This document shows, piece by piece, positions 1 to 64,000 of a stretch of DNA of 64,000 nt. Each line of letters begins with the position of its first letter. The stretch's first letter is position 1. A program made the translations under genes and the position numbers. The DNA comes from an uncultured Colwellia sp. (GTDB taxonomy: Bacteria > Pseudomonadota > Gammaproteobacteria > Enterobacterales > Alteromonadaceae). Where the stretch lies: NCBI GenBank assembly GCA_913058245.1, contig CAJXQJ010000002.1, positions 124,001 through 188,000 of the forward strand, read 5' to 3'. Under the pieces are notes generated by a model. It saw nothing but the letters and a program-made list of their open reading frames with translations, was not told the origin of the DNA and ran no database searches.

Positions 1-2
1 TT

Positions 3-500
3 GAACAAGAACAACAATTAAAAAAGCTGGCGCTTTATGATCAGTTAACTAAGTGCGCCAATAGAAACTTATTAACCGAGCGTATTGATTATCAAATTGC
101 TCAGGCCAATAGGAATGAATCTAAATTTAGTGTTATTTATTTTGATCTTGATAAATTTAAGCCAGTAAATGATACCTACGGGCATCAATGTGGCGACGTT
201 GTGCTAGCAAATATCGCCAAAGAGGTAAAATCAATAGTACGTGACACGGATACTGTCGCAAGAATTGGCGGAGACGAATTTGTAATTGTGATGAATAAGA
301 AAATTAACGACGATAAAATTAAACAAAAGCTACTCGATGTCGTTGAAACTCCTATTCAATATGGCGATGTTAGTGTTTATGTTTCAGCAAGCATAGGTGT
401 TGCAACCTACCCTGACGATGGAAAAAGCATGAAAGCCCTGCTCGCATCTGCAGATGCAAATATGTACCAAAGCAAATCAACAAAAATAGCCATCGGCTAA
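3..500 (+). CDS. GGDEF domain protein (diguanylate cyclase), 5' end outside window
   Basis: The open frame runs in from the left edge, so the N-terminus and any sensor domain are missing. What is visible is a nearly whole GGDEF domain, which makes cyclic di-GMP from two GTP. It has the helix leading into LALYDQLTKCANRN, the FDLDKFKPVNDTYGH metal/substrate segment and an intact GGDEF signature in RIGGDEFVIV. An RDTD (RxxD) lies five residues before the signature, the usual position of the product-inhibition I-site. It ends shortly after the conserved ADANMYQSK segment, with no EAL domain behind it. An active cyclase is likely; the input signal cannot be judged. Confidence 0.9.
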   Translation, partial: EQEQQLKKLALYDQLTKCANRNLLTERIDYQIAQANRNESKFSVIYFDLDKFKPVNDTYGHQCGDVVLANIAKEVKSIVRDTDTVARIGGDEFVIVMNKKINDDKIKQKLLDVVETPIQYGDVSVYVSASIGVATYPDDGKSMKALLASADANMYQSKSTKIAIG

Positions 501-576
501 AATATCTCTCGCCTTAGTATCATTTTTACCGCAATATATTCTATATATTCAGATAAAAATAGAAGCTAATTCCTTT

Positions 577-1035
577 ATGGATGTATTTGATAAAAAAATC
601 CTAAATATATTACAAAACGACTGTACCGCATCGGTAAGTGATGTCGCTGATCAAGTGGGCCTTTCAACCACACCATGCTGGCGTCGTATTCAAGCCATGG
701 AGAAAAGTGGCATTATTAAAGGTCGCGTGGCCCTTGCCGATCCTGAAAAGCTTAATGTAGGTTTAACTGTTTTTGTCACGATTAAAACCAATCAACATAA
801 TCCTAAATGGCTCAGTGAATTTAGAAAGGTTGCTGAAGATTTCCCGGAAATTATCGAATTTTATCGCATGAGTGGTGAAGTGGACTACCTACTGCGCGTT
901 GCCGTACCTGATATGAAAGCTTACGATGCTTTTTATAAACGCTTAATCACTCGAGCAAGCTTTGCTGACATTAGCTCTAGTTTTGCTATGGAAGAAATAA
1001 AATACACCACCGCGCTACCAATTGATTATATTTAA
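577..1035 (+). CDS. Lrp/AsnC family transcriptional regulator
   Basis: The 152-residue protein has the usual Lrp/AsnC length and layout. An N-terminal helix-turn-helix covers about residues 4-50 (DKKILNILQNDCTASVSDVA, then STTPCWRRIQAMEKSGII). A C-terminal RAM ligand-binding/oligomerisation domain follows, with GEVDYLLRVAVPDM as its typical core. Such proteins bind amino acids or related small molecules and form octamers. It is convergent with the dehydratase/aldolase pair and separated from it by a strong two-way terminator, so control of that pair is not implied by position. The family is clear; the effector is unknown. Confidence 0.92.
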   Translation: MDVFDKKILNILQNDCTASVSDVADQVGLSTTPCWRRIQAMEKSGIIKGRVALADPEKLNVGLTVFVTIKTNQHNPKWLSEFRKVAEDFPEIIEFYRMSGEVDYLLRVAVPDMKAYDAFYKRLITRASFADISSSFAMEEIKYTTALPIDYI

Positions 1036-1063
1036 GTGCTTCTTCCCACCAGGCGGATAAAAC

Positions 1064-1090
1064 AAAAAGGAAGCATTCGCTTCCTTTTTT
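1064..1090. terminator. Bidirectional intrinsic terminator
   Basis: A perfect 11-bp stem (AAAAAGGAAGC with GCTTCCTTTTT) and an ATTC loop lie between the convergent regulator and dehydratase genes. A T run follows the stem on both strands. Confidence 0.85.
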
Positions 1091-1109
1091 ATCTACGTTT
1101 CTATAAACA

Positions 1110-2294
1110 TTACTTCAACGCATTTACCGTAACATTAGGTGAACGCTTCACTACCTCGTCGTTTAACTCTATGCCAATGCCAGGAGTTTCAGGTGCTTGG
1201 AAAAAACCATTTTCTGGCTGTGGATCTTGCATACATAGCTCACGGTTCCAATCTTTGATTGCATAAGTATGATGCTCATGAATTAAGAAGTTAGGAATTG
1301 CTGTTTCAAGGTGCAGTGACGCGGCAGTTGCCACTGGGCCACCACAAACATGTGCTTGAATACGAATATCGTACACATCTGCATAATCGCAAACTTTTTT
1401 CGCTTCAGTAAAACCACCACATAAGCCAATATCAGGCTGAAGAACATCAATACTTTGGTCTTCAAAATATGGCCTTGCATCCCAGCGGTGATATAAGCGT
1501 TCACCACCAGCAATTGGCACGTTAACATTGTCTGATACTTTTTTATGCACAGCGGCATTTAGGTAATTCACCGGCTCTTCATAAAACATACAACCGACTT
1601 CTTCAATAACGCGACCCATTTGAATTGCTGACGCAGCTCCCATCAATGAATGTGATTCAAAAATAATATCCACGTCTTCACCAACAGCATCACGAATGGC
1701 GCGTAATCGATTGCCAAATAAACGCATTTGTTTTGGTGTGAATAGCTTAGTTCGATCAAAAGATGAGCTACCATCTTGATTATAAACAATAGGATCAACT
1801 TTCACGGCATCATAGCCTTGAGCAACAGCCTTTAAGGCCGCTTCAGCATACTGCTCTGGCTCGATAAGTTTGTTTACCTGTTCATCCCAATCAAACTGCA
1901 ATTGGCTGGCATAAGTACGTAATTTATCATTAGTTTTACCGCCAAGTAATTGATAGACCGGCAAACCAAGCGCCTTACCTTTAATGTCCCATAACGCGGT
2001 ATCTATTGCGCTCATTGCCGAATAGAGTACGGGACCGCCACCTAAGCCCCAAAAGCTTTCTCGCAGCATACGAGACCAAAGCAATTCAGTATTAAATGGG
2101 TTAAAACCAATTAATACTGCTTCACTAATTTCTTTTAGCATTGCTGCCGCTGCACTATGTCCCCAGTCGTAAGCAAGACCTGCTTCACCAACACCTGTAA
2201 TACCTTCATCAGTATGCACTCGAATAAATACCGGGTTCCAACCTGGGCGTTTCGGACATTCAATATCAAAAATTTCTACATGAGTGACTTTCAT
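1110..2294 (-). CDS. Mandelate racemase/muconate lactonizing enzyme family protein (sugar-acid dehydratase-like)
   Basis: A 394-residue enolase-superfamily protein: an N-terminal capping domain (about 1-115) and a C-terminal barrel. Visible catalytic features are the AVKVDP lysine strand, carboxylate ligands in IIFESHS, FYEEPVN and GGERLYHR, and a late histidine in QAHVCGGP. This pattern resembles the galactonate/mannonate dehydratase-like branch, which abstracts a proton alpha to a carboxylate and eliminates water. The substrate cannot be named from sequence. The start has a GAGAA ribosome-binding site. It lies 53 bp downstream of the class II aldolase gene on the same strand, which suggests one operon for breaking down a sugar acid or hydroxy acid. 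Confidence 0.85.
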   Translation of the reverse strand: MKVTHVEIFDIECPKRPGWNPVFIRVHTDEGITGVGEAGLAYDWGHSAAAAMLKEISEAVLIGFNPFNTELLWSRMLRESFWGLGGGPVLYSAMSAIDTALWDIKGKALGLPVYQLLGGKTNDKLRTYASQLQFDWDEQVNKLIEPEQYAEAALKAVAQGYDAVKVDPIVYNQDGSSSFDRTKLFTPKQMRLFGNRLRAIRDAVGEDVDIIFESHSLMGAASAIQMGRVIEEVGCMFYEEPVNYLNAAVHKKVSDNVNVPIAGGERLYHRWDARPYFEDQSIDVLQPDIGLCGGFTEAKKVCDYADVYDIRIQAHVCGGPVATAASLHLETAIPNFLIHEHHTYAIKDWNRELCMQDPQPENGFFQAPETPGIGIELNDEVVKRSPNVTVNALK

Positions 2295-2347
2295 TATATT
2301 CTCTTTAATTTTATCGCTGTTAATTTATTTGAATTGTTCTTTAGTAT

Positions 2348-3118
2348 TTAAAGCGCGAAACTCGGATCTTCTTTATAAACTCTTCGCAACATAGCAGGCC
2401 ACGCCTTTTGCCCACCGGTTAAGCCTGTATGAACAATATTCGCCTGTGCTTTTATGCCATCAACAATACTTTGCTCAACCAGAATTGGCTCCATACCTGT
2501 CGACATCACCTGCACTTGAATTTGGCAAGCGCGAATTAAGTCATACATATGCATAAAAGCATCACCAACGGTTTTCCCCATAGTCAACGCACCATGGTTA
2601 CGCAATAGCATAAAGTTCTTATCACCTAAGTCTTGCTGTAACCGTTTTTTTTCTTCATCATTAACAGCCAGCCCTTCATAATCGTGATAACTCATTGATG
2701 CCAACGCGAACATCGAATACTGACTAATAGGAAGTAAACCTTCTTTTAAACTTGCAATTGCAATAGCTTCATTGCAATGAACATGTAAGGCGCAAATATC
2801 GTCATGACGAACCTCATGAATAGCACTATGAATAGTAAAACCCGCCGGGTTAAATTCAAATGGGCTATCTGCATCCACTATATTGCCTGTCATATCAATT
2901 TTCACTAAATTGGATGCGGTAATTTCGTCAAACCTCAAACCGAAGGCGTTAATAAGTACATGCTCTGTGTGGGGAATACGAACGGAAACATGGGTATAAA
3001 TTAAATCATCCCAGCCATGTAAAGCAATTAAGCGATAACATGCAGCAAGATCGACCCGTAACTGCCATTCTTGCGCTGATACTTTATTTTTTAAATCAAT
3101 AGAGGGAAGTTCAAGCAT
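2348..3118 (-). CDS. Class II aldolase/adducin family protein
   Basis: A 256-residue member of the AraD/FucA family, zinc-dependent aldolases and epimerases. Seen are HGWDDLIYTHVSVRIP, HVHCNEAIAIASLKEG with the HxH metal ligands, and a later metal-histidine segment in LLRNHGALTMGKTVGDAF. The frame opens seven codons earlier at a TTG, but the ATG at 3118 fits the family N-terminus better and has AAAGG upstream, so it is preferred. It is the first gene of the pair with the dehydratase-like gene. Together they could dehydrate a sugar acid and then cleave it, although many relatives of this subtype (adducin-like) have no proven reaction. Confidence 0.85.
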   Translation of the reverse strand: MLELPSIDLKNKVSAQEWQLRVDLAACYRLIALHGWDDLIYTHVSVRIPHTEHVLINAFGLRFDEITASNLVKIDMTGNIVDADSPFEFNPAGFTIHSAIHEVRHDDICALHVHCNEAIAIASLKEGLLPISQYSMFALASMSYHDYEGLAVNDEEKKRLQQDLGDKNFMLLRNHGALTMGKTVGDAFMHMYDLIRACQIQVQVMSTGMEPILVEQSIVDGIKAQANIVHTGLTGGQKAWPAMLRRVYKEDPSFAL

Positions 3119-3234
3119 TAAATTTTCGCACCTTTTCAATCGCTAACCGTGTGATTTTTATGCTACAAACCATATCCTATGATAGTGTTGAGTTAAAGCA
3201 CTAGACATTATTACTTAGATCTAAAAAGGCAATT

Positions 3235-3981
3235 ATGTGTATTTTATTCATCGCCATTGAACAACACCCTGACTACCCTGTCATTATTTGCGCTAACAGA
3301 GATGAGTTTCATCAACGCCCAACACAGCGAATGCATTGGTGGCAAAAAGAAAATATTCTCGCCGGTAAAGATTTAAAAGCTGGCGGCTCTTGGCTTGGCT
3401 TAACTCAAACGGGTCAGTTTGCCGCGTTAACGAATTTTCGAATTGCTAATAAATTTGATGCCAATAAACAAACTCGTGGTGATCTAGTCGTAAATGCATT
3501 ATTGCAGAGCCCCCAACAAACGCGAGATCATCTCGGCCTTTCATCCGAACAATATAATGATTTCAACCTTATTTTTGGCACGCTAAATAATTTACAAGCC
3601 TTTGACAGTGTTAATAAAAGTTTAATATCACTCGGCCCAGGGTTTCATAGTATTTGTAATGGCGCTTTAGATGACATTTGGCCAAAAATGGCATTGGGTG
3701 TGCAAAAGATAAACCAGTTAATTAAAGGTGATAATTTTAACTTAGAGCAACTTTTTTCGTTGATGAAGAATAACGAAATTGCAAGTGACATTAACTTACC
3801 AACAACAGGTATTAGTAAGGAATTAGAGTCCTTATTAAGCAGTATATTTATACGCTCTGATGACTACGGTACTCGATCAACCGCTATTATCATGCAATCA
3901 CAGTCGGGCGCAGTGAAAGTATATGAGCGTAACTATTCGCCACAAGGAAACGTAGAGCACAGTAACGAATTTTCTTGGTGA
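3235..3981 (+). CDS. NRDE family protein (TANGO2-like)
   Basis: A 248-residue protein of the NRDE/TANGO2 family. It starts with MC, so Cys2 becomes the N-terminal residue once Met is removed, and it carries the eponymous NRDE motif at residues 21-24 followed by FHQRPT. The GSWLGLTQTG and GTRSTAIIM segments are typical of the fold, which resembles N-terminal nucleophile hydrolases. Eukaryotic TANGO2 is linked to haem or lipid handling, but the bacterial role is not settled. It is transcribed divergently from the aldolase gene across about 116 bp and has no obvious operon partner. Confidence 0.88.
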   Translation: MCILFIAIEQHPDYPVIICANRDEFHQRPTQRMHWWQKENILAGKDLKAGGSWLGLTQTGQFAALTNFRIANKFDANKQTRGDLVVNALLQSPQQTRDHLGLSSEQYNDFNLIFGTLNNLQAFDSVNKSLISLGPGFHSICNGALDDIWPKMALGVQKINQLIKGDNFNLEQLFSLMKNNEIASDINLPTTGISKELESLLSSIFIRSDDYGTRSTAIIMQSQSGAVKVYERNYSPQGNVEHSNEFSW

Positions 3982-4108
3982 TTGACGAGCGACTGAGCGA
4001 GCTAATAGTTATAAATACCGGATTAACTTAACCACGACTATATTTCAATACAGATTCTACAGTTAATAATTTTCAATTAATAACTGCGCAACAACGATAA
4101 TTTAGTGT

Positions 4109-4282
4109 TTAAAGCATTTCCCGAATAATAGCGCCAACAATGGCAATAAAAACCACTACCCACAATATTTTTGAGTATTTTTGTTGTTGTTCAACTTCCA
4201 TAGGTTTACCGAAGCGTTCCCCTAAAACTACCATTAAGGCGACGGCACCAAATACACAAGCTAGAATTATCAGTAAGGTCAT
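4109..4282 (-). CDS. Small membrane protein, unknown function
   Basis: A 57-residue protein with two hydrophobic segments, LLIILACVFGAVALMVVLG at the N-terminus and ILWVVVFIAIVGAII near the C-terminus. A short charged loop rich in Glu, Gln and Lys lies between them. The frame opens at 4318, but there is no ribosome-binding site there and the added residues would be polar, so the ATG at 4282 is preferred. It is an isolated gene beside the divergent ThrE-like exporter. I do not recognise a named family. The coding call rests on a clean hydrophobic pattern and sensible composition. Confidence 0.6.
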   Translation of the reverse strand: MTLLIILACVFGAVALMVVLGERFGKPMEVEQQQKYSKILWVVVFIAIVGAIIREML

Positions 4283-4467
4283 AAATTTACATTCTTTAAA
4301 AAGTTTATATGCCATCATACCGATATTGATGTCGTCCGTAAATTCTCAAAAACTTGAATGATTTACCAACAATTAATAAAAATTATCTCTAGAATGAACA
4401 TCTCCGCTTTCATTTTAAAATGAATCAATTACCATAGAAAAATTCTTCACGATCCAAGTTTATTGCC

Positions 4468-5694
4468 ATGACAAGTACTGACAATTTTAACGATAAACGT
4501 CGCTTTATAATTCGTTTAGGCAAAGCCTTACATAAATTTGGCACCCCCGCATACCGACTTGAAGCGCATTTAACTAATGTCGCGCAAAGTTTAGGGGTTT
4601 ATAGCTCTTTTGTAATTACACCGACATCGTTAACTTTTATACTATCTCAAGACGATGAAAACCAAGACTATAATCATATACTTCGTGTAGCACCTGGCGA
4701 TTTGGATTTAGGATCATTGGCACGAGCCGATGAGCTAGTTGACGAGCTCACATCAGGTCAAAGAACCTTGGCCGAAGCCATAGAACGTTTAGATGATATT
4801 GCCAATAAACCAAGTCCTTATGGCCGTATATTAACTTTCCTTGCATTTGGTGCATCAAGTGGCGCATTTGCCATGCTAATGCAAACCAGTTGGAATGATG
4901 TTTTCTGGTCAACATTATTGGGCATGATGGTATGTTTATTTACTTTCTGGGCTGAGCGCTCACGTCGCGTTACCGACATGCTAGAGCCGATATCAGCACT
5001 TTCTTCTGCGTTTTTAGCATCTGCAATAGCACTAGTTGACCCCAGCATAAACATCCCTTTAGTCATATTATCTAGCATTATTGCCTTTATTCCTGGCTTA
5101 GCATTAACTTTAGGTTTATCTGAGTTAGCCGCTCGAAATTTAATGTCGGGTACGGCAAGGATCATGGATGCCATCATGATCCTATTCAAAATTTATTTTG
5201 GTGGTGTACTGGGTATCGCATTGGGGAAAATGCTCTGGGGTGAAGTTGTTTTTGTAGAGCCACCACATACGCCTGACTGGACGTTATGGGCTGCTGTTAC
5301 CACGCTTTCTATCAGCTTAGTTATATTATTTAAATGCCGAAAAAAAGATGCCCCTTGGGGGATCATTTCCGGCTATATTGCCTTTGGCGCAAGCATGCTA
5401 GGTGCTGAGTATCTAGGTGTTGCGTTGGGTGCTTTTGTCGGTGCCTTTGCTTTAGGTATTTACAGTAATATTTTTTCAAGATTAATGAAGCTACCTTCAA
5501 GTGTCGTTAAGTTACTTGGTTTGGTGGTACTAGTCCCGGGAAGTAAGGTTTATATTGGCTTAAATCATGCGGTATCAGGCCAAACGATGCTTAATGCAAC
5601 CGACATTGGCTCACAAGCCTTTCTAATATTTATGTCATTAGTGGCGGGGTTAATATTTGCCAATGTTGCACTGCCATCGAGAAAAACACTGTAA
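4468..5694 (+). CDS. Threonine/serine exporter family protein (ThrE-like)
   Basis: A 408-residue inner-membrane protein with both halves of the ThrE architecture. The first is a cytoplasmic N-terminal region (about 1-120, including GTPAYRLEAHLTNVAQSLGV) followed by five hydrophobic segments. The second is a C-terminal set of about five more segments ending near residue 404. Corynebacterial ThrE exports threonine and serine with the proton-motive force; many gammaproteobacteria split the two halves into separate genes, whereas here they are fused. The TetR gene starts 30 bp after its stop on the same strand and could be co-transcribed. The family is clear; the substrate is inferred. Confidence 0.88.
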   Translation: MTSTDNFNDKRRFIIRLGKALHKFGTPAYRLEAHLTNVAQSLGVYSSFVITPTSLTFILSQDDENQDYNHILRVAPGDLDLGSLARADELVDELTSGQRTLAEAIERLDDIANKPSPYGRILTFLAFGASSGAFAMLMQTSWNDVFWSTLLGMMVCLFTFWAERSRRVTDMLEPISALSSAFLASAIALVDPSINIPLVILSSIIAFIPGLALTLGLSELAARNLMSGTARIMDAIMILFKIYFGGVLGIALGKMLWGEVVFVEPPHTPDWTLWAAVTTLSISLVILFKCRKKDAPWGIISGYIAFGASMLGAEYLGVALGAFVGAFALGIYSNIFSRLMKLPSSVVKLLGLVVLVPGSKVYIGLNHAVSGQTMLNATDIGSQAFLIFMSLVAGLIFANVALPSRKTL

Positions 5695-5724
5695 TGAATA
5701 TTCTCATTTTTAGGCAGGTATTCA

Positions 5725-6339
5725 GTGGTAGCTAAAGCAAAATATCACCATGGTGATTTACGCAAATCCTTGATTTCTACCGCCAGTGAAATGGTAGCTG
5801 AGGCCGGTATTGAAAATTTATCATTGCGTAAGTTGGCCGAACGTATAGGTGTTTCTCGCACGGCAGCTTATCACCATTTTACCGATAAAAACGACCTACT
5901 ATGTGCAATTGCCGAACAAGGCTTTAGCCGTTGGCATCAACTATCTAGTGAAATATTCTCCCAGGAAAATATGTCTGATGAAGACAAGTACCGAAATTTC
6001 GTACACGCCTATATAGCTTTTGCTACGGAAAATCCGTCACTTTATGAACTGATGTTTGGACGAGTTATCTGGAAAGAGAATAATAGCACTGAAACATTGA
6101 AAAACATTGCCTATACCAGTTTCAATTATCAAGTAGAAATGACTAAGCTATGGCAAGAGCAAGGTATTATAAACGCCGAAGAAAACACGCTCAGGCTTGC
6201 ACAGGTATCTTGGGCAACATTACACGGCATTGCCAGATTAGTGATTGACGGCATTTACGCACAAGCAAACCAAATAGATGAAATGTCTGAATGTGCCGTT
6301 AACGTGTTTCTGGCGAATACAAAGTTAAGTAATAATTAA
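5725..6339 (+). CDS. TetR/AcrR family transcriptional regulator
   Basis: A 204-residue repressor-type protein. The N-terminal helix-turn-helix lies at about residues 8-55, with SLRKLAERIGVSRTAAYHHFTDKNDLL as the recognition region (positions about 30-56). The C-terminal half looks like a WHG-type ligand domain. It starts at GTG, preceded by AGGCAGG. It is followed after 20 bp by the PilZ-domain gene on the same strand. A TetR gene directly before a PilZ gene suggests one transcript, so this regulator probably adjusts a cyclic di-GMP response, but no operator palindrome was found at its promoter. Confidence 0.9.
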   Translation: MVAKAKYHHGDLRKSLISTASEMVAEAGIENLSLRKLAERIGVSRTAAYHHFTDKNDLLCAIAEQGFSRWHQLSSEIFSQENMSDEDKYRNFVHAYIAFATENPSLYELMFGRVIWKENNSTETLKNIAYTSFNYQVEMTKLWQEQGIINAEENTLRLAQVSWATLHGIARLVIDGIYAQANQIDEMSECAVNVFLANTKLSNN

Positions 6340-6359
6340 AGTAATTAAGGTGGTCAAGC

Positions 6360-6965
6360 ATGGAAACATCAGCAGATAAAACGAAATTAGCACAGTTTGA
6401 CGAATTTTTTTCAATTGATTATTACTTTAATATTAATGCCACAACACTTAATTCAGAAAATCTACCCAGTTATGAGCAATTTCTTAATGATATGCCAACG
6501 CCCTTTAAAATTGCCTCTGAAATAAATACCTTAGATCAAAGTGCATTACGCCCATTGCAAGCCGTAGCTGGTGTAGCAAGCCAATTAATGGAATACTTAA
6601 ACCATCAAGCACAAAAAATGGACTTACTAGTAGGCTACATACTTAGTCAACAAGACATGGCCAATGAACGCCAACAAGCAATTAAATTTGGCGGTGGTGG
6701 TGTTATATTTCAGTCTTCAAATGAACCTGCATTCGAGCTTGGTGAATACTTAAATTTAAAGCTATTTTTTACCGAAGAAAATAGTGCAGTATATTGCATA
6801 GGTGAAATAGTCAGTGTTGAAAAAAATACAGATGGGGCAACATATAAGGTAATTTTTCACCATATTCGAGAAGAAGACCGCGAAGCCTTAGTACGTAATA
6901 GCTTACATCAGCAATCTAAGCAATTACAGGCACTCGCCCAACAACGTAATCAAGAGAAAAATTAA
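6360..6965 (+). CDS. PilZ domain-containing protein
   Basis: A 201-residue cytoplasmic protein. The N-terminal half is helical and of unclear type. The C-terminal half (about 108-180) has the beta-rich PilZ pattern, with GGGGVIFQS and a preceding NERQQAIKF segment, where the conserved (D/N)xSxxG-type motif is degenerate. The fold assignment is therefore probable, while cyclic di-GMP binding is uncertain. AAGGTGG precedes the ATG. It lies 20 bp after the TetR gene and is closed by a strong terminator. Three cyclic di-GMP synthases elsewhere in the window give a plausible source of the signal. Confidence 0.72.
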   Translation: METSADKTKLAQFDEFFSIDYYFNINATTLNSENLPSYEQFLNDMPTPFKIASEINTLDQSALRPLQAVAGVASQLMEYLNHQAQKMDLLVGYILSQQDMANERQQAIKFGGGGVIFQSSNEPAFELGEYLNLKLFFTEENSAVYCIGEIVSVEKNTDGATYKVIFHHIREEDREALVRNSLHQQSKQLQALAQQRNQEKN

Positions 6966-6979
6966 TCCGCATTTATGAG

Positions 6980-7009
6980 CTAAGGTGCATTCCCGCATCT
7001 TAGTTTTTT
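6980..7009 (+). terminator. Intrinsic terminator after the TetR-PilZ pair
   Basis: The arms CTAAGGTGC and GCATCTTAG (9 bp with one G-U pair) and a 6-nt loop are followed by TTTTTT. Confidence 0.8.
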
Positions 7010-7160
7010 GCACGTGCTTTTAAAGTTAAAGTGCAATAACGAGTTCTAAACTCTTATACCCCCTTCCTCTATTCAGTTTACTAGCTTACATATGCTTACT
7101 TTGTAAAGACTTACTTATTGATACCGTATTTGACCTCACTTACCATCAATACAAGCACTT

Positions 7161-9245
7161 ATGCAGAGAACTTATCAACACCTAAAAAACTTAAGCTATA
7201 TCTCGTCATACCTAATCATCACCTCAGCAATTGCCAATGCTAATGAAGTGAGCTCAGAGAAAAACTTCAAAAAAAATCAATTGGAAAGCGACAAAAATGA
7301 AATAGAAGTTATTGAAGTAAACGGAAAACGCAATCAAGCTAATACCGAAATGACCGAAGAAACGGCAAAATTGTTAAGTGTTCCTAGTATTGCTAATGAT
7401 CCTCTTAGCTCAGTATTTAGTTTACCCGGCGTTGTTTACGCGGGTGGTGATGACGGAGAGCCAGCCATTCGCGGTTCCTCTCCTGACGACAACGCATTCT
7501 ACATTGATAACATGCCCGCTGATTACATTTTCCATTTATTTGGCGATAGCATATTTAACAAAAACGTCATTAGCGACTTCTCGCTCTATCCCGCAGGTTT
7601 TGGCAGTCAATATGGTAATGCAACTGGCGGTGTTTTTGATGTTAAATTACGAGATCCTCGCAACCAAGATATCACCACAATTGTTGATGCTAGTATGCTA
7701 AAAACGGGCATAATGATTGAAGGTGGGCTCGCAGAAGATCAGGCTTTTTATTTCTCATATAGACGTAGCCTATTGCACCTATTTCTAACAGAGGGTGAAG
7801 AAGATGATGGAGAAACAATCACTAAGTCGCCTATTAGTGATGACTATCAAGGCAAATATCAATGGTTAATTGGCGATAATCAAAAGCTCACTTTCAGTGT
7901 TACTGGTGCAAGTGACGTCGGAGCATTGAACATTTCTGCCGAGTCAGAATCGGCTAAAGTCGACCCTGACTCAATTGGTGAAATGTCTCTTAATACAAAA
8001 TTCGATCAACAAACCTTATCTTGGCAGTACTTCGCAGAAAATCACGATACATTCCAAATATCATTAGGGCACATGAATGAACAGAATAAACAAAAATATG
8101 GCCAGGGGCAATTTATTAACTTGGAAACAAAGCGCTTAAATTTACGCGCCTTATATCAAGCCAATTGGTTTGATGGTCATGTACAAAAAATTGGTGCTGA
8201 TTTTCAGCAAAGTGTCAGCGATTACAACTATGACATGATCCCTTATTTTTGTACTGACAATGACGCTGATTGTGAAAGTAAAAAAGGAGAAAGAGTACAA
8301 GATAACGATAAACTTAAAAGCACTGACAGTGCATTTTATTTCAACAATATTTGGAGCATTAACAACGACATAAAGTTAGATCTTGGTTTACGCGCAGAAA
8401 AAAACAACTACACAAATCAAAGCTTTGTTCACCCTAGGCTTGCCCTTAACTGGTTTCCTACCGATGAACTCACCATAACCACCAAATATGGTACTTATAG
8501 TCGCTTTCCTGATATCACCACCGCATTAAAAAAACTCGGAAACCCTAAAATAAAATCGCCGAAATCAAGCCATTATTCCATCGGATTTTCATACGATTTA
8601 AATGACACTTGGAACACTTCGGTAGATGTTTATTATAAAGACTTAAAAGACATGGCCTTATCATTACCTACTGATCACCCTGACTCAGCATCACACTATA
8701 GTGATGACTTATCAGGAAGTGCAAAAGGTGTTGAATGGGTAATTAACAAACACCTGTCTGATGGCTGGTATGGCTGGGCTTCTTTGAGTTGGTCAAAAAG
8801 CGAAAGAACTAATGACCTGACGAAAATAACTACTGAATACTATTTAGATACGCCATTACTAGCAAATGTTGTGGCAAATTATCAATTGAATGAGCAGTGG
8901 GATTTCGGCATGAAATTTACTATTCGCAGCGGGGCAAAATATACGCCTATTATTGGTTTACGTGAAAACCCAGATTACCCTGGATTTTTACAAGCAAGGT
9001 ATGGAGAGTTAAACTCAAAAACTCTTCCTGTGTATTATCGCTTAGACTTGCAAGCAAACTACAAAACAACCTTTTTCGGCTTAAAGTCAGAGGTCAACTT
9101 TGCCATTATTAACGCCTCAAATAGCTCGAACGTTTCCGGTTATTCTTACGAACCTAACGAGAATGACACCTTGAACAATTTCACGATAAAAAAGGATACT
9201 GGAATGGAAATGTTCCCCTCTATTGGTCTAACGGTACAATTTTAA
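7161..9245 (+). CDS. TonB-dependent outer-membrane receptor
   Basis: A 694-residue outer-membrane receptor. An N-terminal export signal (about 1-28, ending AIANA) is followed by a linker with a possible TonB box (EIEVIEVNG). Then comes a plug domain (about 65-165, with RGSSPDDNAFYIDNMP) and a 22-strand type barrel ending in a terminal Phe (GLTVQF). Such receptors import bulky substrates using TonB energy. No carboxypeptidase-like N-terminal extension is present. The following gene is a secreted alpha-amylase on the same strand after 293 bp, so import of maltodextrin or starch fragments is possible. That is inference from neighbourhood only; siderophore or peptide uptake is not excluded. Confidence 0.88.
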   Translation: MQRTYQHLKNLSYISSYLIITSAIANANEVSSEKNFKKNQLESDKNEIEVIEVNGKRNQANTEMTEETAKLLSVPSIANDPLSSVFSLPGVVYAGGDDGEPAIRGSSPDDNAFYIDNMPADYIFHLFGDSIFNKNVISDFSLYPAGFGSQYGNATGGVFDVKLRDPRNQDITTIVDASMLKTGIMIEGGLAEDQAFYFSYRRSLLHLFLTEGEEDDGETITKSPISDDYQGKYQWLIGDNQKLTFSVTGASDVGALNISAESESAKVDPDSIGEMSLNTKFDQQTLSWQYFAENHDTFQISLGHMNEQNKQKYGQGQFINLETKRLNLRALYQANWFDGHVQKIGADFQQSVSDYNYDMIPYFCTDNDADCESKKGERVQDNDKLKSTDSAFYFNNIWSINNDIKLDLGLRAEKNNYTNQSFVHPRLALNWFPTDELTITTKYGTYSRFPDITTALKKLGNPKIKSPKSSHYSIGFSYDLNDTWNTSVDVYYKDLKDMALSLPTDHPDSASHYSDDLSGSAKGVEWVINKHLSDGWYGWASLSWSKSERTNDLTKITTEYYLDTPLLANVVANYQLNEQWDFGMKFTIRSGAKYTPIIGLRENPDYPGFLQARYGELNSKTLPVYYRLDLQANYKTTFFGLKSEVNFAIINASNSSNVSGYSYEPNENDTLNNFTIKKDTGMEMFPSIGLTVQF

Positions 9246-9538
9246 CCTAATCATTTATACAGTTTTAACCATGGCCTCATTTTAATATGAGGTCAATAAA
9301 CACAAAAAAACAACGCTAAATGGTTTTACCCATTAAAAACTCACAATAATAGTTTCTGCAAACCAAATTCGACTCTTATTATGAATACGTATGCAGCTAT
9401 CTAGTTAATTTTTATTGCTTAATTTATGCTCAACTCACTCTTATCCCTGTTAACAAAATAGAAACACTCTATTCAAAGTAAATTAATAAAACCACCAATA
9501 ATAAATATAAAAATTAACCAGCAGTAAACGAGGAAAGC

Positions 9539-10951
9539 ATGAAACTAAAAACTACCATTAAAAAACTCACGCAAATATCAGCAATAGCAAGTACATTACT
9601 TTTTAGCCAAACTTCAGCGGCAGATACTATATTGCATGCTTTTAACTGGACCTATGACGACGTAGCCGCCAAAGCACAAGAAATTGCTGATTTAGGTTAT
9701 AAGAAAGTGCTTGTTTCTCCCGCTTACAAATCATCAGGTAACGAATGGTGGGCTCGCTACCAGCCACAAGATATTCGACTAATCCATAGCCCATTAGGCG
9801 ACACTAATGACTTTAAAGATATGGTCAATGCGTTAAAAGCCAAAGGCGTCGAAACCTATGCCGATATTGTATTTAATCATATGGCAAATGAATCATACAA
9901 ACGTTCAGATTTGAATTACCCAGGAACTGAAGTGCTAGCAGAGTATGCAGCCAACAGCACTTACTACAACTCAATTAAACTATTCGGTGATTTACAGCAT
10001 GGAAATTTAGGTGCGGGTGATTTTCATCCTGCAGGCTGTATTACCGACTGGGGTAACCCAGGTCACGTTCAATATTGGCGATTATGTGGGGGTAATGGCG
10101 ACGTAGGCTTACCGGATTTAGATCCTAACAACTGGGTGGTTTCTCAACAACAAGCGTACTTACAAGCATTAAAAACAATAGGTGTTACTGGTTTTCGCGT
10201 TGATGCCGCCAAACATATGAGTAATTATCATATTAACGCCGTATTTAATAACGACATAAAAAATGGTGTTCATGTTTTCGGTGAAATCATCACCTCTGGC
10301 GGCGCTGGTGATAATAGCTACGACAGCTTTCTCGCCCCTTACTTAAATGATACTGGTCACGACGCATATGATTTTCCACTATTTGCTTCACTTCGCGGTG
10401 CATTTGGTTTTGACGGTTCAATGAATCAGTTGGTTGATCCCGGCGCATACGGCCAAGCATTGGCAGGCGATAAAGCAGTAACGTTCTCAATTACCCATGA
10501 CATACCAACCAATGCAGGCTTTAGATATCAAATTCTTAATGCTACAGACGAAACCTTAGCCAATGCTTATATAATGGGGCGTGATGGCGGTACTCCGATG
10601 ATCTATTCTGATCACAATGAAAGTAATGATGGTAGCCGCTGGGTTGATTTATATAAACGCTCAGATATTGCCGGTATGGTTAAGTTCCACAATGCTGCAC
10701 AAGGTCATGGCATGCAAGTGATGAATTTTAACGACTGTATTATTTTATTCAAACGTGATCATATTGGTGTAGTCGGTATTAACAAATGTGACAGTGGTCA
10801 AGACGTATGGGTAAATACCGCCGAACATAACTTATGGTGGCACAAAAACTACCGTGACGTTGTTGAAGGTGTTGATGTACAAAACGTAAATAGCCAATGG
10901 CATAAGTTCTACTTACCAGGTCGTAAAGCAAGAATGTGGTTAATGGAATAA
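9539..10951 (+). CDS. Secreted alpha-amylase (GH13)
   Basis: A 470-residue glycoside hydrolase with a cleavable signal peptide (about 1-28, ending TSAA). It hydrolyses internal alpha-1,4 bonds of starch or glycogen. The GH13 motifs are in order: ADIVFNHM (region I), GFRVDAAKHM with nucleophile Asp222, VFGEI with acid/base Glu249, and THD with the stabilising Asp321. The usual Asn before that His-Asp (NHD) is replaced by Thr, as in some bacterial and animal-like amylases. A short beta-rich C-terminal domain follows. GAGGA lies 8 bp before the ATG. It is downstream of the TonB receptor and closed by a terminator. Activity is very likely. Confidence 0.94.
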   Translation: MKLKTTIKKLTQISAIASTLLFSQTSAADTILHAFNWTYDDVAAKAQEIADLGYKKVLVSPAYKSSGNEWWARYQPQDIRLIHSPLGDTNDFKDMVNALKAKGVETYADIVFNHMANESYKRSDLNYPGTEVLAEYAANSTYYNSIKLFGDLQHGNLGAGDFHPAGCITDWGNPGHVQYWRLCGGNGDVGLPDLDPNNWVVSQQQAYLQALKTIGVTGFRVDAAKHMSNYHINAVFNNDIKNGVHVFGEIITSGGAGDNSYDSFLAPYLNDTGHDAYDFPLFASLRGAFGFDGSMNQLVDPGAYGQALAGDKAVTFSITHDIPTNAGFRYQILNATDETLANAYIMGRDGGTPMIYSDHNESNDGSRWVDLYKRSDIAGMVKFHNAAQGHGMQVMNFNDCIILFKRDHIGVVGINKCDSGQDVWVNTAEHNLWWHKNYRDVVEGVDVQNVNSQWHKFYLPGRKARMWLME

Positions 10952-10980
10952 TATAACTCTATAACGCTAACAAAATAATT

Positions 10981-11010
10981 AAAGCGCTATTTCAATATAG
11001 CGCTTTTTTT
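10981..11010 (+). terminator. Intrinsic terminator after alpha-amylase
   Basis: A perfect 10-bp stem (AAAGCGCTAT with ATAGCGCTTT), a 6-nt loop and a run of seven T. Confidence 0.88.
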
Positions 11011-11203
11011 ATTGCCACCATAGCACGTTATCACTAGCAATAATTTCCAACATGGCGTAACGTTATGATATAAAAAGGAATGACGCGCGAGTAAAGGACT
11101 ATCAATGCTTTTAATCAATAGCATATACTTAACCGCAGTAAGATACGTAGCAAAGGCCAGCCGCGCTGGTATGAAGCTTAGCAATAACAAGGACGAATTA
11201 TCC

Positions 11204-11689
11204 ATGCATTTAAATACTTCAAACGTTAATAAACCAACTTCAGCATACATTTTTTCCACTTGGGGTGTACTCGCTATTGGTGTCTTAGGTTACCTAATTG
11301 GTCTGTGGAATGCAGAATTGCAATTGAATGAAAAAGGCTATTATTTTGCGGTTTTTTTACTAGCAATGTTCTCTGCTGTTACGTTACAAAAAACCATTCG
11401 AGATAAATCAGAAGGCATACCAGTTACCAATGTATTTATGGGCATGTGCTGGGTCGCTTTCTTTTCAGCCATCGCACTGTTAGTTATTGGTCTTATTAAT
11501 GCCACTATGCTGTTAAGTGAAAAAGGCTTTTATGGTATGTCATTTGTATTATCGCTATTTGCCATTATCACCGTACAAAAAAACATACGCGATTTAACCA
11601 ATGAGCAAGGTATCACTGACCCTTCAGCGTTTCCAAAAGCATCTCAAGGTATAGATGTAGCATTAGATGCAGCAGATATAATTGATTAG
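11204..11689 (+). CDS. YiaA/YiaB family inner-membrane protein
   Basis: A 161-residue protein made of two tandem copies of the YiaA/B two-helix unit. Each copy has two hydrophobic helices with a GLWNAEL or GLINATM turn, a KGYYFAVFLLAMFS or KGFYGMSFVLSLFA second helix, and a closing VQKNIRD or LQKTIRD tail. The internal repeat is plain by eye. The frame extends back to 11105, but AAGGA sits 10 bp before the ATG at 11204 and family members begin near there. YiaA and YiaB of Escherichia coli are inner-membrane proteins of unknown role. The C-terminal 30 residues are acidic and not membrane-bound. Confidence 0.85.
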   Translation: MHLNTSNVNKPTSAYIFSTWGVLAIGVLGYLIGLWNAELQLNEKGYYFAVFLLAMFSAVTLQKTIRDKSEGIPVTNVFMGMCWVAFFSAIALLVIGLINATMLLSEKGFYGMSFVLSLFAIITVQKNIRDLTNEQGITDPSAFPKASQGIDVALDAADIID

Positions 11690-11797
11690 CGAAAAACTTA
11701 ATAATGAATATTCAAAAACAACATAATCCATAGTTCATTGACAGTAATTGCTAAAAAGTGAATTAAAATATACGCGTGCAATAATACGGAGTTCATC

Positions 11798-12307
11798 GTG
11801 TTACCGAAAACAAGCTATGTGGTTGATAGAACACTGCATTGGTTATCTTCTTTTTCTATTGTTTTTCTATTGTTTGACATGGGCAGTAGAATTCATAATA
11901 TTGATTACCGCCTAAAGGGTGCGGTGCAACATAAACAAGATGCCATTGAATTGCATATTATCATCGCAGTATTTCTTTTGATCATATTAGCTGCGCGGCT
12001 TATTTGGTATAAATTCTTCTTACATGCTGACTATCGTTTGAGCTATGAAAATACCAAGCATAAATGGCTAGTCCGCCTCATTCATACTGCCATGTACTTA
12101 ACGTTACTGTTATTGATGGGCTCTGGAATTTTTATGATCACCAACTACGAGCATCCATTAAATGTGCTTGGTTTACTGCAGTTTTCTCTGGAAAATACTA
12201 ATAATGCTTCTTTTGCTAATGCTAATAAGTGGCATCTGCTATTTGAAAGCGCTATCTACTTTCTTATATTTACCCATATTGCTGGGGTCATATATAAACG
12301 ACGCTAA
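11798..12307 (+). CDS. Cytochrome b561 family protein
   Basis: A 169-residue integral-membrane protein with four hydrophobic helices. Histidines sit where b561 haem ligands are expected: His in DRTLHWLSS (helix 1), ELHIIIAVF (helix 2), RLIHTAMYL (helix 3), and KWHLLFES with FTHIAG (helix 4). The RTLHW and FTHIAG motifs are hallmarks. Bacterial relatives bind two b haems and pass electrons between the quinone pool and oxygen species or partner enzymes. It starts at GTG within an 11-nt leader (CGGAGTTCATC) that recurs exactly before the next gene. The electron partner is unknown. Confidence 0.85.
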   Translation: MLPKTSYVVDRTLHWLSSFSIVFLLFDMGSRIHNIDYRLKGAVQHKQDAIELHIIIAVFLLIILAARLIWYKFFLHADYRLSYENTKHKWLVRLIHTAMYLTLLLLMGSGIFMITNYEHPLNVLGLLQFSLENTNNASFANANKWHLLFESAIYFLIFTHIAGVIYKRR

Positions 12308-12433
12308 GCTAATAAACATTTATAGCAATAATAGAACGAAACAATTAGCAATGAATGCACTCAACAGTCGACTATTTAACTTTTTACGTTATACTGCCGC
12401 GCAAAATTAGGTATTTAATAAGCGGAGTTCATC

Positions 12434-12766
12434 ATGCACGATCTTTATTACAAAGGACGTATTCACACCCGAGTTAACCATGTAAAGTCAGGTTACAATA
12501 ACAAGCGCGTTGTTAAACTTGGTACACAAAAGCATCCGTTAACCTTAATTGTCGCCAACGATGAACGACAAAAAGAACTTGAAGCACTTGTAGCTGAGCA
12601 TCAGCTCTTTGCAAATATTACGGTTGATAGCAATGCTGAAGAAGATATTAATGAACTAAGCGCTATCTTAAATAAACCAACCACCACCACGTTTGAGAAA
12701 ACGCCAAGCCGAAACGATCCATGCTCATGTGGAAGTGGCAAAAAATATAAAAAGTGTTGCGGCTAA
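12434..12766 (+). CDS. SEC-C metal-binding motif protein (PBPRA1643 family)
   Basis: A 110-residue protein with an N-terminal beta-rich part (LYYKGRIHTRVNHVKSGYNN) and a C-terminal SEC-C zinc-binding motif (residues about 92-110, RNDPCSCGSGKKYKKCCG). The same motif at the end of SecA binds zinc and contacts SecB and ribosomes. Stand-alone small proteins of this kind are common in marine Vibrionales and Alteromonadales and have no proven role. A ribosome-binding site, CGGAG, lies within the same leader used by the b561 gene. A terminator follows. Confidence 0.85.
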   Translation: MHDLYYKGRIHTRVNHVKSGYNNKRVVKLGTQKHPLTLIVANDERQKELEALVAEHQLFANITVDSNAEEDINELSAILNKPTTTTFEKTPSRNDPCSCGSGKKYKKCCG

Positions 12767-12800
12767 GCTAACAAAGCATCATACGCTAACATCAAATATA

Positions 12801-12827
12801 AAACGCGACCTTACCGTCGCGTTTTTT
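12801..12827 (+). terminator. Intrinsic terminator after SEC-C gene
   Basis: A 9-bp stem (AAACGCGAC with GTCGCGTTT), a 6-nt loop and a run of six T. The stem sequence is nearly identical to that of the terminator at 13939. Confidence 0.85.
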
Positions 12828-13054
12828 AATACCGAAAGCAAACACAAACGAGTGGCCAAAAAAGTTATTAAAAACGTTTTTATGCAAATAAATAGTAATG
12901 CTGACAAAGCCGAGTAACCAACAAAAATTAATCCCTTGTTTTTAAAGTACTTTTCAAATGGCATTCTATTTGCTGTGCTCATTCTTAGTAAAAGGAAATA
13001 ATCACTTTCTTTTAAAAATATATTTTAAAACAATAATTAAAAAGGATTTATCCA

Positions 13055-13912
13055 TTGAAAATTACTCGTGATTCAATCATAACGCTATTGCTATTTTTTT
13101 TCTTAACGAGCGTGCTATATACCATAGGATACTGGCTGATATACAGAACACAAAGCGCCTCACCTTTAATGATGTCTACAGGTCTTGCAGCGCTGTTAAC
13201 TTGCTTAATTAGGCAACGTAAAATTTCCAGCTTAGGCTGGACATGGGGAAGTTGGCAATATCAATGGCAAAGTTACTTAATACCGTTAGCTATCATTATG
13301 GCAGCCTACTCAATTATCTGGCTTTGTGATTTCGGCACTTGGTATGACACGCAATTTGTCTTAGAAAAAAAAGCAAGTTACAACCTAGAAAGTTGGGATG
13401 ACTGGCAACTGATCCTTTTTCAATTGCTTTTTACCGCCTCTGTTTCCTTTATGTTAGCGTTACCGTCAGTGCTAGGAGAAGAAATAGCGTGGCGAGGCTT
13501 TCTTGTTAAAGAGCTTTCCTCATTTATGTCATTTACCGGTGTTGCTTTAGTCAGCGGCATTATTTGGTCAAGTTGGCATTGGCCGTTAATTATTTCGGGG
13601 TTATATGGCAACAGCGTTACACCTCTCTATTATCAAATTGCTGTTTTTAGCTTAGCGTTAACCAGCGCCTCTATGATCATGACTTACCTAAGATACAAAA
13701 CTAATAGCTTATGGACTGCGGTAATATTTCACATGAACTGGAATGTATTTATGCAAAAAGTGTTTACACCAATAACCTTAGAAAATGAAAGCTCAGCTTG
13801 GTATATCGACGAATTTGGTATTGTCGTAGCGACTATAACAGCACTTGTCGCAGTATATTTTTGGCGAAAAGGTTATAAAGAGTTCGGTAAACAAAAGTTA
13901 GTATCTGAATAG
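13055..13912 (+). CDS. CPBP family intramembrane glutamic endopeptidase
   Basis: A 285-residue polytopic membrane protein of the CPBP (Abi/Rce1-like) family. The catalytic signature is intact: EEIAWR with Glu142, Glu143 and Arg147, then SSWHWP and HMNWN, which supply the two conserved histidine-bearing helices. About seven or eight hydrophobic segments are visible. Relatives cleave prenylated or other membrane-bound substrates, or confer immunity to bacteriocins; the substrate here is unknown. The start is TTG with AAAGGA 8 bp before it and no nearby ATG alternative. No bacteriocin-like gene is adjacent. Confidence 0.88.
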   Translation: MKITRDSIITLLLFFFLTSVLYTIGYWLIYRTQSASPLMMSTGLAALLTCLIRQRKISSLGWTWGSWQYQWQSYLIPLAIIMAAYSIIWLCDFGTWYDTQFVLEKKASYNLESWDDWQLILFQLLFTASVSFMLALPSVLGEEIAWRGFLVKELSSFMSFTGVALVSGIIWSSWHWPLIISGLYGNSVTPLYYQIAVFSLALTSASMIMTYLRYKTNSLWTAVIFHMNWNVFMQKVFTPITLENESSAWYIDEFGIVVATITALVAVYFWRKGYKEFGKQKLVSE

Positions 13913-13938
13913 CCAGCAAAGCCCGCTTACTATTCAGC

Positions 13939-13965
13939 AAAAACGCGACATTAAGTCGCGTTTTT
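13939..13965. terminator. Intrinsic terminator after CPBP protease gene
   Basis: A perfect 11-bp stem (AAAAACGCGAC with GTCGCGTTTTT) and a 5-nt loop. It can work on both strands between convergent genes. Confidence 0.87.
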
Positions 13966-14060
13966 ATTTTCAATAACTCAATAAACTATTTTGATAAACT
14001 AATAAACTAAAAGTAAGCTCATGAAGTATTAACCACTTGATTATTTACAATTATTCAAAT

Positions 14061-14453
14061 CTACTTTCTCTTTAATTTTACCAGCATAGCTTTACCGCCA
14101 TAGCCATGTTTATTGCATTTGGCTCGCACCACAACCTGAGAAATATCACTCGGTACATCAATATTACATTGGCTGCGAGTAAACGGTTGCTCATGATCAT
14201 GCGGATGATGCAGTTGTCGATAGCCCAATTTATGTCCATCTAAATCGGTAACTTCCCAAGCATCGGCGTAATGATCCCAACCTTGGTCGTTATGCAGCAC
14301 TGAAGTACCAAAACACCACGTACCGTCGGCATTTTGCGTCGCAAGCACTTTCGTCACTTGCGCGTAATCTAAAGATTCGGAATAAGCAGTTAAGTCTAGC
14401 TTGGCTGCAAATACTGATGATGTGAATAGTGCAAGTATTAATAGTAGTTTCAT
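14061..14453 (-). CDS. Secreted protein of unknown function
   Basis: A 130-residue protein with a clear signal peptide (MKLLLILALFTSSVFA, cleavage after about residue 16). The mature part is about 114 residues with three cysteines (WCFG, SQCNID, AKCNKHG) and an unusually histidine-rich stretch, LHHPHDHE, that could bind metal. The overall beta-rich pattern (QVVVRAKC, AMLVKLKRK) suggests a small periplasmic or secreted domain. I do not recognise a named family. It is alone between a terminator and the HEPN pair, on the same strand as the latter but 70 bp downstream of it. Confidence 0.7.
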   Translation of the reverse strand: MKLLLILALFTSSVFAAKLDLTAYSESLDYAQVTKVLATQNADGTWCFGTSVLHNDQGWDHYADAWEVTDLDGHKLGYRQLHHPHDHEQPFTRSQCNIDVPSDISQVVVRAKCNKHGYGGKAMLVKLKRK

Positions 14454-14523
14454 TCTTCTAAATCTCTTTTATCCCTAAAAATGCTTAAAGTTCGATCACT
14501 ATTTATGACCCCCTATTAATGAA

Positions 14524-14934
14524 CTAATGAGTTGATCGATAGATAAGAGAATCTTCTATAAAAGTCCCATTAATGGTACTCCTAGAGAAACGTATTTCAG
14601 AGACATCATTTTCTCCTGTGCCAATAGCAAACTTCATTAATTGAACAATTGGGTGATCAATATTAGTTACACCAACATCATTCAGAGACACTACTCTATC
14701 ATCACTATTTGCTTGGTTATTTGAATCCATAATCCTCTTATAAAACTCTCTGGGGCCACTTTTACCAACTAAAGGAGATGCGATTATTAACTTCCAGATT
14801 TTTTCTTCAGGAAAAAATAACCAAAAAGCACTTTTAATTTCAGAGTTTAACTTATCTAACCTTCGAATTAGTTCTGCTCCAGAATTTGTCATTTGTTCAG
14901 ACAAAACTTCTGTTACCAATATGTCTTTAGCCAT
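14524..14934 (-). CDS. Uncharacterised partner of the HEPN protein
   Basis: A 136-residue cytoplasmic protein with no recognised domain. Secondary structure looks mixed: an N-terminal helix (SGAELIRRLDKLNSEIKSAF), then WLFFPEEKIWKLIIASP as buried strands, then YKRIMDSN. Its start overlaps the end of the HEPN gene by 22 bp, with AGGA 8 bp before the ATG, which signals translational coupling. Composition is AT-rich like its partner. It might be an antitoxin-like or substrate-adaptor partner by analogy with two-gene HEPN modules, but no nucleotidyltransferase motif (GSRARG type) is present, so this is not a standard HEPN-MNT pair. Confidence 0.65.
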   Translation of the reverse strand: MAKDILVTEVLSEQMTNSGAELIRRLDKLNSEIKSAFWLFFPEEKIWKLIIASPLVGKSGPREFYKRIMDSNNQANSDDRVVSLNDVGVTNIDHPIVQLMKFAIGTGENDVSEIRFSRSTINGTFIEDSLIYRSTH

Positions 14935-15329
14935 GTCAATATTCCTGATTCATTGTCAGTAACAGCATTAAATAAATCTGTCGCTCTTGTTTTTTCAATT
15001 GTACAGTCATACCTTGAAACTTCAGTCCAATCTTTTGCTACCGCCCAATTCAAACTAAATTCTTGATCTTCTTTTTCTCTCTGAGTTAGCTTTTGTTTTA
15101 GCCCTGCCGTACCCAAAAGCTCAACCAACTTATGAGTATGACTAGCATTTGCTAATTGTTTACTCGGAAAATCATATTCTTTTACTTGCTTTGCAATACA
15201 AGCTTTAAGAGCACACTCTAGTGCATATCCCACTAGATAGTACGCTCCATGAAAGTTATTAGATTCTAGTAAAGCCCGAGCTTCGCTTACTCTTATATTT
15301 ACTAATTTTTCTAAATCAAATTTATTCAT
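14913..15329 (-). CDS. HEPN domain-containing protein
   Basis: A 138-residue all-helical protein. Helix 1 (LVNIRVSEARALLESNNFHGAYYL) followed by VGYALECALKACIAKQ is the standard HEPN opening, where paired helices bind nucleotides or RNA in toxin and defence proteins. SHTHKLVELLG and YDCTIEKTRATDLFNAV form the later helices. The RNase signature R-x4-6-H is not evident in the last helix pair, so it may be a non-catalytic HEPN. It is first in a two-gene unit overlapping its partner by 22 bp. No good ribosome-binding site is seen at the ATG. Confidence 0.75.
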   Translation of the reverse strand: MNKFDLEKLVNIRVSEARALLESNNFHGAYYLVGYALECALKACIAKQVKEYDFPSKQLANASHTHKLVELLGTAGLKQKLTQREKEDQEFSLNWAVAKDWTEVSRYDCTIEKTRATDLFNAVTDNESGILTWLKTYW

Positions 15330-15482
15330 AAAAATACATACATTAAATGAGTATCGATAAGTTGGAAATAGCTAACCATTGAAGCTTTCCATAAAGTTTC
15401 CATAATTCTGATTAATATCTCACAACTTCAACAACTTATAAATAAAAGAATTAAAAAACAACAAAAATTTACTTTCTAAAAA

Positions 15483-15734
15483 CTACTTAAACCAAACTTT
15501 ACCACCAATAAATTTGTAAGCGGGTAAGCCACGAATCAGGGTTTCGCGGGCAAAGGGCTTTTGGCATTTAGGGCAAATACAAGGCTTTGTGGTGTAGTCT
15601 TGACTAATACGTTCTTTGAAGCTTTTCACTAACGCCCCTTTGCCGCCCTTGCGGTACTTAAATAAAAGGGTGTTGCAGCCGTTGCAATATATATCAACGG
15701 TTTTGGTTGGGCCTTTTTTACTCGGTTTTGCCAT
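15483..15734 (-). CDS. Zinc-ribbon-like small protein
   Basis: An 83-residue basic protein with two CxxC pairs, YCNGC and CICPKC, separated by about 35 residues, a four-cysteine zinc-ribbon arrangement. Many lysines (KPSKKGPTKT, KYRKGGKGALVKSFKER) suggest nucleic-acid contact. The frame extends back to a TTG at 15755, but the ATG at 15734 is more likely, because the residue after it begins the conserved-looking MAKPSKKG. I know no function. It stands alone, with a 153-bp AT-rich stretch separating it from the HEPN gene. Confidence 0.65.
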   Translation of the reverse strand: MAKPSKKGPTKTVDIYCNGCNTLLFKYRKGGKGALVKSFKERISQDYTTKPCICPKCQKPFARETLIRGLPAYKFIGGKVWFK

Positions 15735-15783
15735 CAGTTGTTTTCTTACTTCCAATATTTGAATTTCAGTTTCTTACACAGTT

Positions 15784-15816
15784 AAAAAAGCCAGCTGACT
15801 TAAAAAATCAGCTGGC
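15784..15816 (-). terminator. Intrinsic terminator of ggt
   Basis: A 9-bp stem (GCCAGCTGA with TCAGCTGGC) and a 9-nt loop. Read on the minus strand, it is followed by TTTTTT. Confidence 0.8.
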
Positions 15817-15871
15817 AACAGCATAACAAATATTGCGAATAATCAGCAGTAGTTACAGTGAAAATTCATGG

Positions 15872-17638
15872 CTAATATCCAGCGGCCTGTCCGTCCTTTC
15901 TTGACTCAGATGCGCCGTAATACACCTTTTCTTTATCGTCCCACATAATGGCTTGATAGCCGCCATAACCGCCCATATCAAAACCAACTTTGTGACCACG
16001 TTGCATTAAGCCACGCACCGTTTGATACGGAATATCAGACTCAATAACCAACTGCCCGCCATCAACCAAGGTTTTACCATTGGCTTCGGTTGGCTCCGTT
16101 GAGCCGAAATGTTGCCAGCGTGTGGCATCGCCCGCTTCTTGCAGGTTCATACCAAAATCAATAATGTTAGTAACAATTTGCACATGCCCTTGTGGCTGCA
16201 TAGCACCGCCCATTAAACCAAAACTAATAAATGGTTTACCGTCTTTCATGACAAATGCAGGAATAATAGTATGAAACGGACGCTTATTTGGCTGATAAGC
16301 ATTGGCATGGGTTTTATCCATAGAGAATAATTGGCCACGGTCTTGAAAAACAAAACCTAACCCCGGTACAACCACACCTGAGCCCATACCACGGTAGTTA
16401 CTTTGAATTAGCGAAACCATATTACCGTCTTTATCTGCCGTGGTTAGATAAATGGTATCGCCTTGATACATGGCGGGGTTACCAGCATCGACACGCTTAG
16501 CCGCGCGTTCACCAATAAGCTTTCTACGCTCCATGGCATATTTTTTATCAATTAACCCGGTTAACGGTACATCATAAAAGTCCATATCGGCATAAAATTT
16601 AGCACGATCTTCAAACGCTAATTTTTTCGCTTCTGTCATCACATGCAGCGTTTGCTCTGACAAAAAGCCCATATCAGCTAAATTGTATGGCTCTAGCATG
16701 TTTAGTATTTGCAGCGCGGCAATACCTTGGCCATTAGGTGGCAGTTCAAACACATCGTAACCACGATAGTTAGTTGAAACAGGTTCAACCCAAGTAGAAG
16801 TATGGCTAGCTAGATCTTCACGAGAAATATAGCCGCCATTAGCTTTCATAAAGCGGTCAATTTTGTCAGCAATTTCACCTTGATAAAATGCCTCTCGTCC
16901 TTGTTCTGCGATTAACGATAGCGTATTAGCTAATTCAGGATTTTTGAATATTTGCCCCTTGCGTGGCGCTTTACCATTAATTGTAAACGTGCTTTTAAAA
17001 CTGCCCGGTTGTGGCGATAATCTTGGAACACTGCGATCCCAATAATAAGCAATAAGCTCACTTACAGGGAAGCCGTTATTGGCATAGTCGATAGCAGGCT
17101 TTAGCACCTTGTTCATTGGCATTTCGCCGAACTTATCATGCATTTCAAACCAACCATCAACTGTACCTGGTACAGAAATAGGTAACATGCCATAAGGGGG
17201 AATGTTTTCGCGATCTAAAGCATTGAGTTCTTTTTTAAGTTTTTCAAAGGTAAGGGATTGAGGTGAACGCCCACTGCCGTTCAAGCCATAAAGCTTCTGA
17301 GTTTTTGCATGCCAAATAATCGCGTATAAATCACCACCAATACCGTTACCGGTTGGCTCCATTAAACCAAGTGCAGCATTAGCAGCAATGGCCGCGTCAA
17401 TGGCATTACCGCCATCTTTTAGCACTTGCAAGCCAATCTGTGTAGCGAGTGGCTGACTCGTTGCCACCATGCCATTAGCTGCAATAACTTCTGAACGTGT
17501 TGCATGAGTTTTACCAGTAACACGGTCTGCATTGGCATGCACCTGCACTGTGGCAACCGAAGCAACAATTGCCGTAACAACAAGGCTTAATTTTATAACA
17601 ACGCGATTCACACGCGAAAACCTATTTTGCTTTATCAT
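15872..17638 (-). CDS. ggt: Gamma-glutamyltransferase
   Basis: A 588-residue precursor. A basic N-terminus and hydrophobic signal (about 15-36, ending VHANA) direct it to the periplasm. It cleaves gamma-glutamyl bonds of glutathione and related peptides. The chain self-processes before the nucleophile: Thr395 in GDTIYLTTADKDGN aligns with the Escherichia coli catalytic Thr391. The NAIDAAIAANAALGLMEP and GTGNGIGGDLY-type segments of the large subunit and GMGSGVVVPGLGF of the small subunit are present. It is divergent from an exported M24 peptidase gene. With the POT transporter and regulator nearby, this suggests peptide scavenging. Its 5' leader has a 13-bp tandem repeat. Confidence 0.93.
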   Translation of the reverse strand: MIKQNRFSRVNRVVIKLSLVVTAIVASVATVQVHANADRVTGKTHATRSEVIAANGMVATSQPLATQIGLQVLKDGGNAIDAAIAANAALGLMEPTGNGIGGDLYAIIWHAKTQKLYGLNGSGRSPQSLTFEKLKKELNALDRENIPPYGMLPISVPGTVDGWFEMHDKFGEMPMNKVLKPAIDYANNGFPVSELIAYYWDRSVPRLSPQPGSFKSTFTINGKAPRKGQIFKNPELANTLSLIAEQGREAFYQGEIADKIDRFMKANGGYISREDLASHTSTWVEPVSTNYRGYDVFELPPNGQGIAALQILNMLEPYNLADMGFLSEQTLHVMTEAKKLAFEDRAKFYADMDFYDVPLTGLIDKKYAMERRKLIGERAAKRVDAGNPAMYQGDTIYLTTADKDGNMVSLIQSNYRGMGSGVVVPGLGFVFQDRGQLFSMDKTHANAYQPNKRPFHTIIPAFVMKDGKPFISFGLMGGAMQPQGHVQIVTNIIDFGMNLQEAGDATRWQHFGSTEPTEANGKTLVDGGQLVIESDIPYQTVRGLMQRGHKVGFDMGGYGGYQAIMWDDKEKVYYGASESRKDGQAAGY

Positions 17639-17658
17639 ATTTTATTATTCTCACTTAA

Positions 17659-17684
17659 TGCCTAAACTAAGTGCCTAAACTTAG
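17659..17684. repeat. 13-bp tandem duplication in the ggt leader
   Basis: TGCCTAAACTAAG is followed immediately by TGCCTAAACTTAG, with one base difference, and then by a third partial TGCC. It lies between ggt and its likely promoter. Confidence 0.75.
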
Positions 17685-17928
17685 TGCCGAACATTATTGA
17701 TAACACGCTCACTACTTATGTACAAAAAATACTCGCTAATACGCTAAGTTTCTGCGTTAAGTCGCAGTATCACATTAAGCCATAAATCGAATTTTCATAT
17801 TTCATCGTAAATTGCCCACGATTTGTCGGTAATGGCTTGCTCGACTAATTAAAAAGCGATAGCGTGAAGCTATAAAATGTAACTCGTTAAAGCACTTAAA
17901 ATTTTTAACAGTGATCGCAGGACAAAAA

Positions 17929-19239
17929 ATGAATATAACAAAAAGAGCCTTTTTAAAAGCCAGTGGTGCAAGCTTAGCTTCACTTAGCCTTGCCGGAGCA
18001 GCCATTGCAGGAAGTTCACACGGCGCCGCTGAAAGTAATGTAAAAGGCACTAGCAGTAAATTAAAGCCTATCACCGATTCAGTGAAACCTATTAGTAAAA
18101 CCGAAAGGCTACAACGCATATCTAACGCACAGAAATTAATGCAACAACTTGATATTGCAGCCTTGGTACTAGAGCCTGGTGCAGCCATGGATTATTTCTC
18201 TGGTATTCAGTGGTGGCGCAGCGAGCGTTTAACCGCAGTGGTTATTCCCCGAGAAGGTAATGTGGCTGTGGTTTGTCCATTTTTTGAAGAGCCGAGTGTG
18301 CGAGAAAGCTTAGCAGTAAGTGATGACATTCGCGTTTGGCAAGAGCATGAAAGTCCTTTTGTACTGGTCAAACAAATTTTAGCCGATGCTGGCATTACTA
18401 AAGGTAAAATCGCCTTTGAAAACTCAGTACGTTATTTTGTTATGAACGGCTTAATGGCTGAGCTTTCTAGCATGCAGCATGTCAGTGCTGAGCCCGTTAC
18501 TCGCGGCTGTCGTATGTACAAAAGCCAGCATGAACTTGAATTAATGCACAAAGCTAACGAGATTACCTTACTTGCGTATGCAGATGTATGGTCGAAACTG
18601 GAACTGGGTATGAGCCAAGGCGATGTTAAATCGTTAATGAAAAGCGCACAAACACAGCTTGGCGGTAAAGGCGCTTGGAATATGGCGTTATTTAACCAAG
18701 CCAGTGCTTACCCGCATGGTACTAAACAAAAGCAAACCTTAACTGAAGGTTCCATCGTATTAATGGATTGTGGTTGTAATGTGCATGGTTATCAATCAGA
18801 TATTAGCCGTACTTTTGTTTTTGGTGAGCCAAGTAAAAGACAACGTGAGGTTTGGCAAACGGTTAGAAAAGGTCAACAAGTTGCTTTTGAACAAGCACAG
18901 CTTGGCCAGCAGGCGGGATCTGTTGATGATGCAGTGCGTAAGTATTATCAAAGTAAAGGTTTTGGCCCAGGTTATAAATTACCGGGGCTTTCGCATAGAA
19001 CTGGTCATGGCATTGGTATGGAAGGTCATGAAAGTGTTAATTTTGTGCATGGTGAAACAGAAATACTTAAACCGGGCATGTGCTTTTCGAATGAACCAGG
19101 TATTTATATTCAAGGCGAATTTGGCGTGCGCTTAGAAGATTGTATTTATATGACTAAAAATGGCCCACAGTGGTTTACTATGCCGCCATCTTCACTTGAT
19201 GAGCCAATTGGTAAATTAGTTGAATTAGGCACGGTTTAA
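17929..19239 (+). CDS. Exported M24 family metallopeptidase (Xaa-Pro peptidase-like)
   Basis: A 436-residue protein. Residues 1-27 look like a Tat-type signal with the variant pair Lys-Arg (ITKRAFLKASG) and an AxA cleavage site. A creatinase-like N-terminal domain (about 60-190) precedes a pita-bread catalytic domain. The dinuclear metal ligands are visible: Asp in VLMDCGCN, Asp in YQSDISRTF, His in RTGHGIGMEGH, Glu in SNEPGIYI and Glu in VRLEDC. It removes Xaa from Xaa-Pro peptides, or is a related aminopeptidase. The frame opens at a GTG at 17911, but CAGGAC before the ATG at 17929 supports the later start. Confidence 0.88.
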   Translation: MNITKRAFLKASGASLASLSLAGAAIAGSSHGAAESNVKGTSSKLKPITDSVKPISKTERLQRISNAQKLMQQLDIAALVLEPGAAMDYFSGIQWWRSERLTAVVIPREGNVAVVCPFFEEPSVRESLAVSDDIRVWQEHESPFVLVKQILADAGITKGKIAFENSVRYFVMNGLMAELSSMQHVSAEPVTRGCRMYKSQHELELMHKANEITLLAYADVWSKLELGMSQGDVKSLMKSAQTQLGGKGAWNMALFNQASAYPHGTKQKQTLTEGSIVLMDCGCNVHGYQSDISRTFVFGEPSKRQREVWQTVRKGQQVAFEQAQLGQQAGSVDDAVRKYYQSKGFGPGYKLPGLSHRTGHGIGMEGHESVNFVHGETEILKPGMCFSNEPGIYIQGEFGVRLEDCIYMTKNGPQWFTMPPSSLDEPIGKLVELGTV

Positions 19240-19298
19240 GTTGTTTTTATATAAAAAACAAAACTTGCAATAGATCAGCACATAATTGTGCTATTTAC

Positions 19299-21056
19299 TT
19301 ATTGCTTAAAGAAGCTATCAATTTCGATAGCTTCTTTCATTTGTGCGGTTAAACGCTGAAAAATATCTTGTTCACGTAAGCCTTTAAATGAAGGCGATTG
19401 ATAGACACGATAATCAAGTTGATAACCTTGCTCAATTGCCTGAATCAAATAACGCATCGCAATATTATATTCAGCTTTGGCACTATAAATTTCCGCCAGC
19501 AATAAACTGACTTCTGCTTGCTCATTGCCCTGTTGTTGCTTGGCTTTTAATCCGGCAATACTCTGCTCATCATAAGCTGCTTGACTATTATCTAACGTGC
19601 TCGTTTTAGCGACAGAATTAATTTGTTTAGTTAATAAAACCGAAAGTAATTTAGATCTCGAATAAATAGCTGAGGGTGTTAAATCTGCCGCTTGTTGATA
19701 AAAGTTTTTAGCCATATCAATATTGTTTTGAAAATAAGCAATATCAGCCTGTGTTTGTAAAAAAAGTGCTTGCTGGTTGCTATTGCCCTTTTCATTTTCA
19801 ACAAGTGCTAATGCTTGCGGGTAATTCTTTTTGGCAATAGCCAGTTGCGCTAAATGATAGGTCGTTAATAAGTAATCTGGTTGTAAACTGAACGCTTTTT
19901 GATACCAAACTTCAGCTAATTCATATTGCTTGGCACGTGCTAATGTTAAACCGGTATGCATCATTGCCAGTGCATGTTCAGGGGCTTGCTGTATTACTTT
20001 TTTGTGCCACGTGAGTGCTGTCGCCAATTCACCTTGCTCTGAGTAAATAAAAGCGAGGTTAATCAATATTTCAATTTCATTGGGCTCTATCTCGAGTCCT
20101 CTGTGTAAAGTTTTTATGCTTTTCGATAACCAACCAGAAACGTAATAAGCCGTACCTAATGCCTTGTATGCTGCGGCAGATTTATTGTCATAACTTAACG
20201 CTTGATAGGCATTATCGATTGCTAATTGCTTATCATGCTCTAGTCCTGAAAATTGAAAAAACTTCTGACTATAGGCCTGACTTAGTGCCGAATAAGCCAA
20301 TGAAAAATGACTATCTTCATTAATTGCTTTGTTAAAAAAGTCGATAGCTATTTCGTTATCTTGCTTGCGGTATCTATGGTAATAATCTCTGCCACGGGTA
20401 TAAAAGCGCATCGCTTTTGAAATGCTTGTATCCATATCGCCGGTGACTTTGTTGCGGGTTTTGTTAGCGCCTGTATTCTCACCCGAATCAGGTGACTGTT
20501 CACCAAGTAGCGCCTTGTCATTTTTATCGACACCATTCATCAATATTGACGTTGATGTAATACTAATTAATGCCACAATAAAAACGATTAACCCCAACAA
20601 TGAAATTCGTCGCCATAATTTACCAAATTGATTTTCACTAAGGCTTGGAAAGCGATCGTTAGCACTTAAATCTAGCATTACCGAAGGTGGTTTACGGACA
20701 ACACATTCGCACTTTACCACAGGAATTAATCGATATCCGCGTCCACGTACGGCTTCAATATATGTCGGTGCTGAAGCATTGTCGCCTAATGATTTCCTTA
20801 ATAGCTTAACGCGCTGTTTTAAGGTTTCATCTCCAATAACTCTATCAGGCCAAACAGCTGCCATTAGCTCTTCTTGACTTAATAGGGCAGGAGCCGCTTG
20901 TGCTAACGCCACCAATAAATCGTAACTTAATTTAGGCAAGGTGATCACTTCATCATGACGCGTTAATTCACCTCGGAGAACATCTAAATTTAAGTCACTA
21001 ATTATGTAACGGGTTGTATTGTTATAGTTATCAGGCACTAAGCAATTATTCAACAT
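19299..21056 (-). CDS. Membrane-anchored winged-helix regulator with TPR domain (CadC/ToxR-like)
   Basis: A 585-residue regulator. Residues about 20-113 form an OmpR-type winged helix (SQEELMAAVWPDRVIGDETL, then QRVKLLRKSLG and RGRGYRL). One membrane helix follows at 151-173, then a large periplasmic part with tetratricopeptide repeats (for example IEINLAFIYSEQGELATALTW-like units, about 230-470). Proteins of this layout bind DNA from the membrane and sense periplasmic or envelope signals through the C-terminal part. It is divergent from the POT transporter gene, whose 220-bp promoter region has repeated TTCACT motifs, and it lies next to the exported peptidase. Control of peptide uptake is the best guess. 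Confidence 0.85.
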   Translation of the reverse strand: MLNNCLVPDNYNNTTRYIISDLNLDVLRGELTRHDEVITLPKLSYDLLVALAQAAPALLSQEELMAAVWPDRVIGDETLKQRVKLLRKSLGDNASAPTYIEAVRGRGYRLIPVVKCECVVRKPPSVMLDLSANDRFPSLSENQFGKLWRRISLLGLIVFIVALISITSTSILMNGVDKNDKALLGEQSPDSGENTGANKTRNKVTGDMDTSISKAMRFYTRGRDYYHRYRKQDNEIAIDFFNKAINEDSHFSLAYSALSQAYSQKFFQFSGLEHDKQLAIDNAYQALSYDNKSAAAYKALGTAYYVSGWLSKSIKTLHRGLEIEPNEIEILINLAFIYSEQGELATALTWHKKVIQQAPEHALAMMHTGLTLARAKQYELAEVWYQKAFSLQPDYLLTTYHLAQLAIAKKNYPQALALVENEKGNSNQQALFLQTQADIAYFQNNIDMAKNFYQQAADLTPSAIYSRSKLLSVLLTKQINSVAKTSTLDNSQAAYDEQSIAGLKAKQQQGNEQAEVSLLLAEIYSAKAEYNIAMRYLIQAIEQGYQLDYRVYQSPSFKGLREQDIFQRLTAQMKEAIEIDSFFKQ

Positions 21057-21137
21057 AAAATTGTATCCGTTAATTTATCGCCTTTTCACCAAAGTGCAAT
21101 GATTCTCTGCACTTTTTATGCGCTATTCACCGTTTTA

Positions 21138-21172
21138 CTTCACTCTTCAGTGAAGCTTCACTAAATCTTCAC
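21138..21172. promoter_or_regulatory. TTCAC-repeat array in the regulator/POT divergent promoter
   Basis: CTTCACT (21138) pairs with inverted AGTGAAG (21149), and direct copies CTTCACT (21156) and CTTCAC (21167) follow. It is a candidate binding region for the membrane-bound winged-helix regulator. Confidence 0.5.
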
Positions 21173-21276
21173 CAAAATTTTCAGCCACTTTCACCTTAGC
21201 TTCAAGTAGCCAAAAATCATCGGCGTAAGCTGATAGCGGTTAAATAAAAATTAATATTAGAAATGAGGAAGGATTG

Positions 21277-22770
21277 ATGGCTTCAACACAAGCTTTACCC
21301 GAATTTGATAATTTATGGGGGCATCCTAAACCATTATGGATGCTATTTATGGCAGAATTTTGGGAGCGTTTTGCTTTTTATGGTATTCGCTGGGCTTTAA
21401 CACTGTACATTGTTGCGCAGTTTTTTAATGGTGATACTTCGGGTCAGTCATTTGCATCAAATACCTATGGCGCATATTTAGCACTGGTTTATGCCAGCGC
21501 TATTTTCGGTGGCTATATTGCTGATAAGGTCATCGGCTCGCAACATTCAATTCTTGTTGGTGCAGTGATCATGGGAACCGGTTTATTTCTCATCATGCTG
21601 CCCGATGAAACTTTTTTTATGGTCGGCTTAGCAACAGTTATTGTTGGCAATGGTTTATTCAAACCTAATATTTCAAACTTGGTTGGCAAAATATATGCCG
21701 TAGATGATCACCGTCGAGACAGTGGCTTTAGTATTTTCTACATGGGTATCAATGCTGGCGCTATGGTGTCGCCTATTATTACTCAATGGCTTGCTAGTAC
21801 GTTAACCGATACGCCAATGATGGATAACTACAAAGCGGTATTCGGCGCGGCAGGAGTAGGCATGTTAATCAGTTATGTGTGGTTTTACATTGGTCGTCGT
21901 CAACTAAAAGGTATTGGCTCAGTAGCTAAAACACCTTTAAGAACAAAAAACCTTGTCTACGTTATTTTTGGTTCAGTCGCATCTATTGTCCCTGTTTATA
22001 TTTTAATGACCTATGCTGGCGCACAAGTGCTAGCGTGGATTTTATTTGTGCTATTTGCTGGTTTAGCAATGCTACTTTTAAAACAAGCTAAGCGTGATGG
22101 TAAAATAGCTTTCGATCGAGTTATTGCTTGCTTAATTATGTTCCTGTTCAATGTCATATTTTTTATGTTTTTCGAACAGGCTGGCAGTTCATTTACCTTT
22201 TTAGCGCAAAACATTGTTGATAGAAATATCACCGAAGCCGTCGAATTTAAAATTGCTTGGTTTCAGTCAGTTAACTCAGTCGCCATTTTAATATTTGCGC
22301 CAATAGTTTCAGCACTTTGGGTTTTTATGCATAAGAGAAAAGTCGAGCCGAGTATTCCACGTAAATTTGCCTTAGGCTTGCTCGGCACAGGTTTAGGTTT
22401 TTTAGTGTTAATTTACGCGCTTGAAAACCTACTAGATGCTAACAATATGATCCCAATTTGGCCGTTAGCCGCTTGCTATGTGTTGCACACGATTGGCGAG
22501 TTATGTTTATCACCTATTGGCTTATCTATGGTAAGTAAGTTAGTACCAGCTTCCCTTGCTGGCTTTGCATTTGGAGGCTGGTTTCTAAGTACCGCTATTG
22601 GTAATAACTTTTCAGGGATATTGGCAGGTTCAATGAGTGGTGAAACAGGAATGACAGTCGCCTCAGCATTAAGCGGCTTTTCATTTAGCTTTTGGTTATT
22701 GACCATAGGCGGTGCATTTTTATTTATTATTGGCCCACAAATAAATAAATTAATGCACGGTGTTAAGTAA
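21277..22770 (+). CDS. POT family proton-dependent oligopeptide transporter
   Basis: A 497-residue inner-membrane carrier with about 14 hydrophobic helices that takes up di- and tripeptides with protons. POT family signatures are present: EFWERFAFYGIRWALTLYIV with the proton-coupling ExxER-type motif (EFWERF) in helix 1, then GGYIADKVIGS, and the PTR2 segment FSIFYMGINAGAMVSPI. AEFWE here and ELCLSPIGLSMVSKL near the end match the DtpA-like branch. GAGGAAGGA precedes the ATG at 21277; a TTG three bases earlier is less likely. It is divergent from the winged-helix/TPR regulator, and a (TTTTAA)6 tract begins right after the stop. Confidence 0.93.
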   Translation: MASTQALPEFDNLWGHPKPLWMLFMAEFWERFAFYGIRWALTLYIVAQFFNGDTSGQSFASNTYGAYLALVYASAIFGGYIADKVIGSQHSILVGAVIMGTGLFLIMLPDETFFMVGLATVIVGNGLFKPNISNLVGKIYAVDDHRRDSGFSIFYMGINAGAMVSPIITQWLASTLTDTPMMDNYKAVFGAAGVGMLISYVWFYIGRRQLKGIGSVAKTPLRTKNLVYVIFGSVASIVPVYILMTYAGAQVLAWILFVLFAGLAMLLLKQAKRDGKIAFDRVIACLIMFLFNVIFFMFFEQAGSSFTFLAQNIVDRNITEAVEFKIAWFQSVNSVAILIFAPIVSALWVFMHKRKVEPSIPRKFALGLLGTGLGFLVLIYALENLLDANNMIPIWPLAACYVLHTIGELCLSPIGLSMVSKLVPASLAGFAFGGWFLSTAIGNNFSGILAGSMSGETGMTVASALSGFSFSFWLLTIGGAFLFIIGPQINKLMHGVK

Positions 22771-22806
22771 TTTTAATTTTAATTTTAATTTTAATTTTAA
22801 TTTTAA
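22771..22806. repeat. (TTTTAA)6 hexanucleotide tandem repeat
   Basis: Six perfect copies of TTTTAA begin on the base after the POT stop codon and end 11 bp before the terminator stem. Repeat number could vary by slippage. Confidence 0.95.
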
Positions 22807-22817
22807 TATGACAGGTT

Positions 22818-22843
22818 AAAGAGTTGCTGGCGCAACTCTTTTT
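22818..22843. terminator. Intrinsic terminator between POT and barrel genes
   Basis: A perfect 10-bp stem (AAAGAGTTGC with GCAACTCTTT) and a TGGC loop, with a T run on the plus strand. Confidence 0.85.
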
Positions 22844-22851
22844 ACTTACCA

Positions 22852-24081
22852 CTAGAAATAATATTCTATGGCTAATTGTGCGTGATCATCAGACTTCAAA
22901 CTGTACAATGCATCGCTTGGTTCGCTGCTTTGCATTACTCTAATATCTAAACTGATTTTTACACTTTCACCGAAACGTCGATTAGCTTCCATGATGAAAC
23001 TAAAAGCACTGTGCTCAACATCAGCGCCAAAACCAACCAGCATTTCACTACTTTGCATATCATTGAAGGCTAAACGACTACCAAAGAAAATATCATTTTG
23101 AATACTCGCACCGGAAGAGTTTTTATCTCCTTCGCCACGAGAGTCCCAGCCATATTCAACTAATAAACCTAAATCAGCATTCGTGTCAAAAACACCAACA
23201 TAAGTGTATTCAAAACCCGCTTGTGCTGCCCAAAAATCTTCATCATCAGTGGTGCGATAAATAGTTTCAAACTTCCATAACCAATCATCTATCGTCGCTT
23301 GCACATCAAGCCCTAACTGATCCATTTGGTTATAATGCTGCTGCAATGATGGCGAGCGGTCAGGCTCTGTTGTTGATAACGATAATATTGGATCACGATT
23401 AGTTCCGTGGAACCAGTAACTCCCTATATCAAAAACTCCGATTGAGTGACTCCAACGTGCAGCAAAGTCTAAATGCTTATCTTCAGCCGACGATTGATAA
23501 CTTACGTTTTTTGAATCAACAACTAATGGACCACGTAAGCGACCTTCTTTACCAACGAAAGTCCGTTCTCTAAAACCGGGCAATAAATATAAATCAACGA
23601 TCCCCCAATCACGTACAAATGATAAGTTAAGCATTAATTGTCCTAACTTATCCTCACCGTCGGTATCTTCAACACCATCAGTTTGATTAATAACATCAAC
23701 TAAATGTTGGAATTCTGTTACCCCCCAAAACTCTTTACGAATACCCGCTCTGAGCTCCCAGTCGCGACTTGCGTAAACATATGACAATTCACGAATATCA
23801 CCATGGCTTCGTTCAGCATCAAACTCATCGTATCTATAATATGGTTTGAAAGTTACGCTGCTATTGCCTTCATCCCACTCCCAGTAGAGCTCCGGCTCAA
23901 AAAATATAGAGGCTTGGCTGCGAGATAATTGGTTTTGGTATTGACTTTCTTCAGCAAAATAACGCTGTTCATAACCAACTTTCCCCGAAAGTTCAAACTC
24001 ATCTGCATTGACTTGCGGCTGCACTATGCTGTTTATGGCAAGAGCAACCAGCAATGGCTTTATTTTTTTAACGATACTCAT
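22852..24081 (-). CDS. Outer-membrane beta-barrel protein of the MMPL cassette
   Basis: A 409-residue protein with a signal peptide (about 1-26, ending VNADE), alternating aromatic strands throughout and a terminal Phe (LAIEYYF) as expected for BAM-inserted barrels. Strand-like segments such as PELYWEWDEGNSSVTFKPYYRY, WELRAGIRKEFWG and DIRVMQSSEP suggest a monomeric porin or export barrel, perhaps related to alginate-export or DUF1302-type barrels. It starts 6 bp after the LolA-like gene ends and is last in the operon. It probably gives the MMPL transporter an outer-membrane outlet or anchor. The role is inferred. Confidence 0.75.
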   Translation of the reverse strand: MSIVKKIKPLLVALAINSIVQPQVNADEFELSGKVGYEQRYFAEESQYQNQLSRSQASIFFEPELYWEWDEGNSSVTFKPYYRYDEFDAERSHGDIRELSYVYASRDWELRAGIRKEFWGVTEFQHLVDVINQTDGVEDTDGEDKLGQLMLNLSFVRDWGIVDLYLLPGFRERTFVGKEGRLRGPLVVDSKNVSYQSSAEDKHLDFAARWSHSIGVFDIGSYWFHGTNRDPILSLSTTEPDRSPSLQQHYNQMDQLGLDVQATIDDWLWKFETIYRTTDDEDFWAAQAGFEYTYVGVFDTNADLGLLVEYGWDSRGEGDKNSSGASIQNDIFFGSRLAFNDMQSSEMLVGFGADVEHSAFSFIMEANRRFGESVKISLDIRVMQSSEPSDALYSLKSDDHAQLAIEYYF

Positions 24082-24087
24082 TGTGAA

Positions 24088-24900
24088 TTATCGCGCACGC
24101 TTTAAGGTATTCTTGTTAAAGTCACCATCAACTAAACCGGTTTTAAACGTGTAGTTTTGCCACTGTAACTCTGTACTTTTACCACTTTGATGATTGATCA
24201 TTTCGGCTGAATCAGCGCGCCAGTATTTATCTAGGTACTGCTTGTAATTGCTGTATGACAGGGTTTTCAACAATGCATTTTTACGATCGTAAAAATCAAT
24301 TTTTTGCACGCGATACTCTGCTTTATCTAACCAGACGATGCGGCGCGTGTAACCCGAATTTTCATCAACAGGAAATTGCTCAACCATAAAGCTATCAAGA
24401 TCATTTACTACTTCATCACCCAAGTAGTTATAATTGTACTTTTCAATTTCAAACGAACTTAAATCTTCAAATGAAAATTCAGAGCCCATAAATGGACCTG
24501 ATTTATTTCTAGAGGATATACGTTTAACTCGTTTTAAAGACGGCAAATACAACCACTGGTCGTCATTACCGACAGCATGAGAGAAACTTAAAAATGATGT
24601 TCCTTTGACATCCCTAGGCTTATTAAAAATAGTTAAACTTTTATCACCATCATCAAGTAGTTCTAAGGTTTTAGTTTTAATTTCACGAATACTCTCTTGC
24701 CCTTGTTTATTACGCAGGCGCATGGTCATATCTGACGTATTATCGACCCAACCAATGTCTCGCGACTTTGCTTCTTTTGATATTTCTAAACCACGAGCTT
24801 GTGCACTAAGCTTTTCCTGTGTTTTAGCCAATATACTATGTGAGGCCATTACTAGTGCAAAGGTAGTAAAAAGGCCAACTGCTGTTTTTTTATTTAACAT
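24088..24900 (-). CDS. Outer membrane lipoprotein-sorting protein (LolA-like, periplasmic)
   Basis: A 270-residue protein with a signal peptide (about 1-25, ending ILA) and the LolA/LolB-like half-barrel of the family often named outer membrane lipoprotein-sorting protein. Typical segments are GTSFLSFSHAVGNDDQWLYLP, LKRVKRIS, GSEFSFEDLS and YRVQKIDFYDRK. These proteins usually sit next to MMPL/RND genes and are thought to carry lipids or lipid-linked cargo across the periplasm. GGAGAA precedes the ATG. It lies 21 bp after the transporter gene and 6 bp before the barrel gene, so all three form one operon. Confidence 0.85.
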   Translation of the reverse strand: MLNKKTAVGLFTTFALVMASHSILAKTQEKLSAQARGLEISKEAKSRDIGWVDNTSDMTMRLRNKQGQESIREIKTKTLELLDDGDKSLTIFNKPRDVKGTSFLSFSHAVGNDDQWLYLPSLKRVKRISSRNKSGPFMGSEFSFEDLSSFEIEKYNYNYLGDEVVNDLDSFMVEQFPVDENSGYTRRIVWLDKAEYRVQKIDFYDRKNALLKTLSYSNYKQYLDKYWRADSAEMINHQSGKSTELQWQNYTFKTGLVDGDFNKNTLKRAR

Positions 24901-24921
24901 AAATATTCTCCAAAAATTTAA

Positions 24922-27273
24922 TTAACTCGCCGTTGTATTCGGCGTTAGCTCAGTTGCTATAGGTGCATGTTCTGTGTTTTGACTGGTGAGTGACTTGTCT
25001 TTATCAAGAGCAATTAACAATGGTGGTAAGAAAAAGAAGTCAACGGCCAAGGCAATAAAGATAGTAATTGCGGTCAAGAGTCCCATATCAGCATTTAAGC
25101 TAAATGAAGATTGTGCTAACACGATAAAGCCAGCGGCTAATACGAAAGTTGTCGTCCAAAGGGCGCTACCAACATTGCTAAAAGCATAGTGAACTGCAGC
25201 TTTAGGTGCCGCTTTATTTTCACGACGAGCATGTAGATACTTACTTAGAAAATGCACAGTGTCATCAACAACAATACCAAGTGTCATACCAATAACGACT
25301 GATATACTCATACCGACTTGTCCTTCAATAAGCCCCCAAATACCAAAGGCAACCCCTGCCGGAATGAGGTTAGGTAATAAACTGATGGCTCCATAACGCC
25401 AGCTTTTCAGTGCGAAACCTAAAATAACTGAAATCAACAATAATGCTAACGTTGTACCAATAAGCATACTATTGATACTTCGTTGGCCAATATGTGCGAA
25501 CATTAGACTTGGACTAGCAATATCAATTTGGTATTGCGCTGCATTACTTTCAAACCAGGTATTAATTCTCTGCTCTAATTCCACTAACTCGTTACTTGTT
25601 AAATTTTTAAACGTCGCAACAAGCTTGGCAGATGATTTATCAACATTAAGTTGGTTATTTAAGTCAAGACCATAAGGTAAAGACATTTCATAAAGCAGAA
25701 GATATTGTGCTGCCATTTCTTGATCCGTTGGCAGCTTGTACCAGCTAGGATCATCAGCGTGCATATTCTTATTGAGGCGCTTAAGTGTGTCAGTGATAGT
25801 ATTCACATGATCTGTTTCAGGCTGTTGGCGGAGCCAGTCACTAAACTCAGCTAGATTACGTAAATATTCAGGGTTGTTAATGCCACTAGATATCCCTGTT
25901 TTTACTGAGATTTCCAATAAAGTCATACCCGACAAGTTAGCTTGCATAAAATCAGTAGCAACACGATAAGGAATAGACGTATCAAAATATTTAACGAAGT
26001 CATCGTTTAATTCGTTCTTTGGAATAAAGAGTGCCGATGCAATAATGATGACGCTAGTTAATGGCAGTAGCAGCTTTCTTTTTGCAATCACAAAGCCCGC
26101 TAATTTTGACATTTTATCACTTTGCCCTTCCGCTACAGGCTTCACTTTAATAGGTAATACCGCCAGTAATGCAGGGAAAATAGTAATAGCAAAAATAAAT
26201 GCCAGCATAACGCCCATAGCAACTAAATTTCCTAAATCATGAAATGGTGGTGAATCAGAAAAATTCATGCTTAAAAAGCCAATGGCGGTAGTAATACTGG
26301 TAATAAAAATAGGTTGAAAGTTCAATCGTATACTTTTTGCGATTGCTGACTTTTTATCGCTACCTTGGCGCATTTCATAAAACATGGTCGAAAGAATATG
26401 AATACAATCAGCGACAGCCAGCGTTAAAATCATCGTGGGCGCAGAAGAAGATGGCCCCGTTAGATAAAACCCCAACCAACCTGCTATTCCCATTGTGGTC
26501 GCAATACTTAAAATAATAACTAACACGGTAGCAAACGTGCCTGAAATAGTGCGTAGCATTAGTCCGATAAAGATTATGACAATGAGAAACATCAACGGAA
26601 CTAATGTCGCGCTGTCATTCATGGCGACTTCAGTAAAAGCACCGTTCATCATAACCATTCCCGACATATGAATTTCTGAGCCAGGATTATTTTTTAAGAA
26701 TTCAGCTGCCATGTTTTTAACAAAAGAAGAGACTTCATCCACTTCCGCTGTAGGGTCGATAGCCGGAAATTGCACACTGACATTAACAACAGAGACATGC
26801 CCTTCTGGTGAGATAATTTTATTAACTAATAAGGGTTCATTTATGGCAATGTTCTTTATTTTCTGCAGCTCTTGCTCAGTCAAACTGGTAGTATCCATGA
26901 CTAAGTCTTCAACTATCATGTCATCTTCTTCAGCATAGGTATGTTGAAAGTTTGTGACTGAATCTACTCTTGTAGAGTAAGGAACTTGCCAACTGGCCTT
27001 TGTTAACGTTTTTAGTGCAGCCAAATGTTCAGCGGTGAAAACATTGCCATTTTCGGGAACAACGACAAATGAAACATTGTCACTCTTGCTATATACTTTT
27101 TGCATTGACTCGTAAGCCACTAGCTGTGGATTATCTTCACCAAAAAATACTCGGTAATCACTTTTAAATACCAAATTTTGCGCACCTGACGCGGCGAAAA
27201 AGGCAATAGATAGGCTGACGAGAATAACCCAAATAGGATGTTTCTCGAAAAAGCCAAACAGTTTATCTTTCAT
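24922..27273 (-). CDS. MMPL/RND superfamily transporter
   Basis: A 783-residue inner-membrane protein with two repeats. Each has one helix, a large periplasmic loop (about 40-240 and 430-600) and five clustered helices. ADCIHILSTMFYEMRQG and VDDTVHFLSKYLHARRE are the paired sterol-sensing-like helices typical of predicted RND exporters of the MMPL/HpnN type. These move lipids or hydrophobic compounds from the inner membrane with the proton gradient. The frame opens earlier at a TTG inside the operator, but GGAG 5 bp before the ATG at 27273 decides the start. It is first in an operon with the LolA-like and barrel genes and is preceded by two copies of the TetR palindrome. Confidence 0.9.
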   Translation of the reverse strand: MKDKLFGFFEKHPIWVILVSLSIAFFAASGAQNLVFKSDYRVFFGEDNPQLVAYESMQKVYSKSDNVSFVVVPENGNVFTAEHLAALKTLTKASWQVPYSTRVDSVTNFQHTYAEEDDMIVEDLVMDTTSLTEQELQKIKNIAINEPLLVNKIISPEGHVSVVNVSVQFPAIDPTAEVDEVSSFVKNMAAEFLKNNPGSEIHMSGMVMMNGAFTEVAMNDSATLVPLMFLIVIIFIGLMLRTISGTFATVLVIILSIATTMGIAGWLGFYLTGPSSSAPTMILTLAVADCIHILSTMFYEMRQGSDKKSAIAKSIRLNFQPIFITSITTAIGFLSMNFSDSPPFHDLGNLVAMGVMLAFIFAITIFPALLAVLPIKVKPVAEGQSDKMSKLAGFVIAKRKLLLPLTSVIIIASALFIPKNELNDDFVKYFDTSIPYRVATDFMQANLSGMTLLEISVKTGISSGINNPEYLRNLAEFSDWLRQQPETDHVNTITDTLKRLNKNMHADDPSWYKLPTDQEMAAQYLLLYEMSLPYGLDLNNQLNVDKSSAKLVATFKNLTSNELVELEQRINTWFESNAAQYQIDIASPSLMFAHIGQRSINSMLIGTTLALLLISVILGFALKSWRYGAISLLPNLIPAGVAFGIWGLIEGQVGMSISVVIGMTLGIVVDDTVHFLSKYLHARRENKAAPKAAVHYAFSNVGSALWTTTFVLAAGFIVLAQSSFSLNADMGLLTAITIFIALAVDFFFLPPLLIALDKDKSLTSQNTEHAPIATELTPNTTAS

Positions 27274-27285
27274 GGTTTCTCCATT

Positions 27286-27300
27286 GTGACGAATCGTCAC
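27286..27300. promoter_or_regulatory. TetR-type operator, copy 1 (MMPL promoter)
   Basis: The perfect palindrome GTGACGA-A-TCGTCAC lies 13 bp upstream of the MMPL start codon. The same core occurs at 27353 and 28228. Confidence 0.8.
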
Positions 27301-27352
27301 CAATTACTGTAAAAAAACGATGCAAGCACCGATTAAAAAACACTCCCGATAA

Positions 27353-27365
27353 TGACGATTCGTCA
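27353..27365. promoter_or_regulatory. TetR-type operator, copy 2 (MMPL promoter)
   Basis: TGACGA-T-TCGTCA, the same core as the other two sites, lies in the 190-bp gap between the TetR and MMPL genes. Confidence 0.8.
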
Positions 27366-27464
27366 CTATCTAAGGATAAAAAAGCGGTATGCACTACCGC
27401 TTATAAAAACAAATAAATTCCAATTAAATCAAAAAATTAAAATTTAATAGAATCATTAATTTGT

Positions 27465-28241
27465 TTAGTTAAAATTAAATTCACGCCCCATTGATTTCAA
27501 TAAGGCTAGCTCACTTGGAAATACTAATGCGAGTGCTGATTTTAAAGATTGTTTATAGTCTTTTTCAGCAGAATATGGCACCCACTGCAGTCCGTCTAAT
27601 AATAAGTTTGTTTGATTAAACAGCTCTCTTTCTACAACTAGACCTGAACTTCCAGAACATTGTTCAACCTCTGACGATAATATAGAGATAACACCAAATG
27701 TTTGTGACCAAGTTGCAAAGCAAACTTGCTGAAGCGTCATATGCTTTGGAAGTACAAATTCTTTATTGGCGATAGCATCTTCAATAATACCAAATGTTGT
27801 TCCCATTACTTTCGCTTCTAACTGCTCTTGTTCTTGCAACCTCTTAGCACTGCATTTTCCATAGACATTTGGGCTTTTAGAACATTGCACACTCTTAAAT
27901 AGCGCGGGGTGAAGAATGGCATAAATTAAATTTGAAACATTTAATAGCAGCATCCGCGCTCTTGCACTACCTTGATACTGTGCTGCACGGTTAAATAAAT
28001 CATGCATAATAGTAATCGCTTGATTACCTATGGCTAATAGCAGATCTTCTTTACCAAGAAAGTGCTTATAAACGGTTCCTTTTGAATAGGAAACTGCAGC
28101 CACAACTTTATCTATGGTAATATTTTCTACACCATGCTTTTCAATCAATGCAATAGTTGCATCGATAATATCTTGTTCACGAGCTTTTAAGCTATGTTCA
28201 TCTAAAATTCTTGGAGTCATATCATTGTGACGATTCGTCAT
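27465..28241 (-). CDS. TetR/AcrR family repressor of the MMPL cassette
   Basis: A 258-residue regulator, longer than most TetR proteins. The helix-turn-helix is at about residues 15-62 (ITIDKVVAAVSYSKGTVYKHFLGKEDLLLAI), followed by a long ligand domain with several cysteines (FKSVQCSKSPNVYGKCS). It is on the same strand as and directly upstream of the transporter operon. The first ATG (28241) lies on an operator copy; the ATG at 28220 would put the operator just before the gene, as at the MMPL gene. Neither has a clear ribosome-binding site. Three identical palindromes around the two promoters argue for autoregulation and control of the cassette. Confidence 0.88.
   Translation of the reverse strand: MTNRHNDMTPRILDEHSLKAREQDIIDATIALIEKHGVENITIDKVVAAVSYSKGTVYKHFLGKEDLLLAIGNQAITIMHDLFNRAAQYQGSARARMLLLNVSNLIYAILHPALFKSVQCSKSPNVYGKCSAKRLQEQEQLEAKVMGTTFGIIEDAIANKEFVLPKHMTLQQVCFATWSQTFGVISILSSEVEQCSGSSGLVVERELFNQTNLLLDGLQWVPYSAEKDYKQSLKSALALVFPSELALLKSMGREFNFN
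28228..28240. promoter_or_regulatory. TetR-type operator, copy 3 (own promoter)
   Basis: TGACGA-T-TCGTCA overlaps the first possible codons of the repressor gene. The flanking CATTG and AATTA also match the copy at 27286. Confidence 0.8.
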
Positions 28242-28580
28242 TAATTAAACAAATGATAGGTTGTTATAATAATTTGTCAATAGTTACCTTAAAATTTAAA
28301 GTGGCCTTTAAGTTTAGCCAGTTAGCCTAACGTACGCAGATCATTCATTGGATTGAACCTTTATCGTATAAATTGCAAGCATACTACTTTGAACCGCAAA
28401 AATTATTGCTTTAGTTAACTAAAGCAAACAGTTAGTTGAAATTAATTATTGTATCAACTGCAAAGCAAGGCTTTCAGCTCAAAATATGTACCTAAAACCG
28501 ATCCAGCTTCATTAGAAACGATCTAGCTCTATACTGGAATGATCACAAATAATAACAAAAAATGCTCACCTAGCCTTTGC
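28242..28580. other. Divergent intergenic region between two TetR genes
   Basis: No coding frame is supported. It holds a perfect 22-bp palindrome (28406-28427) and two similar motifs 20 bp apart, CCGATCCAGCT (28498) and ACGATCTAGCT (28518). It must contain the promoters of both outward-facing regulator genes. Confidence 0.6.
28406..28427. promoter_or_regulatory. Perfect 22-bp palindrome, possible operator
   Basis: The half-site TTGCTTTAGTT is followed directly by its exact reverse complement, with GTTAAC at the centre. It differs from both TetR palindromes nearby, has no T run, and lies between divergent promoters. Confidence 0.55.
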
Positions 28581-28600
28581 AACCGACCTAACGGTCGGTT
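28581..28600. promoter_or_regulatory. TetR-type operator at promoter of the MlaC-linked regulator
   Basis: The arms AACCGACC and GGTCGGTT are separated by TAAC, 41 bp before the regulator's ATG. It shares the ACCGA/TCGGT core with the palindrome at 29304. Confidence 0.75.
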
Positions 28601-28641
28601 AAACTTTAGATATTAAAGGCTACAGTTTTTTGAGATTTTAA

Positions 28642-29226
28642 ATGAGAGACGCAGAGCAAACACGGCAGAAAATACTAGAAGTTAGTGCTGATGAAATTCA
28701 TAAACATGGTTTCACCGCAACGAGCTTATCGTGTATTTTAAAACGTTGTGAAATATCAAAAGGTGCTTTGTATCATCATTTCTCAAATAAAATGGAGCTT
28801 GGCTATGCGGTATTTGAAGAAGTATACGCACCTGCATTTATTTCACTTTGGCAGCCGCCAGTAGAATCTGAAGACCCGATTCAAGGTTTATGTGATTTTT
28901 TCAGCTCAATGTCGAAAGAAATGAGCTGTGATGAAGTGGTTTGTGGCTGTCCACTTAATAACCTATGCCAGGAAATGTCTGGCGTTGATGAAGGCTTTCG
29001 CATTCGCATTCTAGCAATGCAACAACAATTAAATTTATTAATTGCCACAAACTTGCTGCGCGTAAGTGACACCTTAAAAGCTAATTTAGATTTTAGCCAA
29101 GTCGCATATTTTATTGTTTCTACTTTCCATGGTTCGTCAAGCTTAAGCAAGAGTTCACTTAACAAAGAGCTGTTCGATAAAGTCATTAAAGAGCTGTGCC
29201 GCTATTTACACGATTTAAGAAAATAA
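28642..29226 (+). CDS. TetR/AcrR family regulator linked to orphan mlaC
   Basis: A 194-residue protein. Residues about 5-50 carry the helix-turn-helix (TATSLSCILKRCEISKGALYHHFSNKMELGYAVFEE). The C-terminal part resembles the TetR_C_6/YcdC-like ligand domains, with CGCPLNNLCQEM giving a cluster of three cysteines that might sense oxidants or electrophiles. Its promoter has a palindrome with ACCGA/TCGGT core, and the promoter of the next gene (mlaC-like, 157 bp downstream, same strand) has a closely related one. Autoregulation plus control of the neighbour is therefore likely. Confidence 0.88.
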   Translation: MRDAEQTRQKILEVSADEIHKHGFTATSLSCILKRCEISKGALYHHFSNKMELGYAVFEEVYAPAFISLWQPPVESEDPIQGLCDFFSSMSKEMSCDEVVCGCPLNNLCQEMSGVDEGFRIRILAMQQQLNLLIATNLLRVSDTLKANLDFSQVAYFIVSTFHGSSSLSKSSLNKELFDKVIKELCRYLHDLRK

Positions 29227-29303
29227 CTTTAATTACACGCATTCGACCTTCCGGGTAACAATTCTTAACACTTTATCTTCTATTATAGCGTTAAAAGCAA
29301 TTT

Positions 29304-29325
29304 ACATACCGAGCGGTCGGTATGT
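29304..29325. promoter_or_regulatory. TetR-type operator at promoter of the mlaC-like gene
   Basis: The arms ACATACCGA and TCGGTATGT, perfect complements, are separated by GCGG, 58 bp upstream of the ATG. The core matches the site at 28581. Confidence 0.78.
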
Positions 29326-29383
29326 ATAATACAGCAATTGAAAATATCAACTATAATTTAATTTTAGCCAGACAAGGGTCCCC

Positions 29384-29992
29384 ATGAAAAAGTTTCTTCT
29401 ACTTGTTATATTACTTACCAGTTTTATACAGAACAGCTTTGCAGCTAACGATGTTGCATCTCCATATCAAGTAATAGAAGTTACGGGTAATAAGCTTTTT
29501 ACAAAAATTGCTGATAACCAAGAAGCGTTAAAAAAATTCCCTGAATTAATGCGTGATATTGTAGAGGCTGAGCTTATGCCTGCAATCGATTATCGCTACG
29601 CATCATTTAAAATTTTAGGTAAACACTTAAGAAAATCTACAAAAGAGCAAAGAGCTAAATTTGTAGCAGCTATGCGTTCTTATTTGGTACGAACATATGC
29701 TAGCGCGTTAACGCAATACCATAACCAAAAAGTATTATTTGAACCGGGCACTAAGTTAAAGCCAAAGGCTAAATCTGCATCTGTTGATGTAAAAATTGTT
29801 GATGACGGCAAGCCTGATATTAAAATTACTTTTCAAATGCGTAAGGATAAGAAGTCTCAGCAATGGAAAGCTTACGACATGATCGTTGAGGGTATTTCAT
29901 TAGTTAGCAGTAAACAGGCTGAGTTTAACAGAAAGATATCAGACTTAGGTATCGACCAAGTAACGTTAGAATTAGCATCTATCGCTAAGTAA
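29384..29992 (+). CDS. MlaC/Ttg2D family periplasmic phospholipid-binding protein (orphan)
   Basis: A 202-residue protein with a signal peptide (about 1-20, ending SFA). The mature part matches the MlaC fold: an N-terminal helical domain (YQVIEVTGNKLFTKIADN, then AIDYRYASFKILGKHLRKST and RSYLVRTYASALTQY) and a beta sheet (SVDVKIVDDGKPDIKITFQM, then WKAYDMIVEGISLVS). MlaC ferries phospholipids between outer- and inner-membrane complexes. Here no mlaD, mlaE, mlaF or mlaB is nearby, so it is an extra copy under TetR control. It could instead serve the adjacent MMPL cassette, which is inference. Confidence 0.87.
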   Translation: MKKFLLLVILLTSFIQNSFAANDVASPYQVIEVTGNKLFTKIADNQEALKKFPELMRDIVEAELMPAIDYRYASFKILGKHLRKSTKEQRAKFVAAMRSYLVRTYASALTQYHNQKVLFEPGTKLKPKAKSASVDVKIVDDGKPDIKITFQMRKDKKSQQWKAYDMIVEGISLVSSKQAEFNRKISDLGIDQVTLELASIAK

Positions 29993-30013
29993 CGATAAAT
30001 AGTGCTTCATGAA

Positions 30014-30039
30014 TTACATCCATGTGATCGCGACATACC
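30014..30039. repeat. REP-like dispersed repeat copy (matches 63026-63051)
   Basis: This 26-bp segment differs at two positions from the one at 63026. Both have a near-palindromic ACATCCATGTGA core followed by TCGCGAYATACC. Confidence 0.75.
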
Positions 30040-30054
30040 TTACATCCTGTATAT

Positions 30055-30082
30055 AAAAAGCCAGCATTATTGCTGGCTTTTT
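30055..30082. terminator. Bidirectional terminator between mlaC-like and acylase genes
   Basis: A perfect 12-bp stem (AAAAAGCCAGCA with TGCTGGCTTTTT) and a TTAT loop between convergent genes. Confidence 0.88.
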
Positions 30083-30103
30083 AGTAACTGCAATAAATTA
30101 AAA

Positions 30104-32635
30104 TTACTCAGGCGCTGAAGATATAGTCATCTCTGCTATCTTATTTGCTTCAATATCTGCTTCAGTAAAACGTAATGGCCTTAATTGTGGCTGCTGCGAA
30201 TACAGCATGGTTTGATCTAAATTGTGATCGCTGCCATATTCGTGAGATTGCGAATAACTTAGTAAACCTCGTGCAACTGGCCCTTCGTCAGTAAAGTTAA
30301 CAACAGTCATCCAACTGCTACCATAATTAATATGATAACCCTGCCCGGCTGCACTTAAAATTGAATCACTATTTTGTGCCGGATACACGTGACGACGCAG
30401 CAAAGTACCATCATTACCCGTTCGGGTGTTAAACACATTAAAGCCACCTTCAATGTTGTGCGCGCCAGCCCACGGTATTTTCACCCCTGTAGCCGTTCCA
30501 TCAGGTAAGCTACGCTCAACAAACTGAACACTGCCTAATGTTGCGTCTAGTGCCAAACCGGCAGACTCCACATTCACAATTGCCTGTGCAAATTGTTCAA
30601 GTGTTGTGGTGTTATTAACTAAACCGCTTGGTGTTGTTGTTGGGCTATCAACCGAAAAACTTGCTTGCCATTGTGGGTTATTGTCAAACAAGAAGGCAAA
30701 CTCTCTGAATAAATGAGCGGCGCTACTATTTTTATTCATTGTGCCGTCCCACAGTGCTAGTGCTGAACAACCATTACTGATATCAACATTCCCCGAGTTC
30801 AACACTATTGGCGTACTTCCCTGAGCTTGGCATGCGCTTAACAATTCAGTTAAAACACCTTCAGCAAGATAACTGCGATTACTTAGTAATGCTTGTTCAA
30901 CTTCTTCAGGGCTAAATAAGCCATCATTACCTGCGCTATCTGCTAATAATTTATGTGCTAAGCGAGAACGTAACGTTTGCTGGTTTTCAACTTGACCATA
31001 TAACGGCGAAACCCCTGTAATAGGAGCATTGGCGTTTGTTAACCAGAAGCTGTCATTTGAATTTTGTACATAATCGCTACCTGAGTATTTCGGAGCGTTT
31101 GCATAGGGTACTGGGCGCTCAAAATCAAAGACTGATAAAAACCCCGGCAAAACAGTAAAGCCAGCGGCTTGCTTAGCGCCAACTAATAATGGGTTTGTTG
31201 TCATCTCATTAATTGCAGAATCAGTTAAGTGCGGTACTGTCGAATCATCAATATAAAAAACATTACCTTCTGCATCTGCAGACATAGTATTGTTAAAAAT
31301 CACACCATCATAATCTTGGAATGCCTGCTTAAATTCATCCATATTGCCAGCTAAATTCATCGCTAGCCAATGGTCAACAATATCAACGTTTCCTAAGTTT
31401 GCATCTTTTATGGCAAAAGCACTGCCACCTGCTCCCCATTCAAAGTTTCCAGGTACAACAATCATAGGGCCATGGTGCGTTGAATAACTTTTCTTCGCTA
31501 ATTTAATAGTTTGCCCTGGTGCTACTGCAACATCAATAACGAGCTCTTCCGATGTGATCAAACGATTTGCACCATCAATCACTTGTGACATTTGTGCGGG
31601 GTCATTAGGGTTAAGGGTTAATTGATAAACTACAAAGTGTTCAGCGGTTGAAAATGTATGTGTCCAAGCAACATTTTCATTGAAACCAATATTAACCACA
31701 CCTGGCATTCCAGTTAAAGAGCCCCCCATAACATTTAAATGCTCGGGAATAGTGATATGAAATTGCCAAAATCGTAAGTTACCCGTATGAGGAAAATGTG
31801 GGTTAGCCAATACCATACCTTTACCATTTTCAGTTTTATCTTTACCCAAACCCCAACCATTTGAGCCTAAATCACTTGGGTTTTTCTCTGGCAAACTAAT
31901 AACTGGCTTTGAATTAACCTGGTAACTATTGACACCAGCATTCACGGGATAAGGCGCAAAGTTTTCACCAGGAGGCGCAGCCAAAAACATTGGCCCTAGG
32001 AAGTTTGCTGCTCCTGGTAGCAAGGCAATGCCTAAAGAGTACGTCAACATGTCAACAGCTGTTATTGGCTGCACCCAAGGCATATTCGCACAAGCACCAT
32101 CAATATTTGCGACACCCGTTTCAGCTAAATATTTATTGTAACCTTGTGCATAGCCTGACAGCAGTGCCTGACTATTGGCAGAAAGTGAGTTTATGTTTTT
32201 TTCGGCGTGTTCTTTAATCCCCAGAGTTAAAAAACCAAAATCATTAATTAGGTGCGCTGAATCACCCGATCCCGGCACCGTATCCGGTCCATAATATTTA
32301 GCCCGCTGAGAATTGTATTTTAATATTTGGTCGGCAAGTACACAGATATTATCTTTCGCAAACGCATAACCAACACCGTAAGACATACTTTCAAGGTTGT
32401 CTGCAGTAACATGTGGCACACCATAATCAGTCCATCGAATGTTTGCTGTTAACACACCGTCACTATCAAATGCAGGTACAGGAGTTGATGGCGTTGGCGG
32501 TGGTTGAACAGGCTCTGGTGTTACGGGGTCGGGTGTACCTATGTAGGTATAATCACCTCCGCCACATGCGACAAGCACACTTGATAATGCAACAAAAGAC
32601 AGGGAAAAAGGTAGCTGACGTAGTAAATATTTCAA
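30104..32635 (-). CDS. Penicillin acylase family (S45) lipoprotein
   Basis: An 843-residue precursor. A lipoprotein signal (LSSVLVACGG, lipid-bearing Cys at about residue 24) is followed by a Pro/Thr-rich linker (about 30-55). An alpha subunit follows, with an internal cleavage giving the beta subunit whose first residue is the nucleophile: Ser258 in LGSNGWGLGKD. Downstream segments NPHFPHTGNLRFWQ, GMPGVVNIGFNENVAWTHT and NDSFWLTNAN are family hallmarks. Members hydrolyse amides such as penicillin G, acyl-homoserine lactones or lipopeptides; the PvdQ/aculeacin-acylase-like appearance suggests a long acyl chain, but the substrate is unproven. The TTG start has AAGGAG 6 bp upstream. It would be anchored in a membrane facing the periplasm. 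Confidence 0.9.
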   Translation of the reverse strand: MKYLLRQLPFSLSFVALSSVLVACGGGDYTYIGTPDPVTPEPVQPPPTPSTPVPAFDSDGVLTANIRWTDYGVPHVTADNLESMSYGVGYAFAKDNICVLADQILKYNSQRAKYYGPDTVPGSGDSAHLINDFGFLTLGIKEHAEKNINSLSANSQALLSGYAQGYNKYLAETGVANIDGACANMPWVQPITAVDMLTYSLGIALLPGAANFLGPMFLAAPPGENFAPYPVNAGVNSYQVNSKPVISLPEKNPSDLGSNGWGLGKDKTENGKGMVLANPHFPHTGNLRFWQFHITIPEHLNVMGGSLTGMPGVVNIGFNENVAWTHTFSTAEHFVVYQLTLNPNDPAQMSQVIDGANRLITSEELVIDVAVAPGQTIKLAKKSYSTHHGPMIVVPGNFEWGAGGSAFAIKDANLGNVDIVDHWLAMNLAGNMDEFKQAFQDYDGVIFNNTMSADAEGNVFYIDDSTVPHLTDSAINEMTTNPLLVGAKQAAGFTVLPGFLSVFDFERPVPYANAPKYSGSDYVQNSNDSFWLTNANAPITGVSPLYGQVENQQTLRSRLAHKLLADSAGNDGLFSPEEVEQALLSNRSYLAEGVLTELLSACQAQGSTPIVLNSGNVDISNGCSALALWDGTMNKNSSAAHLFREFAFLFDNNPQWQASFSVDSPTTTPSGLVNNTTTLEQFAQAIVNVESAGLALDATLGSVQFVERSLPDGTATGVKIPWAGAHNIEGGFNVFNTRTGNDGTLLRRHVYPAQNSDSILSAAGQGYHINYGSSWMTVVNFTDEGPVARGLLSYSQSHEYGSDHNLDQTMLYSQQPQLRPLRFTEADIEANKIAEMTISSAPE

Positions 32636-32764
32636 AACAAACTCCTTGTTATTAATTATTATTTTTTACAACTCATAAACTGATCGTACCAGCAATAGTT
32701 GCACAATAATCAACCAACCTCAAACAGTTATTTGTATAAAAATAGAGCAATTAAACTAATCAGG

Positions 32765-33985
32765 TTATTTTTGGCAAAACTCAATTTGTTGTGAAATAAA
32801 GCGTGTTTCTACATCATTTTTTGTAAACCTTAGTGCGTTTACATAATGCAATTTAGCTTTAGAGAAATTATTTTCTTGTAAATACAGCGCCGCTAAAGCG
32901 CTATAGAAATGGCGATAGGTAATAAGTTTACCTGCTAACTTTTCTATACGTGTGATCGCTTCGCTTGTACTCGTAAATTGTGCTCGCGCTATTTCTGCAT
33001 TTAATTCAATAACAGGGCTATTTTGCCAGTTAAGTAGCTTTAGATATAGCGCATAAATTTGTTGCCAGTCGGTTTGCTCACTGCTATTCGCATTATTGTG
33101 CAGTGCCGCAATGGCTGATTGAATTGCATAAGGAGTACCACCACCCAATAGCAGCGACTTTTCAACTAATATGTTGGCTTCATGAATATCTGACTGTCGC
33201 CATAGTTTTCGGTTTTGTTCGGCTAATAAAACTAAATTATTTTTGTCGTCAACACGCGCTGGCAGGCGAGCATTCTGATGTAATAGCAAGGCAAGTAAAC
33301 CAATTACTTCAGCATTATCTCGGATACATGAGTGTAATATTCGAGTTAGCTTTATCGCACTTTGACATACCTGCCCATCAACCAGTTTTTGATCACGACT
33401 AGTAAAGTAACCTTCATTAAAATATAAATAAATAACCTTTAAAACAGCGTCAATTCTTTCTGGCCACTCCTGCAATGTGGGAATTTGATAAGGGATATTA
33501 GCTTGGGTAATTTTACTTTTAGCGCGCGTTAATCGTTGTTCAATAGTTTTATCTTTTTGTACCAAAGCATTGGCAATTTCAGCAACCGACATACCTAAAA
33601 CGTGCTTTAACGTCAGTAACATTTGAGTTTGTATATTAAGGGCAGGATGACAACAAGTAAAAATTAAACGCAGTAAATCATCTTTATAGCTATCAAGTAG
33701 TGCCTGTTCACTTAAATCTATTTCTTGGACCTTTTCATCATTAATTTCATTACCAACAAAACGCTTTTCTCTGCGCGCTTGATCAATAAAGTGATTGGAC
33801 GCGACGGTTACCAACCAAGCAACACTATTTTCAGGAATATTTTCTTGCCAATTTATTAACGCTTTTACAACGGCTTCATGCAATAAATCTTCCGCTACAA
33901 CAATATTTTTATAACGATAAATCAGCTTAGTTAGCGCTTGCGGATAACATACTTGAATGTGATGAGCTAATGCTGTGTTTTCCAT
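32765..33985 (-). CDS. ECF sigma factor of the ECF42 type with C-terminal TPR-like domain
   Basis: A 406-residue protein, about twice the length of a simple ECF sigma factor. Region sigma2 spans about 8-75 (LLHEAVVKALINWQE, then VAWLVTVASNHFIDQARR) and sigma4 about 105-165 (LTLKHVLGMSVAEIANAL, EQRLTRAKSKI). The long helical C-terminal part (about 185-406, DUF6596/TPR-like) is the mark of ECF42, which needs this extension for activity and has no anti-sigma factor. The DGPF/YciI gene just upstream on the same strand is the usual ECF42 partner. The target promoter is probably that of the YciI gene. Confidence 0.9.
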   Translation of the reverse strand: MENTALAHHIQVCYPQALTKLIYRYKNIVVAEDLLHEAVVKALINWQENIPENSVAWLVTVASNHFIDQARREKRFVGNEINDEKVQEIDLSEQALLDSYKDDLLRLIFTCCHPALNIQTQMLLTLKHVLGMSVAEIANALVQKDKTIEQRLTRAKSKITQANIPYQIPTLQEWPERIDAVLKVIYLYFNEGYFTSRDQKLVDGQVCQSAIKLTRILHSCIRDNAEVIGLLALLLHQNARLPARVDDKNNLVLLAEQNRKLWRQSDIHEANILVEKSLLLGGGTPYAIQSAIAALHNNANSSEQTDWQQIYALYLKLLNWQNSPVIELNAEIARAQFTSTSEAITRIEKLAGKLITYRHFYSALAALYLQENNFSKAKLHYVNALRFTKNDVETRFISQQIEFCQK

Positions 33986-34044
33986 AACCGTTACTTCGCC
34001 TATTTATTATCTAACTATCTATTTATCTAAATTCCTTACTAAAT

Positions 34045-34076
34045 TAAACGTGTTAGCGCTTGTACTAACACGTTTA
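34045..34076 (-). terminator. Hairpin between yciI-like and ECF42 genes (attenuator or partial terminator)
   Basis: A perfect 12-bp stem (TAAACGTGTTAG with CTAACACGTTTA) and an 8-nt loop, with a modest T-rich tail on the minus strand. It could lower sigma-factor expression relative to its upstream partner. Confidence 0.55.
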
Positions 34077-34089
34077 TAACTACACGAAA

Positions 34090-34440
34090 TTATTCAAAAA
34101 CCATAATAGGTCGTACTTCAATACTGCCAAATTTTGCTGACGGTATCTTTTCAGCAAGTTTTATAGCTTCATCTAATGAATCACATTCTAGTAAGTAATA
34201 TCCACCTAATTGCTCTTTAGTCTCTGCAAATGGGCCATCCGTTAATAAGGTATCATTATTTCTAACACGCACTGTCGTTGCCGTGTCAGTAGGTAGTAAC
34301 GCATCACCAGCAACAAAGTTGCCATTAGTTTTTACTTGTTCAGTAAACGTCATATACTGCTGAAATATTTTATTATTTTCTTGTTCTTCGCGGCTTGCTT
34401 GTAATCTTTCATCTTCATAAATTAAACATAGAAATTGCAT
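34090..34440 (-). CDS. YciI family (DGPF domain) protein
   Basis: A 116-residue single-domain protein of the YCII/DGPF family, a dimeric ferredoxin-like fold. The eponymous DGPF is at residues 68-71 in LLTDGPFAETKEQLGGYYLLE, followed by the typical AIKLAEKIPSAKFGSIEVRPI ending. The biochemical role is unknown; in many genomes such genes are direct targets of ECF42 sigma factors. It lies 104 bp upstream of the sigma gene on the same strand, with a strong hairpin in between. GGAAC precedes the ATG. Confidence 0.92.
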   Translation of the reverse strand: MQFLCLIYEDERLQASREEQENNKIFQQYMTFTEQVKTNGNFVAGDALLPTDTATTVRVRNNDTLLTDGPFAETKEQLGGYYLLECDSLDEAIKLAEKIPSAKFGSIEVRPIMVFE

Positions 34441-34629
34441 TTGTAGTTCCTTAATTAATTATCAAAGTGTAAATTCAGCGAATTATTTTTAACTCGCTAT
34501 TATATAAACGAATAAGAAAAGACAATTCCGTCAATTTATTTACTAATTTGTAAAAATATATTTGATATTACTCTTTCTTCAACATTTAGCACTATACTCA
34601 TACAATAACTTAAACTGACTATATTTTTG

Positions 34630-35586
34630 ATGCTTGTTCCTGCACCGACAAAAAATGAAGAAAGCCGATTAGCATCGTTACAATCTCTCAGAATTTTAGA
34701 TACAGATCCTGAAGAGAGATTTGACCGTGTCACTCGCTTAGCGAAAAAATTATTTGATGTTCCCATTGCCTTAGTGAGCTTAGTTGATGAAAGGCGACAG
34801 TGGTTTAAGTCTTCTATTGGTTTAAGCGTAAAAGAAACCCCAAGAGATATTTCATTTTGTGGTCATACTATCCATAACAATCACACCTTTATTATTGAAG
34901 ATACTTTTCTTGATGAACGTTTTTCTGACAACCCACTTGTTATTAACGAGCCCAATATTCGCTTTTATGCTGGTCACCCCATTTCTGCACCATCAGGAGA
35001 AAACATTGGCACCTTATGTATTATTGATACTAAGCCAAGAACGTTAAATGAAGATGATCATGCGGCACTAAGTGACTTAGCAGCACTGGTAACAGGTGAA
35101 TTTATATCATTACAATTAGCAACAATGGATGAGCTAACAAATATAAGTAATAGAAGAGGCTTCAAACGTTTAGGGCAGCACTGCCTAGATATGGCAGATA
35201 GACGAAATAGTATGTGCCACCTTGTTTACTTTGACCTAAATAAATTTAAATTATTTAATGATAATTATGGTCATGCGGCTGGAGATCAAGTACTTAAAAT
35301 TTTTGCCGAGCAAATGAAAAACACTTTTAGGTCTTCTGATGTTTGCGCACGATTTGGTGGTGACGAGTTTGTTGTACTGCTAACGGGTAGCGAACATGAG
35401 TCAGCTCAACAAGCGGTGAAACGTTTTGCCAATAATTTGATATCAGTAAGTAAACATTTAGATTTACCCTACCATATTACCTTTTCCCACGGCATTGTCG
35501 CTTTTGATCATCAAAAACACATTGATATTGAACTGCTAATAAATGAAGCTGACAAAGCCATGTATAAAAATAAAAAAAACGACTAG
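34630..35586 (+). CDS. GAF-GGDEF diguanylate cyclase
   Basis: A 318-residue cytoplasmic protein. The GAF sensor domain covers about 20-150, with the common PIALVSLVDERRQWFKS opening, FCGHTI and FYAGHPISAPSGENIGTLC. The GGDEF domain spans about 158-318 and has the intact signature at 243-247 and an RSSD inhibitory site five residues before it. It should make cyclic di-GMP, modulated by a small ligand or redox state at the GAF domain. The frame opens at TTG, but the ATG at 34630 is preferred. It is followed by a second GAF-GGDEF gene of similar layout. Confidence 0.9.
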   Translation: MLVPAPTKNEESRLASLQSLRILDTDPEERFDRVTRLAKKLFDVPIALVSLVDERRQWFKSSIGLSVKETPRDISFCGHTIHNNHTFIIEDTFLDERFSDNPLVINEPNIRFYAGHPISAPSGENIGTLCIIDTKPRTLNEDDHAALSDLAALVTGEFISLQLATMDELTNISNRRGFKRLGQHCLDMADRRNSMCHLVYFDLNKFKLFNDNYGHAAGDQVLKIFAEQMKNTFRSSDVCARFGGDEFVVLLTGSEHESAQQAVKRFANNLISVSKHLDLPYHITFSHGIVAFDHQKHIDIELLINEADKAMYKNKKND

Positions 35587-35770
35587 TTACCAACTTATCA
35601 TTTCGCTAAAAACTATCGTTTTTTAAATTAAAATGACACACGCCAGAATTTCCGTCTAAGCTTAAATTAGCGACACGTAAAAAATAGCTTAAGTTCTTAA
35701 CTTCAGCGAGCAAAGCGCAGTTAGCTAAAAAATAAACCATTTTTATAATACTTAGGGTGTAATTATTATT

Positions 35771-36757
35771 ATGTATTGTGATAATAATTGGTTTCTTGAA
35801 CAGGATTTAGCCAAAGAAACCTTACTCATTTGGCAAGAGTTAACAAATTTAATGGCTGAGCTTTGTCAAACGCCAGCCGGATTTATAGTGCAGATGACAA
35901 AAGATGGCTATCAAATCGTTATTGCCAATCAAGCCAAAGAAAACCCTTTACCTGCAGGTTTGGTCATTGCTGCAGACACCCATATTTTTTGCCGAAAAGT
36001 TGTCGAAGAAAACAAACCTTTATATGTAAAAAATGCGACACAACTTAAAGAGTGGCAAACCAGCCCTGAGGTTGCCGAATATGAATTTAACTCCTATTTA
36101 GGCTTTCCAATCACTTGGCCTAACGGCAAAATGTTCGGCACAATATGTATTGTTGATTACCAAATAACACAATATGACGACAGATATTTTCGTTTACTAG
36201 AACACTTTAAATTGATGGTGGAAAGAGAATTAAAATTACTAGAGAAAAATTTAACCGTAGAGCATTTGTCTTTACATGACGATTTAACGGGTTTACTCAA
36301 TCGACGAGGATTAAAAAGTAAAATCAGTGAACATATTAAACTTGCCAATCGACACAATGAGGATATCGCGGTTTGTTACTACGACTTAGATGAATTAAAG
36401 AAGATCAACGATAACTATGGCCACGAAATGGGTGATAATGTCATCAAAACATTTGCACATGCATTAGAAGAAAGTCTCAGAACAACCGACATCACAGCAC
36501 GCTTTGGCGGCGATGAATTTATTGCCGTGATCTGTATAGAGCATACAAATGAATTAGCTAGAATAAATAACCGTTTACAAAGCTTACTAAGTAATAGCAA
36601 GTTAAAAATCGATATTAATTACAGCATTGGTAAAGTCATCATCAATAATAAATCATTATTAAATATCGATATTGAAAAAACCATTTGTCAGGCAGATAAA
36701 CTTATGTACGAAAATAAACGTTCAAAGTATTCGGATTCAAGGTACTCGAATGGCTAA
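35771..36757 (+). CDS. GAF-GGDEF diguanylate cyclase
   Basis: A 328-residue protein. An N-terminal GAF domain (about 20-155, including NSYLGFPITWPNGKMFGTICIVD) is joined by a helix (LMVERELKLLEKN) to a GGDEF domain (about 168-320). The signature is intact at 246-250 (ARFGGDEFIAV), with an RTTD inhibitory site. It differs in its GAF part from the preceding cyclase, so the two probably answer different signals while making the same product. AGGGTG lies 9 bp before the ATG. A 184-bp gap separates the genes, so separate promoters are possible. Confidence 0.9.
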   Translation: MYCDNNWFLEQDLAKETLLIWQELTNLMAELCQTPAGFIVQMTKDGYQIVIANQAKENPLPAGLVIAADTHIFCRKVVEENKPLYVKNATQLKEWQTSPEVAEYEFNSYLGFPITWPNGKMFGTICIVDYQITQYDDRYFRLLEHFKLMVERELKLLEKNLTVEHLSLHDDLTGLLNRRGLKSKISEHIKLANRHNEDIAVCYYDLDELKKINDNYGHEMGDNVIKTFAHALEESLRTTDITARFGGDEFIAVICIEHTNELARINNRLQSLLSNSKLKIDINYSIGKVIINNKSLLNIDIEKTICQADKLMYENKRSKYSDSRYSNG

Positions 36758-36834
36758 GTATTATCCTCTTTACGACTTAAAGCAGTATTTTGTGCTACTA
36801 AAATAAAAGTAACGCATAGGACAATTCATAGCAA

Positions 36835-37773
36835 TTAATATAACGAATCAAAGTTAGGAATATTATTTTCCCAAATCGGTTTTTCTTTACCAATATACTG
36901 ACGAACAGCGTCGAAGAACAAACGTGTTCTTACGGGAAGGTCTCGGTGTGGATAGATCGCATACATAGCACTGTAGTCAGACAGCTTTACATCTGTTAAT
37001 ACTGGTACTAACCGACCTTCTTTTACTTCTTCACCAACAATAAATGCAGGAACCACCACCATAGCCGTACCTGAAAGCGCCTTTAATATTAACACTTCCG
37101 CATCGTTTGCTCTAAAAACACTTTTAATGGCTTGTTCTGTTGCTTCCCCATGTTCATTGAGATAATTAATGCTATTGACGCGAATAGAGCTACTTGCATA
37201 ACTTGCCATAGGCAATACAGCAAGTTCTTCAATTGTTTGAGGTTTACCATAGGTTTCAATAAACTCAGGCGAAGCTAGCGCAACAAATCTATTGCTAGCA
37301 ATTTTACGGGCAATTAATGTAGAGTCTTTTGGCTCACCAACACGAAAAGCCAAATCAATGCCTTCTCCAACAATATCAACAACACGATCCTCAAGCAGTA
37401 ATTCTATCTCAACCTGAGGAAAGCGTTTTTGAAAATCATTGATCACCGGCTGCAAGTAACGCTTAGCGATAATATTTGGCGATGTTATTTTTAAGGTACC
37501 ACGCGGCTCTTGGTGGTAGTTTTCAGCTAACCTCACCGTATCATTTAATAACTCTCTCAGCTCTGCAGCTTTTTTAACCATTTCTGCGCCAGCAGCAGTT
37601 AATGAAAAAGACCGCGTAGTTCTATTTAATAGTCGTACACCAAGCTCATCTTCTAGTTTGCGAATTTGCTTAGAAATCACTGAACGATCTATGTTTTTAC
37701 TTTCAGCGGCCTTTGCATACGAACCACGCTCAACAACATCTAACAACAATAATAAGCGACTTGTTGTGTCCAT
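36835..37773 (-). CDS. LysR family transcriptional regulator
   Basis: A 312-residue protein with the LysR winged helix at about 3-62 (SYAKAAESKNIDRSVISKQIRKLEDELGVRLLNRTTRSFSLT spread over residues 18-60) and a two-lobed effector domain (about 88-300). It belongs to the broad group with LRVGEPKDSTLIARK-type effector sequences. A second ATG at 37773 is preferred, because AGAG directly abuts the first. It is divergent from a complete RND efflux operon across 119 bp, which makes it the likely regulator of that pump. The inducer is unknown. Confidence 0.88.
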   Translation of the reverse strand: MDTTSRLLLLLDVVERGSYAKAAESKNIDRSVISKQIRKLEDELGVRLLNRTTRSFSLTAAGAEMVKKAAELRELLNDTVRLAENYHQEPRGTLKITSPNIIAKRYLQPVINDFQKRFPQVEIELLLEDRVVDIVGEGIDLAFRVGEPKDSTLIARKIASNRFVALASPEFIETYGKPQTIEELAVLPMASYASSSIRVNSINYLNEHGEATEQAIKSVFRANDAEVLILKALSGTAMVVVPAFIVGEEVKEGRLVPVLTDVKLSDYSAMYAIYPHRDLPVRTRLFFDAVRQYIGKEKPIWENNIPNFDSLY

Positions 37774-37892
37774 AATGATCATCTCTAAACTTTTATTGAT
37801 GCAATTTTGGCACTAATGAAAGTAAAAATATACTATTTTTATCAACATACAATTTGCGTATCATCTCGTTCATAATTTCGAGGAGTACCATT

Positions 37893-39062
37893 ATGAGCAA
37901 AACTTTTATTCTTGCTGCCATTGCAACATTAAGCATAGTCGTTAGCGGCTGCACAGAGCAGACACCAAGCGTCGCAATGCAACAACCACTACAACCCATT
38001 GATGTTGCTAAAGTATTAGTTAAACCCGTGCAGAAATGGCATGTATACACTAGCCGATTAGAATCCCCTGAAGAGGTTGCTCTAATGCCGCGTGTTTCAG
38101 GTGTCATTGATCATATTAGTTTCAAAGAAGGTGATAAAGTTAAGCAAGGGGATTTACTCTTTCAATTAGATAAGCGCCCATTCGCCGCTGTTGTTGCGAG
38201 TTTAGAAGCACAAATATTAAGTGCAAAAGCAGCGTTAAGCCAAGCTAATAGCGAGGCTAAACGTGCAATGCGCCTAACTGAGCGTAAAGCAATTTCAACA
38301 GAACAAGCTGAATCGAGAACATCAACATTAAGACAACGTGAAGCCCAGTTAGCCGCATTACAAGCACAACTGACTTCTGCGAAATTAAATTTGGAGTACG
38401 CCTCAGTACGCTCGCCAATTGACGGCATTATTTCTAACGCCAATATTACCCGTGGCAATAATGTGCTTGCCGGACAAAGTGTACTGACCTCAATTGTTTC
38501 AAATCACGAAATGTATGCTTATTTCGATATTGATGAACGTACGTGGAATAGCTCATTTGCTAATGTTACGGCCAAAAGCCAGCAGCAAGTTGTGATGCAG
38601 AAAGTTGGTCAGAAAAACTTTCCTATTAACGGCCATATCAATTTTATTGATAACCAGATTAACCCTGCGACTGGAACAATAAGAGTTCGCGCAGTTTTTG
38701 AAGAACATGATAACCAGTTACGTTCAGGTGCTTTCGCACGTATTAAGCTTGCTGCATCAAACATTTCAGAACAGGTTATTATACCTGAACGTGCTATTGG
38801 TACTGACTTGAAAAATCGCTTTGTTTTAACGGTTGATAAAAACAATGTACTCGCCTATCGGCTAGTAGAGCTAGGTGAACGTTATGGAAAATTACGCGCT
38901 ATTACTAGTGGTTTAGAGGCAGGCGATGTTATTGCCGTTAATGGCCCAGCCCGTGTTGGTCCTGGCATGCCAATAAAGCCAAATACAGTATCTATCAATA
39001 CCACAGATGTTGCCTTCACAATTTCAACATTAAACACCAACAATCTTGTTGCGAAAAACTAA
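37893..39062 (+). CDS. RND efflux pump periplasmic adaptor (MFP), lipoprotein
   Basis: A 389-residue AcrA/MexA-type adaptor. The lipoprotein signal (SIVVSGC, Cys20) anchors it in the inner membrane. A first barrel-sandwich half (PRVSGVIDHISFKEGDKVKQGDLLFQLD), a coiled-coil hairpin (about 100-165, repeated heptads SAKAALSQANSEAKRA), the second lipoyl half (VRSPIDGIISNANITRGN) and a beta-barrel domain follow. AGGAG lies 7 bp before the ATG; the earlier TTG frame start is rejected. It is first in the operon adaptor-pump-outer-membrane factor. Confidence 0.94.
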   Translation: MSKTFILAAIATLSIVVSGCTEQTPSVAMQQPLQPIDVAKVLVKPVQKWHVYTSRLESPEEVALMPRVSGVIDHISFKEGDKVKQGDLLFQLDKRPFAAVVASLEAQILSAKAALSQANSEAKRAMRLTERKAISTEQAESRTSTLRQREAQLAALQAQLTSAKLNLEYASVRSPIDGIISNANITRGNNVLAGQSVLTSIVSNHEMYAYFDIDERTWNSSFANVTAKSQQQVVMQKVGQKNFPINGHINFIDNQINPATGTIRVRAVFEEHDNQLRSGAFARIKLAASNISEQVIIPERAIGTDLKNRFVLTVDKNNVLAYRLVELGERYGKLRAITSGLEAGDVIAVNGPARVGPGMPIKPNTVSINTTDVAFTISTLNTNNLVAKN

Positions 39063-39071
39063 GGGCAGATT

Positions 39072-42000
39072 ATGAATTTTTCTCATTTTTTTATTCAGCG
39101 GCCAATTTTCGCGGCAGTACTATCACTGATAATATTAATTGGCGGTGGGATTTCTTTATTCCAACTGCCTGTAAGTGAATACCCTGAAGTTGTACCGCCA
39201 ACAGTTGTGGTAACTGCAAGTTACCCTGGTGCAAATCCAAAAGTAATTGCGCAAACAGTTGCCACACCGCTTGAGCAAGAAATTAACGGTACCGAAAACA
39301 TGCTTTATATGTTCTCGCAAGCAACCAGTGACGGACGTATGACGTTAACCGTTACATTTGCTTTAGGTACAGACTTAGACCGCGCGCAAGTACAGGTGCA
39401 AAACCGTGTTAACAGCGCTTTACCGCGCTTACCACAAGAAGTACAACGTTTAGGTGTGGTGGCTGAAAAATCTTCTCCTGACTTAACTATGGTTGTGCAT
39501 TTATTCTCACCAGAAAAAACACACGACACTGCCTACTTATCAAATTACGCTGACTTATATATTAAAGATCAAATTGCTCGTTTATCAGGTGTTGGTGATG
39601 TACAACTATTTGGTGGCGGCCAGTATTCAATGCGTGTTTGGTTAAACCCTGACGCTATGGCAGCACGTGAATTAACCGCAAGCGATGTTGTGAATGCATT
39701 ACGTGCTCAAAACCAACAAGTTGCCGCTGGTAGCTTAGGCGCACAACCTGCATCAAACGATAGTCAATTCCAAGTACTACTGAATGTTAAAGGTCGTTTA
39801 GACAGCATAGAAGAATTTGAACAAGTTATTATTAAAGTAGGCGAGCAAGGACAATTAATTCGACTTAAAGACATAGCGCGCACTGAGCTTGGCCAAAATA
39901 GCTATGCTTTACGCGCAATGTTAGACGGTCAACCAGCGCTAGCAATGCCAGTTTTCCAACGCCCAGGTTCAAACGCTATTGAATTATCAGATCAAGTACG
40001 TGAAACCATGGCACGGTTGTCAAAAAACTTCCCGTCAGGTGTTGAATACGACATTGTTTACGACCCAACTGTTTTTGTTCGCGATTCAATTGATGCCGTT
40101 ATTACTACGTTATTAGAAGCAATCGCTCTTGTTGTTATTGTTGTCGTACTATTTTTACAAACATGGCGCGCATCAATTATTCCATTAATTGCTGTTCCTG
40201 TATCACTTATTGGTACCTTTGCGGTAATGCAATGGTTAGGTGTTTCAATCAATACCTTATCTCTCTTTGGCTTAGTACTCGCCATTGGTATTGTTGTTGA
40301 CGACGCCATTGTGGTTGTTGAAAATGTTGAACGTAATATTGAAAATGGCTTATCACCTATCGAGGCAACACGTGTTGCCATGACCGAGGTCACCGGCCCT
40401 ATTATCGCGATTGCCTTAGTGTTATTAGCGGTATTTATTCCAACCGCTTTTATTAGTGGTTTGTCAGGCCAATTTTATAAGCAATTCGCCTTAACAATTA
40501 CTATTTCAACGGTCATATCAGCATTTAATTCGCTAACATTATCGCCGGCATTATCGGCATTATTATTAAAATCTCATGACAGTAAACCTGATGCATTAAC
40601 ACGTTTTTTAAATGCTATATTTGGTCGTTGGTTATTTACCCCATTTAACCGCTTATTTGACCGTGGTGCACAAGGTTACCAAAAACTTGTACAAAAACTT
40701 ATTCGTATGAGTATTGTTGTTGGTATTGCCTATGTAGCCTTAGTGGGCGGCACAGTTAAGTTATTTGATGCTGTACCGGGTGGTTTCATTCCAGCACAAG
40801 ATAAACAGTATTTGGTGGCAATTGCCCAACTACCTGACGCCGCAAGTTTAGATCGTACGCAAGAAGTTGTACAAAGTATGGAAAGCATTGCTCACACTAT
40901 CGAAGGTGTTGCACATACCGTTGCATTTCCAGGTTTGTCAGTAAATGGCTTTACTAACAGTCCTAACAGCGCCATTGTTTTTGTTACTTTAGATGCGTTT
41001 GAAAAGCGAAAAACAGCGAACTTGTCAGCCATGGCAATAGCAGGCCAACTTAACCAAAGATTTATGGCTATTGATGCCGCGTTTGTTGCAGTATTTCCGC
41101 CACCGCCAATTCAAGGTTTAGGCACAACGGGTGGCTTCAAGTTACAAATAGAAGATCGTGACAACCAAGGCTTTGAAGCATTATTTAATAGCTTACAAAA
41201 TGTTATTGCTAAAGCGCAGCAAGACCCAGCCCTAGTAGGGTTATATTCAAGCTTTCGAATTCAAACACCACAAATGGATATTGATATTGACCGTGAACAA
41301 GCCCTTATTCAGGGAATTCCATTAGAAGAAGTATTTGATGCCCTACAAATTTACTTAGGCTCAATATATGTTAATGACTTTAATATGTTTGGTAGAACTT
41401 ATCAGGTGAATGCACAAGCAGACGCAGAATATCGTAAAGATCCTGAGCAAATACTAAACTTAAAAGTTAGAAACCGACTTGGCAACATGGTGCCATTAGG
41501 CTCAGTACTAACAGTTACGCCTACCACAGGGCCAGATCGAGTAATGCACTACAATGGTTACCCAAGTGCAGAGTTAAACGGTAGCCCTGCCCCAGGTTAT
41601 AGTTCTGTTCAGGCACAAAATGCTATTGAGTTAATTCTTGCGGATACATTACCGCAAGGCATTGACTATGAATGGACCGACGTTACCTTCCAGCAAATTA
41701 TTGCCGGAAACACTATGGTTTACGTATTCCCATTAGTGGTGTTGTTAGTCTTTATGGTACTTGCTGCACAATATGAGAGCTTACGATTACCGTTAGCGAT
41801 CATCTTAATTGTACCTATGACAATATTTTCAGCCTTATTGGGTGTTTGGTATGTTGGCTCAGACAATAATATTTTCACGCAAATTGCGCTTATTGTGCTT
41901 GTTGCACTTGCCTCAAAAAACGCCATTTTAATGGTTGAATTTGCTAAAGACCAAAACCAGCAAGGGTTATCACATTTAGAAGCCATAATTGCCGCTTGTC

Positions 42001-42218
42001 GTATGCGCTTACGCCCAATATTGATGACATCTATTGCGTTTACTGCTGGTGTGGTGCCACTTGTTCTTGCCACAGGTGCAGGTGCTGAAATGCGCCATGC
42101 TATGGGTAATGCGGTATTTTCAGGCATGATCGGTGTAACAGTATTCGGTCTATTATTTACACCAGTATTTTACATGTTAGTGACCTCTGATAAACCAACA
42201 AGCGAAGAAATTAAATAA
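39072..42218 (+). CDS. RND multidrug efflux permease (AcrB/MexB-like, HAE1 family)
   Basis: A 1048-residue inner-membrane pump, the usual HAE1 length. It has 12 helices and two large periplasmic loops. The start FFIQRPIFAAVLSLIILIGGG is typical, and the proton-relay pair is intact in helix 4 (GIVVDDAIVVVEN), with the matching lysine region VALASKNAILMVEFAKD in helix 10. The porter-domain motif PEVVPPTVVVTASYPGA is present. It expels drugs, detergents or metabolites with protons. It lies 9 bp after the adaptor and 1 bp before the outer-membrane factor. Confidence 0.96.
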   Translation: MNFSHFFIQRPIFAAVLSLIILIGGGISLFQLPVSEYPEVVPPTVVVTASYPGANPKVIAQTVATPLEQEINGTENMLYMFSQATSDGRMTLTVTFALGTDLDRAQVQVQNRVNSALPRLPQEVQRLGVVAEKSSPDLTMVVHLFSPEKTHDTAYLSNYADLYIKDQIARLSGVGDVQLFGGGQYSMRVWLNPDAMAARELTASDVVNALRAQNQQVAAGSLGAQPASNDSQFQVLLNVKGRLDSIEEFEQVIIKVGEQGQLIRLKDIARTELGQNSYALRAMLDGQPALAMPVFQRPGSNAIELSDQVRETMARLSKNFPSGVEYDIVYDPTVFVRDSIDAVITTLLEAIALVVIVVVLFLQTWRASIIPLIAVPVSLIGTFAVMQWLGVSINTLSLFGLVLAIGIVVDDAIVVVENVERNIENGLSPIEATRVAMTEVTGPIIAIALVLLAVFIPTAFISGLSGQFYKQFALTITISTVISAFNSLTLSPALSALLLKSHDSKPDALTRFLNAIFGRWLFTPFNRLFDRGAQGYQKLVQKLIRMSIVVGIAYVALVGGTVKLFDAVPGGFIPAQDKQYLVAIAQLPDAASLDRTQEVVQSMESIAHTIEGVAHTVAFPGLSVNGFTNSPNSAIVFVTLDAFEKRKTANLSAMAIAGQLNQRFMAIDAAFVAVFPPPPIQGLGTTGGFKLQIEDRDNQGFEALFNSLQNVIAKAQQDPALVGLYSSFRIQTPQMDIDIDREQALIQGIPLEEVFDALQIYLGSIYVNDFNMFGRTYQVNAQADAEYRKDPEQILNLKVRNRLGNMVPLGSVLTVTPTTGPDRVMHYNGYPSAELNGSPAPGYSSVQAQNAIELILADTLPQGIDYEWTDVTFQQIIAGNTMVYVFPLVVLLVFMVLAAQYESLRLPLAIILIVPMTIFSALLGVWYVGSDNNIFTQIALIVLVALASKNAILMVEFAKDQNQQGLSHLEAIIAACRMRLRPILMTSIAFTAGVVPLVLATGAGAEMRHAMGNAVFSGMIGVTVFGLLFTPVFYMLVTSDKPTSEEIK

Positions 42219-42219
42219 T

Positions 42220-43623
42220 ATGAAAACGTTATTTCAAGGCTCAACTGCGATTAAGTACACAATGCAAGCAGCACTATTTACAACCTTATTATCAGGGTGT
42301 GCGGCAGGCATAGATGAGCAAAAACATCAGCAACAACTGCATACCTTTATCAATCAAATTGAGCTACCAACTAAGATAGCACAAGGAGATGAGGTAAACT
42401 GGTGGCAACAGCTAAACTCAAGTCAGCTTAACCAATTAGTTGCTGATGCACTAAGCATGAATCACGACTTGAAGACTAGTCAATTACAGTTACAAAGCAC
42501 CATTGCGAGACTTGGCGCACAAAAAGCACAATTTCTCCCTCAAGGTGACTTGTCGGTCAATGCCAGTAGAAATAGTTTGACTGATAATATAAGCAATCAA
42601 TCCAATGCGAACATTGCTGTAAATTGGCAGCTTGACTTATTTGGGCGAATCAGTGCCTTAGTTGATGCTGCTGCGGCATCAACAATGAGCCAAGCTGAAC
42701 AACTGCGATTATTAAAAATAGAAGTTATTTCTGGCGTTGTTAATCGTTTTGTTAGTTACCAAGGTAACCGACAGAAACAAGACATTATTAACCAACAAAT
42801 AATCGCGTTAGAAAAAAGTATTTCGGTGTTAACTGCACAAGTTGAGGAAGGTGAAGCCAATGAGCTTGATCTAAACAGAACTCGCGCACAATTAGCCCAG
42901 CAACGTAGCATTTTGCCAGAAGTGGAATATTTACTGTATCGAGATTTATCAACACTTGCTCTGCTAACTGGACGAGTTAGCAGTAAGCTTAACCTAAAAA
43001 CTGAACAAGGCTTTATTGATACACCGCTGACGATAATATTACAGGCAGCAAATAATGCGATAGCTTTACGCCCAGATATTAGCGAAGCCTTATATGAATT
43101 TAGCCAAGCACACTCGTTAAGCATTGCCGCCAGCCGCGCTTTGTTACCTGATATTAGCATCTCGGCATTTAGCGGCGTGTTAGCAACAAATTCAGCCAAG
43201 TTATCTAACACCACTCAACAATGGCAAGTTGCACCGCAAATACAGTGGTCGCTATTAAGTTATCCCGCGTTATTAGCACAACGTGACGCACAACAACTAT
43301 TAAGCGAAGCCGCTTATAGTGATTATCAACAAGTGGTGCTTGGGGCTATCAGTGAAAGTGAGCTCGCTTTACATTTACTCGCTAAAGAACAACAGAAAAA
43401 ACAACATGCACAACAACGTTATTTTTATGCCAATAAAGCATTTTTGCAGGCCGAAGCGATGTATCAAGAAGGGCAAATTCCTTACTTATCCTTGTTAGAT
43501 GCACGTCAGGATGTTTTAATGGCGCAGGAAAATGTTGTCAACTCTGCCACCGAATCTTTACATGCAAAAGTAGCTACTTATCATGCATTTAATGGTCGAT
43601 GGAGCTATGCTTTAACCCGTTAA
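42220..43623 (+). CDS. Outer-membrane efflux lipoprotein (TolC/OprM family)
   Basis: A 467-residue NodT-type outer-membrane factor. The lipoprotein signal ends at Cys27 (LLSGC). Two TolC-like repeats are visible with long helices (LKTSQLQLQSTIARLGAQKAQFLP in the first, LSEAAYSDYQQVVLGAISESELAL in the second), a barrel segment NWQLDLFGRISALVDAA, and its counterpart QWSLLSYPALLAQRDA. It completes the tripartite pump, its ATG starting 2 bp after the permease stop. It may also serve the second RND pump downstream, which has none. Confidence 0.93.
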   Translation: MKTLFQGSTAIKYTMQAALFTTLLSGCAAGIDEQKHQQQLHTFINQIELPTKIAQGDEVNWWQQLNSSQLNQLVADALSMNHDLKTSQLQLQSTIARLGAQKAQFLPQGDLSVNASRNSLTDNISNQSNANIAVNWQLDLFGRISALVDAAAASTMSQAEQLRLLKIEVISGVVNRFVSYQGNRQKQDIINQQIIALEKSISVLTAQVEEGEANELDLNRTRAQLAQQRSILPEVEYLLYRDLSTLALLTGRVSSKLNLKTEQGFIDTPLTIILQAANNAIALRPDISEALYEFSQAHSLSIAASRALLPDISISAFSGVLATNSAKLSNTTQQWQVAPQIQWSLLSYPALLAQRDAQQLLSEAAYSDYQQVVLGAISESELALHLLAKEQQKKQHAQQRYFYANKAFLQAEAMYQEGQIPYLSLLDARQDVLMAQENVVNSATESLHAKVATYHAFNGRWSYALTR

Positions 43624-43637
43624 TCTTGAGTTTATTT

Positions 43638-44666
43638 ATGAAAGCAACTGATACTGCCAAACACACAACACTACCAGAGAACATGCGAGCCATTGTTTTA
43701 ATGGCTCCAAATGAACAAATGCTACTAGGCGATATGACTATAAATTTGCCTGAGTGTCAGCATAATGAGTTGTTGGTTAAGGTTGAATATGTTGGCTTAA
43801 ACCCGCTTGACGCACAATATGCAAAAGCAGGTTTTCCGCAATGGCAGTATCCGCACGTACTTGGTTTAGATGCTGTCGGCACTGTCGTGCAAGCGCCAAA
43901 AGGAGTTTTCCCTAATGTTGGCAGCCGCGTTATGTGGCATGCCAGCCTTGACGAACAAGGCGTTCTAAGTGAATATGCTAAAGTAGCAAACTATGCAGTA
44001 ACCATAGTGCCTGATGGCGTTGAACCACAACAAGCCGCCGCACTGCCATGCGCAGGAATGTCGGCATTAATTGCCCTAAATAAGTTACAAATTTCTGAAG
44101 GTGATAGCGTTTTTATTGAAGCTGGGGCTGGTGCCGTTGGCCAATTCGCGATTCAATTTGCCAAACAACGTGGTGCTGATGTTTTCACTACCGCATCGAA
44201 AACTCATCACAAATTTTTAAAATGTTTAGGTGCCGACTTTGTATTCGATTACCAAGACAAAAAGCTTTGTGAAAAAATTTACCGTGAATTGGGGCCGCAA
44301 GGCTTCGACGCAGTAATAGATACCATTGGTGGTAGCAATACTGCCCGTAATATTGAATTAATGCGCTTTTGCGGCCGTATCGCCTGCTTACAACCTTTGC
44401 CTGAGCTTGAACCAACCTTATTATTTAAAAAAGCCCCCAATATAAGTATTGTTTCATTAGGAGGTGCTTGGCTTGCCAATAGTTTGTGTGCTCAGCAGCA
44501 TATGGGTTTTATGAGTAACTTATTACTTGAAAGCGTTGCCAATAGCAGTATTCAGGTACCAACAATTAAACTTATTAAGTTTTCTGCAAACCAGGTGGCA
44601 AGTGCTTTAAATATGCAATTAGCGGGCGGCTTTTCTGGTAAGCAAGTCGTTAAAGTCGCTAGCTAA
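43638..44666 (+). CDS. Zinc-independent alcohol dehydrogenase family (MDR/quinone oxidoreductase-like)
   Basis: A 342-residue medium-chain dehydrogenase/reductase. The GroES-like domain (about 15-130, YVGLNPLDAQYAKAGFPQWQYPHVLGLDAVGTV) has NPLD in place of the catalytic Cys of zinc enzymes. The Rossmann domain shows GDSVFIEAGAGAVGQFAIQFAKQRGADV, with an AGAGAVG nucleotide loop. It probably reduces quinones or activated alkenes with NADPH. The frame extends back into the outer-membrane-factor gene to 43599, but the ATG at 43638 is preferred. It lies 14 bp after the efflux operon and may be its fourth gene. Confidence 0.85.
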   Translation: MKATDTAKHTTLPENMRAIVLMAPNEQMLLGDMTINLPECQHNELLVKVEYVGLNPLDAQYAKAGFPQWQYPHVLGLDAVGTVVQAPKGVFPNVGSRVMWHASLDEQGVLSEYAKVANYAVTIVPDGVEPQQAAALPCAGMSALIALNKLQISEGDSVFIEAGAGAVGQFAIQFAKQRGADVFTTASKTHHKFLKCLGADFVFDYQDKKLCEKIYRELGPQGFDAVIDTIGGSNTARNIELMRFCGRIACLQPLPELEPTLLFKKAPNISIVSLGGAWLANSLCAQQHMGFMSNLLLESVANSSIQVPTIKLIKFSANQVASALNMQLAGGFSGKQVVKVAS

Positions 44667-44739
44667 GCCAAGTTATTTGACCTTTGCACTAAGGCATTGA
44701 ATAAGAAAAATACCAAAACTGAACACAGACCTTAAACAA

Positions 44740-44770
44740 AAACAGGTAACAGCAAAACTATTACCTGTTT
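44740..44770. terminator. Bidirectional terminator between MDR and nitroreductase genes
   Basis: A perfect 10-bp stem (AAACAGGTAA with TTACCTGTTT) and an 11-nt loop. The minus-strand tail TTTTTGTTT is the stronger. Confidence 0.75.
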
Positions 44771-44816
44771 AGTTTCACATCAAAGAAATGATCACAAACG
44801 TAAACTAAAAAGTTAT

Positions 44817-45473
44817 TTATAGAACCTGTAGTACCGTTTCGCTGGCAAGACGAGATTTTGGTAAGCTAGCGTTATAGTCTTCATCGGTATGGTGGTAACC
44901 AATCGCTAACGCCACATCACATTGGTACCCTGCTAGCTCTTGCTCAAATACTTGACCGATTAACTCGCTATCAACCCCTTCCATTGTCGTTGAATCAATG
45001 CCCAAGCGCGCTAAGGTGTGTAGCGTATTGCCTAACGCTAAATAGGTTTGCGCTCTTGTCCATGCTGAGGTGTCACCATTTTCATCGGTATTTAATTCAG
45101 CAAAGGCAAAGCCAGCAAATGCTTGCTCACGGTTCTCCGGCGCAGTACGACCATCAACAATGCCTTTATCAACCACTTTTGCATAATCACCTCTGGTATA
45201 TTTAGGATTATAAGCAAATAAAATAATATGCGACGCAGCTTTAACATGAGGCTGGTTAAATTGATGCTTATTGACAAACGTTTCATGCATGCGTTGTTTC
45301 GCCTCATCACTTTCAATGACGATAAATTTCCAGGGTTGCGAGTTTATTGATGAAGCTGATAAGCGCATTGCTTCATATATCACCTCAAGCTCCGCTTGTG
45401 GGACACGCTTTGATTGATCATAACGTTTAGCGGTATAACGTTGTTCTAAATCGGCGATAATAGGATGAGTCAT
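44817..45473 (-). CDS. Oxygen-insensitive NAD(P)H nitroreductase-like flavoprotein (NfsB-like)
   Basis: A 218-residue FMN-dependent nitroreductase family protein. RYTAKRYD near the start and LSASSINSQPWKFIVIES carry the phosphate- and flavin-binding residues, and LGIDSTTMEGVD with ALAIGYHHTDED closes the FMN site. Members reduce nitroaromatics, quinones or flavins with NAD(P)H. GGAG 6 bp before the ATG at 45473 decides the start over the ATG seven codons earlier. It is convergent with the MDR gene; both could be part of a response to quinone or nitro compounds that the RND pump also exports. Confidence 0.9.
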   Translation of the reverse strand: MTHPIIADLEQRYTAKRYDQSKRVPQAELEVIYEAMRLSASSINSQPWKFIVIESDEAKQRMHETFVNKHQFNQPHVKAASHIILFAYNPKYTRGDYAKVVDKGIVDGRTAPENREQAFAGFAFAELNTDENGDTSAWTRAQTYLALGNTLHTLARLGIDSTTMEGVDSELIGQVFEQELAGYQCDVALAIGYHHTDEDYNASLPKSRLASETVLQVL

Positions 45474-45754
45474 GATAATCTCCAAAGTATTCATTTTAGC
45501 TCTGCACTAAAGGTGTGCGATTGGGCGGTATTTTAAGGCAATCAATACTAATGAAAAAGGCAGTATCATTTGAATAATTATCAAATATAAGTTGATAATG
45601 CTTTTATTGATCGAAATCAGTAATGCAATCAAAACGATGGCTAATACTCACTCACAAAGCACTAGTTATCAGCATAGTTAATATGTCACCAGGGAATTCC
45701 CTATCCTTTCTCCGATTATTAACATACGTTATTTAAACACTAAAAAGTAAAGTG

Positions 45755-46372
45755 CTACCTTTTAATAATTTGCTCTTTAATCAACTGCCATGAATGATTA
45801 AACTTTTCAGATGAATCAGCGGGGGTTTCTTTTCCTAAATGAGACAACAAATAATGACCATGTAATAGTGCTACTAGGGTTGTAGGAATATAGTCAATTG
45901 TTTCTGCTTTCAACTCTCCCTTTTCAATTCCTTCTCTAACAATAGCTGCCACAGTAGCAATATCTTTTTGGGAAATTACCCGCAACTTTTCGCGAATAAA
46001 ACTTAAGTTTAAAACCTGAAACCATAATGATAAAAGCTCTTGCTCTTCAATAATATCAGTAACCGATATTTGGCAAAAAATTTCTAATTTATCTACACTG
46101 CTTTTACCTTGAGATTGCTCTTTAAATCGTTGTTCAAATAAGTGATCAAGATGATCTATCACAGAAAGCAGTAAGTCATCTTTGCTAGAAAAAAAGCGAT
46201 ATACAGTACCTTTAGATAACCCTGCTAATTTTCCAATAGCATCAATTGTTGTATTGTCATAACCATTCTCGCCAAAACATTCAATCGCAGCCATTATGAT
46301 TTGCTGTGCCCGCAGCTCAGGTTGGGCATGTTTAGAGCCCCGCCTAGTGAACTTTTCACTTTTCGTATTCAA
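45755..46372 (-). CDS. TetR/AcrR family regulator of the second RND pump
   Basis: A 205-residue protein with helix-turn-helix at about 22-68 (TTIDAIGKLAGLSKGTVYRFFSSKDDLLLSV) and a helical ligand domain. It starts at TTG with AAAGGG 9 bp upstream. It is divergent from the RND adaptor gene across 205 bp, and a 14-bp palindrome of AcrR type (ACTGAC, CA, GTCAGT) lies between the two genes, closer to the pump. Repression of the pump relieved by a substrate is the usual scheme and is inferred here. Confidence 0.9.
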   Translation of the reverse strand: MNTKSEKFTRRGSKHAQPELRAQQIIMAAIECFGENGYDNTTIDAIGKLAGLSKGTVYRFFSSKDDLLLSVIDHLDHLFEQRFKEQSQGKSSVDKLEIFCQISVTDIIEEQELLSLWFQVLNLSFIREKLRVISQKDIATVAAIVREGIEKGELKAETIDYIPTTLVALLHGHYLLSHLGKETPADSSEKFNHSWQLIKEQIIKR

Positions 46373-46500
46373 AAACTTTTACCCTTTGTTATTAATCAAC
46401 GCTAATTCTAATCACTTTATTTTATCAAACAACTCAAATAAACGTTTTAGCCGAAAAGTAAACGATCCTTGATCATATTTTGCTAACAACTTACAATATG

Positions 46501-46514
46501 ACTGACCAGTCAGT
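46501..46514. promoter_or_regulatory. TetR-type operator at the second RND pump promoter
   Basis: A perfect inverted repeat, ACTGAC-CA-GTCAGT, 63 bp upstream of the adaptor ATG. Similar TGACTGACCAGTCA sites are common for AcrR-like repressors. Confidence 0.75.
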
Positions 46515-46577
46515 TTTAAATTAAGAAATAAAATTAATTTACCAAAGTTGACAACTATTTACAGTAAGGAAAATTAA

Positions 46578-47699
46578 ATGAAGCGGTTTAGCATGAAGAT
46601 TGTGCTTGTTTTCAGCGTATTATTATTCGGTTGTCAAGACAGTGAGGTAGCTACTCAACCTTCACAAAAGCTTGTTCGTGGGCTAAAAGCCATCACCATT
46701 GATAAACCAACAACAGAGTCATTTCGCCACTACCCCAGTATTTTAAGAGCCAGCGAACGTTCCACCTTGTCATTTGAAATCGGTGGTAAACTTGGTGAAA
46801 ACAACTTAAATGTTGGTCAAAGAGTCAATAAAGGTGATGTCTTACTTGAGCTTGATAAAACAAGCCTTCAGTTAAGTGTAAATCAAGCTTCAGCAGCACT
46901 TGAGCAAGCTAAAGCCTCACTAATTAACATTGAAGCAGATTACACACGTCAGCAAAATTTATTTAAGCAAAAAATAATCACTCAATCGGTGATTGATAAG
47001 TTAAAAACAAATTTACTTGTTGCAAAATCACAGGTAAAACAACTCACTTCTCAATTGGAAACATCGCAAGAACAATTATCTAAGTCTGCACTTATCGCGC
47101 CTTACGACGGCATCATTACATCGGTCAATAAAAACTCTTTTATCACAGTTCAAGCCGGGCAAACTATTGCCACTATTTATAATCCTGATAGTTTTGAAGC
47201 ACAAATATCCGTTTCATATGAGGTTGTGCAGCATTTAACAATTGGCAAAAAAGTTACTATTACCTTAGCTGATAACCCAAGTGTAGTATTAAATGCTCAT
47301 GTATCTGAGCTTGCATCGAGTACCGATATTGCTTCCTCATACCCTGTTATTATTCATATTAATGATGTTACGCCTGAGGTGAGAGTCGGTATGGCAATTG
47401 AAGCTTCTCTGAGTTTTGAAGTAACCTCTGGCGACGGCTTTATCATCCCGTTAACTTCTATTATAACCGACACGGTATTTGAACAAGCTGACACTGCTTC
47501 TTTTCCTTCAAGTGCAGAGGTTTTCTTATATGATCCAACAAGTCAACGAGTGCACAAAAAAGCGATTAAGTTTGCGGGAATAAAAGACAATAATGTCATT
47601 GTGGTTGACGGTTTAGCTAAAGGTGATGTAGTGGCGATTGCAGGCGTCTCATTCTTAACTGATGGTCAACAAGTAAAATTGTTAGCAAGTAAGAAATAA
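46578..47699 (+). CDS. RND efflux periplasmic adaptor (MFP), lipoprotein
   Basis: A 373-residue adaptor with a lipoprotein signal (VLLFGC, Cys19). A lipoyl half (LSFEIGGKLGENNLNVGQRVNKGDVLLELD), a short coiled-coil hairpin (about 95-150) and the second half (ALIAPYDGIITSVNKNSFI) are in order, with beta-barrel and membrane-proximal domains after about 190. AAGGA sits 8 bp before the ATG. It forms an operon with the permease 9 bp downstream. It differs clearly from the adaptor at 37893, so the two pumps are not a recent duplication. Confidence 0.92.
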   Translation: MKRFSMKIVLVFSVLLFGCQDSEVATQPSQKLVRGLKAITIDKPTTESFRHYPSILRASERSTLSFEIGGKLGENNLNVGQRVNKGDVLLELDKTSLQLSVNQASAALEQAKASLINIEADYTRQQNLFKQKIITQSVIDKLKTNLLVAKSQVKQLTSQLETSQEQLSKSALIAPYDGIITSVNKNSFITVQAGQTIATIYNPDSFEAQISVSYEVVQHLTIGKKVTITLADNPSVVLNAHVSELASSTDIASSYPVIIHINDVTPEVRVGMAIEASLSFEVTSGDGFIIPLTSIITDTVFEQADTASFPSSAEVFLYDPTSQRVHKKAIKFAGIKDNNVIVVDGLAKGDVVAIAGVSFLTDGQQVKLLASKK

Positions 47700-47708
47700 G
47701 GACGCCCG

Positions 47709-50700
47709 ATGGAAAAGTTAACTAAATTTGGAATTGAGCGTTCACGGTTCACCGTGTTCTTTATGTTAGCGCTAATATTTATTGGTTTATCTGCCTATCA
47801 ACAATTATCAAAGCGCGAAGACCCTTCAATAACTATTCGCACAGCCGTTATCAGCGCCAGTTTTTCTGGCATGTCACCAGAAAAAGCTGAGCGTTTAATT
47901 GCAGAGCCTTTAGAGCGTATTGCAAGACAAGTCAGCGAAGTTGATGATATCAAAACTCTTATCTCTAACGGTGAGGTGACCTTATATCTCGATATTTATA
48001 AAACACTTAGCAAAGATAAACTTGCTAGTGTATTTCAAGAAATACGCAATAAAATGCTAGATGCGCATTTAGAATTACCACAGGGTACTGAAGGGCCCTA
48101 TGTAAATACTAACTATGGCGACGTGGCTATTGCCACCATTGCGGTAACTGGCGAAGGTTTTGATTATGCTGAACTAAAAGAATCAAGTAGAGCATTACGT
48201 AAACATATATATGGTGTCAAAGGTGTTGGTAAAGTAGAACTTTTAGGTGCACAAGAAGAACGAATTTGGCTCGAATTCGATTCCCGTAAACTAAGTGCTA
48301 TCGGAAATTACTTACCTAAAATCATTAACGACTTAAAACAGCAAAATGTTATTTCATCTGCAGGAGAACTAAATGCTCAGGGCACGAGCATTATGATTGA
48401 GGTTAACGGTGAACTAAAAACAATTGATAATATAACTAACATTGTCACTAAATTGCCAAATAGTGAAACCTACATACGCTTAGGCGACATTTTAGACGTT
48501 CGACGCGGTATTCTAGAGCCTAAAGAACAACCCGTATTTTATAATGGTAAACCTGCAATAGCATTAAATGTACAAATGCGTTCCGGTGGTGACATTCAAG
48601 TTATTGGTAGGGAATTAAAAAAATCTGTAGATGCCTTTGAAAGCACTCAGCCTATTGGTATTGAATATTCTTTCTCCACATATCAGGAAGAAAAAGTTAC
48701 TGCGGCAATCAATGATGCGTTAATGAATGTACTGCAAACAGCAGCGGTTGTCTTAATCGTACTAATGATATTTCTCGGCATTAGACCTGCACTTATTGTC
48801 GCCTGTATTGTTCCTTTTGCCGTCATGTTTGCACTTATTGCCATGCAGTATATTGGTGTAGAAATTCAAATAGTTTCCATTGCAGCCGTTATTATTTCAT
48901 TAGGTTTATTGGTAGATAATGGCTTAGTTATTGTCGAAGACATACAGCGACAGATAGACCAAGGAATAAGCCCTGAAAAAGCCGCCAGCGCAGCAAGTAA
49001 ACAGTTTTCTATTCCACTGGCAATAGCGAGTATCACTACAGTAGCTGCATTTTTACCATTATTTCTTATTGATGGTACGGATGGAGAATACGGTTTCTCT
49101 CTAGGCGCTGTAGTTGCGCTAATGCTAATAGGTTCATGGTTAACGGCAATATATATATTGCCTGCGTTATGTGTATGGTTTGCTAAAACAGTCAAATCAG
49201 GGCAAGCCCCCCAACCTTCTATTATTGTTCGAGTTTATAGCAAGCTAATAAACCAAACTATTGGCTACTCTTTTTTCGTCGTTATTGTGGCTTATAGCTT
49301 AGTGATCCTCGCTTCTTCTTTATTCGACGGTTTACGCAGTGAAATGTTTCCAATGAGCGCTAGAAGCCAGTACTTAATTTATATGGATATGCCAAAAGGT
49401 ACACATATTTCTCAGACCGAGAAAGTTGCCTTAGACGTTGAACGCTGGTTATCGAATAAAGGCGTTAATCCTGAAGTGATGAACACCACTACCTATGTTG
49501 GAGACGGTGGCCCACGATTTTATTTAGCACTCGCGCCAGCAGATACTAACCCTGCTTCAGCGTTTATTCTGGTGAATACTCATACTTATAAAGAAACAAT
49601 TAAAGCGGTAAAACGAGCGCAAGAATACTTGCTTGTGCAGCATCCTGAAGCACGCTTTAAAGTTAAACAGTTGTCATTAGGCGGCGCGGAATCAGGTATC
49701 GTTAATATTGAAATATCAGGACCAGAAATTGAACAATTATTAACGTTAGCAAGCACAATTGAAGGCAAATTTCATCAAGCAGAAGGAATTGTGCAAAATG
49801 AAAGTGACTGGGGAAATAAGCAGCTAAAAGTTGCTATCAATGTCGCACAAGACAAAGCCCGTAATTATGATATAACCTCTGAGAATATTTCTTCAGCTTT
49901 GCATAGTTACTTTAACGGTAGCCAGATATCGACATTTCGATATGGCACTGATTCGTTTCCAATAATGATCCGAGCAAAAGGCAGTTCTCGTGACAGTATT
50001 GAAGACTTAGAATCACTCACTTTGGCCTTAAATGGTAAAACGGTAGCACTTGAAAATATTGCCACTTTCGACGCAAGTTTTGAGCTTTCACAAATTCGTC
50101 GTAAGAATCAGCAACGAACCATTAAAGTTACTGCGAAAAGTGCCAGCTTATCCGCACAAGAATTATTAAACTTTATCAAACCAGCTATAGAAGAACTTGA
50201 TTTAAATGGCGGCTATAAAGTAAATATTTCAGGTGAAATAAAAGACAATGACGAAGTCAATGAAATGTTGGCCAACGGCATGGTGCCAGCATTATTACTG
50301 ATGCTAGCGGCGATTATTTTTCAATTTAACTCTCTCAGACGGGTCACTATTATATTTTTAACTATTCCCTTTATTATCATTGGCAGCCCGATTGCGCTAA
50401 TGCTCACCAATGAGCCATTATCCTTTTTTGGCACTTTAGGGATGATCTCTCTGGCAGGCATAATAATCAATAACGCTATCGTTTTAATTGACCAAATTGA
50501 TATCGAACGGAGAGCACTAGATATAAAAACGGCGATTATTGAAGCATCTATAAAACGCGTATCACCAATCATGCTAGCAACACTTACAACAGTTGTTGGC
50601 TTACTGCCTATGGCGATAAGTGGAGGTGCTATGTTTGAACCTATGGCGACGTTAATGATAGGTGGTTTGTTAATAGCATCTATTGTTTCGGTATTTTTTG

Positions 50701-50741
50701 TACCATCAATGTACTACTTATGTTTTAAAAACAGAGCCTAA
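47709..50741 (+). CDS. RND efflux permease with Asp-to-Asn change in the helix-4 pair
   Basis: A 1010-residue RND permease with 12 helices and two periplasmic loops. Family features include SKREDPSITIRTAVISASFSG near the N-terminus and SLAGIIINNAIVLIDQID late in the protein. In helix 4 the usual Asp-Asp proton pair reads Asp-Asn (LGLLVDNGLVIVED), as in the KREDP branch of the family, so proton coupling must rely on one acidic residue there plus others. No outer-membrane factor gene follows; it probably borrows a TolC homologue or the one at 42220. Confidence 0.94.
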   Translation: MEKLTKFGIERSRFTVFFMLALIFIGLSAYQQLSKREDPSITIRTAVISASFSGMSPEKAERLIAEPLERIARQVSEVDDIKTLISNGEVTLYLDIYKTLSKDKLASVFQEIRNKMLDAHLELPQGTEGPYVNTNYGDVAIATIAVTGEGFDYAELKESSRALRKHIYGVKGVGKVELLGAQEERIWLEFDSRKLSAIGNYLPKIINDLKQQNVISSAGELNAQGTSIMIEVNGELKTIDNITNIVTKLPNSETYIRLGDILDVRRGILEPKEQPVFYNGKPAIALNVQMRSGGDIQVIGRELKKSVDAFESTQPIGIEYSFSTYQEEKVTAAINDALMNVLQTAAVVLIVLMIFLGIRPALIVACIVPFAVMFALIAMQYIGVEIQIVSIAAVIISLGLLVDNGLVIVEDIQRQIDQGISPEKAASAASKQFSIPLAIASITTVAAFLPLFLIDGTDGEYGFSLGAVVALMLIGSWLTAIYILPALCVWFAKTVKSGQAPQPSIIVRVYSKLINQTIGYSFFVVIVAYSLVILASSLFDGLRSEMFPMSARSQYLIYMDMPKGTHISQTEKVALDVERWLSNKGVNPEVMNTTTYVGDGGPRFYLALAPADTNPASAFILVNTHTYKETIKAVKRAQEYLLVQHPEARFKVKQLSLGGAESGIVNIEISGPEIEQLLTLASTIEGKFHQAEGIVQNESDWGNKQLKVAINVAQDKARNYDITSENISSALHSYFNGSQISTFRYGTDSFPIMIRAKGSSRDSIEDLESLTLALNGKTVALENIATFDASFELSQIRRKNQQRTIKVTAKSASLSAQELLNFIKPAIEELDLNGGYKVNISGEIKDNDEVNEMLANGMVPALLLMLAAIIFQFNSLRRVTIIFLTIPFIIIGSPIALMLTNEPLSFFGTLGMISLAGIIINNAIVLIDQIDIERRALDIKTAIIEASIKRVSPIMLATLTTVVGLLPMAISGGAMFEPMATLMIGGLLIASIVSVFFVPSMYYLCFKNRA

Positions 50742-50755
50742 TCTAAGTGAGATAT

Positions 50756-50786
50756 GGCCTAGGTAGAATTTTTATTTACTTAGGCC
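50756..50786 (+). terminator. Probable terminator of the second RND operon
   Basis: The arms GGCCTAGGTA and TACTTAGGCC, 10 bp with one wobble-type mismatch, and an 11-nt AT-rich loop. The T tail is weak. Confidence 0.4.
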
Positions 50787-51117
50787 TATTTGGTTTAAAA
50801 GAATACTAAGTAACAAGTACAACTAGGCATATTTTGTAGGCTTAATTATAAGGCCCGCAAATTAACTCATAAAACAACTTCTCAGCTATAACACTCCAAA
50901 TACGCTTATTTTTATTCAGTTCTTCAGCATTATGCAGCCAATGATAATTTTTAAGAATAAAAATAAAGTGTTACAAGATTTTCATTCATCTTAGATTAAC
51001 AACAGCCTATCTGAAAAATGTTGTAGTTATTAAGCACTTTATTCAACAATTTGGATTAAATGGTTAAAAATTAACTAATAAAACTATAAACCTTAACAGA
51101 TCAATGGAAAGATAATC
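50787..51117. other. AT-rich intergenic region, nothing identified
   Basis: There is no supported coding frame, strong hairpin or repeat in this stretch before the dienelactone hydrolase gene. It probably holds that gene's promoter. Confidence 0.6.
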
Positions 51118-51996
51118 ATGTGTGATGAACTAACAGAGAAAGATACACAACAACTTATTTTAAATGGAAAAATAAACCGACGCGACTTCAGCAAAATAAG
51201 CGCAGCGGCACTCATGGCGGCTTTACTTCCGAAAACCGCTTTTGCCGTAGATGTTACAGAAAAAAATGTAAATGTTGCTATGGCTGAGGGTGTTTCCGAT
51301 TGTTATTTTGTTCACCCTGCTAGTGGTAAACACCCAGCGGTTATATTGTGGCCCGATATTAAAGGTTTAAGGCTTGCCTACAAAGCATTAGGTAAAAAGC
51401 TGGCAGAAGCAGGCTATTCTGTGTTGGTGATAAACCACTATTATCGTGACGCAAAAGCGCCGGTCGTTGCATCGGACGCAAGCTTCGCTGACCCCGACAC
51501 CATGGCATTTTTGAGAAACTTAGCAAGTAAACTGACGCCTCAAGCGATTACCTCTGATGCTAAAGCTTATATCGACTTTCTTGATAAACAAGCGCCTGTT
51601 GACCTGAATAGAAAAATTGGAACGTTTGGCTATTGCATGGGAGGTGGCGATAGTATGAGAGCAGCTGCTGCCGTACCAAGTCGTGTTGGCGCTGTTGCCT
51701 CATTTCATGGTGGTAATTTAGAAATATCAGACGGACCAGATAGCACGCACCACCTTATTCCAAAATCAAAAGCACAAGTACTGCATGCTATCGCAGAAAA
51801 TGATAATGAAAGATCGCCGGAAATTAAAAACATTTTAAAAACAGCGTACAAAGATGCGGGTTTGCCTGCTGAAATTGAAGTTTATAAAGACACCCTGCAT
51901 GGCTGGTGCACACCTGACTATTCGGGTTATAACGAACTACAAGCCCAAAAAGCCTGGAGCCGTTTGCTACACTTGTTTAAAGTTGCTCTGGTTTAA
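51118..51996 (+). CDS. Tat-exported dienelactone hydrolase family protein
   Basis: A 292-residue alpha/beta hydrolase. Residues 20-43 form a Tat signal (INRRDFSKISAAALM, cleavage after AFA). The catalytic nucleophile is Cys in FGYCMGG (the dienelactone hydrolase version of GxSxG), and the acid and base are expected near AENDNERSPE and LHGWC. Classical DLH opens cis-dienelactone in chloroaromatic breakdown, but exported relatives act on unknown esters. GGAAAG lies 8 bp before the ATG. It stands alone, ended by a 12-bp hairpin terminator. Confidence 0.88.
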   Translation: MCDELTEKDTQQLILNGKINRRDFSKISAAALMAALLPKTAFAVDVTEKNVNVAMAEGVSDCYFVHPASGKHPAVILWPDIKGLRLAYKALGKKLAEAGYSVLVINHYYRDAKAPVVASDASFADPDTMAFLRNLASKLTPQAITSDAKAYIDFLDKQAPVDLNRKIGTFGYCMGGGDSMRAAAAVPSRVGAVASFHGGNLEISDGPDSTHHLIPKSKAQVLHAIAENDNERSPEIKNILKTAYKDAGLPAEIEVYKDTLHGWCTPDYSGYNELQAQKAWSRLLHLFKVALV

Positions 51997-52060
51997 CTGT
52001 TTCTGTTTTAACACTTTCAAGGATAAACAAGACATTGTAATTAAAACATTTGAAATGTTT

Positions 52061-52088
52061 AGAGTAATAACAGTTTTGTTATTACTCT
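52061..52088 (+). terminator. Intrinsic terminator after dienelactone hydrolase gene
   Basis: A perfect 12-bp stem (AGAGTAATAACA with TGTTATTACTCT) and a GTTT loop. The stem core resembles that of the terminator at 54365. Confidence 0.75.
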
Positions 52089-52181
52089 TTAAAATCCAAA
52101 CTCTAAAAAATATTTACAATCGAACTTTTGCCCTTCCATAAAACGATACTTATTTAATAAGCGCTCGTTACTGTGCCTTTT

Positions 52182-53387
52182 TTACTGTGACTTTCTGGAC
52201 TGAGCGTGCTTTCGATACTGGCTTGGCGTTTGTTCAGCTTCTTTTTTAAATGCCGTATAAAATGATGATTTTGAATTAAAACCAACGCTCATAGCAATGT
52301 CTAAAACGGTTTCATCACTCTGTGCTAACATGCGTTTAGCAGCATCTATACGATACTTATTAACATAGTCAAAAAAGTTCATTCCCAAGGTTTCGTTTAA
52401 TGTTTGTGAAATGTAATTCGGTGATGTAAAAATGTGCTTAGCTAATTTTTGCAAAGACAAAGAGGCATCTAAAAAGAGTTCATCTTCATGCATAGATTTT
52501 TCTATTTTTTCAGCAATACGAGAGGACTGTTGCTCATCTAGTGCTGAGCGTTGATATTTACGGTGCTGATTATCTTCCTGAATCAGAACTTCTTGTATAT
52601 CACCTTGGCTTTCATACAGTTCCTCTAGGCCAGGCTTTTGCCTAAGTCCCCATATAGCGATACTCCACAGCATCACTAATAGAACTGAATTAGTCAAAAC
52701 ATGGTTAACTGGTACAGAATAAAATAGGTTATCCAAAACAATATAAACAGCCGTTGCCAGCCAAACGATACCGACAGTAAAAAGTAACCAACTAAGCCAC
52801 TTAATTTCTCTTGATTCTGTACTGGCAAACAAGTCTTTTAAATGTTGACGATATTGATGAAGCCTTTGAGTAATTTTAAAGAAGTAAAATCCTGATTGTA
52901 GCACCCAGCCTAAAATCAGGATAAAGGTGCTAATAAACATTCCGTAGAGTAAATAACGTAATAAAACTGGCGCGGCATTAATAACCTCTTCATTCCCTTC
53001 AACTAATAGGGCTCTGGTAATATCGCTAGGTATAAAAAAAGCTAGCAACGCAATAAGACCGCCGACACTCGCAGGAACATAATGATATAGAAGTTTACGA
53101 CTAAAACGCCACGGAGTTTCAGACGTTATCCCTTGAACATAAAACCAGAAACATGGGCTAATAAGTAAAATGGCAGGTAGAGAAAGGATCAGGAATGTTG
53201 ATTGTAATTGCGGAAAAAAAACAGCTAATGTTGGCCGGCAAATAACAACACCGATAGCAGCTAAACAGATAGCTAGTGGTAAGTAAGTTTGACGTTCAAA
53301 AGATCGTAAAACCAGTAAGTTTGCACTAAAAACGATGACCAATAAGGTAGATAAATTGACTGCAAATAGTGCGGGACTCTCAATCAC
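52182..53387 (-). CDS. AraC family regulator with membrane-embedded N-terminal domain
   Basis: A 401-residue protein. The first 240 residues contain about seven hydrophobic helices (for example STLLVIVFSANLLVLRSF and SVLLVMLWSIAIWGL), the 7TM sensor type. Residues about 295-395 are the AraC DNA-binding domain (SLQKLAKHIFTSPNYISQTL, then DIAMSVGFNSKSSFYTAFKK). It starts at GTG with GAGAA upstream. It is divergent from the DUF2306 membrane protein gene across 176 bp, an arrangement that suggests it controls that gene in response to a membrane or lipophilic signal. Confidence 0.88.
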   Translation of the reverse strand: MIESPALFAVNLSTLLVIVFSANLLVLRSFERQTYLPLAICLAAIGVVICRPTLAVFFPQLQSTFLILSLPAILLISPCFWFYVQGITSETPWRFSRKLLYHYVPASVGGLIALLAFFIPSDITRALLVEGNEEVINAAPVLLRYLLYGMFISTFILILGWVLQSGFYFFKITQRLHQYRQHLKDLFASTESREIKWLSWLLFTVGIVWLATAVYIVLDNLFYSVPVNHVLTNSVLLVMLWSIAIWGLRQKPGLEELYESQGDIQEVLIQEDNQHRKYQRSALDEQQSSRIAEKIEKSMHEDELFLDASLSLQKLAKHIFTSPNYISQTLNETLGMNFFDYVNKYRIDAAKRMLAQSDETVLDIAMSVGFNSKSSFYTAFKKEAEQTPSQYRKHAQSRKSQ

Positions 53388-53563
53388 AAAAAATTCTCAA
53401 ATAATATGTAAACCATTAATAAATATTGACTTATAAACTTTTCAAACGTCCGAACCTACAGGATAAGGACTATAAACAGTTCGAGTCAACATGCTCGAAC
53501 GACATTATCAAAGGCATTCTACATAATTCACATATCCTTAGCTAGTTGATAAGAAAAAACAAA

Positions 53564-54298
53564 ATGTCTGAAGCAATAATGATAAACAATAATACTAAAA
53601 AGAGTAAAACAGCTTTTAATTGGCCTATTGTTGGCTTTCTACTTTTTATGACTGGTATTCCAGGATTACCTGCCATTTTTATACTGGCATTGGTGATTAT
53701 GGGCCCATCTGGCAATGAAGCCCTATCTGCTGCAATAAACACAGTGTATTTTGATACACCTGCAGCAATTCTAGTTCACGGCGGTGCTGGAGTTTTATTT
53801 TTCTTAACCATGCCATTTCAATTTTCACCCGCGCTGCGAGTAAAGAGCCCAAACTGGCATAAAACGGGCGGACGTATTGCCTTGCTATCAGGCTACACCA
53901 TGGCGATATCAGGTATTTGGATGCATCATGTCCTTTCTCCTGACTCGCTAGGCATGCGCTATGTATCATTGGTTATTCTGAGCATTGCCATGTGTACAGC
54001 TTTTTCAATAGCACTATGGCACATCATCAATCGTAGCATTCAAGCACACCGTAAATGGATGATTAGAGCAGTGGCGATAACATTGGCATCGGTATCACCG
54101 CTATTTGTTGAAGCAATTTTATATTTATTATTTAGCCATTTAGAAAACACTTTCGCGATAATAACCCAGTTTCAGCATGACTATGGCAGACTTATGGGGA
54201 TAGCAATTAACTTAAGCATTGTTGAGTATATATTCTTCAAACAAAGCTTTAAGAAAAGCCAAGTAGCCATTAAAAATAGTTATCAAAAAGTAGTATGA
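53564..54298 (+). CDS. DUF2306 membrane protein
   Basis: A 244-residue polytopic membrane protein with about seven helices. It shows the DUF2306 pattern: HGGAGVLFFLTMPFQFSPALR, SPNWHKTGGRIALLSG, then IQAHRKWMIRAVAIT, with several histidines near membrane faces (HGG, HKTGGR, QAHRKWM) that could bind haem or metal. The function is unknown. The frame opens at TTG (53546), but the ATG at 53564 is preferred. It is divergent from the 7TM AraC regulator and convergent with fdx across a strong terminator. Confidence 0.82.
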   Translation: MSEAIMINNNTKKSKTAFNWPIVGFLLFMTGIPGLPAIFILALVIMGPSGNEALSAAINTVYFDTPAAILVHGGAGVLFFLTMPFQFSPALRVKSPNWHKTGGRIALLSGYTMAISGIWMHHVLSPDSLGMRYVSLVILSIAMCTAFSIALWHIINRSIQAHRKWMIRAVAITLASVSPLFVEAILYLLFSHLENTFAIITQFQHDYGRLMGIAINLSIVEYIFFKQSFKKSQVAIKNSYQKVV

Positions 54299-54364
54299 AA
54301 GCGGCTTGTCGCCAGCTATAAATAAAATACCTTGCTTCTTTTTGACTATTTTTCTCAAATCAAA

Positions 54365-54396
54365 AAAGGGTAATAACATTACTGTTATTACCCTTT
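54365..54396. terminator. Bidirectional terminator at the end of the ISC operon
   Basis: A perfect 14-bp stem (AAAGGGTAATAACA with TGTTATTACCCTTT) and a TTAC loop. A strong T run follows on the minus strand, after fdx. Confidence 0.92.
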
Positions 54397-54421
54397 CAAA
54401 AATAACTTACCTAGCAATAAA

Positions 54422-54760
54422 TTAGTGGTTTTCAGAAACCATATTGACAGTATATTTAGGAATTTCTACCACTAGATCTTCATCTTGAACAATAGCTTGA
54501 CAACCAAGGCGTGATTCAGGCTCTAACCCCCATGCTTTATCAAGCATGTCGTCTTCTAGCTCATCACTTTCTTCAATTGAGTCAAAACCTTCACGAATGA
54601 TCATATGACATGTGGTACAAGCACAAACCTTTTCACACGCATGCTCTACGCCAATGTCATTCTTAAGGGCGACATCAAGCACACTTTCGCCTTTCTCGGC
54701 TTGTACTACTGCCCCCTCTGGGCACAATTCTTCATTTGGTAAAAATATAATTTGTGGCAT
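54422..54760 (-). CDS. fdx: ISC-system [2Fe-2S] ferredoxin
   Basis: A 112-residue adrenodoxin-type ferredoxin that supplies electrons for cluster assembly on IscU. The cluster ligands are Cys42, Cys48, Cys51 (ACEKVCACTTC) and Cys87 (RLGCQA). It is last in the isc operon, 4 bp after hscA, and is followed directly by a terminator. The iscX gene that follows fdx in enterobacteria is absent. Confidence 0.97.
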   Translation of the reverse strand: MPQIIFLPNEELCPEGAVVQAEKGESVLDVALKNDIGVEHACEKVCACTTCHMIIREGFDSIEESDELEDDMLDKAWGLEPESRLGCQAIVQDEDLVVEIPKYTVNMVSENH

Positions 54761-54764
54761 TTAA

Positions 54765-56627
54765 CTAAACCTCGTCTACTGAATGGCCTGATAATGCTGT
54801 TTTAATAGAAGAGTCCATTCTACGCTCAGCAAAAGCGGCAGTGCTATGATTTAATACTTCTAATGACGCTTCAACATCAGCGGCATTTCCTGTTTGGCTT
54901 ATTTTAGCAAGCGCTGAAATATTACTCTCTATTTCAGTTATTTCTACTTTGTTTAATAAGTGACTATCAACAGCTAATGCTGCTTGAATTGACTCGATAA
55001 CACGAGAAGCTTCTACCTGCTGTTCTTTTAACATCCGAGCTTGCATATCTTGCTCAGCGTTTTCCATTGAATCTTTCAGCATACTGGTAATTTCATGCTC
55101 TTCTAAACCAAAGCTTGGTTTAACGGTAATACTCGATTCAACACCTGTTGATTTTTCCATTGCGGAAACTTCTAACAAACCGTCGGCGTCAACTTTAAAG
55201 GTTACGCGAATATGCGCAGCACCAGCTGTCATTGCTGGAATACCGCGTAGTTCAAAACGAGCCAATGAACGGCAATCGTCAACTAACTCACGTTCACCTT
55301 GTAATACGTGTACAGCCATGGCTGTTTGGCCATCTTTAAAGGTAGTGAACTCTTGAGCTTTAGCGGTTGGAATAGTCGTATTGCGTGGAATAACTTTTTC
55401 GACCAATCCCCCCATAGTTTCTAAACCTAGCGACAATGGCGTAACGTCAAGTAATAACATGTCACTCTCAGGTTTATTACCCGCTAGAATATCCGCTTGA
55501 ATAGCGGCGCCAATGGCAACCACTTTATCTGGGTCAATTGAGGTTAATGGCTTTTTATTAAAGAACTTTTCTACTTCATTGCGCACTAATGGCACACGAG
55601 TAGAACCACCAACCATAACCACTTCAATAACATCTGCTATTGATAGTTCAGCATCTTTTACCGCACGACGACAGGCACGTAATGTTTTCTTCACTAATGG
55701 CAATGCTAAGATTTCAAAATCATCACGAGTTAAGCTGTTTGTCCATTGATTACCTGACTCTAACAGCAACGAAATTTCGACACTGTCGTTCATCGAAAGC
55801 TGCTCTTTAGCAAAACACGCTTGTTGAGTGAGTTGTCGCTCCATTGAAGCAGATAATGGCCGTGTTAGGCCTGCTCTCTCAATAATATCTTCAACGATAA
55901 CTTCATCAAAGTCATCACCGCCAAGGGCTGAATCACCACCGGTAGCAAGTACTTCAAAAACGCCTTTATTTAAGCGTAATATCGATATATCAAAGGTACC
56001 GCCACCTAAGTCGTAAACGGCGATAACGCCTTCTTGCCCGCTATCAAGGCCATAGGCTACTGCTGCTGCAGTTGGTTCGTTTAATAAACGTAAAACATTA
56101 ATGCCCGCTAATTTAGCTGCATCTTTTGTACTATGGCGTTGTGCATCATCAAAATACGCAGGCACCGTAATTACAACACCCGTTAACTCACCACCTAATG
56201 AAAGTTCTGCACGTTTTGCCAAAGTTTTTAGGATTTCAGCAGATACTTGTACTGGGTTAACATCACCTTTACGTGTCGCTATTGATGGGTGACTTTCATC
56301 GCCACAAAAGTTATATGGCAAAGAAGCGTATTTGCTCGCTATATCAGCTTTTGAGCGACCAATTAAGCGTTTAGCTGAAACGATAGTATTTTCTGGGTCG
56401 CTAACTGACAACGCTTTAGCTTCTGCACCAACTAAGGTTTCATCAGTTTGATAGCTAACAACGGAAGGAAGAATATCTTTACCATGTTCATCAATAATGG
56501 TTTCGGCCAAACCACTTTTAACACTTGCGATAAGTGAATTGGTGGTACCAAGGTCAATACCTGCTGCTAATCGATGCTCGTGAGGAACCGTACTTTGTCC
56601 TGGTTCAGCAATTTGTAATAATGCCAT
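54765..56627 (-). CDS. hscA: Fe-S protein assembly chaperone HscA
   Basis: A 620-residue Hsp70 dedicated to iron-sulfur cluster transfer. The ATPase domain (about 20-385) has [26 protein letters not shown] and [11 protein letters not shown]. The substrate domain (about 390-505) begins after [17 protein letters not shown] and binds the LPPVK loop of IscU. It acts with HscB, its J-protein. It lies 125 bp after hscB, a larger gap than elsewhere in the operon, and 4 bp before fdx. Confidence 0.97.
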
Positions 56628-56752
56628 GATGGAAGCTCATTGGATAATAGTGTTACTGATTTACCATTATTGATTAAGTTGTCGTGCAGTTTAAAATCAT
56701 TAATAGTATTAAATAATGCGATGCTAGTTATGCCTAATTTCTATAACAAAAA

Positions 56753-57280
56753 CTAGTCGTCTAATAATTCATCTTCAAGCTTATCAAGTTCAATTTGTAA
56801 TTTTTGATAAAACTTTAACTTTCTTACGTTGTCACACGCTAAACCATTTGATTGTTCAGTATTTTCGCTAAGTTGAACCTGCAACTGACTAAACAGTTGT
56901 TCAAATTCACTTTCAAAGACTTGTGATGCCTCAAAAATAGCCGCGTCAGTGTCATCAGCAAATTTAATTTCTGCTAGCAATTCTCTCAGCTCCATTTGAC
57001 GCATAAGAAAACTAACATCGCCGACTGTAGCTTGTTCATCAGGCATATCAACGCCGCGCAATTCTAACATATATTGCGCGCGTAATAGTGGGCTTTTTAA
57101 CGTTTGATAGGCGTCATTAATTTCTGTCGATCGTTGCACCGCTACCAACTGCTCTTGGCTCGAAGCGTGAGCAAAGCGGTCTGGATGCACTTGTTTTTGC
57201 AGTGATTGATAAATTGTCGATAGGTTTGCAAGGTCAATGCTGAACTGATTATCTAAGCCAAACAATTGAAAATAATTCAC
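56753..57280 (-). CDS. hscB: Co-chaperone HscB (J-protein)
   Basis: A 175-residue protein: an N-terminal J-domain (about 1-75) with the HPD motif at 32-34 (VHPDRF), and a C-terminal three-helix domain (about 85-170) that binds IscU. It delivers IscU to HscA and triggers ATP hydrolysis. The GTG start has GGAG 5 bp upstream. It follows iscA by 27 bp. Confidence 0.96.
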   Translation of the reverse strand: MNYFQLFGLDNQFSIDLANLSTIYQSLQKQVHPDRFAHASSQEQLVAVQRSTEINDAYQTLKSPLLRAQYMLELRGVDMPDEQATVGDVSFLMRQMELRELLAEIKFADDTDAAIFEASQVFESEFEQLFSQLQVQLSENTEQSNGLACDNVRKLKFYQKLQIELDKLEDELLDD

Positions 57281-57307
57281 ACTAACTCCAGTGAATAAAT
57301 AAGTGCA

Positions 57308-57631
57308 TTAAACATTAAAGCTTTCACCGCAACCACATTCGCCTTTAGCATTCGGGTTGGTGAATTTAAAACCTTCGTTTAAACCTTCTTTGACAAAATC
57401 GAGCTCAATACCATCTAAGTAAACTAAGCTTTTGCCGTCGATGATGATGTTAACACCCTCAATAGCAAACATTTCGTCATCTTCATTTAGTTCGTCAACA
57501 AACTCAAGTACATAAGCGAGTCCTGAACAACCCGTTGTCTTTATACCTAATCGTAAACCAAGGCCCTTGCCTCGGTTATCGATAAACGATTTTACCCTGT
57601 CTGCAGCAGCAGCAGTCATCGTTACGCTCAT
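57308..57631 (-). CDS. iscA: Iron-sulfur cluster assembly protein IscA
   Basis: A 107-residue A-type carrier. The three conserved cysteines are Cys35 (TTGCSG), Cys99 and Cys101 (GECGCGESF). It takes part in maturing [4Fe-4S] clusters. GGAG precedes the ATG. It sits 14 bp after iscU. Confidence 0.97.
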
Positions 57632-57645
57632 AGTATGTCTCCAGA

Positions 57646-58029
57646 CTAATCGTTGTTCTTAGTACGGTAATCTTCAATTGCTGCTTTAATGGCATCTTCA
57701 GCCAATATAGAACAGTGAATTTTTACTGGTGGTAAAGCAAGCTCTTCGGCAATAGCAGTATTTTTAATTTCTGCTGCTTCGTCGATAGATTTACCTTTAA
57801 CCCACTCAGTTACTAATGAACTTGACGCAATAGCAGAGCCACAACCGTAAGTTTTGAATTTAGCATCTTCAATAATGCCTTCATCAGTAATTTTAAGTTG
57901 TAATTTCATCACGTCACCACATGCTGGCGCGCCAACCATACCAGTTGCAACTTGTGGGTCATCTTTATCTAATGAGCCAACATTACGTGGGTTTTCATAA
58001 TGATCGATTACTTTTTCGCTATAAGCCAT
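57646..58029 (-). CDS. iscU: Iron-sulfur cluster scaffold IscU
   Basis: A 127-residue scaffold on which clusters are built. Ligands Cys37, Cys63 and Cys106 and the release-promoting Asp39 are present (APACGDV, YGCGSAI, KIHCSIL), as is the HscA-recognition loop LPPVK at 99-103. A GGAGAA ribosome-binding site precedes the ATG. It is 18 bp after iscS. Confidence 0.98.
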
Positions 58030-58047
58030 AATATTCTCCTAAGTACT

Positions 58048-59262
58048 CTAGTGAGCAGCCCACTCAATTGAGTCTAAATCAATACCGTCTTTGAACATTT
58101 CCCAAAGCGGTGACATGTCACGTAAATGGCCAATTGCCTTTTTAATTAGGTCAATGGCGAAGTCAATTTCTTCTTCTGTAGTGAAACGACCAAAACTAAA
58201 ACGAATAGAGCTATGCGCCATTTCATCGTTCAAACCAAGTGCACGTAAAACATATGAAGGTTCTAAGCTTGCAGAAGTACAAGCGGAGCCAGACGATACT
58301 GCTAGGTCTTTTAACGCCATAATTAATGACTCACCTTCAACGAAATTGAAGCTAACATTCAAATTACCTGGGTAGCGCTTATCAGCATCACCATTAATGA
58401 ATACTTGCTCCATATCATTTAAGCCAGCCCATAAACGATCACGCATTTTAGTTACGTGTGCTTCATCTTGCTCTAACTCTTCTTTGGCGATTCTAAAAGC
58501 TTCGCCCATACCAACAATTTGATGAGTCGCTAATGTACCACTGCGCATACCACGCTCATGGCCACCACCGTGCATTTGTGCTTCAAGACGAATGCGAGGC
58601 TTACGGCGAACATAAAGTGCACCAATACCTTTAGGGCCGTAAATTTTATGTGCAGAGAATGACATTAAGTCAACTTTCAAATGCTGTAAGTCAATTTTAA
58701 TTTTACCGGCACTTTGTGCAGCATCAACATGGAAAATAATTTTACGAGCGCGACACATTTCGCCAATTTCAGCGATATCTTGAATAACACCAATTTCATT
58801 ATTAACATGCATAATGCTAACTAAAATAGTGTCTTCACGAATAGCATCATTAAGTTTATTTAAATCAATTAGGCCGTTTGCTTCCGGATCAAGATAAGTT
58901 ACTTCAAAACCTTGACGCTCAAGCTCGCGACACGTATCTAAAACTGCCTTATGTTCAGTTTTACAAGTTATAATGTGCTTACCTTTTTTATCATAAAAAT
59001 TAGCAGCACCTTTAATAGCAAGGTTGTTTGATTCAGTTGCACCAGAAGTAATAACAATTTCACGTGGATCAGCATTAATCAAATCAGCAACTTGATTACG
59101 AGCGATATCAACCGCTTCTTCAGCCTGCCAACCGAACTTGTGTGAGCGTGACGCTGGGTTACCGTAAAAACCATCAGTGGTCATATATTGCATCATTTTT
59201 TCAGCAACACGCTTATCTACTGGTGTTGTTGCCGAATAATCAAAATAAATAGGAAGCTTCAT
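58048..59262 (-). CDS. iscS: Cysteine desulfurase IscS
   Basis: A 404-residue PLP enzyme, the same length as the Escherichia coli protein. It takes sulfur from cysteine for clusters, thiamin and tRNA thiolation. The PLP lysine lies in [12 protein letters not shown] (about residue 206), and the mobile catalytic cysteine in [10 protein letters not shown] (about residue 328). It is the second gene of the operon, 29 bp after iscR. Confidence 0.98.
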
Positions 59263-59291
59263 TGATTAATAATCTCCAATTGAACAAGCAA

Positions 59292-59801
59292 TTAATGCCA
59301 GTCGTTCATAATGTTTCGGGTGGTAATTAGTGTTTCTAACGACGGTGCTTTCTTTGCTTTTGCAGAGGCTTGATCTTGTCGTTGAGCAACCAATTTTACA
59401 TTTCGTTGCTCGACGAGCTCGGCAAGTGAAATGCTTTTTAAAAATTCTTCAATTCTGTCACTTAAGTCTGACCACAAATAATGCGTTAAACATTGTTGGC
59501 CATCTTGACAGTTACCTTTACCACCGCACTTAGTGGCATTGATACTTTCATCTACAGCATTAATAACATCTGAGACAGCTATTTGTGCTGAACATTTTCC
59601 TAAGCGATAGCCGCCACCAGGGCCGCGAATACTATTAACTAATCCGTGTTTTCTTAGGCGAGAGAAAAGTTGTTCTAAATATGATAATGAAATGCCTTGG
59701 CGCTCGGAAATATCGGCCAATGGAACTGGGCCAGTAGCAGCGTGAATAGCTACATCTAGCATTGCAGTTACAGCATATCGTCCTTTAGACGTCAGTTTCA
59801 T
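59292..59801 (-). CDS. iscR: Iron-sulfur cluster regulator IscR
   Basis: A 169-residue Rrf2-family regulator. The winged helix is at about 1-60 ([19 protein letters not shown]), and the [2Fe-2S] ligands are Cys92, Cys98, Cys104 with His107 ([17 protein letters not shown]). The holo form represses its own operon through type 1 sites; three such 25-bp sites lie directly upstream, one over the -35 box. GGGG precedes the ATG. It is first in the isc operon. Confidence 0.97.
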
Positions 59802-59827
59802 TTATTACCCCTATCAATTCGCTGCGC

Positions 59828-59855
59828 ATTTTACATATCCTTGTAAAATAGTCAA
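59828..59855 (-). promoter_or_regulatory. Sigma-70 promoter of the isc operon
   Basis: On the minus strand TTGACT (59855-59850) and TAAAAT (59833-59828) are 16 bp apart, about 27 bp from the iscR start codon to the -10 box. The -35 box lies inside an IscR-like site. Confidence 0.75.
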
Positions 59856-59859
59856 CTAA
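59835..59859. promoter_or_regulatory. IscR type 1 site, promoter-proximal copy
   Basis: It fits the 25-bp type 1 layout on the minus strand, with GTTGACT in the left arm and ACAAGGATAT in the right arm. It overlaps the -35 box and abuts the next site. Confidence 0.7.
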
Positions 59860-59884
59860 ATACCCGAGTGATTTACTCAAGTAT
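59860..59884. promoter_or_regulatory. IscR type 1 site, central copy
   Basis: A near-perfect 25-bp palindrome. Its arms are ATACCCGAGT and ACTCAAGTAT around GATTT, and all 25 positions suit the type 1 layout apart from GAGT/ACTC in place of GACT/AGTC. Confidence 0.82.
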
Positions 59885-59897
59885 TTTACTCGGGATA
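59873..59897. promoter_or_regulatory. IscR type 1-like site, distal overlapping copy
   Basis: The arms TTACTCAAGT and ACTCGGGATA lie around ATTTT. It overlaps the central site by 12 bp, so both cannot be fully occupied at once. Confidence 0.6.
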
Positions 59898-59965
59898 GAA
59901 AATTAGTCAATGAAAAGGGCAATAATTGTATTTAGAACGTATATTATTTTTCGAAATATATAAGT

Positions 59966-60775
59966 TTAAATAGTTGGGTCAAATGACTCTGCGGCTGTTT
60001 CTCTTCGTTTCGCTGCAGCTTTTTCATCTTCAACAAATTCACCAACACGTAATTCCGGCAACGCTTCTTGGCAAACTTCACCACCAAGTTGATTAACTTC
60101 GCGGCATAAATCAGACACTTTATTATCCATTAGATGCATGTGATCTAACACTCGCCCTATCGCCTTAGCAACAGGGTCTGGATTGTCTTCAGCAACAGCA
60201 TAAGCGTCAAAGCCATATTTTTTTGCGACTTTTTCACGATTTTCAGCGGCGCCATTGTCTTTATTAGGATTAACAATACGACCTGGAATACCAACAGCAG
60301 TCGCATTATCAGGAACATCTTTTACAACTACAGAGTTAGAGCCTACTTTGCCATGATTACCAATCGTAATAGGGCCAAGAATTTTAGCGCCTGCACCAAC
60401 AACCACATTATCTTTGAGCGTTGGATGGCGTTTACCCGCATTCCAACTTGTACCACCCAAAGTAACACCTTGATAAAGCGTTACGTCATCGCCAATTTCA
60501 GCAGTGCCACCAATGACAACGCCCATACCATGGTCGATAAAAAAGCGACGACCAACGGTTGCTCCCGGGTGAATTTCAATACCCGTCAGCCAACGAGAGA
60601 ATGTTGATAAACTACGCGCAAGCCATTTCCAGTTATTTTTCCATAATTTATGGCTTAAACGATGGAACCATATTGCATGTAAACCAGGATAATTAGTTAG
60701 TACTTCAAAAACGTTACGGGCTGCAGGGTCACGGTCAAACACACTGGCTATATCTTCTTTCATGCGGCTAAACAT
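59966..60775 (-). CDS. cysE: Serine O-acetyltransferase
   Basis: A 269-residue enzyme that makes O-acetylserine from serine and acetyl-CoA, the first step of cysteine synthesis. An N-terminal helical domain (about 1-60) precedes a left-handed beta-helix of hexapeptide repeats (about 65-175: [24 protein letters not shown] is spread over 65-90, and [26 protein letters not shown] further on). The catalytic histidines are in the FIDHG and LGGTSW regions. AAGGA 7 bp before the ATG at 60775 is preferred over the ATG five codons earlier. It sits between trmJ and iscR, supplying cysteine, the IscS substrate. Confidence 0.95.
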
Positions 60776-60838
60776 ACCACTTTCCTTCATTTTGGTTTTC
60801 TAGCCGCAGTATTACGAGCAGTTTTACTAGCGACTAAA

Positions 60839-61600
60839 TTAATCAGTTTTTTCTTCAGTCTTTGATGCTTTAGCGGCACGCTCAACAGAGGCTAAAATAC
60901 CACGCATCATTTTCAATTCTTTCACATCAGGTCGCGCACGGTTAAATAATCGACGCAACTTGGTTAGTACCAAACCTGGGTGACTAGGCACAATAAAACC
61001 AGTCGCTTTTAAAGCGTTTTCAAAGTGTTGATAAAAACGCTCTGTTTCATCTACCACAGGATATTCTTCATCTTCAGTTAAGGTAAATGCTTGCTGTTCG
61101 TGTGCTAAAAAGCTGGTACGAATTTCGTAACTTAATGTTTGTACTGCCATAGCTAAATTCAACGAGCTATATTCTGGGTTCGCTGGAATTTGTACATGAA
61201 AATGACACAGCTGCAATTCATCATTCGTTAAGCCACTACTTTCACGGCCAAACACTAACGCTACTGGATACTCTTGTGCTTCTGCGATCATTTTCTCACC
61301 ACAACCACGTGGTTCTAGCATAGGCCAAGGTAGGGTTCGTGAGCGTGCGCTGGTACCAACTACAAGCCCACAATCACTAATCGCTTCTTCAAGCGTATCA
61401 ACAACTTTAGCATTCTTTAATACATCGGTTGCCCCAGCAGCCAATGCTTGCGCTTGACCATTTGGCATTTCGATAGGATCAACAAGAACGAGTTCGCTCA
61501 ACCCCATTGTTTTCATCGCTCGAGCAGCAGAGCCGATATTACGACAGTCTGAAGTATTTACGAGCACGATACGGACTTTATTTAACAAAGAATCTGACAT
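60839..61600 (-). CDS. trmJ: tRNA (cytidine/uridine-2'-O-)-methyltransferase TrmJ
   Basis: A 253-residue SPOUT methyltransferase that 2'-O-methylates position 32 of several tRNAs. The trefoil-knot motifs are seen: [20 protein letters not shown], then [17 protein letters not shown] and [23 protein letters not shown] helical C-terminal extension (about 165-253) is typical of TrmJ. Its position just upstream of cysE and iscR on the same strand is conserved in gammaproteobacteria. It is divergent from suhB. Confidence 0.95.
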
Positions 61601-61987
61601 TATCTACACTTACTTAATTTTACGGCAACAATTACGATATTATTGCTACCTATCTAGATGGCTAAAATTGTCGATAATGTTAACACAGAACATTATCCTT
61701 GTACTGAGAAAAAATCACGCCTTTTATATTTGTTTTCTAGTGTTTATCAATATGGATTAGTTCATTTGCTTATAAGTAGTAAGAAAATAAGGAAAGTTTT
61801 ACTCGTTGCGCTATAACTAAATCATTATTGGGAAATAAATTTAACATATACGAATGAACGGTCTCGCAAAAGAATAATTACTTTGCTATACTCTGCGCGC
61901 TTAATTTCAGGCTTACTTACACTGAAGTTAACTTCGTTCTTTTACATAGCTGTTTATGACATTTTACAACATATAGGGTAGTCGATA
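61601..61987. promoter_or_regulatory. Divergent trmJ/suhB promoter region
   Basis: There is no coding frame in 387 bp. A plausible suhB -10 box, TATACT, is at 61887-61892 before a G/C-rich start region (TGCGCGC), leaving a leader of about 90 nt. The -35 element is weak. The minus-strand trmJ promoter could not be placed. Confidence 0.45.
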
Positions 61988-62791
61988 ATGCATCCGATGC
62001 TAAATATTGCCGTGCGTTCTGCACGTGCTGCGGGCAAAGTAATTGTGCGCGCTTTTGAACAAGTAGATAAGATTGAAATTGAATCTAAGGGTACTAACGA
62101 CTTCGTTACTAATGTTGATATAAGTGCTGAACAAGCTATCGTTGAAACGATACAAAAATCTTACCCTAATCACACCATTATCGGTGAAGAGTGTGGTTTA
62201 ATCGAAGGCAAAGACAGTGACTACCAATGGATTATTGATCCTCTTGATGGCACTAGTAACTTTGTTAAAGGTATTCCTCATTTTGCAGTTTCTATCGCCT
62301 TAAAAGTTAAAGGCAAATTAGATCAATCTGTTATTTTCGATCCAATTCGTGGTGAGTTATTCACGGCGAGTCGTGGTAAAGGCGCACAATTAAACGGCTT
62401 TCGTATTCGTGTAAAACAATCAAAAGAACTCAAAGGTGCTATTTTAGCAACTGGCTTCCCTTTCAAGCATAAGCAACATACTAATGCTTACATGGAAATG
62501 TTTAAAACCTTATTCGGTAAAACATCAGATATGCGTCGTGCAGGCTCAGCTGCCCTTGATTTAGCTTATGTTGCAGCAGGTCGCGTTGATGGTTACTTTG
62601 AAATTGGTTTAAAGCCATGGGATACCGCTGCCGGTGAGCTTATGGTAATTGAAGCTGGTGGCTTGGTAACTGACTTTGTTGGTGGTCATAATCACAGCAA
62701 CTCAGGCAACATTGTTGCAAGTAGTCCACGTTTAGCAAAAGAAATTCTAAAAGATATTCGCCCACATTTAGGCGATGCTTTAAGCAAGTAA
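61988..62791 (+). CDS. suhB: Inositol-1-monophosphatase SuhB
   Basis: A 267-residue member of the inositol monophosphatase family. Metal-binding motifs are the Glu in IIGEECG, IDPLDGTSNFVKG and, later, KPWDTAAGELMV. In Escherichia coli SuhB also joins the ribosomal RNA antitermination complex with Nus factors, and that moonlighting role probably holds here. The leader of about 90 nt could allow autoregulation. It is followed by a strong terminator. Confidence 0.96.
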   Translation: MHPMLNIAVRSARAAGKVIVRAFEQVDKIEIESKGTNDFVTNVDISAEQAIVETIQKSYPNHTIIGEECGLIEGKDSDYQWIIDPLDGTSNFVKGIPHFAVSIALKVKGKLDQSVIFDPIRGELFTASRGKGAQLNGFRIRVKQSKELKGAILATGFPFKHKQHTNAYMEMFKTLFGKTSDMRRAGSAALDLAYVAAGRVDGYFEIGLKPWDTAAGELMVIEAGGLVTDFVGGHNHSNSGNIVASSPRLAKEILKDIRPHLGDALSK

Positions 62792-62813
62792 TTACTCTTG
62801 CCACAATTAATTT

Positions 62814-62837
62814 AAAGCGCCAGTTGGCGCTTTTTTT
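62814..62837 (+). terminator. Intrinsic terminator of suhB
   Basis: A perfect 8-bp stem (AAAGCGCC with GGCGCTTT), an AGTT loop and seven T. Confidence 0.88.
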
Positions 62838-62879
62838 GTGTCTGCAAAGTCCTAGTTTCACCCGAACATATAAGCGCCT

Positions 62880-62906
62880 TCACATCAATGTAATTGCGAT
62901 ATTGCC
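62880..62906. repeat. Degenerate copy of the ACATCCATGTGA/TCGCGATATACC repeat
   Basis: TCACATCAATGTAA followed by TTGCGATATTGCC matches the repeats at 63026 and 30014 with several changes. Confidence 0.5.
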
Positions 62907-62939
62907 TGCATGGATGCAGACTTAGGTAATGTCTGGAAC
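62903..62939. repeat. REP-like repeat, copy A (CTGCATGGATGCAG core)
   Basis: It has the palindromic core CTGCAT-GG-ATGCAG and a tail CTTAGGTAATGTCTGGAAC. Copy B lies at 62950. Confidence 0.8.
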
Positions 62940-62949
62940 TAATAACCTG

Positions 62950-62988
62950 TGCCTGCATGGATGCAGGTACTTAGGTAATGTCGGGAAC
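62950..62988. repeat. REP-like repeat, copy B (CTGCATGGATGCAG core)
   Basis: It has the same core and the tail CTTAGGTAATGTCGGGAAC, with two extra bases between core and tail. The direct repeat spacing is 47 bp. Confidence 0.8.
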
Positions 62989-63025
62989 CGAAAAATAACC
63001 GTTCGTCTTAAACATATTCACTCTT

Positions 63026-63051
63026 TCACATCCATGTGATCGCGATATACC
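63026..63051. repeat. REP-like dispersed repeat (matches 30014-30039)
   Basis: The palindromic core TCACAT-CC-ATGTGA is followed by TCGCGATATACC. It is the reverse-orientation version of the CAT-GG-ATG core. Confidence 0.75.
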
Positions 63052-63086
63052 GTTCATCGACGGGCATGAATGCACTAATGTCGTGA

Positions 63087-63100
63087 AGCCATGGATGGCT
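63087..63100. repeat. Palindrome AGCCAT-GG-ATGGCT
   Basis: A 14-bp inverted repeat with the same CATGGATG centre as its neighbours but different outer bases. Confidence 0.65.
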
Positions 63101-63114
63101 AGGAACGACTTGAA

Positions 63115-63142
63115 AATAAAAAAGCCAGCATAAGCTGGCTTT
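63115..63142 (-). terminator. Intrinsic terminator of hppD
   Basis: A perfect 9-bp stem (AAAGCCAGC with GCTGGCTTT) and a 4-nt loop. Read on the minus strand it ends in a T-rich tail. Confidence 0.83.
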
Positions 63143-63169
63143 ATAAGTATATTCCCAAATCAATAACGT

Positions 63170-64000
63170 TTATAAAACGCCACGTTCCATTTGGTTCAAC
63201 TCTATTGATTTAAATAGCGCAGTAAAGTTACCTTCACCAAAGCCTTTATCGTCAACACGCTGGATCATTTCAATAAAGATCGGACCAAAGATATTTTTCG
63301 TGAATATTTGCAGTAAGTACGAATTTTCTTTTTGGCTATCAACTAATACTTGATGATCGCGAATGCGTTGTGGATCTTCTTTTACCCAAGGAATACGGTC
63401 AAAAACATCATCGTAATACTCAGGAACAATATTTAAAGTATCAATAATGTTTTTATCTAGTTGGTCTAACGAACCAAGTAAATCATCAGAGATAAATGCT
63501 AAATGCTGAACACCTGGGCCATTGTACTCATCTAAATATTCATCAATTTGATTATTCTTCTTACCTTTACCTTCATTGATTGGGATACAGAATGTGCCAC
63601 AAGGAGACTGTAGTGCATAAGAAATTAAAGCAGATTTTTCGCCTTTAATGTCAAAGTAACGAACATCAGTAAAACCAAATACGCCTTTATAAAAGTCTGC
63701 CCAGTGCTCCATTGTGCCTTGGTAAACATTATTGGTTAAATGGTCAACCGCTAAAAAGCCTTTGTCTTTAACAATTACTGGCTCAGCAAGGTCTTCACAG
63801 TCATCTTCATAGATAGAGCCTTTAGTACCGAACTTATCGATGAAATAAATTAAGCTATCACCAATACCAAAAATCGCTGGGTAAGGTAATTTGTTATCTG
63901 CGTCTTGTGCTGATTTAGCACCACGAGCAACAGCTTGTTCAAATGCAAATTCGGCATCTTCAACACGCCAGCCCATTGAACAAATTGCCGGACCGTGACT
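63170..64000 (-). CDS. hppD: 4-hydroxyphenylpyruvate dioxygenase, 5' end outside window
   Basis: The C-terminal 276 residues of an Fe(II) dioxygenase that turns 4-hydroxyphenylpyruvate into homogentisate in tyrosine breakdown. The frame stays open to the window edge (SHGPAICSMGWRVEDAEFA), so roughly the first 70-90 residues are missing. The iron ligands are visible: His in AVDHLTNNV, His in GVQHLAFIS and Glu in GPIFIEMIQR. The ending GEGNFTALFKSIELNQMERG is typical of the bacterial enzyme. It is closed by its own terminator, so any homogentisate dioxygenase gene is not immediately downstream. Confidence 0.95.
   Translation of the reverse strand, partial: SHGPAICSMGWRVEDAEFAFEQAVARGAKSAQDADNKLPYPAIFGIGDSLIYFIDKFGTKGSIYEDDCEDLAEPVIVKDKGFLAVDHLTNNVYQGTMEHWADFYKGVFGFTDVRYFDIKGEKSALISYALQSPCGTFCIPINEGKGKKNNQIDEYLDEYNGPGVQHLAFISDDLLGSLDQLDKNIIDTLNIVPEYYDDVFDRIPWVKEDPQRIRDHQVLVDSQKENSYLLQIFTKNIFGPIFIEMIQRVDDKGFGEGNFTALFKSIELNQMERGVL

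Follow-up and report, generated by a model that had tools for sequence, protein, structure and literature searches.

A TetR-accompanied MMPL, LolA-like and outer-membrane barrel cassette in Colwellia: a candidate export module for hydrophobic compounds

Several described systems combine an inner-membrane pump, a LolA-like periplasmic protein and a component of the outer membrane. AmeABCD of Castellaniella defragrans unites an RND pump of the HAE3 type, a LolA-superfamily (DUF1329) periplasmic protein and an outer-membrane barrel, as the locus considered here does, and is reported as an efflux system for apolar monoterpenes, with export of hydrophobic compounds supported by a deletion strain (PMC6394551). 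In the TOL_3187/TOL_3188 locus of Thalassolituus oleivorans, raised on C28 alkane, the MMPL and LolA-like parts likewise adjoin a porin-like protein, for which the authors identified no conserved domain (PMC6304351). In Pseudomonas putida a barrel (there DUF1302), a carrier (there DUF1329) and an efflux-type transporter are distributed over two loci, PP_0765/0766 and PP_2018/2019, which are tied by a shared phenotype, growth on Tween 20, and include an extra periplasmic protein (PMC10866462). ApeLMN from the aryl polyene cluster of E. coli shares with our locus the RND transporter and the LolA-like chaperone, a pair proposed to supply the outer membrane with an acyl-type lipid; it differs in its position inside a biosynthetic cluster and in having the LolB-like ApeN with no barrel named, and transport itself is a proposal there (PMC8253772). 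As regards control, FarE/FarR of Staphylococcus aureus, likened by description and not by sequence, pairs a TetR regulator with an efflux pump whose substrate is an antimicrobial fatty acid, the Gram-positive host implying no outer-membrane part (PMC10019231, PMC12671165).

Cassettes of this general type, in which an HAE3 pump is combined with a LolA/DUF1329 carrier and a barrel, are already known from AmeABCD and others, and the new elements are the barrel family, a defined operator and three classes of TetR beside the cassette. Our literature search, with most subscription journals outside it, recognised no work on this cassette, and a query with the operator sequence was likewise unhelpful. 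The first-pass annotation regarded MMPL and LolA-like pairs as known and assigned neither the cargo nor a role for the barrel; as to the barrel, its presence beside such pairs has precedents in the descriptions of AmeABCD (PMC6394551) and TOL_3187/3188 (PMC6304351), while for the cargo only a conditional proposal can be offered. Here we consider the cassette as a self-contained module, TetR-repressed and inducible by a ligand, through which a hydrophobic acyl-type compound would be exported, a reading to which we assign a probability of roughly 0.6.

Layout of the cassette and its accessory position

The window, 64,000 bp of contig CAJXQJ010000002.1 from an uncultured Colwellia sp., contains the following features.

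22779..28551, no strand: accessory block, missing at the same place in the same-genus relative G013
22818..22841, no strand: hairpin between the convergent ends of the barrel and POT transporter genes, seen by eye and absent from the motif scan's list
22852..24081, minus: outer-membrane beta-barrel gene, 409 aa, AlgE/OprD-type fold predicted
24088..24900, minus: periplasmic LolA-like carrier gene, 270 aa, PF17131 LolA_like and weaker DUF1329
24922..27273, minus: MMPL/HAE3-type RND inner-membrane transporter gene, 783 aa counted from ATG
27287..27299, no strand: putative operator 1, TGACGAATCGTCA, 26 nt before the MMPL start
27353..27365, no strand: putative operator 2, TGACGATTCGTCA, 92 nt upstream of the MMPL start
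27382..27402, minus: terminator-like hairpin 3′ of tetR, consensus match only
27465..28220, minus: TetR-family regulator gene, about 251 aa if begun at 28220, its probable start
28228..28240, no strand: putative operator 3, TGACGATTCGTCA, 20 nt upstream of the probable tetR start
28253..28280, minus: promoter-like TTGACA-16-TATCAT (11/12), consensus match only, ending 12 bp before operator 3

The proposed tight operon was confirmed in order and spacing, with barrel, LolA-like and MMPL genes all on the minus strand and separated by 6 and 21 bp, respectively. The tetR start formerly placed at 28241 is probably wrong: it would put operator 3 within the gene, and the start is probably 28220, because relatives (L059-L061) begin with MTPRILDE. 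An MMPL gene begun at the TTG at 27303, as given in the list of open reading frames, would also run across an operator, and the ATG at 27273 is the likelier start. By its position the hairpin at 27382..27402 would part tetR from the MMPL operon (8 such hairpins in the region against a shuffle mean of 4.0), the one at 22818..22841 is a possible two-way terminator, and the 15 promoter-like matches of the region do not exceed shuffles (mean 20.1).

Co-occurrence of the three genes, proposed as a check by the first-pass annotation, held across genomes, with the barrel linked in most relatives. The full triad is present at 45 of 55 relative loci, at nine of the ten loci from the GTDB scan and at 30 of 39 class-wide, and by hand comparison the barrel adjoins 49 of the 54 LolA-like places scoring above 200 bits, the other five having no barrel match alongside. 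The order MMPL-LolA-barrel on one strand recurs at 83 of 104 loci, those of Alphaproteobacteria (L065-L068) included; by the profiles used, the barrel stands without MMPL or LolA-like gene in 13 of the 104 and with the LolA-like gene only in seven, so the parts can separate. The five LolA-like places with no barrel match and the 13 barrels on their own speak for the barrel being merely a co-transcribed neighbour outside the transport path, an idea that the recurrent one-strand order, reaching into Alphaproteobacteria, renders quite improbable.

The cassette is accessory within this genus. It was found in 2 of 17 same-genus genomes, a patchy distribution, and two relatives have empty sites: the match to the window runs to 22778 and resumes at 28552 in G013 (L251), and runs to 22770 and resumes at 28469 in G010 (L260). 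GC content has no step at the cassette. Class-wide, the barrel is found in 131 of 369 sampled genomes, about a third. Such patchiness, together with TetR control, would suit a stress module, that is, a broad detoxification pump for foreign hydrophobics (terpenes, solvents, antimicrobial fatty acids), with AmeABCD on monoterpenes (PMC6394551) and FarE/FarR on linoleic acid (PMC10019231, PMC12671165) as precedents in the descriptions cited. A more dedicated cargo is suggested by the wide class-level spread of the barrel and by the biosynthetic paralogues considered below, and we regard the broad pump as possible, if rather unlikely; it is a sub-case of the proposed export module and not its opposite.

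Barrel, carrier and pump

At E 1 neither Pfam nor NCBIfam yielded a match to the window barrel, AlgE/OprD-Occ families (e.g. PF13372) of the Pfam scan included. Its structure, predicted as a single protein (pLDDT 77.3), models as an AlgE/OprD-type fold, the model resembling the alginate exporter AlgE (5d5d; Z 21.9, rmsd 3.6, 299 aligned) and the OprD/Occ channel OccAB3 (5dl7; Z 21.6); both structure models obtained here, of single proteins, are of middling confidence (pLDDT 68.5 and 77.3). Porins of the AlgE and OprD/Occ type have 18 strands. A stretch FWGVTE..HLVDVINQTD..ED.DGEDKLGQ is conserved in 11 relatives; with HLVDIINQTD as its middle part it would be a near-invariant loop marking the window's subfamily. 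Among the 11 barrels of set A1 (window included) there is no DUF1302 match, and their Pfam scan returned only odd weak matches (WDR93 at 0.16 in two, Phenol_MetA_deg at 0.0016 in one). Membership in DUF1302, with which the alignment has a common WG..E..N..D pattern, was considered and dropped, because in profile comparison (E 0.0038-0.017) an AlgE-family control scored about equally (0.0095). In the wider set A3, 2 of 15 barrels match DUF1302; those matching when taken singly are the own-genome paralogue L133 (E 2.5e-4, below the cut-off) and the barrel of L136 (E 4.7e-17), a fused locus of TOL-like layout; through them a loose tie of the family to DUF1302 appears to persist. In AmeABCD, known to us by description and not by alignment, the barrel is a DUF1302 domain in a 605-aa protein (PMC6394551), whereas the window barrel has no match to this domain.

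The carrier matches PF17131 LolA_like (E 1.3e-62, 211 bits) and DUF1329 (E 2.9e-11, 43.7 bits, cut-off 23.1), and has the fold of the family of 3bk5 from Vibrio parahaemolyticus, with which it shares 60% identity by Foldseek alignment. It also bears the stretch SRNKSGPFMGSEF. The pump possesses MMPL (E 9.4e-33) and sterol-sensing (2.7e-7) domains and matches TIGR00921 (HAE3) with E 7.2e-46 and 156.6 bits, below the cut-off of 351.9. In the TOL system, likewise known by description and not aligned, MMPL and LolA-like domains are fused in one protein (PMC6304351), whereas here they are separate. No membrane fusion protein or TolC-type duct is found among the operon genes, and no further gene for a second periplasmic protein, in contrast to AmeABCD with its AmeC (PMC6394551).

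The LolA-type fold of the carrier might alternatively point to sorting of lipoproteins or outer-membrane proteins, the barrel then being the exported protein, as the authors of the TOL_3187/3188 work suggested for TOL_3188 (PMC6304351). Against this, the operon contains no LolCDE or LolB-type partner, and the related LolA3 of P. gingivalis is described as binding the receptor LolB only weakly (PMC13103446), which makes sorting very improbable.

Operator palindrome and TetR regulators

A TetR regulator beside an inducible pump is a common arrangement, and the regulator of the cassette has a TetR_N DNA-binding domain (E 1.9e-12). Three identical copies of TGACGA-N-TCGTCA had been proposed to be shared by tetR and the operon, the first at 27286; all three are found, the first at 27287, and they are identical except for the central base, which on the plus strand is A in operator 1 and T in operators 2 and 3. 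With up to two mismatches the window contains five palindromes; 100 shuffled versions average 1.13 and never reach five. The exact palindrome occurs three times in the whole 2,958,532-base, 67%-complete assembly, every time at the cassette; a wider regulon under this operator, having no further exact site in the own assembly, was rejected.

The proposed search of genomes for the operator alongside the cassette supported their association. A site with at most one mismatch lies upstream of tetR or MMPL in all 27 distinct loci having this TetR class, namely 26 (window included) and L233 from outside the order. Among the 26, it precedes tetR in 25, MMPL in 20 and both in 19, and none has such a site in the following 4 kb; within 600 bp upstream it was found in none of 35 fetched MMPL loci without this TetR, at least three of which (L063, L068, L112) lie at contig edges with little upstream DNA. 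The palindrome accompanies the TetR gene across 23-100% TetR identity and is a conserved footprint. Relative genomes contain 43 exact places (26 of 118 genomes), 30 of them within about 5 kb of a barrel match (hand count, the window's three included). Of the remaining 13, 12 were inspected and 10 lie inside called ORFs and so look like chance; the thirteenth (G034) is about 7 kb from a barrel. The W-centred exact pattern occurs class-wide in 16 of 369 genomes, and among the barrel matches listed only the window's own sites are less than 10 kb from a barrel (hand comparison).

In different loci the gene directly upstream of MMPL belongs to one of three TetR classes; for the two classes other than the window's, a narrow search rule revealed palindromes at only a few loci. 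A second TetR of the window (28642), whose family adjoins cassettes elsewhere, was set aside as the cassette regulator, since within the genus it belongs to the core genes and adjoins MlaC, and its palindromes were found solely around itself and MlaC.

Direction of transport, cargo and implications

For the TetR-repressed export module we envisage the following course of events. Without ligand, a TetR dimer would occupy the three operators, at its own and the MMPL-operon promoter regions, and an accumulating compound would bind TetR and free both. The MMPL/RND pump, driven by proton flow, would lift the compound out of the inner membrane, the LolA-like protein would ferry it through the periplasm, and the AlgE-like barrel would pass it into or through the outer membrane, the compound being a fatty acid or ester, a hydrocarbon or a polyketide-like lipid. 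Binding of the palindrome by TetR, induction, proton coupling, export direction, physical hand-over between the parts and the cargo class are here what we infer. The complete path from inner to outer membrane suggested by the first-pass annotation fits the folds and is partly supported, with direction and cargo class remaining conditional.

Growth of P. putida on Tween 20, for which PP_0765/0766 are described as needed with function correlating with PP_2018/2019 (PMC10866462), and induction on C28 alkane of TOL_3187/3188, which the authors propose to take part in the passage of alkanes (PMC6304351), mean that uptake fits the analogues too. The same parts would then import a hydrophobic nutrient (long-chain alkane, wax, fatty ester), which would enter through the barrel as a pore and be passed by the carrier to the inner-membrane protein. 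An acyl-CoA dehydrogenase (named from one locus) adjoins the cassette in 9 loci, in line with this and likewise with the export of an acyl-type compound. Against import, AmeABCD with its HAE3 pump acted as an exporter in Nile Red and tolerance assays, as described (PMC6394551), and distant paralogous triads lie within fatty-acyl or polyketide biosynthetic operons, which favours export. They are accompanied in L123 by an aminotransferase, AMP-binding ligase, ACP, flavin oxidoreductase and PPTase, in L116 by a ketoacyl synthase, fatty-acid desaturase and type III PKS, and on a Sulfitobacter plasmid by a reducing PKS and two condensation proteins nearby; plasmid searches supplied annotated neighbours for two records. 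In L245 a thioesterase gene is inserted between the LolA-like and barrel genes, also in keeping with export. We regard uptake as unlikely. The window's own cassette has no biosynthetic gene beside it, and its barrel shares no more than 27-39% identity with those of the biosynthetic paralogues, so the cargo may differ from theirs.

More tentatively, and with the odds in our estimate leaning against so broad a statement, the triad might represent a pathway of lipid export, as yet unnamed, that is widespread in Gammaproteobacteria and also present in some Alphaproteobacteria. Its pump and shuttle would work with barrels of a new AlgE-like family and need neither a membrane fusion protein nor TolC. 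It would be a plug-in, either standing alone and controlled by one of several TetR repressors or set within fatty-acyl/polyketide operons whose neighbours name the cargo. The routes by which lipids and other oily products traverse periplasm and outer membrane are still largely an open question, and this barrel occurs in about a third of sampled class genomes, yet the window barrel and ten relatives fit no Pfam family. The operator could serve directly as a reporter, since whatever ligand releases TetR is probably the cargo or its signal, and the biosynthetic paralogues (L116, L123, Sulfitobacter plasmid) supply chemically testable cargo candidates.

Composition and linkage of the cassette

The first-pass annotation had described a TetR-controlled operon for an MMPL transporter, a LolA-like carrier and an outer-membrane beta-barrel, carrying three identical palindromes and looking like a path from inner to outer membrane. 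The observed genes and palindromes are confirmed, with gaps of 21 bp between the MMPL and LolA-like genes and 6 bp between the LolA-like and barrel genes.

27465-28220, minus strand: tetR, first in transcription order (Pfam TetR_N)
24922-27273, minus strand: MMPL transporter (Pfam MMPL plus a sterol-sensing stretch)
24088-24900, minus strand: LolA-like protein (Pfam LolA_like, weaker match to DUF1329)
22852-24081, minus strand: beta-barrel, last in transcription order (no Pfam match)

ATG 28220 (tetR) and ATG 27273 (MMPL) are preferred as starts on comparison with relatives, which suggests that the called starts beyond them are over-extended through an operator. The cassette is flanked by a transporter gene ending at 22770, labelled POT-type by eye without a family search, and by a second tetR gene starting at 28642. 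In sequence comparison the pump resembles MmpL4/5 and, to a lesser degree, HpnN; its best NCBIfam match is the HAE3 family, with a score under the family cut-off.

Barrel relatives were detected in 49 of the 118 Enterobacterales genomes, the window's included, and in hand comparison a barrel hit adjoined (within about 1.4 kb) 49 of 54 LolA-like places scoring above 200 bits, the exceptions being G044:C106, G100, G059:C17, G057:C12 and G076 (genome, and contig where given). All 55 barrel loci of this order sample besides the window's were fetched and scored with profiles on six frames, revealing the full triad in 45 of them, in 9 of 10 loci from a GTDB scan (including Motiliproteus and Alphaproteobacteria) and in 30 of 39 from the gammaproteobacterial class sample, the latter mostly best-scoring places and thus not a random sample; the barrel profile itself matched in 131 of 369 class genomes. 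The order MMPL-LolA-barrel on one strand is kept in 44, 9 and 30 loci, respectively. In total, 104 loci (one contig, L059/L069, counted twice) comprise 84 triads, 7 with barrel and LolA-like gene only and 13 with barrel alone, including a decayed gene and some close to contig ends. The decayed gene (L111, G045:C1 near 590100-590737) persists as pieces 77-82% identical with internal stops, and no MMPL or LolA-like gene was found in its surroundings. Three further loci (L119, L120 and L121 in G117, G096 and G071) encode a barrel sharing about 30% identity with that of the window, in a conserved neighbourhood without pump or carrier.

Predicted operators and regulators of the cassette

In the 2.96-Mb assembly (67% complete) the palindrome TGACGA-N-TCGTCA is confined to three positions, 27287, 27353 and 28228. 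A linked regulator of the window's TetR class was examined in 27 loci; L069 shares its contig with L059 and was left out, so that 26 remain with the window counted. Every one of them has, upstream of tetR or MMPL, a site deviating at no more than one position (before tetR in 25, before MMPL in 20, before both in 19), with none in the next 4 kb. TetR identity to the window's protein descends to 23% across site-carrying loci. The six loci devoid of a site before MMPL are L062, L088, L093, L094, L102 and L113; in L093, L094 and L113 tetR and MMPL overlap or are 12 bp apart. L077 alone has no site before the called tetR, where the called ORF is extended, and two one-mismatch sites lie directly before the aligned tetR. 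Among 61 pooled sites T-G-A-C-G is near-invariant on both sides, with A or T at the centre. No site was found within 600 bp upstream in 35 MMPL loci without the window's TetR (order-level, Alphaproteobacterial and plasmid loci pooled), at least three of which (L063, L068, L112) begin at a contig edge and are hardly a test, nor within 700 bp upstream in 30 MMPL loci of the class sample. Outside the order the operator was found near a single cassette, L233 (a 27th locus), as an 11-of-12 site further up, before its tetR. The palindrome is a phylogenetic footprint, which gives strong evidence for it as the predicted target of the window's TetR.

Operator 3 (28228) is preceded, 12 bp away, by the end of a promoter-like TTGACA-16-TATCAT, and a hairpin resembling a terminator lies after tetR. 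Both elements are no more than consensus matches, and the region contains no more promoter-like matches than shuffled sequence. Between operators 2 (27353) and 1 (27287) the minus strand also has a short stem followed by a T run (27318-27331), which resembles a terminator and may be an attenuator or chance.

The immediate upstream neighbour of MMPL on its own strand, counted in 91 loci (one duplicate included), was the window's TetR class in 27, an LmrA/YxaF-like TetR (TetR_C_13) in 10 and a TetR_C_27 type in 12, these domain names being based on four sampled proteins; in 42 loci there was another neighbour or a contig edge. Since three TetR classes occupy this position, the same cassette has apparently recruited regulators from different TetR families. 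Beside the cassette lies a second, unrelated circuit (28582-29992), in which palindromes at 28582-28599 and about 29304-29325 flank the gene of an LmrA/YxaF-like TetR (28642-29226), the second palindrome preceding an MlaC-like gene (29384-29992). The core of this second palindrome equals that of a site ahead of the MMPL gene in L106; the TetR there shows 43% identity, so one regulator class seems, judging by these sites, to control an MlaC-type carrier in the window and an MMPL cassette in L106.

Accessory status and paralogues

Within the 17 genomes of the genus the barrel is found only in the window's genome and G014, where cassette and second TetR lie on different contigs. The second TetR is present in 17/17 with at least 87% identity, accompanied in the 1.5 kb fetched by the MlaC-like gene in 16/16 relatives and by an acylase in 13/16. 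The cassette with its tetR is absent as a single block in G013, where window positions 22778 and 28552 are only 12 bases apart, and in G010, where matches end at 22770 and restart at 28469; in the other 14 relatives the fetched DNA stopped short of the far side. Both gain in the window's lineage and loss in relatives would be compatible with this absence, and GC content exhibits no step at the cassette. On a 24-kb plasmid of Pseudoalteromonas rhizosphaerae (L146, NZ_CP118497.1) a triad with inverted barrel is located close to gamma-mobile-trio genes and an IS1182 transposase, and the triad may for this reason travel with mobile elements.

The window's own genome contains a paralogous MMPL-LolA-barrel operon (L133, G000:C13:58000-72000, 5574-10331), whose 462-aa barrel has a weak DUF1302 match and whose LolA-like protein has relatives in most of the genus genomes sampled. 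In L136 (G059:C11, 5868-10359) MMPL and LolA-like parts are fused (1057 aa) and followed by a DUF1302 barrel, resembling the layout reported for TOL_3187/3188 (PMC6304351).

Predicted folds, cargo and direction of transport

The AlphaFold2 barrel model (11 sequences, mean pLDDT 77.3) matches best AlgE (Z 21.9) and OprD/Occ channels, and the barrel sequence has no match among solved chains. A stretch conserved across the 11 barrels, FWGVTE..HLVDVINQTD..ED.DGEDKLGQ, sits between strands 109-117 and 148-157 at low model confidence and, by its position, could be a loop folding into the pore; its conservation is much weaker across a more divergent set of 15 barrels that also contains the window's. 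The LolA-like model (pLDDT 68.5) has structural matches in 3bk5 (Vibrio parahaemolyticus), in LolA3 of P. gingivalis and in a DUF1329 protein.

No biosynthetic gene adjoins the window's cassette, unlike some distant triads. In L123 (G037) an aminotransferase, AMP-binding ligase, acyl carrier protein, flavin oxidoreductase, MMPL, LolA-like protein, barrel and phosphopantetheinyl transferase are encoded on a single strand with small gaps, while L116 (G040) combines a ketoacyl synthase, MMPL, fatty-acid desaturase, two proteins without Pfam match, LolA-like protein, barrel and type III polyketide synthase. A plasmid of Sulfitobacter sp. DSM 110093 carries a reducing type I polyketide synthase, MMPL, LolA-like gene, galE and barrel, with two condensation-domain proteins upstream, and in L245 a thioesterase separates LolA-like gene and barrel. 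These are striking cases out of more than 100 loci, most cassettes being without such a neighbour. An acyl-CoA dehydrogenase (named by Pfam in one case) adjoins the cassette in 9 loci, 7 times beside MMPL, which may reflect shared inherited gene order. Taken together, the biosynthetic neighbours of distant triads, the thioesterase and the acyl-CoA dehydrogenase by analogy favour outward transport of an acyl-chain or polyketide cargo. The chief contrary reading, uptake, appears unlikely; because detoxification would be a sub-case of export and not its opposite, the odds of the rival readings overlap.

AmeABCD (PMC6394551), for which deletion evidence indicates export, PP_0765/0766/2018/2019 (PMC10866462), TOL_3187/3188 (PMC6304351) and ApeLMN (PMC8253772) follow the same principle as the window's cassette. 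The latter likely works like AmeABCD, although it departs from the AmeABCD type in the barrel and in AmeC. The cassette is a well-supported variant within a known kind of hydrophobe transporter, and export of an acyl-type compound is its most likely function (probability near 0.6).
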